Assembly: GCA_019637355.1 (NCBI GenBank)
Contig: JAHBVT010000001.1
Span: forward strand, 1,643,192 to 1,707,191
Length of the DNA stretch: 64,000 nt
Source of the DNA: Gemmatimonadaceae bacterium
GTDB lineage: Bacteria; Gemmatimonadota; Gemmatimonadetes; Gemmatimonadales; Gemmatimonadaceae
Direction of reading: 5' to 3'
The notes under the pieces are model-generated. The model ran no database searches and had not been told where the DNA came from. It was given only the letters and a program-made list of their open reading frames with translations. A program made the position numbers and the translations under genes. Each line of letters opens with the position of its first letter. Positions within the stretch are counted from its first letter, which is position 1. This document shows, piece by piece, positions 1 through 64,000 of the stretch.

Positions 1-1672
1 TGTTGCCTTCACCGACTTCTCCGAGCTTCTGGCCCTTCGGGCCAGTGACTTGGCGTGAGTAGCCGCTGTCGGGTCGCGCTTGCTTGCCAGCGATGAAGAG
101 CTTGGGGGTGCGGTCGACTCCGTCACTGGACGTGAGACTTGAGACGTGAGACGTGGGAGCGCTGCGCTTCTCCACCGCTCGACGAACACTCACGTCCCCC
201 GTCCCCCGTCTCACGTCTCGCTTCACATACTCATACATCCCTTCCCGCCCACCCTCGCGTCCAAACCCAGACTCCCGGTACCCCCCAAACCCCGCCGCCG
301 CATCAAACAGATTCGTGGCGTTGATCCACACCACGCCCGCCTTGAGCTTGGGCGCGATATCCAGCGCGAGATTGATGTTTTCGCTCCACACGCTGGCCGC
401 GAGCCCATACGGCGTGTTGTTCGCCAGCGCGACCGATTCTTCCGGCGTGCGGAAACTCATCGCGACGAGCACGGGGCCGAAGATCTCCACCTGCGCGATG
501 GTGCTCGCGGGTTCCACGTTGGTGAACAGCGTCGGCGGATAGAAGCAACCGTTCTTCGGCACGCTCCAGCTGGGCTGCCACATCGTGGCGCCTTCGTCGC
601 GGCCCTGCTTCACCAGCGCGGTGATGCGCTCCAACTGCTCGGGCGCGACGATGGCCCCCATATCCACGGCTTTATCGAGCGGCTTGCCAACTCGGAGCTT
701 CTCCATCCGCGCGCGGATCTTCTCGATGAGGCGGTCGTGGATGCCCTCCTGCACCAGCAGGCGCGAGCCGGCGCAGCAGACCTGCCCTTGGTTGAACCAG
801 ATGGCGTCCACCACGCCCTCGACGACGGCGTCGAGGTCGGCGTCCTCGTACACGATGAACGGCGACTTGCCGCCGAGCTCGAGCGAGAGCTTCTTGCCGC
901 TGCCGGCCGTGGCGCGGCGGATGATCTTGCCGACGTCCGTCGAGCCGGTAAACGCAATCTTGTCCACGCCCTTGTGCTCGACGATCGCTGCGCCCGTCTT
1001 GCCGTCGCCGGTGACGATGTTGAGCACGCCCGGCGGCAGCCCGGCCTCGTGCGCCAGCTCCGCGAAGAGCAGCGCGGAGAGCGGCGTGAACTCGGCGGGC
1101 TTCATCACGACTGTGTTCCCGGCGGCGAGCGCGGGCGCGACCTTCCACGCCAGCATCAGCAGCGGGAAGTTCCAGGGGATGATCTGCCCCACCACGCCCA
1201 CCGAGCCGTAGCCGGCGAACTCCTGCTCCATCAACTGCGCCCAGCCGGCGTGATGGTAGAAGTGCCGCGCCACGAGCGGGATGTCCAGGTCGCGCGTCTC
1301 GCGGATGGACTTGCCGTTGTCCATCGACTCCACCACCGCGAGCAGGCGCGAATGCTTCTGCACCATCCGCGCCAGCGCGTACAGGTGCTTGGCGCGCTGA
1401 TGCCCGCTGAGCTTGCTCCAGCTGCGATGCGCCTTGCGCGCCGCGGCGACGGCGGCGTCCACGTCCTTGGCCGTGCCCTGCGTGACCTTGGCGAGCACGT
1501 CCGTCGTGCTCGGATCGATGACCTCGAAGGTGCTGCCGGGCTTGGTCCAGGCCCCGTTCACGAAGTGCCCGAACTTGCTGCCGTGCTCGGCGAGCCAGGC
1601 GCGCGCCTCGGCGTCGCTCTCCGGCGCCGGGCCGTAGTCCATCGTCTTGAAGATCTCGGCGACTGTAGGCAT
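1..1672 (-). CDS. Two-domain aldehyde dehydrogenase (partial, 3' end outside window)
   Basis: NAD(P)-dependent oxidation of an aldehyde to an acid. The frame is open from an ATG at 1672 to the window edge (about 557 residues) and lacks its C-terminus. A full first aldehyde dehydrogenase domain is visible: LELGGKSP with the general-base glutamate near residue 264, and the nucleophile motif GQVCCAGSR near 299. After a low-complexity linker (about residues 495-520) a second domain seems to begin (LFIAGKQARPDSGYSR), as in two-domain ALDH16-type proteins. The linker is encoded by an inverted-repeat insert described separately. The start codon overlaps the deoC stop by one base, so the two are probably co-translated. 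DeoC releases acetaldehyde, a plausible substrate (inference). Confidence 0.9.
   Translation of the reverse strand, partial: MPTVAEIFKTMDYGPAPESDAEARAWLAEHGSKFGHFVNGAWTKPGSTFEVIDPSTTDVLAKVTQGTAKDVDAAVAAARKAHRSWSKLSGHQRAKHLYALARMVQKHSRLLAVVESMDNGKSIRETRDLDIPLVARHFYHHAGWAQLMEQEFAGYGSVGVVGQIIPWNFPLLMLAWKVAPALAAGNTVVMKPAEFTPLSALLFAELAHEAGLPPGVLNIVTGDGKTGAAIVEHKGVDKIAFTGSTDVGKIIRRATAGSGKKLSLELGGKSPFIVYEDADLDAVVEGVVDAIWFNQGQVCCAGSRLLVQEGIHDRLIEKIRARMEKLRVGKPLDKAVDMGAIVAPEQLERITALVKQGRDEGATMWQPSWSVPKNGCFYPPTLFTNVEPASTIAQVEIFGPVLVAMSFRTPEESVALANNTPYGLAASVWSENINLALDIAPKLKAGVVWINATNLFDAAAGFGGYRESGFGREGGREGMYEYVKRDVRRGTGDVSVRRAVEKRSAPTSHVSSLTSSDGVDRTPKLFIAGKQARPDSGYSRQVTGPKGQKLGEVGEGN
130..219. repeat. 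Inverted-repeat insert inside the aldehyde dehydrogenase gene
   Basis: Arms GAGACGTGAGACG (141-153) and its reverse complement (207-219) flank a short spacer. The stretch 131-150, CGTGAGACTTGAGACGTGAG, recurs exactly in ileS at 56110-56129. The reading frame stays open and the repeat encodes the peptide HVSSLTS in both genes. It lies in the linker between the two dehydrogenase domains. Confidence 0.8.
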
Positions 1673-2634
1673 CAGGGCATCGGATGGCGATGGGCCGCGG
1701 CGTAGCGCCCCGTGACGAAATGCTCGAGCTGGCGCTCGATATCGGTGAGCAACGCGCTGGCGCCGAAACGGAACAGGTCCGGCTCCAGCCAACGGTTGCC
1801 AAGTTCTTCCTTCATCAGCATCAGGTACTCGAGCGACTGCTTGGCCGTGCGGATGCCGCCGGCGGGCTTGTAGCCCACCTTGAAGCCGGTAGCGCGCTCG
1901 TACTCGCGGATCTGCCGCACCATCACCAGCGAGAACGGCAGCGTGGCGTTGGTGCCTTCCTTGCCCGTGCTGGTCTTGATGAAGTCCGCGCCGGCCTGCA
2001 TCGCCACCCAACTCGCGCGCGCCACGTTCGTGAGCGTCGCGAGCTCGCCGGTGGCGAGGATGGCCTTGAGGTGCGCCTCGCCGCAGGCTTCGCGGAAGGC
2101 CTTCACCTCGTCGTAGAGCGCCTGCCAGTCGCCCGTCAGCACGTGCCGGCGCGTGATGACGATGTCGATCTCGCGCGCGCCGGCCTTCACGCTCTCGTGG
2201 ATCTCCTCGACGCGCTGCTTGAAGGGCGAGAGCCCGGCCGGAAAGCCGGTGCTCACCGCCGCCACCGGAATGCCCGAGCCTTCGAGCGCTTCGACCGCCG
2301 TCGCCACCCACTGGTGGTACACGCAGACCGCGCCGACGGTGATGCCGAGCTCGGCCACGCCCAGCGCGTCCACGAGATCGTCGCGCAGCGGACGCTGCGC
2401 CTTGGCGCAGAGCCGCTTCACGTTGCTCGCGGTGTCGTCGCCGGAGAGCGTGGTGAGGTCCATCAGCGTGATGGCCTTGAGCAGCCAGGCCGCCTGCCAC
2501 TGCTTCTTGACCGTGCGGCGCGTGGGAATGGTCGCCGAGCGGCGCTCGGCGGCGCTCTTGTTGACGCGGATGGCCCGCACGACGTCGAGGTCGAGCGGGC
2601 CGCCGGGATTGCGGGGGAGGTCGGAGGCGCTCAC
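1672..2634 (-). CDS. deoC: Deoxyribose-phosphate aldolase
   Basis: Cleaves 2-deoxyribose 5-phosphate to glyceraldehyde 3-phosphate and acetaldehyde in deoxynucleoside catabolism; cytosolic TIM barrel. 320 residues. The Schiff-base lysine lies in FIKTSTGKEG (about residue 220), and the second conserved lysine in GYKPAGGIR. It is longer than the E. coli enzyme because of about 50 extra N-terminal residues, as in the long DeoC subfamily. Its stop overlaps the aldehyde dehydrogenase start. The purine nucleoside phosphorylase gene at 56.8 kb could feed the same salvage route but is far away. Confidence 0.95.
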   Translation of the reverse strand: MSASDLPRNPGGPLDLDVVRAIRVNKSAAERRSATIPTRRTVKKQWQAAWLLKAITLMDLTTLSGDDTASNVKRLCAKAQRPLRDDLVDALGVAELGITVGAVCVYHQWVATAVEALEGSGIPVAAVSTGFPAGLSPFKQRVEEIHESVKAGAREIDIVITRRHVLTGDWQALYDEVKAFREACGEAHLKAILATGELATLTNVARASWVAMQAGADFIKTSTGKEGTNATLPFSLVMVRQIREYERATGFKVGYKPAGGIRTAKQSLEYLMLMKEELGNRWLEPDLFRFGASALLTDIERQLEHFVTGRYAAAHRHPMP

Positions 2635-2662
2635 GTGATGGGCGGGACGGTGTCGCGCACGA

Positions 2663-3970
2663 TTACGGATGCAGACGCGTCATCAGACGCGGGAAGGGGA
2701 TGCACTCGCGGATGTGCGGCGTACCGCAAATCCACGCGATGGTACGCTCAAGCCCGAGCCCGAAGCCCGAGTGCACGAAGGTACCGTACTTGCGGAGGTC
2801 CAGATACCACGAGTACGCCTCCAGTGGCAACTGCTCCTCCTTGATGCGGTGCAGCAGCTTGTCGTAGTCGTCCTCGCGCTGCGAGCCGCCGATGATCTCG
2901 CCGTAGCCCTCGGGCGCGAGCATATCGTCGCAGAGCACCGTGCGCGGGTCGGCCGGGTTCTCCTTCATATAGAAGGCCTTGGCCTCCTTGGGGTAGTTGC
3001 AGATGAAGATCGGCGTCTCATAGTCCTCCACGAGCAGCGCCTCGTCCTCGGCCCCGAGGTCCTCGCCCCACTGCACCGCGCTGCCCTTCTTCTGCAGCGT
3101 GGCCACGGCGTCGGAGTAATCGATGCGCGGGAACGGCGCCTTCACCTTCTCCAGCTTGCTGACGTCTCGCTCCAACTCCTTGAGCGCCGGCATCTGCCGT
3201 TCCAGCACGCGCTGCACGAGGTAGGACACGAAGTCCTCCTGCAGGTCCATATTGGCGTGCGTGTCGTTGAAGGCCACCTCGGGCTCGATCATCCAGAACT
3301 CGGTGAGGTGCCGGCGCGTCTTGGACTTCTCGGCGCGGAACGTCGGGCCGAAGGTGTAGATCTTGCCGAAGGCCGCCGCCAACGCCTCGCCGTAGAGCTG
3401 GCCCGTCTGCGCGAGGTAGGCGTTGCCTTCGTCGAAGTACTCCGTCGCAAAGAGCCCCGAGCGCTCACCGATGGCCGCCGTCAGGATCGGCGTGTCGGTG
3501 CGCAGGAAGCCGCGGTCATAGAAGAAGTCGTGGATGGCCTGCTCGATCTCGTTGCGGATGCGCATAATCGCCACCTGGCGCGGCGTGCGCAGCCAGAAGT
3601 GGCGATTGTCGAGCAGGAAGTCGACGCCGTGTTCCTTGGGCTGGATCGGATAGTCGAGCGCGCTCGGCCCGATCACGCGCAGCTCCGTGACGCCGAGCTC
3701 CACTCCGCCCGGCGCACGGCCGTCGGCCTTCACTTCACCGGTGACGCTGAGCGAACATTCGAGCGTCAGCGACTGGAAGGCCTCCCAGGTCTCGGCGCTC
3801 ACCTGCGGCTTGACCACGACGCATTGCAGGATGCCCGTGCCGTCGCGCATCGTGACGAAGGCGACCTTGCCGGAAGAGCGTGTGTGGGTAACCCATCCGC
3901 CGAGCGTGGCGGTCTGGCCAGCGAGGCCCGGAAGGTCGGAAATTCGAGTCGGCGGGGCGGTGCGAGTCAT
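2663..3970 (-). CDS. asnS: Asparagine--tRNA ligase
   Basis: Charges tRNA-Asn with asparagine. 435 residues, usual for class IIb AsnRS. The N-terminal OB fold (about 15-110, beginning around TLGGWVTHTRSSGK) precedes the class II core. Motif 2 lies in FRAEKSKTRRHLTEFWMIE and motif 3 in GFGLGLERTIAWICG near the C-terminus, followed by HIRECIPFPR, typical of AsnRS rather than AspRS. It ends 28 bases upstream of deoC on the same strand, so the three genes may share a transcript. Confidence 0.96.
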   Translation of the reverse strand: MTRTAPPTRISDLPGLAGQTATLGGWVTHTRSSGKVAFVTMRDGTGILQCVVVKPQVSAETWEAFQSLTLECSLSVTGEVKADGRAPGGVELGVTELRVIGPSALDYPIQPKEHGVDFLLDNRHFWLRTPRQVAIMRIRNEIEQAIHDFFYDRGFLRTDTPILTAAIGERSGLFATEYFDEGNAYLAQTGQLYGEALAAAFGKIYTFGPTFRAEKSKTRRHLTEFWMIEPEVAFNDTHANMDLQEDFVSYLVQRVLERQMPALKELERDVSKLEKVKAPFPRIDYSDAVATLQKKGSAVQWGEDLGAEDEALLVEDYETPIFICNYPKEAKAFYMKENPADPRTVLCDDMLAPEGYGEIIGGSQREDDYDKLLHRIKEEQLPLEAYSWYLDLRKYGTFVHSGFGLGLERTIAWICGTPHIRECIPFPRLMTRLHP

Positions 3971-4022
3971 CCCTGTAAGCTACGATACCGCAATAGGATG
4001 GGAAAGCGGCACGCCCCGGCGG

Positions 4023-4625
4023 CTAGCGCAGTTGGGCGGAGAGTCCGATCCCGTAGCTCCAGTGTGCGAAATCGAATCCATACAGCGCCGTCTCGGTGCG
4101 CTGGACGTCGACGCGGACGGCCCAGGTCTGCCTAGTTCCGAAGAAGTAGCGCGCCCCCCCGCCGACCACGAGTCCACTGGCGCGCTCGTCCACATTATAG
4201 AGCTCGTCCTGCGAGTCCAAGTCCCAGAGGGAGATGCTTCCCCCCACCTTGAGGTAGGGCCAGAGCCGAGCCGAGACCCGGACGGGCACGACGGCGTTCA
4301 GCGAGCCGATGCAGAGCGAGAAGAAGCGTTCCGGCGTGACGAAGTTGGCGTACTCCGTGCCCCGGGCGCAGTTGGCATCGGCCTGCAGCCCCACCCAGCG
4401 GTGGAAGGAACGCTCGACCACCACGGCAAAGCGCGTGCCCCGGTCCTTGAGCGCCGAGGGGTTGAAGGTCGAGACGCCGATGTCCAGCCCCAGCATCCAC
4501 TCCCCCCGCTCCGGCCCCGTGGCCGTTGGGATGTAGTTGGGCAGGTCCTCGGGGAACGGGAGACCCTCTTGGGCCTGGGCAGGAATGGCCAAGGCAACGA
4601 TGGCGAGCGCGCTGAGGAGTCGCAT
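4023..4625 (-). CDS. Small outer-membrane beta-barrel-like protein
   Basis: 200 residues with a clear signal peptide (MRLLSALAIVALAIPAQAQ, cleavage about residue 19). The mature part alternates polar and hydrophobic residues in short strands, with glycine-aromatic turns (VGGGARYFFGTRQTW, HWSYGIGLSAQLR), as in eight-stranded barrels. The C-terminus ends in Arg, not the usual Phe. No specific family is recognised. It faces divergently away from the SET-domain gene, sharing a 78-bp intergenic region that must hold both promoters. Confidence 0.6.
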   Translation of the reverse strand: MRLLSALAIVALAIPAQAQEGLPFPEDLPNYIPTATGPERGEWMLGLDIGVSTFNPSALKDRGTRFAVVVERSFHRWVGLQADANCARGTEYANFVTPERFFSLCIGSLNAVVPVRVSARLWPYLKVGGSISLWDLDSQDELYNVDERASGLVVGGGARYFFGTRQTWAVRVDVQRTETALYGFDFAHWSYGIGLSAQLR

Positions 4626-4703
4626 AGGAAGATGATAGTGGACGGAAGACCGCGGGAGGAAGGCGCTGGCATTTAAGACCGGGACCCATCAGCTTGTAGC
4701 GCT

Positions 4704-5264
4704 ATGTCAGGCACCCCGCAGCGTGTGGCCGCCGCCGAAGTCCCCTCCTCGTACCCCGCTGGAACCGTAGTTGCCACCGCTTCGCCCAACGTGGGCGTGC
4801 TCATCGAGGCCTCGCAGCGTCGCCTGGTCGCCGTGCGCGACATCGCCGCCGGCACGGAGATTTTCCGGCTGGTAGGGCGCGAGACGCGCGTGCCGACGCG
4901 CTACTCGATCCAAGTCGGGCCGGAGATGCACCTCGACTCCGACGACCTCGCCACCGACGCCGAGCGCATCCGCGAGCGGTACTGGATGTACCTGAACCAT
5001 TCCTGCGAGCCCAGTGCCTGGGTGACGGGGCTGGCGGTGGTCGCGCTGAAGGACATCGCTGCCGGCGAGGGGGTAACCTTCGACTACAACGCGACGGAGT
5101 GGGATATGGCGGAGCCGTTTGACTGCCATTGCGGGAGCGAGTTGTGCGTGGGGCTCGTGCGGGGGTACCGGCATTTGGGCGCGACCGAACGGCAGCGCGT
5201 CGGGGCATACCTCTCGCCGTACCTCGCGCAGAACCTCGAGCCGTCGGTCACCCCGCCGCGCTGA
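4704..5264 (+). CDS. SET-domain lysine methyltransferase-like protein
   Basis: 186 residues. The core SET motifs are present: YLNHSCEPSAW (about residue 98), the pseudoknot partner VTFDYNATEWD, and a post-SET-like cysteine cluster CHCGSELCVG. Known SET proteins transfer methyl from S-adenosylmethionine to lysines; the substrate of bacterial versions is mostly unknown. It is the only plus-strand gene in the first 58 kb that I support. Its 3' end overlaps the convergent histidine kinase by 17 bases. Confidence 0.8.
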   Translation: MSGTPQRVAAAEVPSSYPAGTVVATASPNVGVLIEASQRRLVAVRDIAAGTEIFRLVGRETRVPTRYSIQVGPEMHLDSDDLATDAERIRERYWMYLNHSCEPSAWVTGLAVVALKDIAAGEGVTFDYNATEWDMAEPFDCHCGSELCVGLVRGYRHLGATERQRVGAYLSPYLAQNLEPSVTPPR

Positions 5265-6780
5265 GCACATCACGTAGCGCGGCTTCCAGGTCCGCCTGCG
5301 TGAATGGCTTCGCCAGCCTCCGTGCGGCGGCCGTGAGTCCATCCATCGCCGCCGGTGGCGTGTCGAGGTGCCCGCTTGCGATGACCACCGGCACCTCTGG
5401 CATCACCTCGCGTAGCCGTGCGAGAAAGGTCGGTCCATCCATTGTCGGCATATGCAGGTCAAGCACGACCGCGGCGAGTTCCGCGTGGTGCTGGGCGACG
5501 CACACCAAGCCCTCCGCGCCATCACCGGCCGTGAACGGAGTGAAACCGAGGGCGGCCAGCGCGGAAGACGCCGCGAGGCGGACCTTGGCATCGTCATCCA
5601 CGACAAGCACCCCGCGCCCATCGCCGCGCAGTTCCGTTGCAGGGCGCGCCGCTGCGTTGGCGCTCGAGTCAGCGAGCGGGAAGAAGACGCGAAATGTGGT
5701 ACCGTCGCCCACTTCCGAGTAGACGTGCACGAAACCGTTGTGGCTTCGTACGATGCCCAGCGATGTCGAGAGGCCGAGCCCCGTGCCCTTGTCCGGTCCC
5801 TTGGTCGTGAAGAACGGCTCGAAGATGCGCTCAAGGATGTCCGGGGCGATGCCATCGCCGCTGTCGCGCACGGCGATCGAGAGGAATCGGCCTGCGCGTC
5901 CGTCCACCACCGCGCTGGCGTAGGTCTCGTCGACGTCCACGACATCCGCCTCGATCGTGAGGCGCCCGCCGTCGGGCATCGCGTCACGCGCATTCACGCA
6001 GAGATTCAGGAGCACCTGGTGCAGTTGCGTCGGGTCGCCGTACAGCGCCGGGAGCTCACTGGCATAGCGAAATCGCGCATCGATCTCCTTGGGAAAGGTG
6101 CTCTGCACCATTCGTTCGAGCTGCCGCAGCACCTCCGCAGGCGCTACCGAGATGCGCTGGCCATCGGAGCCGCGGGCGAAGATCAGCAACTGCCGCACCA
6201 AGTCGATTGCGCGTTGGGTGCACTCCGCGATGGTCGCCAGGTCGTCGTCCGCGAGACTGCCAGACTCCCGGAGCATTTCCGTCGTAATCAGCACCGGGGC
6301 GAGGGCGTTATTCAGGTCGTGCGCGACGCCTCCGGCGAGCGTGCCAAGCGACTCCAGCCGCTGTGCGCGGCTCGCGACGCTCTGCGCCTTCACGCGCTCG
6401 GAGATGTCGATGGACAGGATGAACACACCTTCGGGAACGGGCTGCAGGCTCAGCTCAAACCACCCGGCAGAGCCGTCTGGGTAGACGAAGCGGTTCGTGA
6501 TGGACTCCGGCCCTGCACCGGCGAGTACGCGTTGGATTGCCTGGAAGACCTCGCTGTGCTCGATACCGGGATATACCTCCGGCATCGTACGGCCCACTAG
6601 CTGTTCGCGCGACTGCCGCCCGTGGCGGACCACGGCATCGTTCACATACAGATAGCGCAGGTCGGGCCCGATAATCTGGCAGCCCTCCAGCATCCGGTCG
6701 AGCGTGCGGCGGCACACGGAGTCATCCAGCGCCAGCGCGACTCCGCTCGAATCCTGCGGTGCTGCTCGGGTAGGTTCCAC
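5248..6780 (-). CDS. PAS-containing hybrid histidine kinase with C-terminal receiver domain
   Basis: 510 residues, no membrane segment. A PAS domain (about 25-130) reads [10 protein letters not shown]. The phosphoacceptor histidine lies in GGVAHDLNN (about 152). The ATPase domain has [14 protein letters not shown] (about 260), DSGDGI and [16 protein letters not shown] receiver follows (about 390-510) with acidic pocket VVDDD, phosphoacceptor Asp in VVLDLHMP (about 438) and the conserved lysine in LAKPFT. The start is a GTG; an ATG at codon 30 is possible. The signal and output are unknown. Confidence 0.9.
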
Positions 6781-6921
6781 GAGTTCGTCCGCCGGGGGAA
6801 GAGAATCGGTAGACTCTCGTCCAAAACTGCAATCGGGTCAGGACGGGCGCAATCTCGGGGATTCGTGACCCTATCGTATGGAGGACATTGCCCGCGACCG
6901 GCAAATATTGCTGTGTGCCGG

Positions 6922-8937
<2,016 letters not shown>

Positions 8938-8982
8938 GCTAGATGATGGGCGTGGGGGTGGGGGGGCGCTAGCCTCTCCGGC

Positions 8983-11079
8983 TCATCCCACCCGAAACAG
9001 CTCCAACGCCCGCCCATACTGCCGCCGCAGCACCTCTTGCATCCCCTGATGCTCCGGCCGCTTCAACTCCGGATCCGCCGCCAGCACCTGCACCGCCCCC
9101 TGCCGCGCCACCTCGCCGAGCTCCTCATCCCGCAGCGGGTCTGCCACCTTGAACATCGGCACCCCGCTCTGTCGTTCGCCGAATAGGTCGCCCATTCCAC
9201 GCTGCTCGAGGTCGGCGCGCGCGATCGCAAACCCGTCATCCGTCTCGAGGAATGGCCGCAGCCGCTCGGCGGACTCCTCACCGACGTCGCCGAGCAGGAT
9301 GCAATAGCTCTCCTCCGCCCCGCGGCCGACGCGGCCGCGCAACTGGTGCAACTGCGACAGCCCGAAGCGTTCGGGATGCTCGACGACCATCACGGTGGCG
9401 TTGGGCACGTCGATGCCGACCTCGATGACGGTGGTCGCGACGAGGAGGTCGAGCTGCCCGGCGGCGAAGGCGCGCATCACGGCATCCTTTTCCTCGGGCT
9501 TGCGCTTGCCGTGCAGCAAGGCGAGCCGGCGGCCCTTGAAGGGACCGTCTGACAGCTCCTCGAAGGCCTTGGTCGCGGCCTTGAGCGCGACCTTCTCGGA
9601 CTCCTCGATGAGCGGGTACACGAGATACGCCTGCCGCCCCTGCTCGAGCTGCCGGTCCACGAAGGCCATCACCCGCGCGCGGGCGTTCTCGGGCCGCAGC
9701 GCGGTGGTCACGCTCTGGCGCCCGGGCGGGCGCTCGTCGAGGATGCTGACGTCGAGGTCGCCGTACATCGTCAGCGCCAGCGATCGCGGGATGGGCGTGG
9801 CGCTCATCAACAGGACGTCGGGCTTTGCGCGCGCGCCGCTGCGCTCCACGAGCGCACGGCGATGCTCGACGCCGAAGCGGTGCTGCTCGTCGATGATCGC
9901 GAGCCCGAGCTTGGCGAAGCCGGTGCCCTGCTCCTGCAGCGCGTGCGTGCCGATAGCAATCACCGGCTCCCCGCCCTCGAGCCGCGCGGCGGAGAGCTTG
10001 CGCTCCTTGGCACTCAGGCTTCCCGTGACGAGCACAGGCGTGATGCCCAATGGCGCAAGCAGCGCCGTGAAGGTGCGCGCGTGCTGCTCGGCGAGCAGTT
10101 CGGTGGGCGCCATCACGGCCACCTGGTAGCCGTTCTCCAGCGCGAGGAGCGCAGCGAACACGGCGACGACGGTCTTGCCGGAGCCGACATCGCCCTGCAG
10201 CAGGCGGTGCATCCGCTCCGGCGCGCACATATCGGCGACGATCTCGCGCACGGCGCGCACCTGCGCCTTGGTGAGTTCAAAGGGCAGCACCTCCCGGAAA
10301 CGCGACGTCAGCTGCTTCTTGTTCACGAAGCAAATGCCGTCGCGCGCCTGCTTGGCCAAGTCGTGCGCGCGGCGCTGCAGCAAGTGCACGAAGAGCAGTT
10401 CCTCGTACGCGAGGCGGCCGCGGGCACGCAGCGCTTCCTCCACGGAGCTGGGCCGGTGCAGCGCGCGCAGCGCCTCGGGCAGGGGCGGCACGCCCGCCTC
10501 GGCGAGCAAGGCCGCGGGGAGGTACTCCCGCACCAGCGGCAGGAATGCGTCGAGGTGCTTCTCGATCAACTGCCGGATGAGCTTGAAGCTCAGCCCCTCG
10601 GTGGCGCGATACACGGCCAGCACGCGGCCGGCCGAGGTGGGGTCGCCCTCGGCGCCGAGGTTGACGAACTCGCGCGGGGCGAACTGGCGGCCGTGGTAGA
10701 AACGCACGGGGCCGCTGAGCAGGAGTTGGTCGTCCTTATGGATGCTGCGGTCCAGCCATGGCTGGCCGGGCCAGCTCACCTCGATCATCCCTGAGGCGTC
10801 CTTCACGACGGCCTGGAAGATCCGCAGGCCTTTGCGCGTGGGCAGGACGCCGGTGGAGATCACCGTGCCGATGATGGTGGCATCGTCCCCCACGCGCAGC
10901 TTGGCGATGGGCGTGACGGTGCTGGCATCCTCGTAGCGGAACGGGATGTGCAGCAGCAGGTCGCGCGCGGTGAAGATGTTGAGCCGCCTCAGCGCCTCGG
11001 CGCGGCGGGGGCCAACGCCGGTGAGGAACTCCACCGGCGTCTCGAGCGAGCGCCGCGGGCCTGCGGCGGCGGGGCTCAT
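8983..11079 (-). CDS. recG: ATP-dependent DNA helicase RecG
   Basis: Branch-migration helicase that remodels stalled replication forks and Holliday junctions. 698 residues, normal length. The N-terminal wedge/OB domain (about 60-170) comes first, then Walker A GDVGSGKT (about 301), the DEQH box in IIDEQHRFGVEHR (about 396), SATPIPRSLALT, VATTVIEVGIDVPNA (about 557) and QLRGRVGRG. The ATG overlaps the ftsY stop as ATGA, so the two are probably co-translated. Confidence 0.97.
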   Translation of the reverse strand: MSPAAAGPRRSLETPVEFLTGVGPRRAEALRRLNIFTARDLLLHIPFRYEDASTVTPIAKLRVGDDATIIGTVISTGVLPTRKGLRIFQAVVKDASGMIEVSWPGQPWLDRSIHKDDQLLLSGPVRFYHGRQFAPREFVNLGAEGDPTSAGRVLAVYRATEGLSFKLIRQLIEKHLDAFLPLVREYLPAALLAEAGVPPLPEALRALHRPSSVEEALRARGRLAYEELLFVHLLQRRAHDLAKQARDGICFVNKKQLTSRFREVLPFELTKAQVRAVREIVADMCAPERMHRLLQGDVGSGKTVVAVFAALLALENGYQVAVMAPTELLAEQHARTFTALLAPLGITPVLVTGSLSAKERKLSAARLEGGEPVIAIGTHALQEQGTGFAKLGLAIIDEQHRFGVEHRRALVERSGARAKPDVLLMSATPIPRSLALTMYGDLDVSILDERPPGRQSVTTALRPENARARVMAFVDRQLEQGRQAYLVYPLIEESEKVALKAATKAFEELSDGPFKGRRLALLHGKRKPEEKDAVMRAFAAGQLDLLVATTVIEVGIDVPNATVMVVEHPERFGLSQLHQLRGRVGRGAEESYCILLGDVGEESAERLRPFLETDDGFAIARADLEQRGMGDLFGERQSGVPMFKVADPLRDEELGEVARQGAVQVLAADPELKRPEHQGMQEVLRRQYGRALELFRVG

Positions 11080-11990
11080 CCCGCGAGCAGCTCCCCGGCG
11101 AAGGCCGCGGCATCGAAGGGCAGGAGGTCCGCAACCTGCTCACCCAACCCGAGGAACTTCACGGGCACGTTCACGGCCTCGTGCACGGCGACGACAACAC
11201 CCCCGCGCGCGGTGCCGTCGAGCTTGGTGACGATGAGTCCGGTGATGGGCACGGCCGCCGCGAACTGCTTGGCTTGCTGCACGGCGTTCTGGCCCACGGT
11301 GCCGTCGAGCACGAGCAGGGCCTCGTGCGGCGCGCCCTCGAGCCGCTTAGCGACCACGCGCTGCACCTTCTTGAGCTCGTCCATCAGGGCGGCGCTGGTG
11401 TGCAGGCGGCCGGCGGTGTCGATGATGATGACGTCCACGCCACGCGCGATGCCGGCGTCGATGCTCTGGAATGCGACCGCGGCGGGATCGGCGCCCGGCT
11501 GCGCCCCCACGAACTCGGCGCCCGTGCGCTCGGCCCACACCTTGAGCTGGTCGATGGCGCCGGCGCGGAAGGTGTCGCCGGCACCGAGCAGCACCGACTT
11601 CCCTTCCCCCCGCAGCTTGGCGGCCAACTTGCCGATGCTGGTCGTCTTGCCGGCGCCGTTCACGCCGAGCACGAGGATGACCGTGGGCTTGGCGGCGAGG
11701 GCGAGCGTGGCGTCGGCGTTGCCGGCGCGCAGGGCCTCGGTGATGAGCTCGGCGATGGCGGCGCGGAAGTCGTCGCTCGTACGGATCTTGCCCTGGGCGG
11801 CGCGGCGGCGGACTTCCTCGACGAGACGCATCGTGATGGGCACACCGAGGTCGGCTTCGAGCAGCGTCTGCTCGAGGCGCTCCAGCGTGAGGCCGTCCAC
11901 GCCGCCGCGGGCGAGCACGCCGACGTCGGTGAGGGCGACTTCCTTGATGCGCTGCCAGAGCGAGCGCTTGCCGAGTAGGTTCGGGGCCAT
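11076..11990 (-). CDS. ftsY: Signal recognition particle receptor FtsY
   Basis: GTPase that docks SRP-ribosome complexes at the inner membrane. 304 residues: just the N and G domains, without the long acidic N-terminal extension of E. coli FtsY. G1 is [15 protein letters not shown] (about 112), then DTAGR (about 190), [10 protein letters not shown] (about 255), and the closing [14 protein letters not shown]. It sits downstream of ftsZ and two envelope genes and directly upstream of recG. Confidence 0.97.
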
Positions 11991-12021
11991 TCAGGTCAAC
12001 AGGTAAGGGTCGGGCCGGCGC

Positions 12022-13602
12022 TCAGCGCCATCCCATCCTGCGGCGCAGCATCCATTCCGCGCTGAGCGCGAGCAGGGCCAGCGCGGCCAACCACCAGGCC
12101 CCGCGGGCTCGCGGGGCTGTGTCGCGGGCCGGACTGCTGCCCACCGGGCCGGCGGCGGCGTTCGGCGCGCGCGGCAGGAGTTCGCGTTGCAGTGCCGATG
12201 CCGATGCCGCCGATTCCGGCGCGGACGTCGGCGCCGCGACCCAGTCGAATATACTGCCCCAGAGGGCGTCGAATCCCTCGGCGGAGCTGCCACCGCGCGA
12301 CTTCCAGCGCCAGGTGCCTGCGGCGGTGACGACGGCGCGCCGCGGACGCGCATCGTAGAGCGTGACGATGGCGCGCTCTTCACCGCGGCGCGCGCGGCGG
12401 GCCAGCAGCGTCGGGATCCCGCCGCGGGCGGAGGTGCCGACGCGCAGGGGCGGCAGCGCGTCCCAGGGCAGGTCGGCGAGGGCCGCCCGCAGCGGCGAGT
12501 CGCCGGCGCCGGTGGCGTAGTACTCGTCGCTGCCGTCCACCTGCGGCAATAGCACGAGCGGGCCGCGCGTGCGCGATATGGGCTGGCCAAAGTACGACGT
12601 GTCGCCGTGCAGCAGGACCAACGAGGCCGTCGCGAAGGCGCGCCGCACGGCCTCCTCTGGCACGGGGCGCAGGGCCTCGCCTTCGCGCCACTGGCCGGGC
12701 GCGACTCGCCAATAGGCGCGCAGCGCGCCGCGCTGGGTCTGCCGCAGCACGGCGAAGGCAAAGCGTGCGTCCTGATCCGGCGCGGTGCTGATGAGCGCCA
12801 CCGAGGCAGTGCCGACCACCGCGAGCGGGCGGCTGAGCGTGTCGTTGGCCGGCTGACCGTCACCGGCGGAGAGCGCTGCCGTGAGGGCGAGACTGCCCTC
12901 GCCCGGCGGGAGGGCGCCGCGCAAGAGGAGTTCGCGCTCGCCGTAGGGCTCCAGCGGGTTGATGGCGACCTCGTGCAGCACGCGTCCGCCCAGCGTGACC
13001 GAGAGCCGGCGCGCAGCCGCGCTGGCCACGGCCCCAGCGCGCAGCGTCACGCGCAGCTCCAGCGTGTCGCCCACGAGCACCGAGGCCGGCGCGGCAAGCG
13101 CGGCGACGGCGAGGTCGGCGGCGTTATGCGCTGGCGGACGGATCAGCGCCGAACCGATCGGGAGATCGGCGAGGCGCTCGGGGTCATCGAGCTGAGCGTC
13201 GGTGACGATCAGCACCGGCCGCCCGAAGGCGCGCATCTGCTCCACCAGCGGCCCGATGCGTGAAGTTGAGTCCGTTGGGGAGTCTGGAGTCGCGCCACCG
13301 CGCAGCGCGCTGCCGAAGAGCAGGAGCGAATCGGCGCCGCTGCGGCGCAGGGAGTCGGCGATCGCGCGGGCCTGCTGCCAGGGGCTGGCGTCGAGCGCGG
13401 GCGCCCAACTGGCCGACACATCCAGCGCCACCCAAGGCGCCAGCGGCCTCCGGGCCGCCAAGGGCGCGTCGAAGAGCAGCGCCAGCAGCAGGATGGCGGC
13501 CAGCGCGCGCAGTGCGGCCAAGGGCAAGCGCGGCCGCCGCAGGCCGTAGGTGAGGCCAGCCAGCAGCGCGCCGAGCGCGAGGGCAAGGGCCCAGGAGAGC
13601 AT
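12022..13602 (-). CDS. Membrane protein with a von Willebrand A-like region
   Basis: 526 residues. Two N-terminal transmembrane helices (about 1-20 and 29-48) and one near the C-terminus (WWLAALALLALSAEWML, about 504-521) frame a soluble part. WVALDVSASWAPALD (about 58-72) and LIVTDAQLDDP resemble VWA-fold strands with a degraded metal site (DVSAS rather than DxSxS in full context). This matches the shape of BatA/DUF4159-type membrane proteins, but I do not recognise a named family. It lies between an M23 peptidase and ftsY. Confidence 0.6.
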   Translation of the reverse strand: MLSWALALALGALLAGLTYGLRRPRLPLAALRALAAILLLALLFDAPLAARRPLAPWVALDVSASWAPALDASPWQQARAIADSLRRSGADSLLLFGSALRGGATPDSPTDSTSRIGPLVEQMRAFGRPVLIVTDAQLDDPERLADLPIGSALIRPPAHNAADLAVAALAAPASVLVGDTLELRVTLRAGAVASAAARRLSVTLGGRVLHEVAINPLEPYGERELLLRGALPPGEGSLALTAALSAGDGQPANDTLSRPLAVVGTASVALISTAPDQDARFAFAVLRQTQRGALRAYWRVAPGQWREGEALRPVPEEAVRRAFATASLVLLHGDTSYFGQPISRTRGPLVLLPQVDGSDEYYATGAGDSPLRAALADLPWDALPPLRVGTSARGGIPTLLARRARRGEERAIVTLYDARPRRAVVTAAGTWRWKSRGGSSAEGFDALWGSIFDWVAAPTSAPESAASASALQRELLPRAPNAAAGPVGSSPARDTAPRARGAWWLAALALLALSAEWMLRRRMGWR

Positions 13603-13642
13603 CTATGGGGTGTGGATCAACGACGGCGCGCGGCGCCGGCGC

Positions 13643-14902
13643 TCAGTTGCCCAACGCGCGGACGATGCCCGCCGGCTGCTCAAGCGCGAACACCACCGCG
13701 TCGCGGGCGGCCTCAAAGCGGGCGAGGTCGCGGCCGGTGAGCGCCGGGCCGGCTTCGGCGTTGGCCAGGGCGCGGCGCGGGTCGCGGTGTACACCGCCGA
13801 CGAGCACCTCGAAGTGCAGGTGCGGCGCGGTGGAGAGGCCCGTGGAGCCCACATAGGCGACGGTCTCGCCAATGCTGACGCGGCTGCCACGGCGGATGCC
13901 CGACGCGAAACCCCGCAGGTGCGCGTAGCGGGTGACCATCCCGTTGGGGTGCCGCAGTTCCAGGAGGTTGCCGTAGCCGCCGCGCACGCCGGCGAAGATC
14001 ACCGTGCCGTCGCCGATGGCGCGCACCGGCGTGCCGGCGTTGGCCGCGTAGTCCATCCCCTGGTGCTGGCGCATCGTGCCGAGGATGGGGTGGCGGCGGT
14101 TGCCGAAGTTGCTGGAGATGCGGCGGAACTGCAGCGGGGCACGCAGGAAGGCAGCCGCGAGCGAGCGCCCGCGTTCGTCGTAGTAGCGCACGGCGCCGTC
14201 GTCCTTGACCACGCGGAAGGCCTGGATCTCGGTGCCCGCGCGCTGCAGGCCCGCCGCCAGCACGATGCCGATCTTCATCGTGCCGTCGGGCGCGATGTGG
14301 CGTTCGAAGAGCGCGCGGACCTGGTCGCCCTGCTGCAGCTCGCGCGACATATCGATCTTGTACTCGTAGATGTCGGCGATCACCCAGGCGAGCTCGTCGC
14401 GGGCGCGGCCGGTGATGACGCCGTCGCTGCCCTCGTAGATGGCGCCGTAGAGGTGCTCGCGCACCGTGCCACGCACGAGCACGGTGTCCACCTTCCAAGG
14501 CAGGATCTCCTCGGTGGCAGCCCAGTCGTCGCCGTCGCGGGCGAGGCGCACGATGCGGTCCACGCCGAGGCGGAAGCTGATCTCGCGCGGGCGTGCATCG
14601 GTCGTGTCGCCGCGCAGCTCGATGGGCATCCCGGCGGGGATGCGGCGCGGGTTCAGCGGCGTGGCGGCGCGGACGACCTTGGCCGCCTCGGCGGTCGAGA
14701 GTCCGCGGCGCGAGAGCAGGCCGGAGAGCGTCTCCCCGCGGCCGAGCGTGTCGTGCTCGGTCCAGGGCTGGAGGTCCGGCTCCTGCAACTGCGCCAGCAG
14801 CGCGCGCGGCGAGGCGAACTCGGGCGTGGGCAGGCGAAGCGCGGCGATCGCGAGTGCCGCGACCGCCGCGCCGAACAGGAGCCGCGTCGTGCGCGGGCTC
14901 AA
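13643..14902 (-). CDS. M23-family murein endopeptidase
   Basis: Predicted zinc endopeptidase that cuts peptidoglycan cross-links. 419 residues. An N-terminal membrane anchor or signal segment ([15 protein letters not shown]) comes first, a LysM/OapA-like region ([17 protein letters not shown]) next, then the LytM domain with zinc ligands in HQGMDYA (about 282) and HLHFE (about 359). Both motifs are intact, so it should be catalytic, unlike EnvC/NlpD activators. Its ATG overlaps the ftsZ stop (ATGA), tying it to division. Confidence 0.9.
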
Positions 14903-16080
14903 TCCATCTGTCTCCGGATGAACGTCGGGATCTCGAGGTCGCTGAGATCCTCCATCGGACGCGCCGCCGAGGGGCGTGGCTTGGCGGCCGGCACTGCGCC
15001 GCCGGCGTTGTTGGTGAGGCCCGCGCTGGCCGGCCGCGCGTTGCGCGCGGCATCCAGCGGAATCACCGGCGTGCTGCCCGAGGAGGCGCGGCTGCCGATG
15101 ACCGGCTGCGACGCGGCGCGCCGGGCGAAGCCCGTCGCGATGACCGTCACGCGCACCTCGCCCTGCATCGCCGGCTCCGGCATCGCGCCGAAGATGATCT
15201 CGGCGTCGTCACCGACGGCGCTGCGCACCAGGTCGCTGATCGCCGTGTATTCGTCGAGCGAAGTGTCGAGGCCGGCCGTGATGTTGATGAGCACGCCACG
15301 GGCGCCGGCGATCGAGACGCTGTCGAGCAGCGGGCTCTCGATGGCCATCTTGGCCGCATCCACCGCGCGGTTGTCGCCGCGGCCGATGCCGGTGCCCATA
15401 ATGGCCGAGCCGCCGTCCTTCATAATCGTGCGCACGTCGGCGAAGTCCACGTTGACGAGGCCGGCCTTCGTGATGATGCCGGAGATGCCGCCCGTGGCCT
15501 GCAGCAGCACTTCGTCCGCCTTCTTGAGCGCGTCCTGGAAGGGAATCCCCTTGCCCACCACCGCCAACAGGCGCTCGTTGGGCACGACGATCATCGTGTC
15601 CACGTGCTTGGCCATCTCGGCGATGCCCTCGTCGGCCTGGCGCATCCGCTTGCGGCCTTCGAAGAGGAAGGGCTTGGTGACGATGCCGACGGTGAGCGAG
15701 CCCTGTTCGCGGGCCAGCTCGCAGACGATCGGCGCGGCGCCGGTGCCGGTGCCGCCGCCCATACCGCAGGTGACGAACACGAGGTCCGCGCCGGCAATCG
15801 AGCGCGAGACTTCGTCGCGGTTCTCCTCGATCGCCTGACGCCCGATTTCCGGGCGGGCGCCGGCGCCGAGGCCACGCGTGAGCTTCTTGCCGATCTGGAT
15901 CTTCACGTCCGACTTCGAATTCAGCAGCGCCTGGGCGTCGGTGTTCACCGAGATGAACTCCACGCCCTCGAGCTGCTCCTCGATCATTCGATTGACCGCA
16001 TTGCCACCGCCGCCGCCGACGCCAACGACCTTCATCTTGGCGTGCTGGGCGTTGGGCTCTTCGAATTCGAATAGGGACAT
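14899..16080 (-). CDS. ftsZ: Cell division protein FtsZ
   Basis: Tubulin-like GTPase that forms the division ring. 393 residues from the ATG at 16080 ([10 protein letters not shown]). An upstream in-frame ATG at 16137 adds 19 unlikely residues and is not used. The nucleotide-binding motif [10 protein letters not shown] lies near residue 111, preceded by [13 protein letters not shown] variable linker (about 330-380) leads to the conserved C-terminal peptide [12 protein letters not shown], the FtsA/ZipA docking tail. Unusually, ftsA is 425 bases upstream, separated by a repeat element. Confidence 0.97.
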
Positions 16081-16270
16081 AAGTCGGATGACGGATGACG
16101 GAGGCCGGTCGGCGCTCACCGATCCCGGCGTACGCACGGAAATATAGCCGGACCGGCGCCCGGGTTACACGGGAATGACGACGCAGGGGGCGCGGGGAAA
16201 CGCGGGTGCGGCCCGGGAGAGTCCACTTCGGGGTGGCGCCGCAAATATTTGTGATATACCGGAACGGCGG
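16081..16270. other. Upstream region of ftsZ, no gene seen
   Basis: The region holds no convincing reading frame. It contains short tandem GGATGAC copies just before the ftsZ start (about 16085-16100) and an AT-rich patch with the palindrome CAAATATTTG (16242-16251), unusual in this GC-rich sequence. A separate ftsZ promoter could lie here, but I cannot assign boxes. Confidence 0.4.
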
Positions 16271-16489
16271 TCACCACAGAGGGCACAGAGAACGGCAACT
16301 GCTGTTTAACGCAGAGGCGCAGAGGTCGCAGAGAACTACAACTACAACGGCAACAGCTCTTAGGGGGTCCGAACCGAAATTTCGGTGCGGACCCCCTAAA
16401 AGCAGTTGCCGTTCTCAGCAGTTCTCTGCGTCCCTCTGCGCCTCTGCGTTCAAAAAGGCTGTGGCAGTTCTCTGTGCCCTCTGTGGTGA
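16271..16489. repeat. 219-bp inverted-repeat element between ftsA and ftsZ
   Basis: Perfect 23-bp outer arms: TCACCACAGAGGGCACAGAG plus three bases at 16271-16293, and the reverse complement at 16467-16489. Inner arms with GCAGAGGCGCAGAGG (from about 16311) pair with 16425-16450. The centre is a near-perfect hairpin, 16361-16379 against 16380-16398 (one mismatch in 19). The nested symmetry and CACAGAG/GCAGAG motifs resemble widespread dispersed intergenic repeats. No coding capacity is seen. Its RNA would form a long hairpin between ftsA and ftsZ. Confidence 0.9.
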
Positions 16490-16505
16490 ACCGCAGTTAC
16501 GGGGA

Positions 16506-17774
16506 CTAGAACCAATCCTGTAACCAGGTCTTGAACCGCTGCGCCATCGAATCCATACTCGGCCCGGACCCACTGAGACTGAGCCGGCGGCCCTTCCCCG
16601 CACTCCCCCCGAGGGCCACACGATGCGCCCCGTACTGGACGAGGCCGGTGACGGTGCTGAAGCGCGGGCTCTGGATGCTGTCGGCCAGGCCACCGAGGAG
16701 GTCGCCGGGGACGCCGATGCGCGCGCCCATCCCGAAGACGTCGCTGGCGAGCAGGTCGGTGCCCGGCTGCGCGGCCGCGCCGCCCGTCACGACGATGCCC
16801 GCCGCGAGGCGCGACACGAGATGGTGCTCCTCCAGGTCGCGCAGGACCATCTCGAAGATCTCCTGCGTGCGCTGGTGGATGATGTGCGCCAAGAGCTCGC
16901 GCGGGATCTCGCGGTCGCCCTGCGCGCCGGTGCTCGGCAGCTTGATGATCTCACCGGTCACCTTCACCAGCGGCTCGTAGGCGGCGCCGTACTGCTCCTT
17001 GAGGCGTTCGGCGTCGAGCGCCGTGACCCCGAGGCCGTGGACGATGTCGCTCGTGACGTTGAGGCCGCCGAAACCGATGGTGCCGAGGTGGCGGATCTTG
17101 CCCTCGTGGAAGACGGCGACGTCGGTGGTGCCGGCGCCGATCTCGACGAGCGCGACGCCCAGCTCCTTCTCCTCCTCGGTGAGCACGCTGAGTGCGCTGG
17201 CCAGCGGCTCGAGCACCAGCTCGCCCACACGGTAGCCCGCGCGCTCGACGGCCTTGCGCAGGTTCATCGCCGGCGAGGAGCCGATGGTGACGAGGTACAT
17301 CTCGGTCTCGAGACGCGTGCCGATCATCCCGACCGGGTCGCGGACGCCCTGGTTCTTGTCGACCGTGTATTCCTGCGGGATCGCGTGGATGAGCTCGCGG
17401 TCCTGCGGGATGGCCTGCGCGCGGGCGACGGCGTTGGCGCGGTCCACGTCGGCGCGGGTGATCTCGTGGCCGGTCACCGACGCGATGCCGGTGGAGGTCA
17501 TCGCCTGCACGTGCTCGCCGGCGATGCCGGCATAGACGGTCTCGACGCGGGCGCCGGCCATCCGCTCGGCGTCCTGCATCGCCTTGGTGATGGAGCGCTG
17601 CGTCTCCTCGATGTCGGCGACGACGCCCTTGCGCAGGCCGGTGGTGCGGGCCTGGCCGACGCCGAGGATGTTGACCGAAGGATGCTTGGGCAGGTCCCCC
17701 ACGACCTCTGCGATGACCGCAGTGGTCTTGGCGGATCCGATATCGAGGCCGGCGACGAGACGGTCGAGGTTCAT
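16506..17774 (-). CDS. ftsA: Cell division protein FtsA
   Basis: Actin-like ATPase that tethers FtsZ to the membrane. 422 residues. The phosphate-binding loop is in LDIGSAKTTAVIAE (about 10-23). The family signatures ELIHAIPQEYTVD, VEIGAGTTDVAVF and the adenosine motif GIVVTGGAA follow. The C-terminus is an amphipathic membrane-targeting helix (MAQRFKTWLQDWF). The start overlaps the ftsQ stop by four bases. Confidence 0.97.
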   Translation of the reverse strand: MNLDRLVAGLDIGSAKTTAVIAEVVGDLPKHPSVNILGVGQARTTGLRKGVVADIEETQRSITKAMQDAERMAGARVETVYAGIAGEHVQAMTSTGIASVTGHEITRADVDRANAVARAQAIPQDRELIHAIPQEYTVDKNQGVRDPVGMIGTRLETEMYLVTIGSSPAMNLRKAVERAGYRVGELVLEPLASALSVLTEEEKELGVALVEIGAGTTDVAVFHEGKIRHLGTIGFGGLNVTSDIVHGLGVTALDAERLKEQYGAAYEPLVKVTGEIIKLPSTGAQGDREIPRELLAHIIHQRTQEIFEMVLRDLEEHHLVSRLAAGIVVTGGAAAQPGTDLLASDVFGMGARIGVPGDLLGGLADSIQSPRFSTVTGLVQYGAHRVALGGSAGKGRRLSLSGSGPSMDSMAQRFKTWLQDWF

Positions 17775-18505
17775 TGGCGCTGGAGGCGGACGATGACCTG
17801 GTCACGGAAACGCAGGTCGAGTTCGCGCGGGCGCCAGTTGCGGCGCGCCGCATCGAGCTCCACCGGGAGCACCTCGGCCAACCGCGCGGCGTGTACCGTG
17901 GAGTCGGCGAGGATCCGGAACTCGGGCAACTGCAGCAGCAGTTCCCCCCGCTCCGTGCGGCCCGCCTCGCTCACCCGAGCGAAGAGCGCCGGCTCCTCGA
18001 CCTGCGTCTCCGCCAGGAGGCGGAGCAGTACGAGATCCTTCCGCGCGAGCACCGGCAGGTCCACATCCATCGTCGTGGGGTCCACCGGCAACGAATCACC
18101 ATCGGCATCGGTGACGACGAGGCCGCGGGGCGTGGCGACCAGCGCCACGGGCGGATTCTCGGTCACGACGACGACGAGGGTGCCGGGGAGCTTCCGCCGG
18201 ATGCGCACGCTGCGCACCTGCGGATGCTCCGCCACCCGCGCTTCGAGAGGGGAGACGTCGTCCCAGACGGACGCGAGCGTATCCACTCCTAACCGCGAAA
18301 CGATTTCGTCGGGGGTGGCGTAACGGACGCCCTGCAGCTCCACACGTCGTACGCGGAAGAAATCCATCGAGCGCAGCACGGTGCGTCCCCAGAATGGGGA
18401 AGACACGAGCGCCAGCAGAATTGTGATGCGCGTGGCTGCCCGCAGCGCCCGGCGCCAGCGCGGGAGATCCGCGGGGTTCGGCGGGGCCGTGCGGGCGCCG
18501 TCCAT
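17771..18505 (-). CDS. ftsQ: Cell division protein FtsQ
   Basis: Bitopic divisome scaffold. 244 residues: a cytoplasmic tail, a membrane helix (about 26-46), then a POTRA domain starting at VRRVELQGVRYATPDEIVSRL (about 52-72), and the beta domain. Sequence conservation is low as usual for FtsQ; position between murC and ftsA and the domain layout support the call. It begins three bases after the murC stop. Confidence 0.92.
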   Translation of the reverse strand: MDGARTAPPNPADLPRWRRALRAATRITILLALVSSPFWGRTVLRSMDFFRVRRVELQGVRYATPDEIVSRLGVDTLASVWDDVSPLEARVAEHPQVRSVRIRRKLPGTLVVVVTENPPVALVATPRGLVVTDADGDSLPVDPTTMDVDLPVLARKDLVLLRLLAETQVEEPALFARVSEAGRTERGELLLQLPEFRILADSTVHAARLAEVLPVELDAARRNWRPRELDLRFRDQVIVRLQRQ

Positions 18506-18508
18506 CCG

Positions 18509-19888
18509 TCAGCCGGCCAGCACGGCCAGCAATTCCGGCCCAGTCCTGGTGATGTCCCCCGCCCCGACCGTGAGCACGACGTCGCCCTCGCGAAGCTCCG
18601 CCGAGATCGCGGCCGCCAGATCGCCGCGCGGCCCCATCCAACGCGGTGGCAGACCGCGGCGCGCCATTGCGTCGGCCACGAGCTGGCTGCTCACGCCCTC
18701 GATGGGCTTCTCGCGCGCCGGATAGATGTCGGCGAGGTACACCAAGTCCGCCACCGCCAACGCATCGCCGAAATCCGCAGCGAAGTCGCGCGTGCGCGAG
18801 AACAGGTGCGGTTGGAAGGCCACGACCAGGCGGCGGTTCGGAAAGGCCTCGCGCGCGGCGGTGAGCGTGGCGCGCAGTTCAGTGGGGTGATGCGCGTAGT
18901 CGTCCACGACGTCCACGCCCCGCTGCGTGCCGAGGCGCTCGAAGCGGCGCTCAACGCCGGCGAAGGCCTCGAGACCCGGCGCCATCTGCTCAACCGTCAG
19001 CGCCCAGGGCCCGATACCGCAGGCGAGCGCCGCGAGCGCGTTGAGCACGTTGTGCTGACCGGGCACGTTGAGGCGCACCTCGCCCAGCGCCTTGCCGTCG
19101 TAGCGCACCTTGAAGGCGCTGCCGCCGTGGACGGCGCGCAGGTCGTGCGCCACGAGGCGCGCATCGGGGCTGGCGATGCCGTAGCGAATCACCTCGGCGG
19201 TGGCCGGGCTCGGCAGGGCGTTGGCGCCGGGATCGTCGGCGCAGAGCACCACGTAGCGGGCGCGGCGCACGTACTCGCTGAACGTGGCGTGGATGTCCGC
19301 GAGGTCAGCGTAGATGTCGAGGTGATCGGCCTCGACGTTGGTGACGACGGCCACCGTGGGCCACAGCGCGAGGAAGGAGCGGTCGTACTCGTCCGCCTCC
19401 ACCACGAAGAGCTCGTGCCCGCCCTCGCTGAGGTTGCCTCCCCAACTGCGTACGCGCGCGCCTACAACACCGGTAGGCTGCTTGCCGGCGGCGGCCAGCG
19501 CGGCGGTGGTCATCACCGTGGTGGTGCTCTTGCCGTGCGTGCCGGCCACGCCAATCAACGTGCCGCCCGCCGTGGCCTCGGCCAGCGCCTCGGCGCGGCG
19601 GATCACCGGGATGCCGGTGGCCTGTGCGGCGAGAAGCTCGGGATGGTCTTTGGGAACCGCACTCGTGACGACGAGTGCGCGGTGGCCGGCGAGGTGCGCG
19701 GGATCGTGACCAGCGTGCACGGGAATGCCGAGCGCGGCGACGTCTGCCGCGCCGGCGCTTTGCTGGTCACAGCCCGTGACCTGCGCGCCGCGACGGTGGC
19801 AGAGCTCGGCCAGCGCGCTCATCCCCGCCCCGGCGATTCCCATAAAGTGGACCGGCCGCGGATCTGCGGCATCGAGCAATGGCATCAC
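18509..19888 (-). CDS. murC: UDP-N-acetylmuramate--L-alanine ligase
   Basis: Adds L-alanine to UDP-MurNAc, the first peptide step of peptidoglycan precursor synthesis. 459 residues. FMGIAGAGMSALAEL is the N-terminal nucleotide fold, GVAGTHGKSTT the ATP loop (about 116), and DDYAHHPTEL the late motif. The start may be GTG 19888 or the adjacent ATG 19885. No murB follows it here, unlike many dcw clusters. Confidence 0.97.
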   Translation of the reverse strand: MMPLLDAADPRPVHFMGIAGAGMSALAELCHRRGAQVTGCDQQSAGAADVAALGIPVHAGHDPAHLAGHRALVVTSAVPKDHPELLAAQATGIPVIRRAEALAEATAGGTLIGVAGTHGKSTTTVMTTAALAAAGKQPTGVVGARVRSWGGNLSEGGHELFVVEADEYDRSFLALWPTVAVVTNVEADHLDIYADLADIHATFSEYVRRARYVVLCADDPGANALPSPATAEVIRYGIASPDARLVAHDLRAVHGGSAFKVRYDGKALGEVRLNVPGQHNVLNALAALACGIGPWALTVEQMAPGLEAFAGVERRFERLGTQRGVDVVDDYAHHPTELRATLTAAREAFPNRRLVVAFQPHLFSRTRDFAADFGDALAVADLVYLADIYPAREKPIEGVSSQLVADAMARRGLPPRWMGPRGDLAAAISAELREGDVVLTVGAGDITRTGPELLAVLAG

Positions 19889-20980
19889 TCAAAGATATGC
19901 GGCGATGTCGCGCGCGATCTCGGCCGCCGCCTGCGGGCGCCCGCGCGCCTTGGCCGCGTCGGCCATCGCGGCCAGCCTGGCTGGATCGCCGAACAGCTCC
20001 CCGAACTCGCGCGCCAGCCGCTCCGCCGAGAGCTCCGTCTGCGGCAGGCAGCGCGCGGCACCGGCCGACTCGAGCACGCGCGCGTTGGCCGTCTGGTGGT
20101 CGTTGGCGGCGCTGGGCAGCGGCACGATGACGCTGGGGATGCCCCAGGCGCAGAGTTCGCTGGTGCCCATCATCCCGCCGCGCACCAGCGCCGCGTCGGC
20201 TGCGGCGTAGGCCTCGGCGATCGGCGAGAGGTACGGCAACACGCGCACGTCGGCGCGATCGAACTGGCTGTACGAATCGAACTGCGCCTTGCCCGTGGCC
20301 CAAAGCACACAGAGTCCGGACGGAATGCCCTGCTCCACCCAGGACGCCACCGCTTGGTTCAATGCGCGGGCGCCCTGCGAGCCGCCGAAGACGAGGAGCA
20401 CCTTGGCGTGTGCCGGGAATCCCCAGCGCGCGCGAGCCTCGGCCGCAGCCGGGCGGATATCCGGCGGCGGCTCGATGGGGTTGCCGCTGGCGCGCATCGT
20501 ACCGCGCGCTGCGGAGAGGTAGCGCGCCGCCTCGGGGAAGCCGAGGAAGTTCTCTTGCGTCACGCGCGCGCCCCAGCGCGCCGTGATGCCGGGCACGGCA
20601 TCACCGATATGTTGCACGGCGGGAATGCCGCGCCGCCAGGCCCAGAGCAGCGCCAGCCCGGCCGCGTAGCCGCCGGTCCCGACGACGAGCTTGGGCGGCC
20701 GTGTGCGCGCCGCGGCGTCGAGCTTACTCCACGAGGCCAACGCGCCACGCAGGGTCTGCCAGTTCTTCCAGACCTGCGGGCGGTACAGCGGGTGCAGGTC
20801 GAGCAACAGGTGCGGGAACTCAGTCGTCGGCAGCACGTCGCGCTCGATGCCGCGCAGCGCGCCCACGAAGAACGGCTGCACCTCCGGCCGCAGGCGCTGC
20901 AGCGCGCGCGCGATCGCCAGCCCGGGGTAGAGATGTCCCCCCGTGCCGCCGCCGCTGAACCAGACGTGCGTGGCGCTCAT
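19889..20980 (-). CDS. murG: Lipid II synthase MurG
   Basis: Transfers GlcNAc from UDP-GlcNAc to lipid I on the inner face of the cytoplasmic membrane. 363 residues. Signature G-loops FSGGGTGGHLYPGLA (N-terminal) and FGGSQGARALN (about 192), with the donor-binding RGGMMGTSELCAWGIPSVIVP. The stop abuts the murC start; the ATG lies 39 bases after the ftsW stop. Confidence 0.97.
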   Translation of the reverse strand: MSATHVWFSGGGTGGHLYPGLAIARALQRLRPEVQPFFVGALRGIERDVLPTTEFPHLLLDLHPLYRPQVWKNWQTLRGALASWSKLDAAARTRPPKLVVGTGGYAAGLALLWAWRRGIPAVQHIGDAVPGITARWGARVTQENFLGFPEAARYLSAARGTMRASGNPIEPPPDIRPAAAEARARWGFPAHAKVLLVFGGSQGARALNQAVASWVEQGIPSGLCVLWATGKAQFDSYSQFDRADVRVLPYLSPIAEAYAAADAALVRGGMMGTSELCAWGIPSVIVPLPSAANDHQTANARVLESAGAARCLPQTELSAERLAREFGELFGDPARLAAMADAAKARGRPQAAAEIARDIAAYL

Positions 20981-21019
20981 AGCGCGGAATCTCGCCGCAT
21001 CAGACGATGCGGGCCACGG

Positions 21020-22258
21020 CTAGCGCCGCGCGGCCAGGGGATCCGTGGCGCGATCCCCGACCACCCGCTCGGCCACGCTGCCGATGTTCAGCAGGATGCC
21101 CGTCGTGACCAGCGTGAGCAGGATGTTGGAGCGGCCGTAGGAGATGAACGGCAGCGTGAGCCCCGTCGTCGGCAGCAGGCCGATCACGACGCCGATGTGC
21201 AGGTAGGCGGTCACCACCGTGGTGATGGTGATGCCCAGCGCCACGAGTTGCGTGAACGGCGTGCGCGCCTGCTTGGCGATGCGGAAGCCCAGCCAGGCCC
21301 AGAGCGCAAACAGGAGAATCACGCCGAACATCCCGACGAATCCCCACTCCTCGCCGATGTTGCTGCCGATGAAGTCGTTGTACGGCAGCGGCAGGAAGCC
21401 ATACTGCTGGCGCCCCTGCCCGAAGCCCAGTCCCCAGAGCCCGCCCGAGCCCACGGCGATGAGCGACTGGTTGAGCTGGTAGTTGATCTCGGCCTCGGCG
21501 CCGGCGGCGCCGGTGAAGCCGAGCAGGCGGCGCATAATGTATTCGAGGCGGTTGATCTCGCTCCAGACGATCGGCAGCGCCAGCGCACCGAGGAACACGA
21601 AGTGGCCGATGCGCGCGCCGGCGGCGAAGAGCATCGCCCCCATCACCAGCGCGTAGAACAGCACCACCGAGAAGTCGGGCTGCAGCGCGCAGAGGATGCT
21701 GAGCCCCACGAGGATGATGCCGAAGGGCATCAGGCCCTTGGTGAGGCGGCGCAGGCCCTCGGCCCCGCCCTTCTTCACGATGAGCATCGCCGTCCAGATC
21801 ACTACGGCAAGCTTGGCGAACTCCGACGGCTGGATGGAGCCGCCGAGCAGGAATCGGCGCGAGCCGTTGATGGGCGGCGCGAGACGCTCGAAGGGTCCCG
21901 GCAGCACCGTCATCAGCATCGTCGCGAAGGCCAGCGCCATCAGCGGCCAGGCGTAGTCGCGCCAACGCTCGGCGTCCCACTTGGCCAGCACGGCCAGCGC
22001 GACGATGCCAGCCGCGACGCCGGTGAGCTGGCGGTAGAGGAAGAACCAGCTCGGCCGCCCTTCCTGCACCGCCACGATGGCGCTGGCGGAGTAGAGCGTG
22101 GTGAGACCGAACACCAAGAGCACGGCGGTGATGACGAGCAGCACGCGTGCCTCGATCGTCATCCGCCAGCGCAGGCGCTCCTGCGACACCGCGCGCGAGC
22201 TGCGCTCCGGCGTGGCGCGGGTCCCGGCGGGCGAGAAGATGTCGCCGACGGCGGTCAC
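21020..22258 (-). CDS. ftsW: Peptidoglycan glycosyltransferase FtsW
   Basis: SEDS-family polymerase of septal peptidoglycan, partner of FtsI. 412 residues with about ten hydrophobic segments. Family motifs include NGSRRFLLGG, QPSEFAKL, the catalytic-loop region QPDFS, and LPTTGLTLPFISYGRSN near the end. The start overlaps the murD stop by four bases. Confidence 0.96.
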   Translation of the reverse strand: MTAVGDIFSPAGTRATPERSSRAVSQERLRWRMTIEARVLLVITAVLLVFGLTTLYSASAIVAVQEGRPSWFFLYRQLTGVAAGIVALAVLAKWDAERWRDYAWPLMALAFATMLMTVLPGPFERLAPPINGSRRFLLGGSIQPSEFAKLAVVIWTAMLIVKKGGAEGLRRLTKGLMPFGIILVGLSILCALQPDFSVVLFYALVMGAMLFAAGARIGHFVFLGALALPIVWSEINRLEYIMRRLLGFTGAAGAEAEINYQLNQSLIAVGSGGLWGLGFGQGRQQYGFLPLPYNDFIGSNIGEEWGFVGMFGVILLFALWAWLGFRIAKQARTPFTQLVALGITITTVVTAYLHIGVVIGLLPTTGLTLPFISYGRSNILLTLVTTGILLNIGSVAERVVGDRATDPLAARR

Positions 22259-23666
22259 GGCGCGATCGCCTGGCTGCGGAAGGTTTCGCCGCGCTCTTCG
22301 TAGTTGGCGAACATATCGAAGCTGGAGCAGGCAGGAGCGAGAAGGACGGCATCGCCCGGCGCCGCGAGGGCGCGCGCACGGGCGATGACTGCCTCAAATG
22401 ACGATCCGGCCCGCTCGACGGGCACGTGGCCCGCGAGGTCGGCGGCCACCAGCGGCTCGGCCTCGCCGTAAGCCACGACGGCCTTGACTCGGCCGGCCAT
22501 CGCCGGTAGCAGCGCGGTGTACGGCTCGCCTTTATGCTTGCCGCCGAGCAGCAGCACGGTGGGCCGCTCCATCGCTTCGATGGCCACGCGCGCGGCACCG
22601 ATGTTGGTGGCCTTGGAGTCGTTGATCCACAGCACGCCGTCGCGCTCGCCGACAATCTCCAGCCGATGCGGCGGTGCGACGAAGCTGCTCAGCCCGTCGG
22701 CGATGGCGCGCAGGCCGGCGGCGTTGCGCGCCTCGGGGATGGCTGCGTACACGGCCAACGCGGCGGTGAGCGCATTGGCCACGTTGTGTGCACCCAGCAG
22801 CGGCAGCGCGTCGCGCGCGAGCAGGTCTTGGCCGGCGAGGACGAGCATCCGGCGCGCGGTGTCGTAAGAGGCGTCAGCGTCGGTGCGTTGCAGCGAGAAG
22901 GTCATCGCCTTGCCCCGCACCGCGGCCGTCCGTTGCATCACGGTGTCGTCGTCGAGGTTCACCACGCGCAGGCTCTGGCCATCGGCGTTGGCAAAGATCA
23001 GGTCTTTGTCGCGGTAGTAGCTCTCGAGGTCGGCGTAACGGTCGAGATGGTCCGGCGCGAGGTTCGTGAGCACGGCGACGGCCGGCTTGATGCCGGGCGT
23101 GTCGTGCAGCTGGAAGGAGCTGAGTTCGAGCGCCAGCCAGGCCGGCTGCTTCTCGCGCAGCGCAATCTCCGACACCGGCGTGCCGATGTTGCCCGCCGCC
23201 TCGGCCTCGAGACCAACAGCGCGCAGCACTTGCGCCACGAGCGCGGTGACCGTCGTCTTGCCGTTGGTGCCGGTGATGGCGACATAGCGCGTGGCGCCGA
23301 GGTGGGCGAGGCCGAGCTCGACCTCGCTGTACACCGGCCGGTCGGCGGCGCGCGCGGCCTTGAGCGGTGGCGCATCCGGAGGCACACCCGGGCTCACGAC
23401 GACGCAGGCCGCGCGCGCGAGGCGCTGCAGGTCGTGCCCACCGAGCTCGACCTTGACGCCAACGTCGCGCAGGGCCGAGGCAGCGGCGGAGAGCGCCTCA
23501 CCGCGTCCGGCATCCGAGGCGTACACGGGCAACTGCAGCGAGCGCAGCAGGCGCGCGGCGGCCACGCCACTGCGCCCGAGCCCGACGACCGCGACCTCCA
23601 CCGAACTGCCCTGCCCCGCCTCCGTCATCTGGCGGAGCCGGGCCCGCATCCGCGCCCAGGTCTGCA

Positions 23667-23667
<1 letters not shown>
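22255..23667 (-). CDS. murD: UDP-N-acetylmuramoylalanine--D-glutamate ligase
   Basis: Adds D-glutamate to UDP-MurNAc-L-Ala. 470 residues from the ATG at 23667, which overlaps the mraY stop by one base; the frame stays open further upstream but that part runs antisense-like through mraY and is not credible. VVGLGRSGVAAARLL is the N-terminal fold, AITGTNGKTTVTAL the ATP loop, NLAPDHLDRYADLESYY and INDSKATN later motifs. A second start at codon 7 is possible. Confidence 0.96.
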
Positions 23668-24799
<1,132 letters not shown>

Positions 24800-24800
<1 letters not shown>

Positions 24801-26143
24801 TACGCGTGGGCCCAGGTGGTGAGGTGCGGCACGAGACGTTCCAGCGCGACGCCGCGCGAAGCCTTGAGCAGGATTGCGGCGTCGGGCGCCAGGCGCGGCT
24901 CCAGCAACGGCCAGAGATCGTCCACATCGCGCGCGACGAGGACGCGCTCGCCCGCGCCGGCAGCCCGCAGCGGCGCAGCGAACTCGCCCAAGCCGACGAC
25001 CAGCTCCGCCCCGCTCGCCAACGCCGCCTCCGCCACCTCGCGGTGCGCCCGTTCGCTCGCGGCACCGAGTTCACGCATCGTGCCGAGCACTGCAACCCGT
25101 TGACGCCCCGCCCCGACATCCCGCAACAGCGCCAAGGCCGCTACCGCCGAGCCCGGATTGCTGTTGTAGCAGTCGTTCACCAAGAGCGCGCGGCCCAGCG
25201 GCGCCACCGCCGAGCGCATCGCGGGCTGCGGCATCGCGGCGATGCCCGCCGCCGCCTCGGACGCCGGCACGCCGAACTCCGCGGCTACCGCCATCGCCAA
25301 GGTCGCGTTGCGCAGGTTGTGCGCGCCGGGCAGCGGCACGCGCAGGCGCACGCCTTCGCACTCGGCCCAGCCCCGCCCGTCAGGCTCGAGGCCGTGCTTC
25401 GTGGCGCGATGGTCGCCGGCGTCGAGGCCTGCCGTCACGCAGCGGCCGGCGCGGCGCTGCGCCTCCGCCACCACCTCAGGCTCCTCGGCGGGCACCACCG
25501 CCAGCGGCACCTCGTCGCAGAGCGACATCTCCTCGGCCATCACGCCGGCCAGGTCGCCGAAGCCCTCGAGGTGTTCCTCTTGCACCGTCGTGATCACCGC
25601 GACGTCTGGCCGGATGATGGCGCGCAGCGCAGCGATCTCGCCCGGTTCATTCGTCCCGGCCTCGACCACCGCGAGATCGGCGTCATCGGGGAGCGCGAGC
25701 AGCGTCAGCGGCACGCCGATGCGGTTGTTCAGGTTGCCGGTGGTGGCGTGCACGGCATACACGCTGCCGAGCGCGGCGCGGAGGAGTTCCTTGGTGCTCG
25801 TCTTGCCGTTGGAGCCGCCCACCGCGATCACCGGCTTGGCCCAGGCGTCGCGGCGGTAGCGCGCGAGCTGGCCGAGGGCGACGAGCGTATCGGGGACTTC
25901 GAGCACCGGCACGCCGCCCAGCGGTGCGCGACGGGCGTCAGCGACGATGAGCGCCGAAGCCCCGGCAGCGAGGGCGGCTTCGAGATGGTCGTGCGCGTCG
26001 AAGCGTTCGCCGCGCAGGGCCACGAAGGCCGCACCCGCGGCAAGCGTGCGCGTATCGGTGGAGATGCCGGCGACGGGACGGGCGTCCAACTGCAGCGGCA
26101 GGTCGAGGGCGCGTACGAGGCGCTCGAGGGTCCAGAAGGCCAT
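24800..26143 (-). CDS. murF: UDP-N-acetylmuramoyl-tripeptide--D-alanyl-D-alanine ligase
   Basis: Adds D-Ala-D-Ala to complete the pentapeptide. 447 residues. The N-terminal domain has GISTDTRTLAAGAAFVALRGERFDAHD-like features (in blocks), the ATP loop is VGGSNGKTSTKELL (about 108), followed by ATTGNLNNRIGVPLTLL and NDCYNSNPGS. No ddl gene for the dipeptide occurs in this cluster. One-base overlaps with murE and mraY. Confidence 0.97.
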
Positions 26144-27618
26144 CAGGCGGGCGATCGGCGGAGGGTGGGCAGCAGCTCCCGCACGATAGCGGCCTCGTCA
26201 AACGGATACGAGGTCTGCCCGCGGATCTGGTACGTCTCGTGTCCCTTGCCGGCCAGCAACACCACATCGCGCTCGGGATCGGCCAGGGCCAACGCGTGCG
26301 CGATGGCGGCGCGGCGGTCCTCGATGCGGTCGTAGCTGCCCGGCGCCAGCGGCGCGCAGATGTCGTCAAGGATGCGCTCGGGATCCTCGGTGCGTGGGTT
26401 GTCGCTGGTGACGACGAGATGATCGGCACCGTCGCGCGCGGCGGTGGCCATCAGCGGACGCTTGCCGCGGTCGCGGTCGCCGCCGCAGCCGAACAGCACG
26501 ATGAGCCGCCCGGGCGTGAACGGCCTCAGGGCTGCCAAGGCGCGCGTCAGCGCGTCCGGCGTGTGGGCGTAGTCGCGCAGCACGGTCGGGCGCTCGCCGA
26601 GCAGTTCCAGCCGGCCAGGCACCTGCGGCACCGTGGCGAGACGCGCCGCGACGGTATCAAACGGCACGCCCACCGCGATGGCTGCCGCTGCGGCGCCAAG
26701 CGCGTTGGCCACATTGAACTCGCCGATCAACGGCAGAGCCACCGGCCGCGACTGCTCGCCCTGCCGCAGCAGCCAGGCGCTGCCCCGCGGCGTGAAGCGC
26801 AGTTCCTCGGCGCGCAGGTCGGCCTCGGCGCGCATCCCGAAGCGCAGTGTTCGCGGTGCCGGCGGCAGCCCGCGCCACGCGGGGTCATCGCCGTTCACGA
26901 CCGCGACGCCATCGTCGGCGAGCAGCCCCACCAGCCGCGCCTTGGCCGCGAGGTAGGCGTCCATCGTGCCGTGGTAGTCGAGATGGTCGCGCGTGAGGTT
27001 GGTGAACACCCCCGCCGCGAAGCGCAGCGCGCCGACGCGCTGCTGGTCCAGCGCGTGTGAACTGACTTCCATCGCCACGCGTCGCACGCCGGCGTCCACG
27101 AGCGCGCGCAGCAGGCGCTGCAGCTCGATCGGCCCCGGTGTGGTGAGGCCGGCGCCGCCCGGCAGCGGCTGACCATCGCCGAGCAGCACGCCCAGCGTGC
27201 CGATGCTGGCGGACGGCGCGTCGGGTGCGTCCAGCAGGTGGCGCAGCAGGCCGACGGTGGTCGTCTTGCCGTTGGTGCCCGTGACGCCGACCAGCGTGAG
27301 CTGGCGCGCGGGATCGCCGTAGTAGGCGGCGGCGAGCGTGGCCGCGGCCGCGCGCGTGTCGCTGACGAGGAGTGCGGGAAGGTCGGTCGTTGCATCCGCC
27401 GCGACGACGGCCAGCGCCGCGCCTGCAGCCGCCACCTGCGGCAGGAACTCGTGACCGTCGCGCGCACTGCCCCGCACCGCCACGAAGCATCCGGCCGCGA
27501 CGACGGCCCGGCTGTCGTCCGTGAGTCCAGCCACGGACGCGGGCAGCGCGCCGCGCTCGCCGACCAAGAGACCCGCCGCCTGCAGCGCGTCGCGCAGGAC
27601 GGCGCTTGGCGCGCTCAT
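26143..27618 (-). CDS. murE: UDP-N-acetylmuramoyl-tripeptide synthetase MurE, probably meso-diaminopimelate type
   Basis: Adds the third peptide residue. 491 residues. ATP loop VGVTGTNGKTTTVGLL (about 107-122), carbamylated-lysine region NLTRDHLDYHGTMDAY, and DNPRTEDP, the DNPR motif that in characterised MurE enzymes selects meso-diaminopimelate over lysine. This supports a Gram-negative-type peptide stem. It overlaps ftsI by four bases. Confidence 0.97.
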   Translation of the reverse strand: MSAPSAVLRDALQAAGLLVGERGALPASVAGLTDDSRAVVAAGCFVAVRGSARDGHEFLPQVAAAGAALAVVAADATTDLPALLVSDTRAAAATLAAAYYGDPARQLTLVGVTGTNGKTTTVGLLRHLLDAPDAPSASIGTLGVLLGDGQPLPGGAGLTTPGPIELQRLLRALVDAGVRRVAMEVSSHALDQQRVGALRFAAGVFTNLTRDHLDYHGTMDAYLAAKARLVGLLADDGVAVVNGDDPAWRGLPPAPRTLRFGMRAEADLRAEELRFTPRGSAWLLRQGEQSRPVALPLIGEFNVANALGAAAAAIAVGVPFDTVAARLATVPQVPGRLELLGERPTVLRDYAHTPDALTRALAALRPFTPGRLIVLFGCGGDRDRGKRPLMATAARDGADHLVVTSDNPRTEDPERILDDICAPLAPGSYDRIEDRRAAIAHALALADPERDVVLLAGKGHETYQIRGQTSYPFDEAAIVRELLPTLRRSPA

Positions 27619-29588
27619 CGATTGTTCCCGAGCCGGACCACCGAGCCCGAGCGCAGGTAGGTGCCCGGGGCCGGCGACACGTCGCCGGCGCGCCCGCTCA
27701 CGAGCTGCACGCGGAAGCCGGCGCGATGCAGTTCGCGCACGGCGCGGCGCGTCGGCAGGCCGCGCACGTCCGGCACCGGTCGCTCGCTGACGAGCGCGGC
27801 CGCCGGCTCCGGCGTGTTGCCGAGCTCCACCACGTACGCCGGTGCCGCGCGCGACTCGGCGGCCGCGGCCGTGGCCACGGCGCGCGCGCTGTCGGCGGCG
27901 GGGCGCAGGTCCGCTGCACGGCGGCGCGGTGCGGCCGCGAGGCGCGAGCGATCCAGCGACGCATCGCGCGCCGCGATGGCGGCTTCCAGCACCACCTTGC
28001 TCACCGGCGCGGCGACGCGACCGCCGTAGTACGAGGCACCACGCGGATTGTCGAGCTTCACGAGAATCACGTACTGCGGGTTGTCGGCCGGGAACAGGCC
28101 GACGAAGCTCGCCGTGTACGCGCCGGACTCGTAGCCGCGCCCGTCGGCGCTGGTGCGGCGGGCCGTGCCGGACTTTCCAGCGACTTCGAAGGTCGCCAAG
28201 TTCGCCGTCGTCGCCGTGCCGCCGGTAACGACATCGCGCAGCAGGTCGCGCATCACGAGCGCGGTACGCTCGCTCATCATCCGCCGGACCACGCGGCGCT
28301 CGGCGCGCCAGAGCGTCGTGCCCGACGCATCGCGCAGTTCCTGCACCAGATGCGGCTCCACCAGCACGCCGCCGTTGGCGAAGGCGGCGTAGGCCGCCGC
28401 CAGCTGCACCGGCGTGACCGACACCTCGTAGCCCATCGCCATCGAGGCCCGCGAGGTCCCCGACCAGCGCGACACCGGGTACAGCCGGCCCGGCGACTCA
28501 CTGGGATACGGCAGGCCGGTGGTCGTGCCGAAGCCGGCGTCGCGCAGCGCCTCGTACTGCTCGCGCGCGCTCAGCCGCTCGTTGAATTGCACGATGCCGA
28601 TGTTCGACGATTGCTGGATGACCTCGGCGAAGCTCATCGCGCGCGCCTTGTGCACGTCGCGGATGGTGCGCCCGTTGGCGCGCCACTCACCGTTGTAGGT
28701 GGGCACGGAATCCTGCAGGCGCACGCGGCCGCGCTCGAGCAAGGCTGCGGCGATGAACGGCTTGATCGTCGAGCCGGGTTCGTAGGGCTCGGTGAGTGCG
28801 GTGGCGCCGGTGGTGGCGGCGCCGGCGCGGCGGCTGGCCAACGCGCGGATCTCGCCACCGTGCGGGTCGAGGATGACGATGTCTCCCCCGCTGGCGTCCA
28901 TCGAGCGCACCGCTTCGGCCAGCGCGCGCTCGGCGATGTCTTGCAGCCCTTGGTTCAGCGTCAGCACCACCGTGTTGCCTGGCAGCGGCGCGTTGCCGCG
29001 CACTTCCGGCGACTCGAGGCGGCGCCCGCGGCCGTCGCGCAGCAAGGCGCGCCGGCCCGACTGCCCGCGGAGGACCGAATCCAGCGCCGACTCGATGCCG
29101 CCCACGCCGTTGCCGTTCGGATCGATCGTCCCAAGCAGGCGGCGCAGTCCGTCAGTGGGTGGTGCGACGCGTTCGATGCTTTCGGTGGGATGCACGCCGC
29201 GCATCGCCAACACCTCGGCGACGTCGGTGCTCGCGTAGCGGCCCGGCAGTTCCACCCACTTGCGGCTGCGGTCGGTGGCGCGGCGCACGAACTCGGCCGG
29301 AACGCCGGCGCGGCGCAGGCCCTCGGTCAGTGCCTCCGGCTGCCGCACTTCGGAGGGCGCGACGGCGAGGCGCACGACGGCGCGGCTCTGCACCAGCACC
29401 GAGCCTGAGGCGTCGAGGATCGGCCCGCGCAGGGCCGGCAGCTCGACGTTGGCGACCTGCTGCACCTCGGCGCGCGCGCGCCAACGGTCCGTCTCGCGCA
29501 GCTGCACCCAGGCGGCGCGCCCGACGAGCGCCACCGCGAAGCACACGAAGGCGCCGTGCACGACGCCGACGCGGCTGACGTGGATCAC
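27615..29588 (-). CDS. ftsI: Division transpeptidase FtsI (PBP2/3 family) with a C-terminal PASTA domain
   Basis: Cross-links septal peptidoglycan. 657 residues. A membrane anchor (about 8-26) precedes the dimerisation/pedestal domain (LPALRGPILDASG, about 50-62). The transpeptidase has the serine in EPGSTIKPF, QQSSNIG, and AGKSGTARR. After an Ala/Arg-rich linker (about 540-590) a single PASTA domain ends the protein (VPDVRGLPTRRAVRELHRAG). PASTA on the division PBP is typical of Gram-positives and some other phyla. It follows ftsL directly. Confidence 0.95.
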   Translation of the reverse strand: MIHVSRVGVVHGAFVCFAVALVGRAAWVQLRETDRWRARAEVQQVANVELPALRGPILDASGSVLVQSRAVVRLAVAPSEVRQPEALTEGLRRAGVPAEFVRRATDRSRKWVELPGRYASTDVAEVLAMRGVHPTESIERVAPPTDGLRRLLGTIDPNGNGVGGIESALDSVLRGQSGRRALLRDGRGRRLESPEVRGNAPLPGNTVVLTLNQGLQDIAERALAEAVRSMDASGGDIVILDPHGGEIRALASRRAGAATTGATALTEPYEPGSTIKPFIAAALLERGRVRLQDSVPTYNGEWRANGRTIRDVHKARAMSFAEVIQQSSNIGIVQFNERLSAREQYEALRDAGFGTTTGLPYPSESPGRLYPVSRWSGTSRASMAMGYEVSVTPVQLAAAYAAFANGGVLVEPHLVQELRDASGTTLWRAERRVVRRMMSERTALVMRDLLRDVVTGGTATTANLATFEVAGKSGTARRTSADGRGYESGAYTASFVGLFPADNPQYVILVKLDNPRGASYYGGRVAAPVSKVVLEAAIAARDASLDRSRLAAAPRRRAADLRPAADSARAVATAAAAESRAAPAYVVELGNTPEPAAALVSERPVPDVRGLPTRRAVRELHRAGFRVQLVSGRAGDVSPAPGTYLRSGSVVRLGNNR

Positions 29589-29875
29589 CGGCGCGGCGTC
29601 GCCCGCTCGGGGCGCGGGATGATGATGACCAGGCTCTCGGGCGGGACGCGCATTCCGAGCTTCTCTTCGGCGATGGGGGCGAGCCGGGCCCGGCTCGAGG
29701 CGTCCCGGATCGCCCCTTCGAGGGCGGCTTCCTGGGCCTCCAGCGCGGTCCGGCGTTCTTCGAGTTCACGTAGCTGCCGAGCCTGGGCAATGCCGAGACT
29801 CCGCCTCCATATGACGCCTGTGGCCACCACAAAGAAACCGATCAGCGCGAGGAAGATGATGCTGCGGCCGCGCAT
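29585..29875 (-). CDS. ftsL: FtsL-like divisome protein
   Basis: 96 residues. One N-terminal membrane helix (IIFLALIGFFVVATGVIW, about 6-23) is followed by a heptad-rich coiled coil (about 30-70) and a short tail. This is the FtsL layout; sequence conservation in this family is very low, so position between rsmH and ftsI carries much of the weight. It overlaps ftsI by four bases. Confidence 0.85.
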   Translation of the reverse strand: MRGRSIIFLALIGFFVVATGVIWRRSLGIAQARQLRELEERRTALEAQEAALEGAIRDASSRARLAPIAEEKLGMRVPPESLVIIIPRPERATPRR

Positions 29876-29878
29876 CGT

Positions 29879-30841
29879 TCAGCCCTCCCCGCCGGCGCGG
29901 CGCCAGACGCGCAGGTGCGCACTGCGCGCGCGTGGGTTGAGCGCGACCTCTGCCTCGCCGGCGAGCACCGGCTTGCGCGTCAGCGTCTCCCCCAGCGCCA
30001 CGCCGCCGCAGGTGCACATCGGCTGCCGCGGCGGGCAGGTGCAGGCCGTGCTCCATTCGCGGAACAGGTGCTTGACCACGCGATCTTCGCCCGAATGGTA
30101 GGCGATGACGGCCAGCACCCCGCCCGGCACCAGCCGATTGCGCAGCGTCACGAGGCCGGCGGCCAAGCCTTCCAGTTCCTCGTTGACGGCGATGCGCACG
30201 GCTTGGAACAGGCGCGCAAAGTCGCCAGGCCCTGAGCGCGGTCCGAGCACGGCGCGGATCGCGCCGACCAAGTCGTCGCTGGTCGCGAAGGGGCGCCGCT
30301 CGCGGCGATGTACGATCTCGCGCGCCAGCCGCCGCGCCTTGGGCTCGTCGCCGGCCGACTTGAACACGCCGGCGAGCGTGGCCTCGTCGCTGTCGTTGAG
30401 CCAATCCGCCGCGGTGACGGCGCCATTGGGATCCATCCGCATATCCAGCGCCACGCCTTCGCGGAACGAGAAGCCGCGCGCGTCGTCGTCGAGCTGGCGC
30501 GAGCTCACGCCAAGGTCGAGCAGGATGCCGTCGAAGGTCTCAGCTGCGAGCGCGGCGATGTCGTCGATGCGGTCGTGGTTGCCCTGCAGCGCGCGGAAGG
30601 CGCCGCTGTCGGCGAAGCGCGCGAGACGTTCGCTGGCGATGGCCAGGGCCTGTGGGTCGCGGTCGATGCCGGTGACGCGATGCCCGCGTTCGAGCAACGC
30701 CTCGGCGTGTCCGCCGCCGCCGAGCGTGCCGTCGAGCACCTGCGGCACGCCGTCGAGCGCGGCGCAAACTTCCGCGACGAGCACGGGTGCGTGCCACGCG
30801 CTGGCGTGCGAGCTGAGCTTGGCGTCGGAGGCGGAAGTCAC
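29879..30841 (-). CDS. rsmH: 16S rRNA (cytosine(1402)-N(4))-methyltransferase RsmH
   Basis: Methylates C1402 of 16S rRNA. 320 residues. SAM-binding LDGTLGGGGHAEALLERGH (about 37-55) and GIDRDPQAL, then the family motifs LLDLGVSSRQLDD, GFSFREGVALDMRMDP, and CPPRQPMCTCGG near the end. First gene of the dcw cluster; there is no mraZ upstream, only a terminator and an unrelated TPR gene. Confidence 0.97.
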   Translation of the reverse strand: MTSASDAKLSSHASAWHAPVLVAEVCAALDGVPQVLDGTLGGGGHAEALLERGHRVTGIDRDPQALAIASERLARFADSGAFRALQGNHDRIDDIAALAAETFDGILLDLGVSSRQLDDDARGFSFREGVALDMRMDPNGAVTAADWLNDSDEATLAGVFKSAGDEPKARRLAREIVHRRERRPFATSDDLVGAIRAVLGPRSGPGDFARLFQAVRIAVNEELEGLAAGLVTLRNRLVPGGVLAVIAYHSGEDRVVKHLFREWSTACTCPPRQPMCTCGGVALGETLTRKPVLAGEAEVALNPRARSAHLRVWRRAGGEG

Positions 30842-30873
30842 GGGTGAAAGATGTCACAGCGGTGGCCAAACGA

Positions 30874-30911
30874 CGAAGCCCGCCGTCGCGCGGAGGCGAC
30901 GGCGGGCTTCG
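30874..30911 (-). terminator. Rho-independent-type terminator of the secreted TPR gene
   Basis: A perfect 16-bp stem (30874-30889 with 30896-30911) and 6-base loop lie 19 bases beyond the stop of the TPR gene. The trailing tract on the minus strand is TCGTTTGG, so the U-run is weak. It separates the TPR gene from rsmH and marks the likely upstream boundary of the dcw transcript. Confidence 0.7.
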
Positions 30912-30929
30912 GCTGCCCGAGGGGAGGGC

Positions 30930-32816
30930 TTAGCGGCAGACCTGCGCGGTCAGTTGGCTGATGTAGGCCTGATACTCCGGAATGGACTGGAGCAGCTGGA
31001 CCGCAGCCGCCTGGTTGAACGCCGCGCCCTGCGGCAGATAGATCTGGGCGTTCACCAAGGCCTGGTCCGCCTCCTTGGCCATATCGCAGCTGCGCGCCTG
31101 CCCGGCATTCGTCGCGAGTTGCGTCGCCAGCTGCACCGAGGTCAGGCCCACGAGGAACTTCACGCGCGTCTTCGTTTCGAGCGTCGCCGGCGCACGTTGA
31201 CGCCGCGCGTCGGCTGGACCGACTTCGTCCGCAAGGGCCGCAACGCTATCGGCCCGCAACATCAGGGTCGATGCCTGCCGCATCAGCTCGAGATCCTTCG
31301 CCGCATCGCCACGCACGCGGTACCCGTTGCCGATCGACGACAGCAGCGTCGCGATCGCGTCCGCGTTGTCACCGGCCTCGGTCGCACTGTGCAAGGCGAT
31401 GACCGCGCTGTCGTTCTGCTGCAGGCTGATATAAGCCTGCGCGATCTGCAGCCAGCCAGCCGGCTGGTACGGGTTGATCTCCAGCGCCTTGCGCGCCGCG
31501 GCGATCGAGCCCGGAATGTCACCCGCGCTGCGCAGCGCCTGCGCCTGGAACTGCCAGAGGCTGGCCTCGGCCGGGAACTTCGTCGTGCCGCGGCGCGCCG
31601 CGCCCGCCGCCAAGCGGTAGAGGCTGTCGGCCGCGGCGCGATCCGGACGGGCCTGCGCGCGCAGGGCCGTCGCCCGCGCCGAGTCCGGCGGCGTCGCCCG
31701 CGCCAGCGAGTCGGCCTGGCGCTCGAACGGCTCGGCCTTGGCGGCCTCCGCGTTCGCCGACGCCAGGTACAGCGCCGCCAATCGCGTGAAGAACTGGATA
31801 TCCCCGACGGCTGTGTCGAGCTGGACCAGCTCCTCACCGGCGCGGATGGCCGGGATGTAGTCGCCGGCCGAGGCCAGGATGAGGAAGCGAAGCTTCAGCA
31901 GCCCGATGTCACCCGGGTTGTCCAGCACCGCCTGCTCCACGATGCGCTTGGCGACGTCGTACTGGCGGCTGGCGGCAAGGGCGTCCACGACGCGCTGCGC
32001 CAGCGAGGCGTTGTTCGGGTCCGCGGCGAGCAGGCGCACCAGATACTCGTTCGCCTTCTCCGTGTTGCCATCCGCTTGGTAGGCGTCGGCGGCCACGGCC
32101 AGCGCGTTGTACGAGTTCGGATCGAGCGCGAGGATCTCCTCGGCCAACGCGACCTTCGCGGCGTTCGGCGCTTCCTGCGCGATCAGCACGTTCAGCTTGC
32201 AGTAGCGGACCAGCGTCGCACCCGGGAAGGCGGCGATGCCCCTGTCGGCTTCGGCGATGGCTTGGTCATAGCGCTGGTTGCGCGCGTGATCCATACACCG
32301 CTTTTCCTGCGGCAGCTGGTCGCGGGCCTGGTTGAGCGTGCGAACCAGGTTGCGGGCGGCGCGGTCCGGGCGGTTGCCGAGGGCCGGCGCCAGCGGCTGG
32401 ACCAAGCGCATATCGCGCGTGAGCACGAGCTGCGCATCGATACGGTACTGTCCGTCATCCTGCTGCACCACCGAGCCGCGCACGTACTCATCGGCACGCT
32501 GGAACTTGGCCAGCGCGTTCTCGTCGGAGCGCGCGAGCTGCTCGTTGGACGGATAGCCCGACTGCTCGAGCAGCTCGACCAGCCGTTCCTTCTCGATCAC
32601 CCAGAGCACAGGGCCGGGGTAGGTGCGGATGAGCTCGTCGCGGAGCGCGTCCGAGGCCTGGGGCCCGGCGATCTTGTCCGCAGAACGGAACACCTGGACC
32701 GTCAGGAACGGCGTATCCGGACGGGGCGGGCGACGCTGGGCGTCAGCCGTACCGATCGCAACCGCGAGAAGCGCCGCCGCAGCGGCCAGGGGACGGAGAT
32801 GGAACCGAACCGTCAC
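30930..32816 (-). CDS. Secreted TPR-repeat protein
   Basis: 628 residues with a signal peptide (LRPLAAAAALLAVAIGTADAQ). An N-terminal region (about 30-150) resembles a ligand/lipoprotein-like domain with ALAKFQRADEYVRGSVVQQDD. The rest is helical TPR-type repeats (EEILALDPNSYNALAVAADAYQADG, AARKALEINPYQPAGWLQIAQAYISL). Probably periplasmic or envelope-bound. No function is inferred. It is a single-gene unit bounded by its own terminator. Confidence 0.75.
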   Translation of the reverse strand: MTVRFHLRPLAAAAALLAVAIGTADAQRRPPRPDTPFLTVQVFRSADKIAGPQASDALRDELIRTYPGPVLWVIEKERLVELLEQSGYPSNEQLARSDENALAKFQRADEYVRGSVVQQDDGQYRIDAQLVLTRDMRLVQPLAPALGNRPDRAARNLVRTLNQARDQLPQEKRCMDHARNQRYDQAIAEADRGIAAFPGATLVRYCKLNVLIAQEAPNAAKVALAEEILALDPNSYNALAVAADAYQADGNTEKANEYLVRLLAADPNNASLAQRVVDALAASRQYDVAKRIVEQAVLDNPGDIGLLKLRFLILASAGDYIPAIRAGEELVQLDTAVGDIQFFTRLAALYLASANAEAAKAEPFERQADSLARATPPDSARATALRAQARPDRAAADSLYRLAAGAARRGTTKFPAEASLWQFQAQALRSAGDIPGSIAAARKALEINPYQPAGWLQIAQAYISLQQNDSAVIALHSATEAGDNADAIATLLSSIGNGYRVRGDAAKDLELMRQASTLMLRADSVAALADEVGPADARRQRAPATLETKTRVKFLVGLTSVQLATQLATNAGQARSCDMAKEADQALVNAQIYLPQGAAFNQAAAVQLLQSIPEYQAYISQLTAQVCR

Positions 32817-32909
32817 AGGCGAATCCTCACAAGGTGTTGAAATTCCTATCCCAGCGGCTGTACCACGGTTCCGCGGGTTCCGGACCGGACCGTCACTTCA
32901 TTAAACAGA

Positions 32910-32983
32910 TGGGCGAAGAGGGACTCGAACCCCCGACACCCTGCGTGTAAGGCAGGTGCTCTAACCAACTGAGCTATTCGCCC
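32910..32983 (-). tRNA. tRNA-Val, anticodon UAC
   Basis: 74 nt that fold as a full cloverleaf: acceptor GGGCGAA/TTCGCCC, D arm GCTC..GAGC, anticodon stem CCTGC/GCAGG with loop CTTACAC, and T arm GGGGG-TTCGAGT-CCCTC with one G-U pair. Discriminator base A at 32910. The 3' CCA is not encoded and must be added enzymatically. No other RNA gene is next to it. Confidence 0.97.
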
Positions 32984-33013
32984 AGCAAATCGGTTCCCGA
33001 GGCACCCGGGGGG

Positions 33014-33193
33014 CTACTTCAGGATGGCAATCGGAACCAGAATGCAGTACCCGACGACCAGCAGGATCGGAGCGATGGTATCCCCGCCCCGCCAAAGGTC
33101 CGCATAGCCCAGCAGCAGGCTCGCGGCCGACAACCCCCACCATACTGCCGGTCGGGAAAACGCCCCTCCGGCCGTTTCGACACGCTCTGACAT
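33014..33193 (-). CDS. Small two-helix membrane protein
   Basis: 59 residues from the ATG at 33193. Two hydrophobic stretches (VWWGLSAASLLLGYADLW and PILLVVGYCILVPIAIL) fit a small integral membrane protein. A 20-residue N-terminal extension to 33253 is possible but reaches towards the next gene. The family is not recognised; it sits just downstream of the run of genes that ends at 33250 and just upstream of tRNA-Val. Confidence 0.55.
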   Translation of the reverse strand: MSERVETAGGAFSRPAVWWGLSAASLLLGYADLWRGGDTIAPILLVVGYCILVPIAILK

Positions 33194-33249
33194 AAGGTTG
33201 GGGAGTCTACGGCTCCCTAAGATGAGTGTCAACCAAGGCTTGGACTTGT

Positions 33250-34287
33250 TCACGAACCCTTAATGCGGCCGTCACTCTCGGGGTCCGAGGCCCCCTCCCC
33301 CAACAAGGCGGCTAGGGCGCTTTCCCGTTCCCTCGCTTCCTGCTGGCGGTCCGCCTCGCGCATCGCCTCCAGCCGCCGCCGCAGTCGCTGCCGACGCTGC
33401 CACCACATCGGGCCGAGCAGGATGGTCAGGAACAGCGTCAGCGCCGTGAGGTCGGCCGCTAAGGCTAGTACCCCGAACTGCCGCCGAATCCTCGACTTCC
33501 AGTGCCGCTCGAAGTCCAGGGACGACATCCCGTGGGCTCGGCGCAGCGCCCGCTCAAAGCTGCCCTCCGTGCGCCAGTGCCCGAGCAGCAGCCCGATGCC
33601 GCGCTGCGGATCCAGCGCGGCGAGTTCGGCCACCGCCCGGTGCGCCAGCGCGTACGAGCGCTGGGCCCGTTCGCTGCCGGCGTAGAACCCGGAGTCCAGC
33701 GCCGCGAGGCTGGGAAGGCCCCGCCACACGAGCCCGAAGCTCGTGGCCAACACCTGGTCGCGCCCCCACTCACCGGCGGCATAGGACGCGTAGCCTTCGT
33801 CGAACCAGCGCGGGATGCCCGGGCCGATCCCTTCGGTGAGCGCGAGATGTGCCAGCTCGTGGCGCAGCGTCACCAGCGGGTCGCCGCCGGCCGCCGCCGC
33901 GTTGCGGCCCTGCATCACGATGCGCTGCAGCGCCGGGAACGCGATGGCCGCGCCCCACTCGGGCGCCCCGCGCCCGATCCAGGCGCGGAATGTGGCGTCA
34001 TCCGGCGCGATGAGCAGCAGCACATCGGCGCGCGGCCGCGGCAATCCCGGGAAGCTGTCGTTGGCCAGCGCCGCGCTGAGGTAGCTCTGCGCGAGCCGCG
34101 CCTCATTGGCGTAGTGCACCACGACGAAGCGGCCCTCGACGCGTACCGTCGCACCGGGCGGCAGGACCTCGCCGGGCTGCAACAGCGCCTCGAGGCGCGC
34201 CGCATCGCTCTGCGCGCCAATCGCGCGGGGCGCGACCGCCGGCGCCAGCGCGAGGCAGAGCCACGCGAGCGCCGCGCGCCAGCTCAC
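33250..34287 (-). CDS. Membrane-anchored peptidase MA-like metalloprotease
   Basis: 345 residues from a GTG at 34287 that overlaps the upstream TPR stop as GTGA. A signal peptide (LAWLCLALAPAVAPRAIGAQ) is followed by a gluzincin-like domain with zinc motif HELAH (about 142) and the downstream glutamate in RWFDEGYASYAAGEW. A membrane helix (VLALAADLTALTLFLTILLG) near residue 275 leaves a charged cytoplasmic tail. The usual role of this superfamily is protein cleavage; the target here is unknown. It is the last gene of the long co-directional run. Confidence 0.8.
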   Translation of the reverse strand: MSWRAALAWLCLALAPAVAPRAIGAQSDAARLEALLQPGEVLPPGATVRVEGRFVVVHYANEARLAQSYLSAALANDSFPGLPRPRADVLLLIAPDDATFRAWIGRGAPEWGAAIAFPALQRIVMQGRNAAAAGGDPLVTLRHELAHLALTEGIGPGIPRWFDEGYASYAAGEWGRDQVLATSFGLVWRGLPSLAALDSGFYAGSERAQRSYALAHRAVAELAALDPQRGIGLLLGHWRTEGSFERALRRAHGMSSLDFERHWKSRIRRQFGVLALAADLTALTLFLTILLGPMWWQRRQRLRRRLEAMREADRQQEARERESALAALLGEGASDPESDGRIKGS

Positions 34288-35147
34288 GCCTTGGTCAGCT
34301 CGCCGCCGCCGTCCACCAGCGCCAGCGTCTCCGCGCACTTCTTGCCCCAGGGATTGAACTTGTTGGTCGCGTGCCCCTTCTGCCACGCGGCCCGCGCCTC
34401 GTCGCGCTCCTCGTTGAACCAGTGCGCGCGCCCCAACTCGTAATACGCCTCGATCAAGTTCGGCCCGAGGTTCAGCGTCTTCTGGAAGAAGGTCTGCGCA
34501 TCCTCGTACATCTCGCGCTCGAGGTACACGAGCCCGAGGTAGAAGTGCGCGTACAGCGTGGCCTTGCGGTCGTTGTCCAGCCGGATGGCCTTCGACAGGT
34601 GCTCGATCGCCTCGCCGAAGATCTGCTTCTTGAGGCAGATGTAGCCCACGTTGATGCGCGCCAGCGCGTTGGCCGGCTCGCGCATCAGCACCTTCTGGAA
34701 GTTGAGCAGCGCATCGTCGTACTTCTCCTGCAGCATCTGCGCCCAGCCAAGCAAGGCCTCGCTCTGCGGGTCGCCCGGGGACAGTTCGATGGCCCGCAGC
34801 AACGCCTTCTCCGCGCCCTCGTAGTCCCCGAGCGAGAGCCGGCTCCAGCCCTTCTCGATGAACGTGCTGGCGCCGATATGGTCGGCGTGGACGACGGGCT
34901 TCTCCCCCTGGAACTCGGGCGCGGCCGGGCCGTCGGTGGCCTGCTGCGCCTTCCATTTGTCGACGAGCTGCTTGATGTCGTCCTTGAGCTGACTCAGGTC
35001 GGCGATCTGCGCTTCGAGTTCCTTGAAGAGGCCGACGATCTCGCCCTTGACGGCGGCGCGGTCGTTGGCGGCGACGCCGGCGTCGAGCCGCGCGTCGATG
35101 GTGGCATAGCGGGCCCTATAGCCCGCGAGGGTCTCACCGTCGGCCAT
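34284..35147 (-). CDS. TPR-repeat protein of the chemosensory cluster
   Basis: 287 residues, no signal peptide, so cytoplasmic. An N-terminal helical/coiled-coil region (about 20-65) precedes at least five TPR-type repeats (EKGWSRLSLGDYEGAEKALL, ALLNFQKVLMREPANALARI, AYYELGRAHWFNEERDEARA). Likely a scaffold. Overlaps the cheW stop by 14 bases and the protease start by four. Confidence 0.8.
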   Translation of the reverse strand: MADGETLAGYRARYATIDARLDAGVAANDRAAVKGEIVGLFKELEAQIADLSQLKDDIKQLVDKWKAQQATDGPAAPEFQGEKPVVHADHIGASTFIEKGWSRLSLGDYEGAEKALLRAIELSPGDPQSEALLGWAQMLQEKYDDALLNFQKVLMREPANALARINVGYICLKKQIFGEAIEHLSKAIRLDNDRKATLYAHFYLGLVYLEREMYEDAQTFFQKTLNLGPNLIEAYYELGRAHWFNEERDEARAAWQKGHATNKFNPWGKKCAETLALVDGGGELTKA

Positions 35148-35625
35148 CGAGGACCTCCTCCACGGCGGCCCGCAGCGCCAGCCGCTCCTGTGATGTCAGC
35201 AAGTGTTCGGTGGCGAGCAGGATATACAGCTCCTCGCCACGCCGGACGATGCCGTCCACGTAAGCTTTCGCGAGGCCGCGGTACACCGCGGGTGCAGGCT
35301 CGACTTGCCCCGCCTCCACAGTGGTCACTTCGTCCACCGTATCCACGATGAAGCCCACCGAGCCGTCAGCGCGGGCCAGCACGACGATGCGCGCCGCAGG
35401 TTCTGGCGTTGGCGCCGGCAGTCCCAGCCGCTCCCTGAGATCGAGCACCGGTACTAGGCGTTCGCCCACGACGATCACGCCCCGCAGCCACGCGGAGCTG
35501 TTGGGCAACTGCCGCGGCGTGGTGTAGCGCAGCACCCGCTCGACGCTGGCGACGTCGAGCGCGAAGCGCTCACCGGCGGCAGCGCAGGTGAGAATCGGGC
35601 GGCGGGTGTCGGCGGAGGTAGTCAT
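35134..35625 (-). CDS. cheW: CheW-like coupling protein
   Basis: 163 residues from the ATG at 35625, which overlaps the upstream gene as ATGA. It has the CheW beta-barrel pattern: FALDVASVERVL, LRGVIVVGERLVPVLDLRERLG, IVVLARADGSVGFIVDTVDEV. CheW links receptors to CheA. One of three CheW-type genes in this cluster. Confidence 0.92.
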   Translation of the reverse strand: MTTSADTRRPILTCAAAGERFALDVASVERVLRYTTPRQLPNSSAWLRGVIVVGERLVPVLDLRERLGLPAPTPEPAARIVVLARADGSVGFIVDTVDEVTTVEAGQVEPAPAVYRGLAKAYVDGIVRRGEELYILLATEHLLTSQERLALRAAVEEVLDGRR

Positions 35626-36062
35626 CGGGGAAACTCTCGCAATGTAGCGACCACCGCCCGCGAGAGCGCAGTGGGATCCACCAACGCGGCCACCTCCGCG
35701 CCACGCTGGAGCAGGCCCTGCAGCACACCCACGCGGTCCGCGCCCGACGGCACTCCGCGCCGTTCGGCGCTGCTCGCATCCCAGATGTCCTGCGCATCGT
35801 CCACCCAGAGCGCCACGGCCGGCTCGCAGAGCACCAGCGCCACGCCCGCACCGCGTGCATCGCGCGCCGCACCGAGGAGCACCGCAGGGTCCAGCACGGG
35901 CAGGTGCGCGTCGCGCAACGCCACCTGCCCGGCGATACCATCGGGCGCGAGCGGCACCGGCTGCACCGCCGGCGCGTCCACCACCTCGCGCACGCTCTCC
36001 ACCGGGAACGCGACGCGCTCCGCGCCGACGCGCGCCACCAGCACGCGGGTGAGCACGCTCAC
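35622..36062 (-). CDS. Divergent CheW-domain protein
   Basis: 146 residues from a GTG at 36062 (GTGA overlap with cheB). VARVGAERVAFPVESVREVVDAPAV and GQVALRDAHLPVLDPAVLLG follow the CheW fold, but the second half is diverged. It might be a specialised adaptor. The longer frame upstream runs inside cheB and is rejected. Confidence 0.8.
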   Translation of the reverse strand: MSVLTRVLVARVGAERVAFPVESVREVVDAPAVQPVPLAPDGIAGQVALRDAHLPVLDPAVLLGAARDARGAGVALVLCEPAVALWVDDAQDIWDASSAERRGVPSGADRVGVLQGLLQRGAEVAALVDPTALSRAVVATLREFPR

Positions 36063-37132
36063 GCGCCCTTCTCCGCGCCGACGCGCGTGAGCGCGGCCTC
36101 GATCGCCACCGCCATCTGCGAGAGCGGCCACTCGTCCCCATCCGCGAGCAGGCTGCGCGCGTGTCCCGGCATTCCGTACACGGCGCTACTCAGGCGGTCC
36201 TGCACCAAGCCCCTGCCCCCGGCCGCCAAGATCGCGCGCAGCCCGTCGCTGCCGTCGCGCCCCATTCCGGTGAGCACCACCCCCACGGCGCGCGGGCCGA
36301 AGGTCCGTGCCACGCTCGCGAACAGCGGATCCGCCGCCGGGCGCACGCCGTGCACTGGGGCGGCATCGCTTAGGTGCAGGCGCGCCCCGCGGCCTTCGGC
36401 GGTCATCTCGAGATGCCGCCCGCCCGGTGCGATGTACACGTGGCCCGCGAGCAAGGGCTCGCCCGACTGCGCTTCGCGCACGGGCAGCACCGAGAGCTGA
36501 TCGAGCCGCCGCGCCAATCCAGACGTGAATCCAGGCGGCATATGCTGCACGACGACGACTCCGGCGTTGCAGCCGGCGCTGAAGCCCGGAATCACCTCCG
36601 CCAACGCGCGCGGCCCACCGGTGGATGCCGCGATGGCCACGACCTCGGTGGCCGACGTGAGCTTTCGCGCGGTGCGGCGCTGGCCCCGCAGCACGGGGCG
36701 AGCCAACAGCGGCAAGCCCACATTCGCTGTGACGGCCGTGCGCAACGCCTCGCGCAGGCGCGGGGCCACCTGCGCCCACCCCTCGCTCGTCGCGTGCTCC
36801 GGCTTGCGCACGAACTCCACGGCACCGAGCTCGAAGGCACGGATCGTCAGGTCCACGTTGCCGCGCACGGTCGCGCCGCTGAGCATCACGACCGGCCGCG
36901 GGCACTCGCTCATTATGTAGCCCAGCGCGTGCAGGCCATCGAGGCCGGGCATCTCGATGTCCATCGTCACGAGGTCGGGATCCAGCGTGTGTACCAAGTG
37001 CAGCGCCTCGGCGCCGTCGCGCGCCACGCCTACGACCTCGAATCCGCCGAAGCCGTCGATGAGCTCGCGCACGACGCTGCTGAGCAGCGCCGAATCGTCC
37101 ACGACGAGTACGCGCCTGCGCTCAGAGGACAC
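36059..37132 (-). CDS. cheB: Chemotaxis methylesterase/glutaminase CheB
   Basis: 357 residues from GTG 37132. An N-terminal receiver (VLVVDDSALL, Asp in VTMDIEMPGLDG) is joined to the methylesterase domain with the catalytic serine in IAASTGGPRAL, histidine in QHMPPGFTSGLA, and aspartate in TGMGRDGSDGL. It removes methyl groups from receptors after phosphorylation by CheA. The start overlaps the cheD stop by 11 bases. Confidence 0.96.
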   Translation of the reverse strand: MSSERRRVLVVDDSALLSSVVRELIDGFGGFEVVGVARDGAEALHLVHTLDPDLVTMDIEMPGLDGLHALGYIMSECPRPVVMLSGATVRGNVDLTIRAFELGAVEFVRKPEHATSEGWAQVAPRLREALRTAVTANVGLPLLARPVLRGQRRTARKLTSATEVVAIAASTGGPRALAEVIPGFSAGCNAGVVVVQHMPPGFTSGLARRLDQLSVLPVREAQSGEPLLAGHVYIAPGGRHLEMTAEGRGARLHLSDAAPVHGVRPAADPLFASVARTFGPRAVGVVLTGMGRDGSDGLRAILAAGGRGLVQDRLSSAVYGMPGHARSLLADGDEWPLSQMAVAIEAALTRVGAEKGA

Positions 37133-37601
37133 GGATGCCCCCGCGCACGCTGCGCACTTCCAGCGCACCCGTGGCGACGTCGAAGCTCGCGGTGCGTCCG
37201 CTCGCCCCGCCCGTCTCCGCCGCGACGATGCCGATGCCCGCTGCCGCCACCGCCCGCCGCGCGGCCGCCACGTTGCGCTCGCCCACCTGCTGGCCGCCGC
37301 TGCCCAAGAGCGTACCGAACAGCGCGGCCCCGCCGGCGAGCTTGGCCTCGTACGGCCCCGGCGCGCCGGCGCGCTTGAGCGCGTCAATGAGCATCGGCAC
37401 CGCCGTCGTCGCGAAGCGCGCCGCATTGCTCGCGTCGCGCGCGGCACTGGGGTCCGGCAGCAGGATATGCGCCATCCCGCCCACCATCCGCTGCCGGTCG
37501 TAGAGCGTCACCACCACGCAGCTGCCCAGCCCGACGGCCACCAGCCGCCCCGACCCGCGGGCCACCGCGAGATTCGCGATGCGCACGTGCTGCGTACTCA
37601 C
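37122..37601 (-). CDS. cheD: Chemoreceptor glutamine deamidase CheD
   Basis: 159 residues from GTG 37601 (GTGA overlap with cheR). The catalytic cysteine lies in VGLGSCVVVTLYD, the histidine in GGMAHILLPD, and the conserved KLAGGAALF motif follows. In Bacillus, CheD deamidates receptors and binds CheC; cheC is also present in this cluster. Confidence 0.94.
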   Translation of the reverse strand: MSTQHVRIANLAVARGSGRLVAVGLGSCVVVTLYDRQRMVGGMAHILLPDPSAARDASNAARFATTAVPMLIDALKRAGAPGPYEAKLAGGAALFGTLLGSGGQQVGERNVAAARRAVAAAGIGIVAAETGGASGRTASFDVATGALEVRSVRGGIRVL

Positions 37602-38428
37602 GCCACCTTCCGGAAGATGCGCTGGCGTTGGTCCACGGCCGTGAACAATCGCCGTGCGGGACCGAGCATCGTTTCCACCTTGCCCAGCACGAGGATGCCG
37701 TGCGGCACCAGCGTCTCGTGGAAGCGCTGGAAGATCCGCTCCTGTCCCTCGCGGTCGAGGTAGATGAGGAGGTTGCGGCACACGATCAAGTCACAGCGCT
37801 GCACCGGCGGCGTGTCGAGCAGCAGGTCGCGCCGCTGCACCTGCACCAGCGAGCGTAGCTCGGGCAGGGCGGTGAGCGGCGCCTCGCGCGTGAAGTAGCG
37901 CACGCGCAGGTCAAGCGGCATCTCCTGGAACGCGCTCTCGGGATACGTCGCCGCCGCAGCCGCGCGCAGTGACCCGGGGTCGATGTCCGTGCCGATCACC
38001 AGCGTCCGCTCGAGACGCCGCCGCGTACCGCTGCGCTCGGCGTGCCGGTGCAGCAACGCCGCCAGCGTGTAGAGTTCCTCGCCCGACGCGCAGCCCGCGC
38101 TCCACGCGGTGAAGCCGTTGCCGGCCGCCTCCCACAACGACGGCAGCACCGCGTCCGCCAGTGCATTCCAGACCTCGGCGTCCCGGTACAGCCGCGTGAC
38201 GTTGATCGTGAGCACGTCCATCAACTGGTCGTACTCGGCGGCGTCGCCCGAAAGCAAGGCGGCGTACTCGCCGTAGCTCGCCACGCCGCGGGCACGCATC
38301 CGCACCGCCACGCGGCGGCGCAGGCAGCCGTCCTTGTAGTTGCCGCAGGCAAACCCGCGGTCGCGCGCCACTTGTTCGAGCAGCGCGCGGAAGCCGGCTT
38401 CGTCCTCCCCGGCCGCAGGCATCGTCAT
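37598..38428 (-). CDS. cheR: Chemotaxis protein methyltransferase CheR
   Basis: 276 residues. An N-terminal helical domain with NVTRLYRDAEVW, SAM loop SAGCASGEELYTLA, and the acceptor motif VCRNLLIYLDREGQ. Methylates receptor glutamates. The ATG overlaps the upstream DUF4388 gene as ATGA. A second ATG lies two codons later. Confidence 0.95.
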   Translation of the reverse strand: MTMPAAGEDEAGFRALLEQVARDRGFACGNYKDGCLRRRVAVRMRARGVASYGEYAALLSGDAAEYDQLMDVLTINVTRLYRDAEVWNALADAVLPSLWEAAGNGFTAWSAGCASGEELYTLAALLHRHAERSGTRRRLERTLVIGTDIDPGSLRAAAAATYPESAFQEMPLDLRVRYFTREAPLTALPELRSLVQVQRRDLLLDTPPVQRCDLIVCRNLLIYLDREGQERIFQRFHETLVPHGILVLGKVETMLGPARRLFTAVDQRQRIFRKVA

Positions 38429-40041
38429 CCCCCGCGTAGGGCCGCGAGCTGCGTGCGCGCCTCAGGATGCGCGGGGTCCAGCACCAGCGCCTGCTCAAAG
38501 GCAGCGCGTGCCGCATCGGCATCACCGGTGTCCAGCCGCAACGCGCCCAGTCGCGCCCACACCTCGGGGCCTAATGTCTCGTGGTGGCGCACGGCGTGCG
38601 AGTAGGCGTCCATCGCGCCGGCGCGGTCGCCTTGCGCCAGGAGCAAGTCGCCGAGGTTACGGTGCAGCGGCGCGAGGCCGGGATCCTCCTGCAGGCCGCG
38701 CGTGATGGCGTGATGCGCCTCGTCCGCCCTCCCCAGCGCCATCAGCGCCACGGCGAGGTTGTTGTGCAGCGCCGCCGCGTGTGGATGCGCATCGCAACCT
38801 TCCTGAAGCAGCGCCACCGCCTTCTCGAGCTGCCCGGCCAAGGCCGCCGCCAGTGCCGCTTCGTGGAACCATACCGCCGAGGGCGCCCGCGTGCCGTACA
38901 GCGGACGAGCGTGCATAAAGTGCGCGTCGGCCTCGGCAAAGGCGCCACGGCGCAGCGCGAGTACGCCGAGCGAAAGGTGCACGCTCGGCTCCGCGTCCCC
39001 GCCCCGCGCCAGCGCCGTCTCGAGCGCCGCCTTGGCTTCGTCCTCACGCCCGAGCCGTTCGAGCGCCAACGCGAGATTGTGGTGCACCGAGGGCTTGGCG
39101 CCGCGCTGGCGCGCCGCCGCTTCCAGGTGCGTCAGGGCCTCGCTCCACTTGCCGAGGCGCAGGTGCGCCACGCCCAGCTGGAAGCGCGCGCCGAGGTCTT
39201 CGGGTCGCAGCTCCGTCACGCGACGGAACTCGCGCACGGCTTCGTCGAGCATTCCGGCGCGGAAGAACGCCACGCCCAAATTGCGATGCTCCTCGACGCG
39301 CACGTCGGCGGCCACGTCTTCCGGGGCCTTGGACCGCCCCACACGGTGCAGATAACCGGCCGTGGCGAGGCCGAACAACGCCTTGCCCACCTCGAACTCC
39401 ACGAGGCCGCTGGCGTCCACCAACGCCGTGACGTCGGCGCGGCCGTCGATCAGCGGCAGGAGTGTCTGCTGCTCGGTCGTGAGCTTGGGCTCGCTCTCGG
39501 CGAGGCGGCGGCGGTCGAGCTCGAATACCACGTCAAAGGACGGAATCTTCTTCTCGATTAGGCTCCACTCGTCCACGCGCCGCGCGCCTTCGAGCAGCAG
39601 CGACTCCGGGTTGATGGCGACAAGGAAGTCCTGCTCGTCGGGCCGGATGTCGGACTCGAAGTTGAACGTGCCCTCGGCCCAGGTGAACAGGAAGAACACC
39701 GCTTCCTCGATCTGGATGCGGATCTGCGCGTGCAGCTGCTCGCGCGTGATCATCCCTTGGGCCACGAGCAGGTCGCCGAGCCGCTGGCCACGTGCCTTCG
39801 CCTGCAGGGCGATGGCTTCGTCGAGTTTCTCCTGGCTGAGCACGCCGCCCTTCACGAGGATGTCACCGAGGCGGTCGCGCCGGTTGACGATGCTCGCGTA
39901 GCTGATCTTGCCCTTGTCGAAGTAGATCGACCCGAAGTTCGAGCGATGCGTGACGGACAGGCAGCCGCTCTTCTTGCCCATCGAGAGCAGCTGCAGCACA
40001 TCGGGCAGCGACGCTTCCTTGAGGGAGCCCTTGATCGCCAT
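38425..40041 (-). CDS. DUF4388 (PATAN-like) protein with C-terminal TPR repeats
   Basis: 538 residues. The N-terminal DUF4388 domain (about 1-100: GSLKEASLPDVLQLLSMGKKSG, FDKGKISYA) is found in signalling and gliding proteins, usually in polarity contexts. A middle region (about 100-235) resembles the second DUF4388 protein here (SLLLEGARRVDEWSLIEKKIP). The C-terminal half is TPR repeats. A cytoplasmic scaffold is likely (inference). Confidence 0.85.
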   Translation of the reverse strand: MAIKGSLKEASLPDVLQLLSMGKKSGCLSVTHRSNFGSIYFDKGKISYASIVNRRDRLGDILVKGGVLSQEKLDEAIALQAKARGQRLGDLLVAQGMITREQLHAQIRIQIEEAVFFLFTWAEGTFNFESDIRPDEQDFLVAINPESLLLEGARRVDEWSLIEKKIPSFDVVFELDRRRLAESEPKLTTEQQTLLPLIDGRADVTALVDASGLVEFEVGKALFGLATAGYLHRVGRSKAPEDVAADVRVEEHRNLGVAFFRAGMLDEAVREFRRVTELRPEDLGARFQLGVAHLRLGKWSEALTHLEAAARQRGAKPSVHHNLALALERLGREDEAKAALETALARGGDAEPSVHLSLGVLALRRGAFAEADAHFMHARPLYGTRAPSAVWFHEAALAAALAGQLEKAVALLQEGCDAHPHAAALHNNLAVALMALGRADEAHHAITRGLQEDPGLAPLHRNLGDLLLAQGDRAGAMDAYSHAVRHHETLGPEVWARLGALRLDTGDADAARAAFEQALVLDPAHPEARTQLAALRGG

Positions 40042-41943
40042 CTAGCGGTGCTCCTCGATCAAGCGTCCCGTGAGGTCGGCCCATTCCCAGACCACGCGCT
40101 CGCGGTCGAGAAAGGTGCGGTCGCCCGCGCTCGCGGCTGCGGCCGGCGGCGCCACCGTCGCGCTGGCGGCGGCACCGAGACCGAGCTCCTGACGCGCCAG
40201 CACTGCGTCGAGCGCAACGCCCAGCGCCTCGGCCGCGGCGGCGAGGCGGTTCACCACGCCGATGAGCTCGCGCACGCTGCGTACCGTCGGGTCGCAGATG
40301 ACATCCAGCAGCTCCGGCGGCGCCGGACGCCCGAGGCCGGCGAGGAAGCGCGCCGCCAGCTTCTCGCGCAGCGGGCGGTCCGGCGGCTGGATCTCGGCGA
40401 TGAGACCGCCTTCGAAGCGCGAGCGCAGACGCGCCGCCAGTTCGGGGATCTCCGACGGCAGGCGGTCGCTGGAGAGGATCACCTGCTTGCCGTCCTCGAT
40501 CAGCGCATTGAACACGAAGAAGAACTCGTCCTGCGTGCGTTCCTTGCCGGCGAGGAACTGGATGTCGTCGATCACCAGCGCATCGGCGGCGCGGTAGCGG
40601 GCGCGCCAACGCTCGACCGTGCCCTGTTGGATGGCGATGATCAGTTCGTCCACGAGCGCCTGTGCGTGCACGCAGGCCACCGTCACCGCGCCGTCGCTGC
40701 GCGCGCCGATCGCGTTGCCGATGGCGTGCACCAAGTGCGTCTTGCCGACGCCGCTGGGGCCGGTGACGAGCAGCGGGTTGTAGCGCGTGCCCGGCTGTGC
40801 AATGACCGCATCCGCCGCGTGCACCGCGAGCTGGTTGGCCGAGCCGACGTCGAAGCCCTCGCGCGTGAAGCTCGGGTTGGGCCCGCCGGGCGGCATCTCG
40901 CCGCTCAGGGCCTTCTCGAGCAGTTCCTCGGCTTCGGCCAGGCGCTCCGGATCGCGGAACAGTTCGTGGCCGCCCAGCGCCGCGTCCACGGCCGTCGCCT
41001 CGCGCTCCAGCACGCGCAGGTGGTCCACGGCTTGCACATAGGTGGCGATCAGGCCCTGCACGTCCGGCTCGCGCGGCAGCGCCAGCGCCCGTTCCAGCAC
41101 CGCCGTGCGGTAGCCCTCGCCCTTCCAGTACGCGACCACCTCGCGCAGGCGGACCTGCCAGGTCTCCACCTGCTCCTGCACCACCGCGGCCACGTCAGAG
41201 AGGAAGGACAGGAACTCGCCCGAGGGCCGCAGCGCGTCGGAGCCGCCCGATGGCGTCAGCGTCTTGCGCGCGCCGCCCGCGCCCATCGACTCCTGCGCGA
41301 TCCACTGATTGAGCAGGCCCTGCAGTTCGCGCACGCTGGCGATGCCCCGCTCCGCAAGACGCTGCAGCGCGGCGTCGGGCACGTCGAGTTCGCGCTCGGC
41401 GATGGCCGCGCGCAGGATGGCCACGCGCGCCTCGAACTCCGGCAGGCTCACGTCCACCACCAGCCCACCGGCCATCCGCGAGATGAGGCGCTCGTCGACG
41501 TCGGCGATCTCGCTGGGCGGCCGGTCGCTGGCGCAGACGATCTGCCGATTGCCATCCTGCATCACGGTGAACAGGCGCAGCAACTCGGCCTGCATCTCGC
41601 GGCGGCCGGTGACGAACTGCAGGTCGTCGAGCAGCAGCAGGTCCACACGGCCGAGGCGATGCCCGAAGGCCGACGTCTCGCCCGCGCTCACGGCGGCGTG
41701 GTACTGCTCCGAGAACTCGTCGAGCGTGAGCGCCAGCACCTCGGCGCCGGGCTGCAACTGCTGCAGCAGGTGCGCCGTGGCCGTGAGGAGGTGCGTCTTG
41801 CCCAGGCCCGACCCGCCGTAGATGAACAGCGGGTTGTAGGTCGTGCCTGGCGCCTCGGCCACCGCACGCGCCGCCGCCGCCGCGAGGCGGTTGGACGCGC
41901 CGACGACCAGGCGTTCGAACGTGAGCCGGGGATCGAGCCGCAT
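40042..41943 (-). CDS. Tandem DnaA-type AAA+ ATPase without the DNA-binding domain
   Basis: 633 residues carrying two DnaA/Hda-like AAA+ modules. First: Walker A GGSGLGKTH (about 43-51), Walker B LLLLDDLQF (about 102-110), sensor I CASDRPPSE, and ISRMAGGLVVDV. Second: Walker A GPSGVGKTH (about 395-403), Walker B ALVIDDIQF (about 455-463), SSDRLPSE and LRSRFEGGLIAEIQPPD, near DnaA box VII consensus. The linker (about 220-360) is helical. DnaA domain IV (helix-turn-helix) and the N-terminal domain I are absent. So it is not the initiator. Both ATP sites look intact. It lies between mglA and a DUF4388 gene with no gaps, so a signalling or polarity role is likely (inference). Confidence 0.88.
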   Translation of the reverse strand: MRLDPRLTFERLVVGASNRLAAAAARAVAEAPGTTYNPLFIYGGSGLGKTHLLTATAHLLQQLQPGAEVLALTLDEFSEQYHAAVSAGETSAFGHRLGRVDLLLLDDLQFVTGRREMQAELLRLFTVMQDGNRQIVCASDRPPSEIADVDERLISRMAGGLVVDVSLPEFEARVAILRAAIAERELDVPDAALQRLAERGIASVRELQGLLNQWIAQESMGAGGARKTLTPSGGSDALRPSGEFLSFLSDVAAVVQEQVETWQVRLREVVAYWKGEGYRTAVLERALALPREPDVQGLIATYVQAVDHLRVLEREATAVDAALGGHELFRDPERLAEAEELLEKALSGEMPPGGPNPSFTREGFDVGSANQLAVHAADAVIAQPGTRYNPLLVTGPSGVGKTHLVHAIGNAIGARSDGAVTVACVHAQALVDELIIAIQQGTVERWRARYRAADALVIDDIQFLAGKERTQDEFFFVFNALIEDGKQVILSSDRLPSEIPELAARLRSRFEGGLIAEIQPPDRPLREKLAARFLAGLGRPAPPELLDVICDPTVRSVRELIGVVNRLAAAAEALGVALDAVLARQELGLGAAASATVAPPAAAASAGDRTFLDRERVVWEWADLTGRLIEEHR

Positions 41944-41944
41944 C

Positions 41945-42544
41945 CTAGCCGGTCCGCCCCGCGCTCAGCTTGCGCAGCACCTGCTCCGAGATGCCGCGCA
42001 GCGTCTCGAACACGCCAGCGCCGTGCAGCGCGTCGGCGGTGAACGACGGCACGCCGCGGAAGTTGATGGCGTCTTCGAGCTCCGGCACCGGCGTCCGCAA
42101 CTCGGCCGGCAGGTCGATCTTGTTGTACTGGATCACCAGCGGCATCGTGCGCGCGTCCACGCCCTGCTCGGCGAGGTTCTCGTGCAGGTCCTGGAAGCTC
42201 TCGATGTTCTCCTGCAACTGCCGCGCCTGCGAATCGGCGACGAACACCACGCCGTCGGCGCCCTGCAGCACCAGCTTGCGCGTCGTCTGGTAGTACACCT
42301 GCCCCGGCACCGTGTAGAGCTGGAAGCGCGTGGTGAAGCCCGAGATCGTCCCGAGGTCGATCGGCAGGAAGTCGAAGAACAGCGTGCGGTCCGTCTGCGT
42401 CGCCAGCGAGACCATCTGGCCCTTGCGGTCCGTCGGCACCTGCCCGTGGATGTAGTGCAGGTTCGTCGTCTTGCCGGACCGTCCGGGCCCGTAATAGACG
42501 ATCTTGCACGTGATCTCGCGCGTGGCGTAGTTGACGAGGCTCAC
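41945..42544 (-). CDS. mglA: MglA-like Ras-family GTPase
   Basis: 199 residues from GTG 42544, giving the canonical MglA start NYATREITCKIVYYGPG. P-loop GPGRSGKTTN (about 17-26), switch region TVPGQVYYQTTRKLVL with the MglA-type PGQ instead of DxxG, and specificity motif NKIDLP. In Myxococcus, MglA-GTP marks the leading pole and drives motility. It follows the roadblock genes and precedes the double DnaA-like ATPase. Confidence 0.94.
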   Translation of the reverse strand: MSLVNYATREITCKIVYYGPGRSGKTTNLHYIHGQVPTDRKGQMVSLATQTDRTLFFDFLPIDLGTISGFTTRFQLYTVPGQVYYQTTRKLVLQGADGVVFVADSQARQLQENIESFQDLHENLAEQGVDARTMPLVIQYNKIDLPAELRTPVPELEDAINFRGVPSFTADALHGAGVFETLRGISEQVLRKLSAGRTG

Positions 42545-42578
42545 GAGGCGGTCCCGCGAAGGTGGTCGATGGCCGGCA

Positions 42579-43052
42579 TCAGCCCCTCCCGAAGAGCTGG
42601 GCGAGGTTGCGATTGAGGTCCTGCTCGAAGTTCTCCGCCAGCGCCGGGCTCGCGTCCGTCGCCGCCGGGGCCGCCGCGGCGATATCCGCGTACAGCTCCT
42701 TGAGGTACAGCTGCACGATGCCCAGCGAGCTCTCGGCGTCGAACACCGCCAGCACCAGCAGCCGCTGTGCCCCCGCCGGCACCTGCCCGAGATAAATCTG
42801 CCGCGCCTTGCCGGCGTAATGCAGGCCGGTGAACGGTTTGCCGTCCACCATCCCGCCCAAGTGCTCGGCCGAGGCGTTGATGGCCGCCGAGAGCGCGCAG
42901 GCCGTCTGCACATCCAGCGAGCGCTGGAAGCCCACCTGCGCCAGCACCTGCCCGCTCGAGTGCATCAGGACGGCGAGCTCCAGCCGCGCTTCGTCCACGA
43001 ATCGCTTGAGCGGTGCATCCGCCCAGCCGATGGTCATCGTGTGGCGGATCAT
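42579..43052 (-). CDS. mglB: Roadblock/LC7 protein, probable MglB-type regulator
   Basis: 157 residues from ATG 43052. FVDEARLELAVLMHSSGQVLAQVG (about 17-40) and ALSAAINASAEHLGGMVDG are typical roadblock folds, with a further C-terminal helix (ENFEQDLNRNLAQLF). MglB is the GTPase-activating partner of MglA; adjacency to mglA supports that. ATGA overlap with the upstream roadblock gene. Confidence 0.85.
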   Translation of the reverse strand: MIRHTMTIGWADAPLKRFVDEARLELAVLMHSSGQVLAQVGFQRSLDVQTACALSAAINASAEHLGGMVDGKPFTGLHYAGKARQIYLGQVPAGAQRLLVLAVFDAESSLGIVQLYLKELYADIAAAAPAATDASPALAENFEQDLNRNLAQLFGRG

Positions 43053-43390
43053 AGACTCCCCGCCGCCTTCAGCAGGTCCACGCGCAGCAGCCCGAAGTTG
43101 GCGCGCGTATCGGCCACCGCCACCACCACCAGGCCGTTGCGGCCCGCCGCGAGCACGCGGCCCCGCTCCGCCTCGAGGTCGCAGAAGCTCGTGCCGCCGA
43201 AGCCGGCGCTGGCCGCCGCCCGCGAGGCCTTGCGGAACAGCGACGCCGTGAGCGCCGCGAAGGCCGCCGTGTCCACGCCCACCTGCGCGGTCGCGTCGAC
43301 CACGATGCCATCTTCCTCGGCGACCACGAGACAGGCCGTCACGCCACGATGCCGCGTCACGCTGGCGAGGATCGGAGCGAAGGCGCTCAT
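43049..43390 (-). CDS. Second roadblock/LC7-domain protein
   Basis: 113 residues from the ATG at 43390 (ATGA overlap). A single domain: FAPILASVTRHRGVTACLVVAEEDG, AFAALTASLFRKASRAAA, LLRVDLLKAAGSL. Likely forms homo- or heterodimers with the neighbouring roadblock proteins. Confidence 0.8.
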   Translation of the reverse strand: MSAFAPILASVTRHRGVTACLVVAEEDGIVVDATAQVGVDTAAFAALTASLFRKASRAAASAGFGGTSFCDLEAERGRVLAAGRNGLVVVAVADTRANFGLLRVDLLKAAGSL

Positions 43391-44178
43391 CGTCCGCCTC
43401 CGAGCCATTGCGTCGCCACCTGCGCGCACTGGTCGAGCGTGCGGCGCACGAGTCCCAGCGGCGTCTCGCGCGGCGCCGCAATGAGCGTCACGCCGTCGCC
43501 CGTCGGCGCCATCACGACGGTGGCCGCCTCGGTCTCGATGGCGATGCGCGTCCACGCCCCGAGGCCGAAGTGCCGCATCGCGCGGTCGGCCTCGTCGCTC
43601 ACGCCGGAGAGATGCGCGCCGATCACCGCGCCGAGGTCTTCGCCGTCGGCCGTGTGGTAGTGCCCCGCCACGACCAAACCGTCGGCATCGAGCAGCAGGG
43701 CCACCTGCCCCGTCTCGCCGAGGGACCCGTCGAACAATCCGCCCGCGGCTTCGGCGGCGCTGGCGGCAGCAGGTGCGGCGGTGAGCTGCTGCGACTCCGC
43801 ACGTGCGACGTGTAGCGCTTCCCAGGCCGCTTCCAGCGCCGGGTCTCCGGGCGTCGCGGCGCGCGCCTTCGCGAGGTGCTGCTCGGCCTCGTCCCAACGC
43901 CCCTGGCGGTAGCAGAGGAATCCCATCCCGCGGTGCGCGGCGCCGAAGTCCGCCGCAATCGCCATCGACGCCTGCCACGCGCGCTCCGCGGTCGGCTCAT
44001 CGCCCATCGCCAGCGCAATGCGCGCCACGAGGTCGTGCACGTCGGCGCGGTGCGCGTGGCGGTCCGCGCCCTTGCGGGCCACCCGCAGCGCGTTGGCGTA
44101 CTCGCCGCGCGCCAGCAACTGCTCGGCCAGGGGCAGGAAGATCAAGCTCGACGGATCCGCCGCCAGCTGCTCGCTCAT
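43387..44178 (-). CDS. TPR-like protein with C-terminal roadblock-type domain
   Basis: 263 residues from ATG 44178; an in-frame TTG at 44199 is an alternative. The N-terminal half is TPR-like (EQLLARGEYANALRVARKG, GFLCYRQGRWDEAEQHLAKA). The C-terminal half (about 150-263: VALLLDADGLVVAGHYH, VIGAHLSGVSDEADRAMRHFG) has roadblock topology. The third roadblock-type protein in a row before mglA. Confidence 0.7.
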   Translation of the reverse strand: MSEQLAADPSSLIFLPLAEQLLARGEYANALRVARKGADRHAHRADVHDLVARIALAMGDEPTAERAWQASMAIAADFGAAHRGMGFLCYRQGRWDEAEQHLAKARAATPGDPALEAAWEALHVARAESQQLTAAPAAASAAEAAGGLFDGSLGETGQVALLLDADGLVVAGHYHTADGEDLGAVIGAHLSGVSDEADRAMRHFGLGAWTRIAIETEAATVVMAPTGDGVTLIAAPRETPLGLVRRTLDQCAQVATQWLGGGR

Positions 44179-44188
44179 CGCCCGGATG

Positions 44189-45169
44189 TCAGTGCTCAAC
44201 GGGCACCTCCCGCTCGAGCACTTCCAGCAGCCGTGTGGCCCCGACCACCGCATCGCGCAGGGCGGCGGCGGAGGGATACTGCGGCGTCGCCTCGATGAAC
44301 GCGCTCCAGGTCGCGATGCCGTCGCTCAGGGCGCCGCGCCGGAAGTAGTCGGCGCCGCGGCGCAGCGCGCTCGGCAGCGCGTCGTGCGGCGTCTGGTGCG
44401 CGGCGCGCCGAGGCTCGCTCGGCAGGGCCACCGGCGTCACCTGCCGCGACGGCTGCCGCAGGATCACCACGCCCGTGCTCACGAGGCCGTACATCACGCG
44501 CGCCACGTCGAACTCGCTCATCGACACCGTCGCGGCGATCGTCCGCAGGTCCGTCTGCCCGTCGATCATCGCCAACACCTTCCACTCCTGCGGCAGCAGG
44601 TCCAGCAGGGCCGGATGGTCGGCGTCGCCCGGCGCGAGGTCGGGAATCACCGAGAGGTTCGGTACGCGGTCCGCGATGCGCGACCACTCGTCGATGCGGC
44701 GCGCCCCCTCCATCAGCAGCGACTCGGTGCCCAGCGGCGCCGAGGCATCGCGCAGCGCGTCGTCGCTCAGGCCTTCGGTGAACCGGAAGTGTCCTTCCGA
44801 CCACGACATCAGCTCGAAGACGACGGCTTCAATCTGCAGGCGCATCTGCCGGTCCATCTCGCGCGAGGTCACGAGACCGAGGCTGACGAGGATCTCGCCG
44901 AAGCGCCGGCGGTCCCCCGTGTCCTGTGCCTCGCGGACGCGCGCGAGGTCGGCGTCCGTCAGGCGCCCCGAGCGCACCAACAGGTCGCCGATGCGATGCG
45001 GGTTGGACCTGATGCTGGCCGAAATCACCTTGCCGTTCTCGAACAGCACCACGCCCTCGTTGTCGCGCAGGGCCGACGTGACCGTGAGCGTGCCGGTCTT
45101 CCGGCTGAGATCGAGCAGCTGGAAGACGTCGTGGATGCCGAGTTCGCGGAGTGGGCCTTCGATTGCCAT
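44189..45169 (-). CDS. DUF4388 (PATAN-like) protein
   Basis: 326 residues. DUF4388 at the N-terminus (GPLRELGIHDVFQLLDLSRKTG, VVLFENGKVISASIRSN), a middle winged-helix-like part, and SLLMEGARRIDEWSRIADRVP, the same segment as in the 538-residue paralogue at 38.4 kb. It lacks the TPR array. The start overlaps the large TPR gene by one base. Confidence 0.82.
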   Translation of the reverse strand: MAIEGPLRELGIHDVFQLLDLSRKTGTLTVTSALRDNEGVVLFENGKVISASIRSNPHRIGDLLVRSGRLTDADLARVREAQDTGDRRRFGEILVSLGLVTSREMDRQMRLQIEAVVFELMSWSEGHFRFTEGLSDDALRDASAPLGTESLLMEGARRIDEWSRIADRVPNLSVIPDLAPGDADHPALLDLLPQEWKVLAMIDGQTDLRTIAATVSMSEFDVARVMYGLVSTGVVILRQPSRQVTPVALPSEPRRAAHQTPHDALPSALRRGADYFRRGALSDGIATWSAFIEATPQYPSAAALRDAVVGATRLLEVLEREVPVEH

Positions 45170-47886
45170 CAGACCTCCGCCTCGGGATCACTGCCTTCCA
45201 ACCGCTGCTGCACCGCCCGCGCCTCGCGGAAGGCGCGGCGGGCGAACTCGCCCTGCGGCTCCAGCTCGGCCACGCGCCGGAAGCAGGCCACCGCCTCGCG
45301 GTAGCGTTCCTGTCGCGCCAACAGCAGGCCTTGGTGAAACACCGCGCCCACGTGCTCGGGATCGAAGCGCAGCACGCGCTGGAACGCAAAGGCTGCATCG
45401 TCGGGTCGGTCGAGGTCCAGCAAGAGTTCGCCCAGCGCCACCAGGCCGTCGAAGCTGTACGAATCGCGCTCGAGAAACTCGATGAGCAGGCGCAGCGCCT
45501 TATCCGGCGCCTCGAGCCGGCGGTGCAGCCCGGCCAGCGCCAAGGTCGCGTCTGCGTAGGTGGGCACGGCGTCGAGCGCGAGCAGCAGTTCGCGCTCCGC
45601 CTCAGAGAAATCCCCGCGCGTGATCAGCAGTTGCGCGAGGTCGTAGCGCACGGCCGCGAAGTCACCATCGATGGCGAGCGCGTGCCGATATGACGAGATT
45701 GCCGCGTCCACGTTGCCCATCGCCTTGAGCACGTTGCCGATGCCACGCAGCACCTCGGCGCGCCCGGGATCGGCGCGGCGGGCGCGGTCGAGCACCTCAA
45801 GCGCAGCTTCCGGATCGCCGCTCTCGAAGCGCGCCGTCGCCACGAGCAGCAGCGCGTCGACGTCCTGCGGCAACACCTCGAGCAATCGCGCGGCGGGCAC
45901 TGCCGCGTCGCTGCCGCGCCCCAGCATCAACAGCGCCTGCGTCTCGCCACGCAGCGCCTCGGGATGGTCCGGCTGGGCGCGGCGCGCCGCCTCGAAGCGC
46001 TCCAGCGCGTCGCCCCAGGCACCCTGTCGGCCAAAGGCCTCGCCCAGCAGCACGTCACCGCGCGCGGCGTCGGCGCCGCGCTGCATCGCGCGCCGCACCT
46101 CGGCCATCGCGCGGTCCACCAGGCCCTTCGAGAGGAAGTCCTCCGCCAGGGCATAGGGATCGACGCCGGCTTCTGCGGCCGGTGCCGGCGTCTCGGGCGT
46201 CGGCTCCAACTGGCGGAAGATCGGCTCGAGGATACTGCTGTCGAACTCGAAGCTCTCCACCCCGCCGCTGAGCCGGTGTTCGCCGCCCAGCTCGGGTACG
46301 ACCGTGAGGTCCACGTCCTCGAACTCGAGGTCGATGGCGAGCTGGAAGGTCTGCGGCGTGTAGTACGGGTCGATCTCCAGCGCGCGCTTGGTCTCGCGCA
46401 GCGCGCCGGCGTAGTCGCCGAGGCTCGTCAGCGTGAAGCTGAGGTTATAGTGCGCCTCGGCGTAGTCGGGCCGGATCTGGATGGCGCGCGCGTATGCCGT
46501 GCGCGCCTCGTCGAAGCGCCGCAGCTCGGCCAACACGAGGCCCACGCCGTTCCACGCCAGCGCTGACTCCGCGTCCGACTCCAGCGCCTGCCGGTAGGCC
46601 TCCAGCGCCAGTTGGAAACGCTTCGCACGCACCAACATCAACGCGAGGTTCAAGCGCGCCTTGGAGAAGCCTGGGCTCGCGTGCAGCGCCTCGCGGAATT
46701 CGTCGATCGCCTCCTCAGGCACGTTGGCGTGGAACAGCGCCACCGCGAGGTTGTTGCGTGCAATCGCGTACTGCGGATCGGCCGCAAGCGCCTGGCGATA
46801 GCTCTCCGCGGCGGCGGCGTGGTCACCGGTCTGGTGCAGCGCCACGCCGCGCTCGTTCCAGAGCTTCGGCGAATCAGCGCGCTCACCCAGCAGTTCGTCG
46901 TACAACCCGATGGCCGGCTGCGGTTCCTTGCGTAATAGGTGCAGCTCGGCCGTCGCCTGCACCACCAGCGCGCGGTCCTCCCCGTGCACCAACGCCAACT
47001 CGTACTCCTTCATCGCCTCGTCCAGCATCCCTTGCTGCCGGAACGCCTGCCCCAGCGTGTAGTGCGCCAGTGGCTCGCCTTCGGCGATCTGCATCTGCTG
47101 CTGCGACTTTCGCGCCTGCCGCCCCGGCACTAGTTGCTCGTACTTCTTGGGATCGTAGTCGTCGAGCGAGAGGTTGGCCTGCGCGCGCGAGAGCGCGGGA
47201 TTCAGCTGTACCGCGCGCTTGCTGGCCTTCTGCGCCTCGTCGTGCTGCCCCATATCGCCGAGCACGAACGAGAGCAGGAAGTGCGCGTCCGGTTGGTCCG
47301 GGTTCAGCTGGATGGCGCGCTGCAGCGAGGTGAGCGCTTCGTCGAAGGCACCCTGGTTGTAGAGCACCTCACCGACGTAGAAGTGCAGCAGCCCGCTCTG
47401 CGGGTCCCGAAGGAGCGCCGTGCGGAACCAACTCAGCGCCACGCCGAGCCGTCCGACCGCCTTCTCGGCGAGACCGAGCTGGATCATTGTGCCGACGTCG
47501 CCAGGGCGCAGTGCGAGTAGCGCCTGAAACTCGGGGATGGCGTCTTCCGGCTGACCGAGCAGGGCGAAGGCGCGGCCGAGCTCCCAGCGCGTATCGCGGT
47601 CGTCCGGCCGCTGCCGCAGCCGTTCACGCAGCTCGGCCACGCGGCGGTCGTAGTAGCCGGTGTTGAAGTACGCGATCTCCAGGTTGCGCTGCGCGACCTG
47701 CATCTTCGGGTCGAGTTCGAGCGCCTGGGTGAAGGCGTCCACCGCCTCTTCGTAGAGGCCCTTGGTGAAGTACAGCACCCCAAGATTGTTGTGCGCCCCC
47801 GCGTCGGCCGGATCGATGCGGCGCGCGAAACCACGCAGGACCTCGCGGTCCCGCTGCGACACGGCGGCGGTGGACGGTCGGTTCAC
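45169..47886 (-). CDS. Large TPR-repeat protein
   Basis: 905 residues, almost entirely TPR-type repeats (GVLYFTKGLYEEAVDAFTQA, NLAVALFHANVPEEAIDEFR, NLSFTLTSLGDYAGALRETK), with one non-repeat interruption (about 525-585). No signal peptide or membrane helix. Such arrays assemble multiprotein complexes, and it sits between cheC and the DUF4388 gene. Four-base overlap with cheC. Confidence 0.85.
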   Translation of the reverse strand: MNRPSTAAVSQRDREVLRGFARRIDPADAGAHNNLGVLYFTKGLYEEAVDAFTQALELDPKMQVAQRNLEIAYFNTGYYDRRVAELRERLRQRPDDRDTRWELGRAFALLGQPEDAIPEFQALLALRPGDVGTMIQLGLAEKAVGRLGVALSWFRTALLRDPQSGLLHFYVGEVLYNQGAFDEALTSLQRAIQLNPDQPDAHFLLSFVLGDMGQHDEAQKASKRAVQLNPALSRAQANLSLDDYDPKKYEQLVPGRQARKSQQQMQIAEGEPLAHYTLGQAFRQQGMLDEAMKEYELALVHGEDRALVVQATAELHLLRKEPQPAIGLYDELLGERADSPKLWNERGVALHQTGDHAAAAESYRQALAADPQYAIARNNLAVALFHANVPEEAIDEFREALHASPGFSKARLNLALMLVRAKRFQLALEAYRQALESDAESALAWNGVGLVLAELRRFDEARTAYARAIQIRPDYAEAHYNLSFTLTSLGDYAGALRETKRALEIDPYYTPQTFQLAIDLEFEDVDLTVVPELGGEHRLSGGVESFEFDSSILEPIFRQLEPTPETPAPAAEAGVDPYALAEDFLSKGLVDRAMAEVRRAMQRGADAARGDVLLGEAFGRQGAWGDALERFEAARRAQPDHPEALRGETQALLMLGRGSDAAVPAARLLEVLPQDVDALLLVATARFESGDPEAALEVLDRARRADPGRAEVLRGIGNVLKAMGNVDAAISSYRHALAIDGDFAAVRYDLAQLLITRGDFSEAERELLLALDAVPTYADATLALAGLHRRLEAPDKALRLLIEFLERDSYSFDGLVALGELLLDLDRPDDAAFAFQRVLRFDPEHVGAVFHQGLLLARQERYREAVACFRRVAELEPQGEFARRAFREARAVQQRLEGSDPEAEV

Positions 47887-48509
47887 GCGACCCGGATGGC
47901 GGTGAGCATTGCGCGCAGGGAGACGGCGTCCGGCAGCAACAGGAAGAATCCGCGCAGCGGTGTCGCATCATTCTGCAGTTGGAACTCGCTCTCCACACAG
48001 AACACGTGCGAGGCACCCTCGGCCGTGGCGACGTACGTGGAGCTGAGCACCGCATCGCTCATATCGATCGCCAGCTCCGGCGGCGAGTTGAGGATGCGCA
48101 TTCCGAGGAACTCGGCCAACGCGTTCAGGTACGCCGCCGAAAGGATGTTGCCCGCCTCCTTGAGCGCGCTCTCCTCGATCGCCCCCAGCGCGGTGACCTC
48201 GCGCCCGCCCATCATCAGGCCGGCGATGCGATGGGCAATCGGCTGCGGGAACACCAGCAGCGTGAGGCCCGTGAGATCGCCGGCGATGCGGATGGCCACC
48301 GCCGCCACCGGCTCCTCGCCCTCGGCGATCTGGTTTGGCACGTCCTCGATGGCTGCGACGTTGATCTGCGGCACCGAGATCATGATGCGCTGCCCGGTGA
48401 TCTGGCTGAGCGCGGTGGCGGCGTGCCCCGCCCCGATATTCGCGACTTCGCGCAGCGCGTCGAGCGCCGCACGCGAGAGCGACCGTACGTCGTCCGGAGG
48501 ATGCGTCAC
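47883..48509 (-). CDS. cheC: CheY-P phosphatase CheC
   Basis: 208 residues. Both CheC/FliY/CheX active-site helices are seen: ALREVANIGAGHAATALS (about 17-34) and IEESALKEAGNILSAAYLNAL (about 112-132), each with the required Glu and Asn. CheC dephosphorylates CheY and is stimulated by CheD, which is also encoded here. Overlaps cheA by four bases. Confidence 0.93.
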   Translation of the reverse strand: MTHPPDDVRSLSRAALDALREVANIGAGHAATALSQITGQRIMISVPQINVAAIEDVPNQIAEGEEPVAAVAIRIAGDLTGLTLLVFPQPIAHRIAGLMMGGREVTALGAIEESALKEAGNILSAAYLNALAEFLGMRILNSPPELAIDMSDAVLSSTYVATAEGASHVFCVESEFQLQNDATPLRGFFLLLPDAVSLRAMLTAIRVA

Positions 48510-50542
48510 AGGAGACTCCCCACGTCCACGATGAGTGCCGGTGCCCCGTCCGCGAGGATCGTCGCGCCGCTGAACAGCGCGAGCCCGTCGCGAGCACCGT
48601 CGAACGCCTTCACCACGATGTCCTCCTGCGCCGTGAGTTCGTCTACCACCAGCGCCGCGCGCCGGTCACCCCGCTCAATCACCACGATCTCCTCGTCCAA
48701 CGGGGTCTCGGCCTGCAGGTGCACTACCTCGCGCAGGCGCAGCAACGGCAAGACTTCGTCCCGCAGCACCAGCATCTCGCGGCCTTGGACCGGCCGTAGC
48801 ACGGCCGTCCCGCGCTCCAGCGTCTCGCGCACGTGCGTCAGCGGCAGCGCGTAGCGCTCGGCACCCACGCGCGCCAAGAGCGCGCGGACGATCGCCAGCG
48901 TCACCGGCAGACGCAGCATCACCGTCGTGCCCGCGCCCGGCGTCGTGACGAGTTCCACTGACCCGCCCAGCGCACGCACGCGACTGATCACTGCGTCCAC
49001 CCCCACGCCACGTCCGGACAGTGCCGTCACCGCCTCGCTGGTGCTGAAGCCCGGCTGTGCGATGCAGCGCAGCAGCGCGTCGTCGTCCAGCCGCTCCGTC
49101 TCCGTCGGCACGAGTCCGCGCTCGATCGCGCGCTGCAATACCTTGGCGCGGTCGATGCCGCGTCCGTCGTCACGCACCGTGATCACCACCGCGTTGCGGT
49201 CACGCTGCGCTGAGAGCGTGAGCCGTCCAGCTCGCGGCTTGCCTGCCGCCTCGCGGTCGGCCGGCGGCTCCAGACCGTGGTCCACCGCGTTGCGCAGCAG
49301 ATGCACCACCGGCTCGCCGATCTCGTCGAGCACCGAGCGGTCGAGCTCGATCTCCTTTCCCTCGATCGCGAAAAGCACGTCCTTGCCCACCTGTCGCGCC
49401 ACGTCGCGCACGAGGCGCGGAAAGCGATCGAACACCTGACCCACCGGCACCAGGCGGCTCGTCATCACTTCGGACTGCAGGTCCGCGATCAATCGCGTCG
49501 CATCGTCCATCGCCGCCGCCAGCGCCGCGTCAGCGGTGCCGCGCGTGAGCGCCTGCAAACGGCCGCGCACGATCACCAGCTCGCCGACGAGGTCCAGCAG
49601 CGCATCCAGCCGCGCCAGCTCGATACGCACGTGCCGCGCCCGCGGGGCTACGCCACGCTCGGCCGGCCCCAGCGTGTCGGCCACTCCGAGCACATCGCTG
49701 ACGCGGCGCATCGGGTGCTCGCCGGTCTGCGCCGCCGCCTCGCCGGCCAGCTCCACGGTCACCGCGCGCGAGGGGCGCGCGTCCGCTCGCTCCTGCGCCG
49801 GCTCGCTTGGGCGCGCTTCGGCACGCGCCTCGGCGCGTTCCTCAACGCGTACCGTGGCCACATCGCCGGCGCTGCGCACCGCCTGCTCCAGTTCGGCCAC
49901 ACCCGCCGCGGTCTGCATCCGCACGCTGAAGGTCTGCGGTGACGTCGCCGCCTGCAGTTGCTCCGCAGACGGCACGCAGCCCAGCACCTCGCCCAGCGCG
50001 CGCAGCCGCTGCACCGCCATAAACGCGCGCACGCCCGGCAGTACCGCGGTCGGCTCCTGCACCACGTGCACCAAGGTGCCCGGGCCGTCGAGTGGATCGA
50101 GCGCCGCCGCCAGCAGCCGCACCGCCCCACTGGCGCGCATCACCGGGAACTCCGCCGTCGACCGCCCGCCCGCGATGTCGTGCAGACGCTCCAGCGCCTG
50201 CTGCATCGCCGGCGTCATCACCGCGCCGTCGCGGGAATGCTCAATGCCGTCCTCGAGCGCGTCAGCCGCGGCGAACAGCGCGTCCATCAGCTCGGCGCTC
50301 ACGGACTGGTCCCCGTCGCGCACCTTGGAGAGCAGCGACTCCAGCTCGTGCGAGAACTCGGCGACGGCCACGTAGCCCATCGTCGCGCTCATTCCCTTGA
50401 TCGTGTGCACACCGCGGAAAATCGCGTCCACGGCTTCGGCGGGGTCATCCCCCTGCTCGATCGCCAACAGCGCGCGATTGATGGCCGAGAGCTGTTCGCG
50501 GCTCTCGGTGCGGAACAGTTCGGCGTAACGCGAGGGATCCAC
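48506..50542 (-). CDS. cheA: Chemotaxis histidine kinase CheA
   Basis: 678 residues. Hpt domain with the phosphorylated histidine in GVHTIKGMSAT (about 45-55), an intermediate region rich in Ala/Glu (about 230-300), the dimerisation and ATPase domains (LLRNAVDHGLE, VRDDGRGID, LSGRGVGVDAV), then a CheW-like regulatory domain (ALLARVGAERYALPL to the end). No receiver is fused. CheY lies 30 bases upstream. Confidence 0.96.
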   Translation of the reverse strand: MDPSRYAELFRTESREQLSAINRALLAIEQGDDPAEAVDAIFRGVHTIKGMSATMGYVAVAEFSHELESLLSKVRDGDQSVSAELMDALFAAADALEDGIEHSRDGAVMTPAMQQALERLHDIAGGRSTAEFPVMRASGAVRLLAAALDPLDGPGTLVHVVQEPTAVLPGVRAFMAVQRLRALGEVLGCVPSAEQLQAATSPQTFSVRMQTAAGVAELEQAVRSAGDVATVRVEERAEARAEARPSEPAQERADARPSRAVTVELAGEAAAQTGEHPMRRVSDVLGVADTLGPAERGVAPRARHVRIELARLDALLDLVGELVIVRGRLQALTRGTADAALAAAMDDATRLIADLQSEVMTSRLVPVGQVFDRFPRLVRDVARQVGKDVLFAIEGKEIELDRSVLDEIGEPVVHLLRNAVDHGLEPPADREAAGKPRAGRLTLSAQRDRNAVVITVRDDGRGIDRAKVLQRAIERGLVPTETERLDDDALLRCIAQPGFSTSEAVTALSGRGVGVDAVISRVRALGGSVELVTTPGAGTTVMLRLPVTLAIVRALLARVGAERYALPLTHVRETLERGTAVLRPVQGREMLVLRDEVLPLLRLREVVHLQAETPLDEEIVVIERGDRRAALVVDELTAQEDIVVKAFDGARDGLALFSGATILADGAPALIVDVGSLL

Positions 50543-50572
50543 GGGGCGGATCGGCGGGGCGCGACCGGGGCT

Positions 50573-50935
50573 TTAGCCCAGGACCCGCTGCACCGCCTCC
50601 AGCACGCGGCTCGGCTGGAAGGGCTTCACCACGAAGTCCTTGGCACCGGCCTGGATCGCCTCCACCACCAGCGACTGCTGTCCCATCGCGCTGCACATCA
50701 GGACCTTGGCGTTGGGATCGAACTGCGTGATTTCGCGCACCGCGTCGATGCCACCCATATCCGGCATCACGATGTCCATCGTGACGAGATCGGGACGCAG
50801 CGCCTTGTAGCGCTCCACCGCCTGTGTGCCGGTCTCGGCCTCACCGACGATCTCGAATCCCGCCTGCGTCAGGATGTCACCGACCATCGTGCGCATAAAG
50901 ATCGCATCGTCGCAGATCAGCACCGTCGGAGCCAC
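50573..50935 (-). CDS. cheY: Chemotaxis response regulator CheY
   Basis: 120 residues from GTG 50935, chosen because GGGAGGA sits at the right distance upstream and the length is standard; the longer frame to 51019 is discarded. Acidic pair ICDDAIF, phosphoacceptor in VTMDIVMPDMGG, CSAM switch residue and lysine in VVKPFQP. A stand-alone output regulator. Its partner is unknown because no flagellar gene is in view. Confidence 0.95.
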   Translation of the reverse strand: MAPTVLICDDAIFMRTMVGDILTQAGFEIVGEAETGTQAVERYKALRPDLVTMDIVMPDMGGIDAVREITQFDPNAKVLMCSAMGQQSLVVEAIQAGAKDFVVKPFQPSRVLEAVQRVLG

Positions 50936-50978
50936 GCGTTCCTCCCTCAGAGTCCCAAGTGTCCGGCGTTCCGTGCGC

Positions 50979-51479
50979 TCACGCGTCGGCGAGTGCCGCG
51001 CGCTGCAGGGCCGCCACATCCATCACCAGCGCCGCGCCGTCGGGGAGCCGCACGAGGCCGCGCACCGCCCCCTGGGCCGACCGCGCTTCCTCCACGCCTT
51101 CCTCCGCCGCTGCGGCGCGAGCCACTCCGTCCACCGCATCCACCCGGAGCCCGAACCGACGCTCCGCTAGGTCCACGACCACCACCGGTCCCGACGCCGG
51201 CGCGCCACCCAGCCGCACCGCCAAGTCCATCACCGTCAACACCGTCCCACGCACATTCACCAGCCCAGCTATGAAAGACGGTGCGCCGGGCAGTCGCGTC
51301 ACGCCCCGAACCGTCAGGACCTCCCGGGTGGACAGCAAAGGAATCGCCACCCGCTGGCCGCTCGCGCGCGCCACCAGGTACCGAGCCTCGTCCCCCTCCC
51401 CGTCCGCCCCGGCTTCCAACCCGGGGACGACCGGCAGGTCAGTCGGTTCCTCTATAGAAGCCAAAGTACTCCAGGGCAT
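50979..51479 (-). CDS. cheW: CheW coupling protein
   Basis: About 166 residues if started at ATG 51479, which overlaps the rluD 3' end by 41 bases and lacks a clear ribosome site. A TTG start after the rluD stop is also possible. The CheW fold is clear: LVARASGQRVAIPLLSTREVLTV, FIAGLVNVRGTVLTVMDLAVRLG, VVVDLAERRFGLRVDAVDGV. First gene of the chemosensory block. Confidence 0.88.
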   Translation of the reverse strand: MPWSTLASIEEPTDLPVVPGLEAGADGEGDEARYLVARASGQRVAIPLLSTREVLTVRGVTRLPGAPSFIAGLVNVRGTVLTVMDLAVRLGGAPASGPVVVVDLAERRFGLRVDAVDGVARAAAAEEGVEEARSAQGAVRGLVRLPDGAALVMDVAALQRAALADA

Positions 51480-52464
51480 CGGGGTGGGCAAACAGCGACG
51501 GGTCCTCCGCCGCCCGGGCCAACGAGCGCCGGAGGTCCTCCGGTAGCGGGCAGCGCAGGTCCATCGGTGCCCCAGTGAGCGGATGTGTAAAGACGAGCCA
51601 GGCGGCGTGCAGGAAATGCCGCTTCGGCGGCAGGTCCAGCAGCCGCCGCCCTCCCCCGCCTCCGTAAGTATCGTCACCAGCCACCGGGTGGCCGATGCTC
51701 GTCAGGTGCACGCGAATCTGGTGCGTGCGCCCGCTGTGCAGGTCCGCCCGCAGCAGGTCCACCGCGTCGAAGCGCGCCAGGCGCGTAAAGTCCGTGCGCG
51801 CCGCCCGCCCGTCCTGACGCACCGCCATCCGCGTGCGGTCGTTCGGGTCCCGCGCGAGCGGCTTGTCGACGGTGATGCGGTCTTCGGTCAGGTGGCCCCA
51901 GGCCAGGCAGGCGTAGCGCCGCTTCACCGTGCGCGCCGCGATCTGCGCCGAGAGCGAACGATGGGCCCGGTCCGTCTTGGCGACGACCAGCAGTCCGCTG
52001 GTCTCTTTGTCGAGCCGGTGCACGAGGCCGGCGCGCTCGGCGCCGCCGCCTTCCGCCAACCCCTGCCCGCGCCCCATCAGCGCGTTCACCAGCGTCCCAG
52101 TCCAGTTCCCTGGCGCCGGATGCACGACCATCCCCGCCGGCTTGTCCACGACGACGAGGTCCTCGTCCTCGAACACGACCTGAATCGGGATCTGCTCGGG
52201 CACGACCTCGCGTCCGGGCGGCGTCGGAATCTCAACCACCAGTGCCTCGTGGCCTTCCACGCGGTGGCTCGCGCGCTGCACCGCGCCGTCGAGCGTGACC
52301 TTGCCGGTGGCGATGAGCGTCGCCGCCTGCGTGCGCGAGCACCCGCAGCGTCCGGCCACGACGAGATCCAGTCGCGCGCCGCGCTCGCCGCGCTCGAGCG
52401 TGAACGCGTGCCGCCCCGGCGTCAGGGGCTCGCGCACGTCAGGCCGAGGGATGGGCGTCGGCAT
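51439..52464 (-). CDS. rluD: RluA/RluD-family 23S rRNA pseudouridine synthase
   Basis: 341 residues. An S4 RNA-binding domain (RLDLVVAGRCGCSRTQAATL, about 30-50) is followed by the catalytic domain with the Asp in HRLDKETSGLLVVAK. Position after lspA matches the Bacillus ylyB location. Overlaps lspA by 26 bases. Confidence 0.94.
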   Translation of the reverse strand: MPTPIPRPDVREPLTPGRHAFTLERGERGARLDLVVAGRCGCSRTQAATLIATGKVTLDGAVQRASHRVEGHEALVVEIPTPPGREVVPEQIPIQVVFEDEDLVVVDKPAGMVVHPAPGNWTGTLVNALMGRGQGLAEGGGAERAGLVHRLDKETSGLLVVAKTDRAHRSLSAQIAARTVKRRYACLAWGHLTEDRITVDKPLARDPNDRTRMAVRQDGRAARTDFTRLARFDAVDLLRADLHSGRTHQIRVHLTSIGHPVAGDDTYGGGGGRRLLDLPPKRHFLHAAWLVFTHPLTGAPMDLRCPLPEDLRRSLARAAEDPSLFAHPDALEYFGFYRGTD

Positions 52465-53008
52465 CCGCCGCCGAGCCCGACGACGACGCCGCCTCGGCTT
52501 TGGCGCGGCGCTCGGCCGCGACGTCCTCGCGCCAGAGGATCACCGCCAGCGTGATCGCGCCGCAGCTCACCGCGATGTCCGCCACGTTGAAGGTCGGCCA
52601 GCGCCACGCGCCCACGCCGACGTCGATGAAGTCCACCACGCCGCGCGCCGAGCGCAGCCGATCCACGAGGTTCCCCACTGCCCCGCCCGCGATGCTCGCC
52701 AGCGCGATGACCCTGAGGCGCGCGTGCGGCGCGCTGCTGCGGTACATCGACCACAGCACCGCCAGGGCCACGAAGGTCAGGAGGACGAAGATCCAGCGCG
52801 ACCACGGACCCAAGTGCAACCCAAAGGCCGCGCCCGGATTGTAGACCAGCGTCCACCGCAGGTACTCGCCGAGCACCGGGTGCGGCACGTGCACCGGTAC
52901 CAGCCGGTCCACCGCCAGCAGCTTGGTGAACGCGTCGACAAGCACGATCCCGCCGACGATTCCCAGCACCCCGGCGGGGCCGAAGCCCCCCGGCTCACTT
53001 CTTCCCAT
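52439..53008 (-). CDS. lspA: Lipoprotein signal peptidase
   Basis: 189 residues from ATG 53008, inside the end of the DksA-like gene. Four membrane helices and both catalytic aspartates are seen, in GVVDFIDV and FNVADIAV, with NPGAAFG before them. Cuts prolipoproteins after lipidation. The charged C-terminal tail (about 165-189) is not conserved. Confidence 0.95.
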   Translation of the reverse strand: MGRSEPGGFGPAGVLGIVGGIVLVDAFTKLLAVDRLVPVHVPHPVLGEYLRWTLVYNPGAAFGLHLGPWSRWIFVLLTFVALAVLWSMYRSSAPHARLRVIALASIAGGAVGNLVDRLRSARGVVDFIDVGVGAWRWPTFNVADIAVSCGAITLAVILWREDVAAERRAKAEAASSSGSAADADAHPSA

Positions 53009-53417
53009 CTTCCTCACGCTGCTTGCAGTCGATGCAGTACCGCGCGTGCGGCAGCGCATCGAGGCGATCGAAGCCCACCTCGCCGCCGCAGTTGTGGCAC
53101 TTCCCGAATTCTTCGGGCGTGCGATACAGCCGCCGCAGCGCCTGGTCCACGTGCCACAGGAAGCGACCTTCCTTGGACGCGAAGAGGAACGCCTTCTCGC
53201 GCTCCATCGCGTCGGTGCCCTGGTCAGCCATATGGAACGAGTACGCCGAGAGATCGCCGTCGGCGCCTTGCGGCGTGTTGCCGAAGGTCTCGTCGTAGTG
53301 GCCGAGCTCCTTGAGCACGCGTCGGCGTTCCTCCATCAGGCGCTTCTCGAAGTACTGGATCTGCTTCTTCGGGAAGGGCTTGAACTTCTTCTCTCCGCCG
53401 GGAGTCGGGGTCGCCAT
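52995..53417 (-). CDS. TraR/DksA-family zinc-finger protein
   Basis: 140 residues. An N-terminal coiled-coil hairpin region (YFEKRLMEERRRVLKELG) and a C4 zinc finger, CHNCGGEVGF...YCIDC. It sits exactly where Bacillus carries ylyA, also a DksA-like gene, between ileS and lspA. Likely binds RNA polymerase; no specific function is claimed. Confidence 0.88.
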   Translation of the reverse strand: MATPTPGGEKKFKPFPKKQIQYFEKRLMEERRRVLKELGHYDETFGNTPQGADGDLSAYSFHMADQGTDAMEREKAFLFASKEGRFLWHVDQALRRLYRTPEEFGKCHNCGGEVGFDRLDALPHARYCIDCKQREEDGKK

Positions 53418-53418
53418 A

Positions 53419-56400
53419 TCAGCTGTCCTTGGAAAGGGCGATGTGGGCGGTCGGGCCGTCGAGATCCACCTCGGCGGTCGCCGGCCACGCGGGTACCGGA
53501 AGCGCGTCGGCGATGACGCAGTCCCGGGCCAACGTTTCGTTCGCGATCCACGAAAGATGCACGCGGAGCGCCTCCCGCACCTCCTGCGGGGCCGCCAGCG
53601 CGAGGCGGATCCGGTCGCTCACCGCCAGGCCGCTGTCCTTGCGCAGGCGCTGCACACGGCTTACGACTTCGCGCGCCATCCCTTCCGCGCGCAGCGCCGG
53701 CGTCACTGCCGGGTCCAGGGCGACCGACATCCCCTCGCCCTGTTGCACCACCAAGGACGTCGAGGCCTTGGCCGTGATCGTCACGCGCGACGCGTCGAGC
53801 TCGAGCGCGCCGTAGCCCGGCACCTCCACCGTCACCGCGCCACCCGATTCGATCTGCCGCAGCTGCGCCTGGTCGAGCGCCTCGACGATCGGCTTGGTCG
53901 CCTTCATCGCCGCACCCACCACCTTGCCGAGCACCGGGAAGTTCGCCTTGCCTTCGAGCCGCACCCAGTCCGCGGCGGAGTCGGCGAAGGTCACCTGCTT
54001 GAGATTGAGCTCGGCCGCCACCAGTGGCGCGATCATCGCGTGCCACTGCGGCGCGATGCCCGGCGTCACGCAGGTCATCGTGCCCAGCGGCTGGCGCACC
54101 TTGATGCCGGCCACCTCGCGCGCGGCGCGGCCAAGTCGGCACAGGATGCGCGCCGAATCCATCGCCTGGCGCAGCGCGAGCTGTTCGACCTGCCGCTCCG
54201 CCGCCTCGCGAGCCTCCGACGTCGGCCGCACGAAATCCGCGTGATGCACGGATTTACCCGTGAGCTCAAAATGAATCCAGTCGGAGATGAAGGGTGCGAA
54301 TGGCGCCAGCAAACGAGAAGTCACAAGCAGGACTTCGTACAGCGTTGCGAATGCTGCCCGGTTGTCCGAACCGCCAACGTCGTAGAACCGGGACCTCGAC
54401 AGTCGCACGTACCAGTTTGCGACACCCTCAGTGAAGAACTCGATCAGGATTCGCGCCGCCGCCGTGGCATCAAAGCGCAGCAACGCCTCGTTGACACTGA
54501 GTTCTACCTGCTCGAGTTCGGCGAGCACCCAGCGATCCAACACCGGACGCTCCGCCACCGCCGGATCCTGCGCCGACGGCTCCCAGCCGAAATTCGCGTA
54601 CTGCGCGAAGATCCCCGAGTACACGTTGCGCAGCGTGACGAGAAAGCGCCCCGCCGTCTCGCGGATCACCGACTCGTCGAAGCGCCGCGGCACCCACACC
54701 TGCGAACTCGCCATCAGGAAGAGCCGCAGCGCATCCGCGCCGTGCTTCTCCATCACGCCGCGCGGATTCACCGTGTTCCCGCGCGACTTGGACATCTTCT
54801 GGCCATTGGCGTCCAAGACCAAGTCATTCACCACGACCGCGCGATAGGGAGCGGCTGGGGACGGAAGACTGAAGACGGAAGGCGCGCCCGCCAAAGCAGC
54901 CGACGCGTCACGCGAGCCAGCACCCGCGCTGTCGTTGCCGTTCCCTTGCAGCTTCCGTCTTCCGTCCAAGGCCCCAGAAGCGTTGCCCGGCAGTGCGTCC
55001 CCCAGCCCCGCCGCGATCGCCAGCAGCGAGTAGAACCACCCGCGCGTCTGGTCCACGCCTTCCGCGATGAAATCCGCCGGGTAGTACCGCGCCACCTGCT
55101 CGGCGCTGCCCGCCTGATGCGGATAGCCCCACTGCGCGAACGGCATCGAGCCCGAGTCGAACCAGGTGTCGATGACTTCCGGCACGCGCCGCATCGTGCC
55201 GGTGCCGCTGGGCGCCGGCCACGTGTACTGGTCGATGTGCGGCTTGTGCGGGTCGAAGTCCGCGGGCAGCGGCGTCCCCACCTTCGCCGCGAGCTCGGCG
55301 TACGACCCGATCACCTCCAGCTCGGTGGGATCCGCGTCGTTCACCCACACCGGCAGCGGCGTGCCCCAGTAGCGGTCGCGCGAGATCGCCCAGTCGATGT
55401 TGTTCTCCAGCCACGACCCGAAGCGCCCCGACCCGATCTCCGGCGGATTCCAGTTGACGGCCGCGTTGCGCGCCATCATCTCGTCCCGGTACGCCGTCGT
55501 GCGCACGAACCAACTGCCGCGCGCGTAATACAGCAGCGGCGTGCCGCAGCGCCAGCAATGCGGGTACGAGTGCAGGAACTTCTGCGCCTTCCACAGCTGG
55601 TCTCGACGCTCGAGCTCCTCGATGATCGCCGCGTCGGCGTCCTTCACGAACTTGCCGCCCACCAGCGGCATCTCCGCCGGGAACTCACCGCGTGCGTTCA
55701 CCGGGTTCACGAAGGCCAAGCCGTGCCGCTGCCCTGCCGCGTAGTCGTCCGCGCCGAAGGCCGGCGCCATATGGACCACGCCCGAACCGTCATCGGCGGA
55801 GACGAACTCCTCGCCGACGATCACCTGCGTCCGCCCGTCGTCAGGATACTCCACCCAATCGAGCGGCCGCTTGTACGACATCCCCACCAGGTCTGCGCCC
55901 TTCAGCAGGGCCACCCGCTCCCAGCGGTCGGCGTAGTCCGCACCGAGCACCGCCGCGGCGCGCGCCTCGGCGAGAATGATCGTCCAATCCGAGACGTTCT
56001 TCTTTCGCAGCTCCACATAGTGCAGCTCCGGATGCACCGCCAGCGCGACGTTGGAGACGAGGGTCCAGGGGGTTGTGGTCCAGACGATGATGCGACGCCG
56101 GACTTGAGACGTGAGACTTGAGACGTGAGGGCCGTTCGCTCCCGTCTCAAGTCTCACGTCTCCCGTCAGATCCAGCGCCACATACACGCTCGGATCCTCC
56201 ACATCCTCATATCCCTGCGCGAGCTCGTGCGAGGAAAGCGCCGTCCCACACCGCGCACAGTAGGGCAGGATCTTGTGCCCTTGATACAGCAGCCCCCGCG
56301 TGTGCAGCGTCTTCAGCGCCCACCACACGCTCTCCACGTACGCGTTCTCGTACGTGACATACGGATCGGCGTAGTCCAGCCAATAGCCCATCCGCTCCGA

Positions 56401-56823
56401 GACCTGCTCCCACTCGCCCTTGTAGGTCCACACGCTTTCGCGGCAGCGGCGATTGAACTCGCCCACGCCGATGCGTTCGATGTCCTGCTTGCCGCTGATG
56501 CCGAGCTGCTTCTCGACTTCGATCTCCACCGGCAAGCCGTGCGTATCCCAGCCAGCCTTGCGCGGCACGTGATGCCCGAGCATCGCGCGATGACGACAGA
56601 ATAGGTCCTTCACCGTGCGCGCGAACACGTGATGGATGCCCGGCTTGCCGTTGGCCGTCGGCGGACCCTCGTAGAACACCCAAGCCGGCGCATCGGCGCG
56701 CTGCGCCTGCGCCGCGGCGAACACACCGTCGCGCGTCCAACGCGCCTGCACTTCCTGCTCCAGGGCGTCGGCCGTCAGGTCCGGCGCAATCGTGCGGAAT
56801 CGCATCGGCGTCTTCGTCGTCAT
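53419..56823 (-). CDS. ileS: Isoleucine--tRNA ligase (eukaryotic-like, IleRS2 type)
   Basis: 1134 residues. The HIGH-type motif is GIHHVFARTVKD, with AGWDTHGLPVEIEVE, and the KMSKS loop is KMSKSRGNTVNP. The sequence style and long C-terminus fit the IleRS2 class, which is often mupirocin-tolerant (family knowledge, not tested). Two extra segments are encoded by inverted-repeat inserts: about residues 222-246 and 618-655. The frame stays open through both. ATGA overlap with the upstream phosphorylase gene. Confidence 0.95.
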   Translation of the reverse strand: MTTKTPMRFRTIAPDLTADALEQEVQARWTRDGVFAAAQAQRADAPAWVFYEGPPTANGKPGIHHVFARTVKDLFCRHRAMLGHHVPRKAGWDTHGLPVEIEVEKQLGISGKQDIERIGVGEFNRRCRESVWTYKGEWEQVSERMGYWLDYADPYVTYENAYVESVWWALKTLHTRGLLYQGHKILPYCARCGTALSSHELAQGYEDVEDPSVYVALDLTGDVRLETGANGPHVSSLTSQVRRRIIVWTTTPWTLVSNVALAVHPELHYVELRKKNVSDWTIILAEARAAAVLGADYADRWERVALLKGADLVGMSYKRPLDWVEYPDDGRTQVIVGEEFVSADDGSGVVHMAPAFGADDYAAGQRHGLAFVNPVNARGEFPAEMPLVGGKFVKDADAAIIEELERRDQLWKAQKFLHSYPHCWRCGTPLLYYARGSWFVRTTAYRDEMMARNAAVNWNPPEIGSGRFGSWLENNIDWAISRDRYWGTPLPVWVNDADPTELEVIGSYAELAAKVGTPLPADFDPHKPHIDQYTWPAPSGTGTMRRVPEVIDTWFDSGSMPFAQWGYPHQAGSAEQVARYYPADFIAEGVDQTRGWFYSLLAIAAGLGDALPGNASGALDGRRKLQGNGNDSAGAGSRDASAALAGAPSVFSLPSPAAPYRAVVVNDLVLDANGQKMSKSRGNTVNPRGVMEKHGADALRLFLMASSQVWVPRRFDESVIRETAGRFLVTLRNVYSGIFAQYANFGWEPSAQDPAVAERPVLDRWVLAELEQVELSVNEALLRFDATAAARILIEFFTEGVANWYVRLSRSRFYDVGGSDNRAAFATLYEVLLVTSRLLAPFAPFISDWIHFELTGKSVHHADFVRPTSEAREAAERQVEQLALRQAMDSARILCRLGRAAREVAGIKVRQPLGTMTCVTPGIAPQWHAMIAPLVAAELNLKQVTFADSAADWVRLEGKANFPVLGKVVGAAMKATKPIVEALDQAQLRQIESGGAVTVEVPGYGALELDASRVTITAKASTSLVVQQGEGMSVALDPAVTPALRAEGMAREVVSRVQRLRKDSGLAVSDRIRLALAAPQEVREALRVHLSWIANETLARDCVIADALPVPAWPATAEVDLDGPTAHIALSKDS
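54859..54967. repeat. Inverted-repeat insert 2 within ileS
   Basis: GGACGGAAG (54859-54867) and AGACGGAAG (54873-54881) face CTTCCGTCTTCCGTCC (54952-54967) in inverted orientation. The enclosed stretch encodes about 40 low-complexity residues (Gly/Asn/Ala/Ser) absent from ordinary IleRS, between LLAIAAGLGDAL and YRAVVVNDLVLD. Confidence 0.7.
56106..56162. repeat. Inverted-repeat insert 1 within ileS
   Basis: Perfect 20-bp arms at 56106-56125 and 56143-56162 with a 17-base loop. The sequence CGTGAGACTTGAGACGTGAG (56110-56129) is identical to 131-150 in the aldehyde dehydrogenase gene. It adds about 25 residues including HVSSLTS just before the VWTTTPWTL strand. Confidence 0.85.
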
Positions 56824-57650
56824 AGGCGCTCCACCACGCCACGCACCAGCGCGGTGAGCTTCGGCTCGGCCACCGCCGCCACTTCGAGAATCTTCCCCAG
56901 CGATGCCTCCTCCAGCGTCTCGGGCACGCAGGCGTCGGTGATGATCGACAGCCCCAGCACGCGCATCCCAAGCTGGCGCGCCACGATGACCTCAGGCACC
57001 GTGCTCATCCCCACCACGTCCGCGCCCATCGTGCGCAGCATCGCGTACTCGGCGCGCGTCTCGAGGTTCGGGCCCATCACCGCCGCGTACACGCCGCTGC
57101 GCAGCGTCGTCCCCTGCTCCGCCGCGACCGCCGCGGCCCGCGCGCGCAGCTCGGCGTCGTAGGCAGCCGACATATCCGGAAAGCGCGCACCCCATTCGGC
57201 GTGGTGCGGCCCCACCAGCGGGTTGTCGCCGAGCAGGTTGATGTGGTCGGCGATCGCCATCAAGTCACCGGGAGCCCAGTCGGCGCGGATGCCGCCGCAG
57301 GCGTTGCTGACCACCAGCGTCCGCGCGCCCAGCGCCTGCATCACCCGCACCGGCAGCGTCACCTGCTGCAGCGAGTAACCCTCGTAGCGGTGGAAGCGAC
57401 CCTGCATCGCCACGACGCGCTTGCCCCCGAGCGTGCCGAGCAGCAGCCGGCCCGAATGCGATTCCACCGTCGACTCCGGGAACCCCGGGACGTCGCCGTA
57501 GGGAATGGCATCGGACACGGCGATGGCCGAGGCCAAGCCGCCGAGCCCGGTCCCGAGGATGATGGCCACTTCGGGCGCGATTACGCTGCGCGCGCGGATG
57601 GCATCCGCCGCGCGCGCGACGTCGGCGGGTGTCAGTGCCATCGTCGTCAA
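56820..57650 (-). CDS. Purine nucleoside phosphorylase
   Basis: Phosphorolysis of purine (deoxy)nucleosides in salvage. 276 residues, as in trimeric class I enzymes. Motifs: IILGTGLGGLA, MQGRFHRYEGYS, VSNACGGIRADW (with the base-binding region), AAVMGPNLETRAEY, VGMSTVPEVIVARQLG. It interrupts the otherwise Bacillus-like order divIVA-ileS. It would supply deoxyribose 1-phosphate, upstream of DeoC chemistry. Confidence 0.95.
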   Translation of the reverse strand: MTTMALTPADVARAADAIRARSVIAPEVAIILGTGLGGLASAIAVSDAIPYGDVPGFPESTVESHSGRLLLGTLGGKRVVAMQGRFHRYEGYSLQQVTLPVRVMQALGARTLVVSNACGGIRADWAPGDLMAIADHINLLGDNPLVGPHHAEWGARFPDMSAAYDAELRARAAAVAAEQGTTLRSGVYAAVMGPNLETRAEYAMLRTMGADVVGMSTVPEVIVARQLGMRVLGLSIITDACVPETLEEASLGKILEVAAVAEPKLTALVRGVVERL

Positions 57651-57651
57651 C

Positions 57652-58149
57652 TCAGCCCTGCGCCGGCGGAGAGTCCAGCAGCGCGTCCGCCTCGGCGATG
57701 TGCCGCTCGGCGATGGCGCGCATCTGCGCCAGGTAGGCGCGGCGCGTACGGTCCAGCGATTCGATCTCCATCTGCAGTTGCGACAATTGCTGCCGCGACT
57801 CGGCGATAATCTGCTGCGCCGCCGCTTCGGCCTCGCGCCGCATCAATTCGCCCTCGCGCGCCGCCTGCTCCTTCACGTCCTCGCGCAGTTGCTGTGCCGA
57901 GACCAGCGCCTCATTGATGGCCTTATCGCGCTCGCGATAGTGTTTGAGCTGCTCGTGAAAGTTGCGCAGCTTGGTCTCGAGCTCGCTGTTCTGGCGCGTC
58001 AGGCGCTCCAGCTCCTCCGCGAGTTGCTCGCGGAACTGGTCCACGCGTTGGCGGTCGTAGCCGCGCATCGCGGAGCCGAAGTCATAGCGTCGCACGTCCA
58101 CCGGCGTGAGGCGGAAGATGTCGTCGCCGCCCTCGAGATGCTCGCTCAT
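57652..58149 (-). CDS. divIVA: DivIVA-domain protein
   Basis: 165 residues. The N-terminal DivIVA lipid-binding motif is seen as RLTPVDVRRYDFGSAMRGYD followed by a long coiled coil (about 50-150). DivIVA proteins bind curved membrane at poles and septa. Adjacent to yggS with no gap, as in Gram-positive dcw regions. Linking it to the polarity genes downstream is inference. Confidence 0.9.
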   Translation of the reverse strand: MSEHLEGGDDIFRLTPVDVRRYDFGSAMRGYDRQRVDQFREQLAEELERLTRQNSELETKLRNFHEQLKHYRERDKAINEALVSAQQLREDVKEQAAREGELMRREAEAAAQQIIAESRQQLSQLQMEIESLDRTRRAYLAQMRAIAERHIAEADALLDSPPAQG

Positions 58150-58848
58150 CTAGTGCCTCGTCCCGAAGAGGATCGTGCCGAGGCGGACCAAGGTGGCCCC
58201 TTCCTCGACGGCGATCAGATAGTCCCCGCTCATTCCCATCGACAACTCGTCCGCCGGATGCCCGGCGGCCCGCAGCACGTCGCGAGCCTCTCGCGCCCCG
58301 CGGAACACCGCCCGCAGCACCGACTCCGGCGCGTCAAACGGCGCCATCGTCATCACGCCGCGCACGCGCAGGTTCGGCAGGCCTCGCAACCGCTCCGCCT
58401 CCGACGCCAGCGCAGCCGGCACATAGCCGCCCTTCGTGTCCTCGCCAGCCACATTCACTTGCACCAGCACATCGAGCGTGACGCCGAGCTTCGCCGCCAT
58501 CGCCGCTGCCTCGTCGGCGAGCTTCGCGCGGTCCAGCGCGTGGAACAGCCGGAACTGCGGCAGCGCCTTCACCTTGTTGGTCTGCAGATGCCCAATCAGG
58601 TGCCAGGTCAGACCGGCAGGCATCGTGCCTGCTGCCCGTAGCGCCTCTTGCTTCGAGAGCGCTTCCTGCACCTTGTTCTCGCCGACGTCGTGGATGCCCG
58701 CGGCGGCAGCCGCGAGCACCGCCTCAGGGCCGTGCGTCTTGGTCACGGCAATCAGCCGGACCTCCTGCCCATGCCCCCCGCGCCGGATGGCACCCGCGAT
58801 TTCACCGCGGATTTCGGCCACCCGTTCGTTGAGCCACGGAAAACCCAT
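58150..58848 (-). CDS. yggS: YggS-family pyridoxal-phosphate homeostasis protein
   Basis: 232 residues. PLP-binding lysine in RLIAVTKTHG (about 30-39), GENKVQEAL, WHLIGHLQTNKVK, and MSGDYLIAVEEGATLVRLGTILFG. Equivalent to Bacillus ylmE, a neighbour of sepF and divIVA. Its start codon lies inside a 10-bp inverted repeat and the IS3 element begins only about 45 bp upstream. Confidence 0.95.
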   Translation of the reverse strand: MGFPWLNERVAEIRGEIAGAIRRGGHGQEVRLIAVTKTHGPEAVLAAAAAGIHDVGENKVQEALSKQEALRAAGTMPAGLTWHLIGHLQTNKVKALPQFRLFHALDRAKLADEAAAMAAKLGVTLDVLVQVNVAGEDTKGGYVPAALASEAERLRGLPNLRVRGVMTMAPFDAPESVLRAVFRGAREARDVLRAAGHPADELSMGMSGDYLIAVEEGATLVRLGTILFGTRH

Positions 58849-58878
58849 AACCGTTTGAAAATACTGAGGGTTATGGGT
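58843..58878 (-). promoter_or_regulatory. Hairpin over the yggS start codon
   Basis: ACCCATAACC (58843-58852) pairs with GGTTATGGGT (58869-58878) across a 16-base AT-rich loop. In the mRNA the AUG (58848-58846) is in the stem, and there is no evident Shine-Dalgarno. It could damp translation; alternatively it is a chance palindrome. Confidence 0.45.
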
Positions 58879-58952
58879 CCTCGGTAGGGAGCTTGACGTG
58901 ACCCCCGGATCCTGGTCCAGTTATACTGGCGGTCCTCCACCGAAGAGGACCC

Positions 58953-59218
58953 ATGCGAAGAGTCGATTCACGGAAGCGCCGATCGTGGGGTTCCTGCAGG
59001 AGCTCGAGGCGGGCGCCAAGCTTGCGGAGGTGTGCCGCCGGATCGGCGTGAGCGAGACGACGATCCACCACTGGCGCCGGAAGTACGGCGGCCTTCAGGT
59101 GAACGAGGCCCATCGGCTGAAGGCGATGGAAGAAGAAAACCGGCAGCCCAAGCGGATCGTCGCCGACCAGGCCCTGAACCTGCAGGTCGTGAAGGACCTG
59201 CCGGGAGAAAAGTGGTGA
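58953..59218 (+). pseudogene. IS3 orfA remnant (helix-turn-helix transposase subunit)
   Basis: AEVCRRIGVSETTIHHWRRKYGG is the IS3 OrfA helix-turn-helix, and LKAMEEENRQ the coiled coil (seen in parts). The ATG at 58953 with AGAGGA upstream is out of frame with it by one base, as if one base was lost after ATGCG; the only in-frame start is a GTG in the terminal repeat. Confidence 0.75.
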
Positions 59219-59721
59219 TGCCCGAGCAGCGGCGGACGGCCGTCCACCACGTGCTGACCACCGCCGAGGTGTCGGAGCGCACGGTGTGCCGCTTCACCGG
59301 CTTCGCCCGGTCGACGCAGCGCTACGTGTCCGTGCGACCGTCCGACGCGGCGCTGGAGCTATCGGCAACTGACGCGGGTGCTCCGGCGCGAGGGCTGGCC
59401 GATCAACCGCAAGCGCGTCCAGCGCCTGTACCAGCAGGAGGGGTTGCAGGTGCGTCGCCGGCGGCGGAAGCGGCGCGCGGTGGTGCCGCGCGTCCCGGTG
59501 GCGGTGCCGACGCGCCCGAACCAGCGCTGGAGCATGGACTTCGTGCGCGACACGCTCGGCGGTGGTCGGGTGTTCCGATGCTTCACCCTCGTGGACGACT
59601 GCACACGGGAGTGCCCCGCAATCGAGGTCGACGTATCGCTCCCCGGGGAGCGCGTGGTGCGCGTGCTCGACCGCGTCGCGGCCGTGCGCGGGTATCCGCA
59701 TGCGATCGTGTATGACAACGG
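59215..59721 (+). pseudogene. IS3 orfB remnant, 5' part (frameshifted)
   Basis: PEQRRTAVHHVLTTAEVSE and ARSTQRYVSVRPSDAAL are OrfB, then the frame shifts near 59355 and continues as SYRQLTRVLRREGWPINRKR to the first catalytic Asp region NQRWSMDFVRDTL and IVYDNG. About 15 codons are missing at the shift. The IS110 element enters at 59721. Confidence 0.8.
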
Positions 59722-59945
59722 TCTACATCCGCTGTCAAGAGTTGCGTAGGCACAGTGATGCCTTGGGCGCCCAGAAGGACGCCAGGAGAGGTGAAGCGCG
59801 ACGGGCACACGACCCCCGGTGGACTTCCACGGAACACGAGTCCCCTGCTCACCATAGTGCGGTACGCAGCATCGTCGCGTAGCGACGCGACGCGCTCAGC
59901 AGTCTCAACACAGCATGAGGGCCCAGTGGAAGGCTCGAGCATTGT
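59722..59945 (-). ncRNA. Candidate guide (bridge/seek) RNA region of the IS110-family element
   Basis: 224 non-coding bases downstream of the recombinase stop, against only 81 upstream. IS1111-type elements encode their guide RNA at this side. Predicted hairpins: CGTCGCG (59873-59879) with CGCGACG (59886-59892), GTGGA/TCCAC (59819-59830), and GGGCGCCC (about 59765-59772). The exact RNA ends cannot be set by eye. Confidence 0.5.
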
Positions 59946-61238
59946 CTACGAGGTCGCAAGCGCCTCGACGGCACGGTTGATCGGAGTCGATTCACTGGGG
60001 ACGTCGTGTTCGAAGTACGCGCGGTACGGCTGACCGGTCTTGACTACGGCATAGGCGATCCGTGCCATCTTCGCGGCGATGGCGGTGTAGGCCTTGCGCC
60101 GACGATCGGCGCTCTTGGGCGCCGTCGCCATGTAGCGCTCGAACTTGTCGCGCACGGAGTCCTCGCGACTGCGGACGGCGACGCGGCCGGCGAACCAGAA
60201 GGCGCAGCGCAGGCGGCTGTTGCCGCGCTTGGACAGCTGCTCCTGCCCCTTCGACTGGCCGGACTGCGCCTTGGCCAGGTCCAGGCCGCAGAACTTCAGG
60301 AACTGGCGGTGGTGGCCGAAGCGGCGGAGGTCGCCCCCCTCGGCGAGAATGGTGAGGGCGAAGACAGGTCCAATGCCTGGAATGGTCTGCAACAGCTGAT
60401 AGTCGGGGTGGACGCCGAGCAGGTGGTCCGCCCACGCCTCGAGCGCCGCACGCTGCCGCGACAGGTCGAGAAAGGTTTGGAGACGCAGGCGGGCAGCCTG
60501 CACCGCGGGACTGTCCGGCGGCACGGGCAGGGCCAGCGAGCGCTGCGCCAGCTCATACACGCCACGCAGCCATGCCGCCTTCCCGACCTTGCGACCGGCG
60601 GGTTTCCACGCCGCCTCGAGGAACGCCTTCTCGGTGAGCGCCGTGATGTGCTGCGGCGTCGGGAAGGCCAGCAGGAGGCTGACAAACGCCTCACTGCGCG
60701 AGGTGCGCCAATAGCGTGCGAACTCCGGCCAGTAGAGCGGCAGGAAGTGCGTCAGCAGGCTATGCTGCACGCGCGTCCGCGCCAGGGTCACCTGCCAGTA
60801 CGCCTTCGAGATTTCCTGTGCGTCGTGCCACCCGGCAACGAGCGGCTCGATGTAGCGCATCGTCATCCCCTGCTGCAGCACTTCCAGGATCACGCGTGCA
60901 TCCTTCGCGTCGTTCTTGTCCCACGAGGAATAGCGCGCCTCTCGGTACCGAGCGCAGGTGAGCGACGCGACGAAGCGCACGTCGAAGCCGGCCTGGAGCA
61001 GTCGGTACGCCAGCGGCCGATGGTAGACGCCAGTCGGCTCCAGTCCCACTCGCACGGGCTGCGGCAACGACTGCAGGTGCGCCACGAGCCGTGACACCGC
61101 CGCCAGCGAGTTCTCCACGCGGCACCGCTCGTGTCGCGCGCCATGGGCGATCAGCACCTCGTGGGCGTCCTTGGCTACGTCGATTGCAACCCACGTGCCG
61201 GGAACGACATCTTCAGGGAAGGGATGGCCAGTCGTCAT
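59946..61238 (-). CDS. IS110-family DEDD recombinase
   Basis: 430 residues from ATG 61238, preceded by CAGGAGC at good spacing; an ATG at 61265 is less likely. The N-terminal RuvC-like domain has VAIDVAKDAHEV, GLEPTGVYHRPL, and WDKNDAKDARV, giving the D-E-D-D set. The C-terminal Tnp_20 domain holds TIPGIGPVFALTILAEGG and SKRGNSRLRCAFW with the family serine. It looks intact. Confidence 0.95.
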   Translation of the reverse strand: MTTGHPFPEDVVPGTWVAIDVAKDAHEVLIAHGARHERCRVENSLAAVSRLVAHLQSLPQPVRVGLEPTGVYHRPLAYRLLQAGFDVRFVASLTCARYREARYSSWDKNDAKDARVILEVLQQGMTMRYIEPLVAGWHDAQEISKAYWQVTLARTRVQHSLLTHFLPLYWPEFARYWRTSRSEAFVSLLLAFPTPQHITALTEKAFLEAAWKPAGRKVGKAAWLRGVYELAQRSLALPVPPDSPAVQAARLRLQTFLDLSRQRAALEAWADHLLGVHPDYQLLQTIPGIGPVFALTILAEGGDLRRFGHHRQFLKFCGLDLAKAQSGQSKGQEQLSKRGNSRLRCAFWFAGRVAVRSREDSVRDKFERYMATAPKSADRRRKAYTAIAAKMARIAYAVVKTGQPYRAYFEHDVPSESTPINRAVEALATS

Positions 61239-61319
61239 CGGTGCTCCTGGTGGTCGGGATACCATCCAGGATGCCGCCGCTTTGATCGGCTGGCCATCCT
61301 CCTTCCAGATGTACTACGG

Positions 61320-61629
61320 GCCCGAGTTCGTGAGCGCGGCGCTCGATGCGTGGGCCCATCGCCACCAGGTGGTGCTCGACTCCATGGACCCGGGGAAGCC
61401 GGTCCAGAACGCCTTCATCGAGAGCTTCAACGGGACGTTCCGGGACGAGTGCCTGAACGAGAGCTGGTTTGTCAACCTTGCCGATGCCCAACGGACGATC
61501 GAAGCGTGGCGCATCGACTACGAATGCGAGCGGCCGCACAGCCGGCTCAAGGACCGCACCCCGCGCGAGTTTGCGCTCGCGCTTGCCGATGCTACAACTT
61601 CGACCGCCCTGACCCCGGGACCGGCATAA
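61320..61629 (+). pseudogene. IS3 orfB remnant, 3' part
   Basis: Resumes at GPEFVSAALDAWAHRHQVVL and carries the third acidic residue region AFIESFNGTFRDECLNESWF and RPHSRLKDRTPREFA. It joins in register of gene order to the 5' part at 59721. An artificial frame through the IS110 5' end leads into it but is not a gene. Confidence 0.85.
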
Positions 61630-61721
61630 TCGCTGGTACAGAAAAGGGGGGCACGTCAAGCCAGTTAGTGGGTAGTGCTCGGATACAGCCTATGAGCGGT
61701 GCGCACCCAGTGAAAAAGCCG

Positions 61722-62396
61722 TCAGTCTTTATTGAGTCGATCTCTGATCGCCTGACGAAGCACGGCAACTGATGGTGCCCCAAGGAGCGTCCCATCGAGA
61801 TAAACAGTTGGGGTAGCATTCACTCCTAGACGGCCGCCAACTTCGATGCCGCGATCGATGCGATCAAAACGAGCGGCACTATTCGCACATATAGCTATGC
61901 GTGAAGTGTCGGCAATCCCCGCTCGGCGTGCGAGTTCTCCCCAGCCGATTAAGCCGAGAGAATCCTGATGAGCAAACACGACATCAACGAATGTCGAAGC
62001 TGCGCCGAAAGAATCGGCGCACTCCATCGCCCTGGCCGCAGGAAGCGCGAAGCGGTGCATCTCCAGCGGGAAATGAACGAACGTCATGCCAACCGCACCA
62101 GGAAACTCAGCGGATACCTCGGACACTGCTCTATGGAAACTGCGACACGCGGGACATTCCAGGTCTGTGAATTCGACTAATCTCACGTGCGGCTCTACCT
62201 TGGCTTTAGCCAGTTCGATCCCTACATCTTCAAGCGCACGCCGCTCAGAGTCCGGCACGATCGAAACAGCAGGAACTGGCCCAGAGATCATGGAGCGGCG
62301 TGGTTGCCAAAACGCCATTTTTATAGCGGCAGCAGCCACCGCAAGGGCAGCGATAACGATTGAAAAGGACACTGCTCGATCAAGTGACTGGGACAT
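61722..62396 (-). CDS. Membrane-anchored DsbA-like thioredoxin-fold protein
   Basis: 224 residues from ATG 62396. An N-terminal membrane helix (FSIVIAALAVAAAAIKMAF) is followed by a thioredoxin fold with active-site CPAC in FTDLECPACRSFH and cis-proline loop NATPTVYLDGTLLG. A periplasmic disulfide oxidase or isomerase is likely. Next to a Cys-rich secreted protein, a plausible substrate (inference). Base composition is less GC-rich than the core region. Confidence 0.85.
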   Translation of the reverse strand: MSQSLDRAVSFSIVIAALAVAAAAIKMAFWQPRRSMISGPVPAVSIVPDSERRALEDVGIELAKAKVEPHVRLVEFTDLECPACRSFHRAVSEVSAEFPGAVGMTFVHFPLEMHRFALPAARAMECADSFGAASTFVDVVFAHQDSLGLIGWGELARRAGIADTSRIAICANSAARFDRIDRGIEVGGRLGVNATPTVYLDGTLLGAPSVAVLRQAIRDRLNKD

Positions 62397-62486
62397 TTGT
62401 ATCGCTGTCTTAAAGAAGGAGGTTGGTAGGACCGACGTGTCCCGGTTGGCTGGTCGCAACAGGTGCTGCGACCAGCCAATGGACAC

Positions 62487-62720
62487 TCACTGTTCGAAGC
62501 AGTGGATAGTGTAGTCGTACCACTGATCATCGATCCCAAGGCACGAGGCCGGAAAGCACGAACCGCCTCCGGGGTTGCAGACAGCAGTACCGGAGCACGA
62601 GTTCGCGCACCACCACGAACCACTTGAGGTCGTCGCCGCACTCAGCGACGAGACCAAGGCGCTGGATGCGGCAAGCGCAACAACTGTGATTGCCTGAAGC
62701 AACCGTTTTCGAGAACCCAT
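62487..62720 (-). CDS. Small secreted Cys-rich protein
   Basis: 77 residues from ATG 62720, with a strong AAGGAGGAAG ribosome site. A signal peptide (LLQAITVVALAASSALVSSL) leads to a mature part of about 45 residues with six cysteines (WWCANSCSGTAVCNPGGGSC, then two more). No family is recognised. In size and layout it recalls NVEALA-type small proteins of Bacteroidota, which lie beside propeller genes; this is analogy only. Confidence 0.65.
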   Translation of the reverse strand: MGSRKRLLQAITVVALAASSALVSSLSAATTSSGSWWCANSCSGTAVCNPGGGSCFPASCLGIDDQWYDYTIHCFEQ

Positions 62721-62851
62721 TGTCTTCCTCCTTAGGTGGGTATACGCACTGCGACCCAATGTCGCGATAAATTTTATTGGCTATTGCAGGTCTTGGCAAC
62801 ATCAAAATAGTTTACAGTGACATGTTGTTGTACGTTTATACAGGAGGACGG
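62721..62851. promoter_or_regulatory. Divergent intergenic region of the Cys-rich and propeller genes
   Basis: 131 AT-richer bases with ribosome sites at both ends: AAGGAGGAAG for the minus gene and AGGAGGA (62842-62848) for the plus gene. Both promoters must be here. I could not place convincing -35/-10 pairs. Confidence 0.5.
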
Positions 62852-63958
62852 ATGAAACTGCTACAGCCCAATCTTCAACTCGTGCTCACGTTCCTCGCTG
62901 TATGGAGTTTTCCAGTACAAGCCATTGGCCAAACCACCAAACACATCCCGCCGCCCACCGCAGCACTCGATGAGACCTTCAGCGTCATCACCGCAATGGT
63001 GGAACTCGCCAGCGGGAAAGTCGTCTTGCTGGACCGAACGGAGCGCCGCATTGTCGTCGCCGACTTTGACACACAGCGAATTACCGAACCCATCCGCAAC
63101 GGCTCAGGCCCAAACGAGGTCGCGTACGCGACACGACTCGTGGCCACACCCGGCGGCGGTGCGGCCGTGGCCGACGCAGAAAACGAGCGCCTGCTGCTCT
63201 TGGACGGAGCCGGAACCCCTTCAGGGTTCTGGCAAACCGGCACGGACGATGCGCTGATTCGCAGCACCATGCGACTCAGCGGCCATCCAGGTCAGGCGCG
63301 AACGGTGGTCTTGGAGCGCACTGACCGATCCGGCGTCTCGATTTTCCGGTGGGATCCGACCTCCGCCAACCTCACTCCGCTGCACCGACGAGCCAGTCGC
63401 CAAACACCACCAGTCGGCACCGCAGGAGGCCCTGCCGTCGGGCGGGCATCGGACAGAATCGTATCGCCATTCCCGACGTTGCCCGACCTCTGGATGGCCG
63501 ATACCGCCGGATGGACATTCGTCGTGCAGTTGGCACCGTACCGCGCAATCGTCATCGCTCCGGATGGGCGCACCGTGGAAGGGCCGATTCAGACGGCACG
63601 ACCGTATCGCATCGATGACGCGACAAAGCGCGCGACAACCGCTGAACTGGCCATCCAGCGCGCTGGCCAGATGAACGCCAGCACGGCATTCGAGTGGCCT
63701 GACATACTCCCGCCATTTCACACCGATCGTTTTCCTGCGTTGTTCATCGCCACGGATGGCACACTCTGGGTGCGCCGTACCACGCCAGCAACCGAACCGC
63801 CGCGCTTCGATGTATTCGACCGGACAGGCAACCTGAAGGGAATCGTGCGACTGCCTCACGGATACCGATTGGCGGCCTTGGGGCGCAGGCACGTCTACCT
63901 CGTATCGCGCGATTCGGACGGATCCGAGACCGTCCATCGAGCGCCCTTCAGTTTCTGA
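62852..63958 (+). CDS. Secreted 6-bladed beta-propeller-like protein
   Basis: 368 residues from ATG 62852, after AGGAGGA. Signal peptide (LVLTFLAVWSFPVQAIGQ). The mature protein repeats a blade pattern such as GKVVLLDRTERRIVVADFD, GAAVADAENERLLLLDGAG, and GTLWVRRTTPATEPPRFDVF with G-x-L/V strands, typical of TolB-like/6-bladed propellers. No enzymatic motif is seen. Divergent from the Cys-rich gene. Confidence 0.75.
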   Translation: MKLLQPNLQLVLTFLAVWSFPVQAIGQTTKHIPPPTAALDETFSVITAMVELASGKVVLLDRTERRIVVADFDTQRITEPIRNGSGPNEVAYATRLVATPGGGAAVADAENERLLLLDGAGTPSGFWQTGTDDALIRSTMRLSGHPGQARTVVLERTDRSGVSIFRWDPTSANLTPLHRRASRQTPPVGTAGGPAVGRASDRIVSPFPTLPDLWMADTAGWTFVVQLAPYRAIVIAPDGRTVEGPIQTARPYRIDDATKRATTAELAIQRAGQMNASTAFEWPDILPPFHTDRFPALFIATDGTLWVRRTTPATEPPRFDVFDRTGNLKGIVRLPHGYRLAALGRRHVYLVSRDSDGSETVHRAPFSF

Positions 63959-63965
63959 TCTCGCG

Positions 63966-64000
63966 CTAGAAGAACCTCGGCGTCACCCGTGCCCGCACTA
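63966..64000 (-). CDS. Possible 3' end of a beta-barrel protein gene
   Basis: Ten codons (VRARVTPRFF) end in TAG at 63966. A C-terminal Phe after alternating residues is the outer-membrane barrel signature, and it lies 7 bases from the convergent propeller stop. Too short to be sure. Confidence 0.35.
   Translation of the reverse strand, partial: VRARVTPRFF

Follow-up and report, generated by a model that had tools for sequence, protein, structure and literature searches.

A gene with two DnaA-type ATPase modules and its operon

The window (i.e. the whole 64,000-nucleotide stretch of Gemmatimonadaceae DNA that was analysed) carries a minus-strand gene for a tandem DnaA-type AAA+ protein of 633 aa (40042..41943), identified from its ORF, its homologs and two Pfam matches to Bac_DnaA with a score of 340.6 bits against a cut-off of 23. 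A chance ORF or frame artefact was rejected since the frame is kept in homologs down to ~37% identity. Opposite the gene, a frame of 770 aa is open on the plus strand (39730-42042) and is most likely an antisense artefact of high GC content. Both modules, AAA1 (residues 1-221; 41281..41943) and AAA2 (residues 356-588; 40180..40878), were assigned as DnaA domain III with its lid from Pfam, motifs and the structural model, and Walker A, Walker B, sensor 1, box VII and sensor 2 were found in both alike. The AAA1 residues are GGSGLGKTH (Walker A, K49), DD106-107 (Walker B), R152/R156 (box VII) and VREL (sensor 2); the AAA2 residues are K401 (Walker A), DD459-460 (Walker B) and R505/R509 (box VII). 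AAA2 also retains KERTQ (467-471), the region reported to touch single-stranded DNA in the Aquifex DnaA-ssDNA structure. By both sequence and fold, the closest PDB chains are domain III of DnaA from B. subtilis (8bv3) and T. maritima (2z4r). A sequence-only reading of this DNA had proposed two complete DnaA-type modules with DnaA-specific box VII-like sequences. The duplicate Bac_DnaA match, full motif sets and fold matches bear out the first proposal; the second holds for the box VII arginines of both modules but not for their surroundings, which read RxxGGL instead of the RFxWGL typical of genuine DnaA.

The chain begins at domain III, domain I being absent, and a Pfam search of the 633-aa protein gave no match to DnaA_N or to the helix-turn-helix (HTH) domain Bac_DnaA_C. 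What follows AAA2, by Pfam and the model, is no more than a disordered linker and a single short helix, with no domain IV HTH. The lack of domains I and IV, as read from the sequence, is thus upheld, and a C-terminal HTH, which that reading had named beforehand as evidence against itself, was absent in the domain search. An AlphaFold model had a mean pLDDT of 84 and a pTM of 0.50, so that the domains are reliable and their mutual arrangement is not. This structure prediction, proposed in the sequence-only reading as a check, contained the two lidded AAA+ modules and added a helical middle domain and, after a disordered linker, a final lone helix, neither of which had been described. The middle domain (MID; residues 242-352; 40888..41220, from alignments and the model) was modelled with a pLDDT of 87 and had no credible relative among Pfam families, PDB sequences or PDB folds. 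Its first helix holds motif 1, EFxxFLxDxxxxVxxxVE (residues 243-260; 41164..41217, from alignments). The C-terminal tail motif (residues 612-633; 40045..40110, from alignment and model) is the predicted lone helix, with the consensus (D/E)(K/R)xVxWEWxDxxxRxIEExR in the alignment for the window protein. All of these features lie on the minus strand. In the monomer model, motif 1 and the tail are unpacked helices of low pLDDT.

One ordinary dnaA gene is present as a separate copy elsewhere in the genome, far from the tandem gene. The tandem protein nevertheless passes the NCBIfam DnaA equivalog TIGR00362 (466 bits, summed from two stretches, versus a cut-off of 343.9), an annotation trap by which automatic pipelines will label the family 'chromosomal replication initiator DnaA'.

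The ATG of the tandem gene lies one base past the stop codon of mglA, and its own stop codon is followed, from the very next base, by the ORF of a DUF4388 (PATAN)-TPR protein of 538 aa (38425..40041, Pfam); a position directly between these genes in a chemosensory operon had been correctly read from the sequence. The mglA gene (41945..42583) encodes an MglA-type small GTPase (Pfam Arf/Ras; P-loop GPGRSGKT, DRTLFFDFLP). Further upstream on the same strand are genes for a Roadblock-like protein, Robl3 (42579..43049; weak Pfam Robl_LC7 match, syntenic), a small protein labelled Roadblock-like, Robl2 (43049..43405; no Pfam match in the window copy, syntenic in most loci), a TPR-Roadblock protein (43387..44253; Pfam TPR_19, Robl_LC7) and, all by Pfam, a second DUF4388 protein (44189..45169), a TPR protein of 905 aa (45169..47886), a CheC/CheX-like phosphatase (47883..48509) and a CheA kinase (48506..50542; Hpt, P2, H-kinase_dim, HATPase_c, CheW). 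Downstream of the PATAN-TPR gene lie a CheR-like methyltransferase ORF (37598..38428, minus strand) and then CheD, CheB and two CheW genes, to about 35134; CheR, CheD, CheB and CheW were assigned by sequence inspection and synteny rather than by Pfam. The three consecutive Roadblock-type or Roadblock-like genes (42579-44253, minus strand), one of them fused to TPR, possibly encode a multi-part GAP for MglA.

The same surroundings recur in other genomes. In most loci the order is CheY-CheA-CheC-TPR-DUF4388-TPR.Roadblock-Roadblock-like-Roadblock-like-MglA, then the tandem gene, then DUF4388.TPR-CheR-CheD-CheB-CheW-CheW-TPR. Of 55 loci, 53 have DUF4388-TPR as the next recognised gene on the downstream side, and 48 have MglA as the closest recognised one upstream; the exceptions include L154 and L156 of family f6, with MglA 1-4 kb away, and a few that arise from overlapping open frames. 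In f5 (L157, L158 and L165), the tandem gene and DUF4388.TPR form a pair without flanking che or mgl genes, directly after rluD in L165; in g7, MglA, a 70-aa form of the protein (see below) and DUF4388.TPR stand together, and no che gene was recognised in the sequence that was read around them. In the window, unlike in f5, the che/mgl block sits between rluD (51439-52464) and the tandem gene. Among the neighbours, PATAN-TPR recurs most constantly, ahead of MglA and Che. The sequence-only reading had placed the gene in a signalling and polarity operon, a setting that stands for the 48 loci with MglA nearest upstream but is less constant than the DUF4388-TPR pairing and is missing from the f5 pair; homologues mostly outside che/mgl neighbourhoods, also named in advance as counter-evidence, were not what was found. 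Within the PATAN-TPR neighbour, conservation is highest in PATAN and in the stretch that directly follows it, and lower in the TPR part.

Two constant motifs and a variable number of AAA+ modules

Profiles of AAA1, MID, AAA2 and the tail were used to distinguish four architectures at the same operon position. Most loci have AAA1-MID-AAA2-tail, and this order of modules is fixed across all double forms. A single-AAA form, AAA1-MID-tail, occurs in f9 and f6 and separately in g18, with a degenerate AAA1 in g17 (L153-L156, L146, L147 and L175), and MID-tail with no AAA+ module was found in g16 (L149). In g5, g7 and g8 (L150-L152, L166-L170 and L176-L178), the position is held by a protein of ~70 aa that consists of the first MID helix and the tail only. 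Loci were taken from genome drafts and read as stop-to-stop frames, so that some ORF starts are uncertain. Gene callers are likely to miss the ~70-codon genes between mglA and DUF4388.TPR (e.g. 8923-9144, plus strand, in L150). These small genes have plausible starts, with AAGGA upstream of some, and most within-genus pairs had a dN/dS of 0.09-0.35, which shows purifying selection on the ~70-aa form at this range; between-genus distances were saturated and uninformative.

A tree built by quick search from five concatenated neighbour proteins requires 7 changes among the three architecture states. Complete AAA loss accounts for 3 changes, 2 of them forced by well-supported branches, indicating on this tree that the AAA+ modules have been lost completely two or three times independently. 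Relocation of the modules to another site in the 70-aa lineages was not seen in the three AAA-less genomes checked: G020, G022 and G023 each gave only one match, read as ordinary DnaA.

Both motifs, EFxxFLxDxxxxVxxxVE and EKxxxxWPxxxxRxIEELR, were kept in 55 of the 55 versions examined, with some drift in f5, f9, g16 and g17, and motif 1 persists in versions without any AAA+ module. The invariant of the family is therefore these two short motifs and not the double AAA+. No other ORF in the window or in six sampled loci carried the tail pattern at its C-terminus. The motifs may be docking peptides, as they are short and constant, have variable linkers between them, persist on their own and stay unpacked when the monomer is modelled.

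Full-length matches at E<=1e-60 were obtained in 209 of 395 sampled Gemmatimonadota genomes, and MID, which also detects single-module forms, in 236 of the 395. Searches with MID of 297, 141 and 77 genomes from three other phyla gave two weak partial matches and nothing convincing. A contig scan, in which the named relatives were Gemmatimonadaceae and Gemmatimonas MAGs, was swamped by ordinary DnaA. Among the phyla sampled, the family has so far been seen only in Gemmatimonadota. Several members of the window's genus with small genomes (1.8-2.3 Mb) lack the tandem gene and also a close cluster-type MglA, having at most a more distant MglA paralog. A second MglA paralog, ~60% identical, is present in G000 and in most Gemmatimonadota genomes, also where the operon has been lost. 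No plasmid match covered 80% of the query, and the listed matches look like ordinary dnaA. A defence system was rejected as an explanation, PADLOC giving generic P-loop matches only.

Evolution of the two ATPase modules

In a tree built by quick search, AAA1 together with the domains of single-module forms, AAA2, and true DnaA fell into three separate clades with SH-aLRT values of 98-99. The module of the single forms is thus AAA1, and AAA2 was gained or lost whole. Duplication of the ordinary dnaA gene was rejected, as that gene is separate in the genome and the modules branch apart from DnaA. A recent internal duplication was likewise unsupported because AAA1 and AAA2 are separate deep clades; either AAA1 or DnaA could have been the source of AAA2.

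The nucleotide-binding motifs (Walker A, Walker B, sensor 1, the box VII arginines and sensor 2) are intact in both modules throughout the window's genus. Within-genus dN/dS (NG86) was 0.10-0.20 for AAA1 and 0.11-0.25 for AAA2, and >1 for the first linker. Such purifying selection on both modules indicates that neither is a chance or decaying duplicate in the window's lineage. Elsewhere, degeneration takes two directions. The AAA2 P-loop is lost in f5 and in one f4 member, and the lid in f4 and f5, with box VII retained; the f5 AAA2 without a P-loop keeps RLRSRFEGGL, as if it were a finger donor to AAA1. Conversely, L052, L061, L160 and L161 have an AAA1 that has lost box VII and kept its P-loop, with the AAA2 P-loop also kept. 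These patterns suggest that the roles of nucleotide site and arginine finger are divided differently in different lineages. The KERTQ pattern is lost from AAA1, and from AAA2 in other families. The single-AAA forms of L154 and L156 (f6) have lost the box VII arginine.

Candidate mechanism, rival readings and known systems

The known roles of DnaA-type AAA+ modules are in starting replication and in controlling its start, and in DnaA the bound ATP is read through a contact with box VII of another module. In the tandem protein, as in DnaA, ATP in AAA1 and/or AAA2 would be sensed by the box VII arginine of a different module, either in cis or on a neighbouring molecule. The reading that we prefer, and to which we give about even odds, is that the protein serves the PATAN-TPR/MglA module as an adaptor with two motifs, and that an initiator-type ATPase gates its clustering. 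Its essential parts would be motif 1, at the start of MID, and the C-terminal WP....R.IEELR tail, to which one or two DnaA-type AAA+ modules are fused in most Gemmatimonadota that carry the adaptor. We infer docking of the motifs on the adjacent PATAN-TPR protein, and probably also on MglA or close to it. PATAN-TPR is the likeliest motif partner as it is the only neighbour common to nearly all versions, even those without mgl and che; since its TPR part is less conserved than PATAN, docking of the peptides on TPR is not favoured over docking on PATAN. The AAA+ modules would act as an ATP-dependent assembly switch: the ATP-bound, oligomerising protein would cluster the signalling module, at a pole of the cell or a chemosensory array for instance, and hydrolysis would disperse the cluster. 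The broader proposal, held tentatively and at a little under even, is that an initiator ATPase has been repurposed as an ATP-controlled assembly switch on an adaptor that ties PATAN-TPR to MglA and the chemosensory system, with the module added, doubled, half-disabled and discarded in different lineages and the adaptor kept throughout. The switch may act on MglA or pili, and the output is probably surface motility or pili, by analogy with Myxococcus, where type IV pili are under the control of MglA and a TPR effector (PMC11580455), and from the six genes for secretion or pilus motors (PF00437) in the window's genome, two of them adjacent. Two features limit the generality of the switch: AAA-less versions show that some lineages can do without ATP control, so that the AAA part may do something less general, and loss of the box VII arginine or P-loop from one module in several lineages implies that there is no uniform ATP cycle for all members.

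The f5 and f4 proteins, in which AAA2 has lost its P-loop or lid but kept box VII while AAA1 keeps everything, would also be explained if the two modules formed an intramolecular pair, with AAA2 as a built-in arginine-finger donor or activator for AAA1 in a closed, self-timed ATPase. The constant AAA1-MID-AAA2 order of the double forms agrees with such an arrangement. However, single-AAA forms would be left without a partner and the asymmetry is reversed in L052, L061, L160 and L161, and we regard the pair as unlikely; equally unlikely is its corollary, that the pair remodels MglA or PATAN-TPR without larger oligomers. In several lineages AAA1 and AAA2 have repeatedly been lost or have degenerated, which could instead mean that the modules are largely structural or decaying passengers, with function residing only in the motifs and ATP binding no longer important. 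This is improbable in view of the low dN/dS (~0.10-0.25) and fully intact nucleotide motifs of both modules in the window's genus, and of the full-length matches in about half of the sampled Gemmatimonadota genomes.

A coupling of polarity to replication, as had been suggested from the sequence, would have the protein co-assemble with DnaA or bind the origin and so link polarity or chemosensing to chromosome replication. The closeness of the modules to DnaA domain III and the KERTQ of the window protein's AAA2 speak for this, but the protein has neither domain I nor a domain IV HTH; it has no double-stranded DNA-binding domain, and nothing is known to tie it to oriC or the clamp; KERTQ is not kept in AAA1 or in the AAA2 of other families, the gene lies in a signalling operon far from dnaA, and some lineages keep the operon without AAA modules. 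We therefore consider this coupling very improbable, and that part of the sequence-only reading was not sustained. Its more general suggestion, an ATP switch or scaffold with a use outside replication, fits the missing HTH and the synteny but has to be recast around the two motifs, as the AAA+ modules number two, one or zero. Gated clustering of the adaptor remains our preferred reading, and the modules resemble an ATP switch that was attached to a small signalling adaptor and can be taken off again. What is new here is the modularity of the gene, i.e. MID, the tail and two, one or no AAA+ modules at the same locus. A DnaA-type module without its DNA-binding part, single or in tandem, is a regular component of a Ras-like GTPase/PATAN/chemosensory operon across the phylum. 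The double, single, none and 70-aa series at one position separates the essential (two motifs) from the optional (ATPase), and this natural series makes function directly testable by swapping versions.

In comparison with known systems, the tandem protein shares with DnaA domain III the fold, Walker A/B, sensor 1, box VII arginines, sensor 2 and the helices before Walker B. It differs in having two modules per chain, RxxGGL in place of RFxWGL, a helical middle domain, a C-terminal tail and a signalling operon, and in lacking domains I and IV; from the missing domains, separate branching and signalling context, it is not a DnaA. With Hda/HdaA it shares a DnaA-type AAA+ without a DNA-binding domain, and differs from it in its two modules and in having MglA and PATAN as operon neighbours. 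Even counting both modules, the Hda model TIGR03420 gave 149.6 bits against a cut-off of 194.8, so that by score the protein is not Hda, and inspection of the N-terminus (MRLDPRLTFERLVVG) found no N-terminal beta-clamp-binding motif of Hda. The IstB/DnaC/DnaI helicase-loader AAA+ proteins have weak similarity in the P-loop core, but score far below the DnaA match, and the locus offers no transposase or helicase-loader context. No precedent for DnaA-type proteins in mgl or che clusters was found in the open-access literature. PATAN genes had already been noted in a survey to lie near some mglA genes (PMC4316618), and in Myxococcus the TPR protein SgmX is an MglA effector with PATAN proteins among its candidate partners (PMC11580455); both sources cite a PATAN paper of 2006 by Makarova et al. 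The Myxococcus MglA-SgmX(TPR)-PATAN modules are a close parallel in content, with one network that links MglA, TPR, PATAN and Roadblock proteins to a chemosensory system (PMC11580455, PMC4316618). No DnaA-type ATPase or two-motif adaptor is described there, and in Gemmatimonadota the genes form one contiguous operon.

What the first reader, a model, noticed from the sequence alone, without database searches (positions are those of the whole stretch)
59722..59945. Candidate guide RNA in the 3' non-coding end of an IS110-family element
IS110/IS1111 elements use an RNA encoded in their longer non-coding end to choose target and donor DNA. Here 224 structured bases lie downstream of an intact DEDD recombinase. 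The target, inside the IS3 orfB gene, is known from both junctions, so the guide-target pairing can be tested directly.
Basis: partly seen in the sequence, partly recalled or inferred. Interest (0 to 1): 0.6.

Follow-up and report, generated by a model that had tools for sequence, protein, structure and literature searches.

The report
IS110 bridge RNA aiming at transposases
A small jumping DNA element carries a guide RNA that appears to direct it into the active-site coding sequence of other jumping elements' enzymes, and its relatives in other bacteria keep the same guide and the same kind of target.

Summary
The finding holds and is stronger than stated. The element (59718-61315, minus strand, 430-aa DEDD recombinase) has a second, 100% identical copy in the same genome. 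It has the IS621-type plan: a target loop (left guide 59968-59974, right guide 59940-59946) and a donor loop (59900-59905 and 59853-59859). In 34 related RNAs, 18 of 32 pairs show two-sided changes (8.6 expected). The donor guides change together with the element ends in several lineages. The target guides barely vary, because the target does not: the codons Asp-Asn-Gly of the DDE catalytic core. All three copies in this genome sit there (IS3 once, IS30-type twice), as do nearly all of 63 elements with readable flanks; one left flank is instead the D-N-G codons of mutL. Guide bases facing third codon positions are mostly wobble-tolerant. ISEc21 is a published precedent for the target class. 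New here: a clade with a stable, codon-motif-reading guide in the 3' end. Open: no retargeted relative was found, single-sequence folding energy is unremarkable, and transcription is untested.

The parts
59718..61315 (-). IS110-family element, 1598 bp (with the 4-bp CCGT the ends are ambiguous: 59722-61319 is equivalent)
   Evidence: crossover placed by relatives, where the left junction keeps the target's G/A and the right junction keeps the element's G
59946..61238 (-). DEDD recombinase (tnp), 430 aa
59993..59999 (-). P1 5' arm CCCAGUG (inside tnp), pairs with 59922-59928
   Evidence: helix 1: 98.0% of cells paired, 5 of 12 pairs with two-sided changes
59968..59974 (-). Left target guide (LTG) GUGCCGU, inside tnp; [quoted passage not shown]
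   Evidence: rank 1 for strand B in the scan (W5 and W7); position counts. Here 5 of 7 pairs with the window's target, 6 of 7 with the second copy's target (by eye)
59950..59966 (-). P2 hairpin of the target loop, with a conserved unpaired A in its 3' arm
   Evidence: helix 2: 99.4% paired; GAGG:CCUC alternates with AGGG:CCCU
59940..59946 (-). Right target guide (RTG) GACAAUG; its first base is the last base of the tnp stop codon; pairs with target top strand CGTTGTC (7 of 7, one G-U)
   Evidence: rank 1 for strand T (0.983 of positions paired over 66 elements)
59922..59928 (-). P1 3' arm CACUGGG
59912..59915 (-). P3 5' arm UGCU (donor loop), pairs with 59846-59849
   Evidence: helix 3: 4 of 4 pairs with two-sided changes, 91.9% paired
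59900..59905 (-). Left donor guide (LDG) AGACUG; [quoted passage not shown]
59869..59893 (-). P4 hairpin of the donor loop
   Evidence: helix 4: 94.1% paired, 4 of 6 pairs with two-sided changes
59853..59859 (-). Right donor guide (RDG) CACUAUG; pairs with top strand CGTAGTA of the end-to-end junction, 6 of 7
59846..59849 (-). P3 3' arm AGCA
59816..59832 (-). P5 hairpin
   Evidence: helix 5, the weakest: 84.7% paired
59714..59721 (-). Right junction CCGT/TGTC: core plus right half of the target (codons of Asp-Asn)
61316..61329 (-). Left junction GAACTCGGGCCCGT: left half of the target (codons Gly-Pro-Glu-Phe of the IS3 transposase)
59378..59717 (+). Interrupted target gene, 5' piece: IS3-type transposase, catalytic core up to Asp-Asn
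   Evidence: rve, IS3
61318..61629 (+). Interrupted target gene, 3' piece, from the Gly codon
   Evidence: rve_3, IS3

Best explanation
The element is an IS110-family insertion sequence whose 3' end encodes a bridge RNA of the IS621 kind. The RNA runs from about the last 54 nt of tnp into the 3' non-coding end. SHOWN by comparison: a conserved fold with two internal loops. The first (target) loop holds GxGCCGU before an inner hairpin and GAYAAUG after it; [quoted passage not shown] The second (donor) loop holds AGACUG and CACUAUG, which match the element's own abutted ends. INFERRED from the IS621 mechanism (Durrant 2024, Hiraizumi 2024): the recombinase uses the loops to align the circular element with the target and exchanges strands just 3' of a GT core. 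The target it reads is GAY AAY GGN, the codons Asp-Asn-Gly at the second catalytic Asp of DDE (rve-type) transposases. Guide bases facing the third positions of the Asp and Asn codons are mostly G or U and so tolerate synonymous change. The element therefore lands, antisense, in other insertion sequences of several families and disrupts their transposase.
For: Fold: 94.7% of cells paired against 87.3% shuffled and at most 53.9% slid; 18 of 32 pairs with two-sided changes against 8.6 (0 of 500 shuffles). Guides: in a scan of about 5000 RNA-window by DNA-window combinations per strand, the right target guide (0.983), left target guide (0.928 at 5 nt, 0.821 at 7 nt), left donor guide (0.929 at 6 nt) and right donor guide (1.0 at 6 nt) each rank first on their strand. 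Donor guides change with the ends: AGGACG/AGGACG, AGUACA/AGTACG, AGACUG/AGACCG, AGUCCU/AGTCCG, and UGCUAUG/AGCA, CACUAUG/AGTA, UAUCAUG/GATA, UGUUAUG/AACA; 60 and 125 of 20,000 permutations do as well. Target: 58 of 63 elements read D-N-G across the joined flanks (counted by eye); 51 of 54 right flanks match rve and 53 of 55 left flanks match rve_3. All 3 copies in the genome, one of them a left-end remnant, sit at such a site. The third base of the target's Asn codon varies (16 A and 21 G of 37 on the top strand), while the guide base facing it is always U on one strand and always G on the other. Conserved features recalled in IS621 passages (two loops, flipped-out A, guide order) are matched by the plan here.
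Against: No relative with a changed target guide was found, so the target side has no covariation; it rests on position, homology with the donor loop and match. The left target guide is well matched only over CCGU plus one G. The element's own RNA does not fold better than shuffles. U opposite G also occurs in the donor guide (AUG facing CGT), so the U at the Asn position may be structural, not an adaptation to codons. In the own genome 46 sites fit GAYAAYGGNNC and only 2 of the 40 of these that I could scan lie in rve proteins, so the guide alone does not explain why insertions are found almost only in transposases. Transcription, RNP formation and movement are untested.
Confidence: 0.85

Rival explanations
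1. IS1111-type seekRNA: the top-strand match GACAAUG comes first and the bottom-strand match is the adjacent CUCGAGCC (59932-59939), identical in 7 of 8 positions to CTCGGGCC of the left flank; no separate left guide inside tnp.
For: The RNA lies downstream of tnp as in IS1111 elements, and the top-match-first order is that reported for them (PMC11187229, sections read). In relatives YUCGGGYC pairs well at -11 to -9, -7 and -4. It would explain the Glu-Pro context.
Against: It ranks below GxGCCGU at windows of 5 and 7 nt; at 8 nt the two are about equal, 0.748 and 0.740. Its GG bases form part of the P1 extension in the RNAalifold consensus. The donor loop has left-guide, hairpin, right-guide order, which the target loop mirrors.
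Confidence: 0.1
2. Guide as described, but specificity for transposases comes from something besides the guide: contacts of the recombinase or extra pairing with GAACTC (Glu-Phe codons) rather than survival of harmless insertions.
For: Left-flank GAACTC is highly conserved. Most guide-matching sites in the genome lie outside transposases and are not occupied.
Against: Elements with Ile-Gln, Cys-Tyr, Thr-His or Lys-Glu after D-N-G exist, and one left flank is mutL, with GACATGCCGCAG in place of GAACTC. GAACTC is expected from the protein motif itself.
Confidence: 0.3
3. The conserved segment is not a guide: coding constraint at the recombinase C terminus, an attenuator, or a DNA binding site.
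For: The 5' arm, left guide and P2 overlap tnp here; the RNA alone is not unusually stable.
Against: In several relatives (for example L036, L045, L046) tnp stops earlier and the same bases are conserved while non-coding. Two-sided changes keep pairs. Guides match and co-vary with the ends.
Confidence: 0.03

Closest known systems
IS621 bridge RNA and recombinase (IS110 group; PMC11208160, PMC11208158)
   Same: Two internal loops, each left guide - hairpin - right guide; left guides pair with bottom and right guides with top strands; guides include the core; DEDD recombinase, best Foldseek match 8wt6
   Different: RNA in the 3' end and overlapping tnp; recombinase 430 aa against 328; 7-nt right target guide; GT core instead of CT; target is a protein-coding motif
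ISEc21 (IS110 family; PMC11187229)
   Same: Inserts at the codons of the second D of DDE in IS3-family transposases
   Different: Upstream NCR and 358-aa transposase; different subgroup by size; whether its guide sequence is homologous was not tested here
IS1111 family seekRNA (ISEc11, ISKpn4, ISPa11; PMC11187229)
   Same: Guide RNA downstream of tnp; extensions of 7 bp left and 3 bp right of the subterminal repeats fit
   Different: Subterminal repeat only ~6 bp here (about 8 in relatives) against 11-13; tnp 430 aa against 330-350; guide order reversed
ISMex12 and ISRel25 (named in plasmid annotation)
   Same: Same clade (56% and 51% aa identity); ISRel25 copy L176 has GATAATG and GTGCCGU and TAGGACG ends
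   Different: No description of their guides or target in the one paper search made for their names

Membership tests
IS110 family (DEDD recombinase) | RuvC-like DEDD domain plus PF02371 domain with SG motif | tested here: met
IS110 family (DEDD recombinase) | Insertion without added bases; target reading frame restored when flanks are joined | tested here: met
   VYDNGPEF in the window, LTLDNGTEF in the second copy
IS110 family (DEDD recombinase) | Circular intermediate | not testable with these tools
   no reads or bench data
Bridge RNA (IS621 type) | Conserved fold with target loop and donor loop | tested here: met
Bridge RNA (IS621 type) | Left guides pair with bottom strand, right guides with top strand, of both target and donor | tested here: met
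   left target guide partial in the window copy (5 of 7)
Bridge RNA (IS621 type) | Guide-target covariation among relatives | tested here: inconclusive
   met for donor; target guides barely vary, so not testable on this set
Bridge RNA (IS621 type) | RNA bound by the recombinase | not testable with these tools
   -
IS1111 family | Longer NCR downstream of tnp | tested here: met
   59722-59945 against 61239-61315
IS1111 family | Subterminal inverted repeats, usually 11-13 bp | tested here: not met
   TACATC/GATGTA, 6 bp here (sequence); about 8 bp GTCGGGAA/TTCCCGAC in relatives
IS1111 family | Transposase of 330-350 aa | tested here: not met
   430 aa (ATG at 61238)
IS1111 family | Top-strand match 5' of bottom-strand match | tested here: not met
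   best-supported assignment has the bottom-strand match first

The most novel reading that the evidence does not exclude
This is a clade of RNA-guided parasites of transposons. Its bridge RNA reads an amino-acid motif (Asp-Asn-Gly) at codon level, with wobble-capable bases facing degenerate third positions, which gives it targets in many DDE insertion-sequence families and lets one guide persist unchanged across phyla. The RNA straddles the recombinase stop codon, and its target and donor loops derive from one duplicated module.
Probability: 0.45. Interest if true: 0.72.

Novelty: new variant of a known kind. Interest (0 to 1): 0.55.

Why it matters
IS110 elements are described as each choosing a different site. 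Here one guide appears to have been kept while the recombinases diverged to about 45-50% identity, because the target is a codon motif that most mobile DDE genes share. That makes 'which part of the guide tolerates synonymous change' directly testable, shows an RNA-guided element acting as a brake on other transposons, and offers a compact recombinase set with natural multi-site targeting. The mutL junction suggests the same guide can also hit a DNA-repair gene through the shared motif.

Tried and rejected
Single-sequence folding energy gave no signal. Rfam has no matching family (one search gave only a chance hit far below its threshold). My first assignment of the left target guide (CUCGAGCC next to the right guide) was dropped to rival status after the scan. 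A search of 395 genomes of the window's phylum found no other genome at E 1e-60, and 289 genomes of the class of L024's genome gave one besides that genome itself, so genome sampling gave no retargeted relative. No intact copy of the interrupted IS3 exists in the own genome, so the exact empty site could not be shown there; the IS30-type site in L148 is only a homologous empty site. A promoter at the circle junction was considered (TTGACA at 59733-59738) but the -10 is poor, and my junction string carried extra flank bases, so nothing is claimed. The AlphaFold model is moderate (pLDDT 78.8, pTM 0.60) and its TM-scores to IS621 are low (0.33-0.45); it supports the family, not domain geometry.

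Parsing limits: of 82 loci (80 relatives, window, L002), 63 had both ends found by my patterns and at least 45 nt of clean flank; 19 were dropped (contig ends, truncated NCR, runs of N). The alignment uses 34 of the 57 non-redundant RNAs, chosen by me for diversity. One row (L178) has its left target guide mis-located by the script. L174's donor guide was not scored because its NCR looks hybrid. Of 9 right flanks under 40 aa none was scanned. The structure counted was drawn by eye on the same sequences; its slid and shuffled controls are given. At 7 nt the left donor guide is not rank 1 (0.796 against 0.816). The two-group comparison of GAC- against GAT-type guides was too small to test (all 5 of 37 distinct combinations with a GAT-type target carry the U-type guide).

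Full report
What is there. The minus strand at 59718-61315 carries an IS110-family element: a 430-aa recombinase gene (59946-61238) followed by 224 non-coding bases. The recombinase matches both Pfam domains of the family and the NCBIfam IS110 equivalog. DEDD and SG residues align with IS621 and are invariant in 13 relatives. The element interrupts an IS3-type orfB; both pieces match rve-type domains. The same genome holds a second copy, identical over 1616 bp including a few flanking bases, at C1:927508-929123, and a left-end remnant at C1:2125096 (85% identical over 218 nt). The second copy's flanks read LTLDNGTEF, and the remnant lies in a similar IS30-type sequence (homologous L148).

Relatives. 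A protein-based scan gave 80 loci at 50-59% identity, mostly Alphaproteobacteria, with Acidobacteria and Bdellovibrio MAGs. Plasmid records added Rahnella (46-47%) and others. All 80 loci keep a segment GTAGAYAATG near the tnp stop codon. In some, tnp stops upstream of this segment and it is still conserved, which argues for conservation at the RNA level. Ends are also conserved..TAGGACG|T at the right and |AGCAC.. at the left.

Fold. I drew a five-helix structure on 34 diverse RNAs and counted it: 94.7% of cells paired (87.3% shuffled; 33.7-53.9% slid), 18 of 32 pairs with two-sided changes (8.6 expected, 0 of 500 shuffles), 105 such cells (29.6 expected). P1 joins bases inside tnp to bases after the stop codon (98.0% paired). 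RNAalifold finds P1, P2, P3 and P4 on its own. P5 is weaker (84.7%). The window RNA alone does not fold better than shuffles (z -0.68).

Guides. Inside P1 the order is GxGCCGU, hairpin P2, GAYAAUG; inside P3 it is AGGACG (AGACUG here), hairpin P4, UGCUAUG (CACUAUG here). This is the IS621 plan, in which left guides pair with the bottom and right guides with the top strand of target and donor (PMC11208160 and PMC11208158, passages seen). An open scan of RNA windows against target and donor windows put each guide first on its strand (the left donor guide only at 6 nt). The donor guides change with the ends across lineages. In the window copy: right target guide 7 of 7, left target guide 5 of 7 (6 of 7 against the second copy's target), left donor guide 6 of 6, right donor guide 6 of 7, G-U pairs counted (by eye from the sequences).

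Crossover. Among 63 elements the base before the core T is G (43) or A (20) at the left junction, while the right junction keeps the element's G in nearly all. That is what strand exchange 3' of a two-base core (GT or AT in the target, GT in the donor) predicts; the mechanism itself is inferred from IS621.

Target. In 63 elements with readable flanks, 58 read D-N-G across the junction (counted by eye; the other five, L056, L077, L085, L087 and L099, look mutated, rearranged or tandem). Of right flanks at least 40 aa long, 51 of 54 match Pfam rve; of left flanks, 53 of 55 match rve_3. The closest NCBIfam models are IS3, IS481, IS21 and IS30. The element is antisense to the gene in this set by construction of the patterns. 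L053's left flank is MutL, at its DNGCGM motif, while its right flank is a transposase (87-88 scanned a selection of flanks): either two copies recombined or the contig is chimeric, but the junction is exact.

Codon reading. The guide bases facing third codon positions of Asp and Asn are U or C (29 and 8 of 37 distinct combinations) and always U; on the other strand the base facing the Asn third position is always G. Target bases there vary: G/A 21/16 at Asn, 31/5 at Asp (one C). So the guide tolerates synonymous codons. One caution: the donor guide has the same AUG facing CGT, so this U may be structural.

What the guide does not explain. The own genome has 46 sites GAYAAYGGNNC. Of the 40 distinct open frames of at least 40 aa containing them, 2 match rve. 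The three occupied sites are all transposases. Survival of harmless insertions is the simplest reason; extra recognition of the left flank is the rival. The mutL flank favours the former.

Loop resemblance. The ends of the target and donor modules resemble each other (median z 2.8 over 61 elements), weakly in the window copy itself (score -0.7). Shared protein contacts or a duplication could both cause this; IS621's loops are also described as similar.

Placement. By recombinase size and guide order this is IS110-group with a downstream RNA; by RNA location and the 7/3-bp end extensions it resembles IS1111. Siddiquee et al. (PMC11187229; abstract, introduction and the sections returned) note IS110-type members with a downstream NCR, and report that ISEc21 targets the second D of DDE in IS3 elements. 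That precedent lowers the novelty of the target class. Searches for the named clade members ISMex12 and ISRel25, for bridge-RNA papers and for nested or codon targets listed no description of this clade's guide; only openly licensed PMC papers were searched.

Verdict. A real bridge RNA, well supported on fold and donor side, supported by position and match on the target side, in a clade that keeps one codon-level target.

Noticed in passing
L053:1-2315: Exact left junction of a clade member at the DNGCGM codons of mutL; the right flank is a transposase. A possible non-transposase insertion that would inactivate mismatch repair, or a chimeric contig.
   Followed up: partly
G000 C1:754146-779648 and C1:2543641-2598139 (L009-L017, L019, L021, L022): Two further IS110/IS1111 groups (8 and 7 copies or so) sit among ~65-150 bp repeats; in L013 these begin TAACG and end CGTTA, like integron attC sites, a known IS1111 target class.
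   Followed up: partly
L059 and L099 left flanks: The left flank is the right end of another clade member (..CATAGGACGT), so elements can insert next to each other in tandem.
   Followed up: no
L174:3057-3460: Rahnella copy whose NCR is followed within ~260 nt by the start of a different IS110-like gene; its donor loop looks disrupted.
   Followed up: no
59733-59738: Perfect -35 hexamer TTGACA in the right end, as expected of a promoter formed in the circle, but no good -10 at the right spacing.
   Followed up: partly
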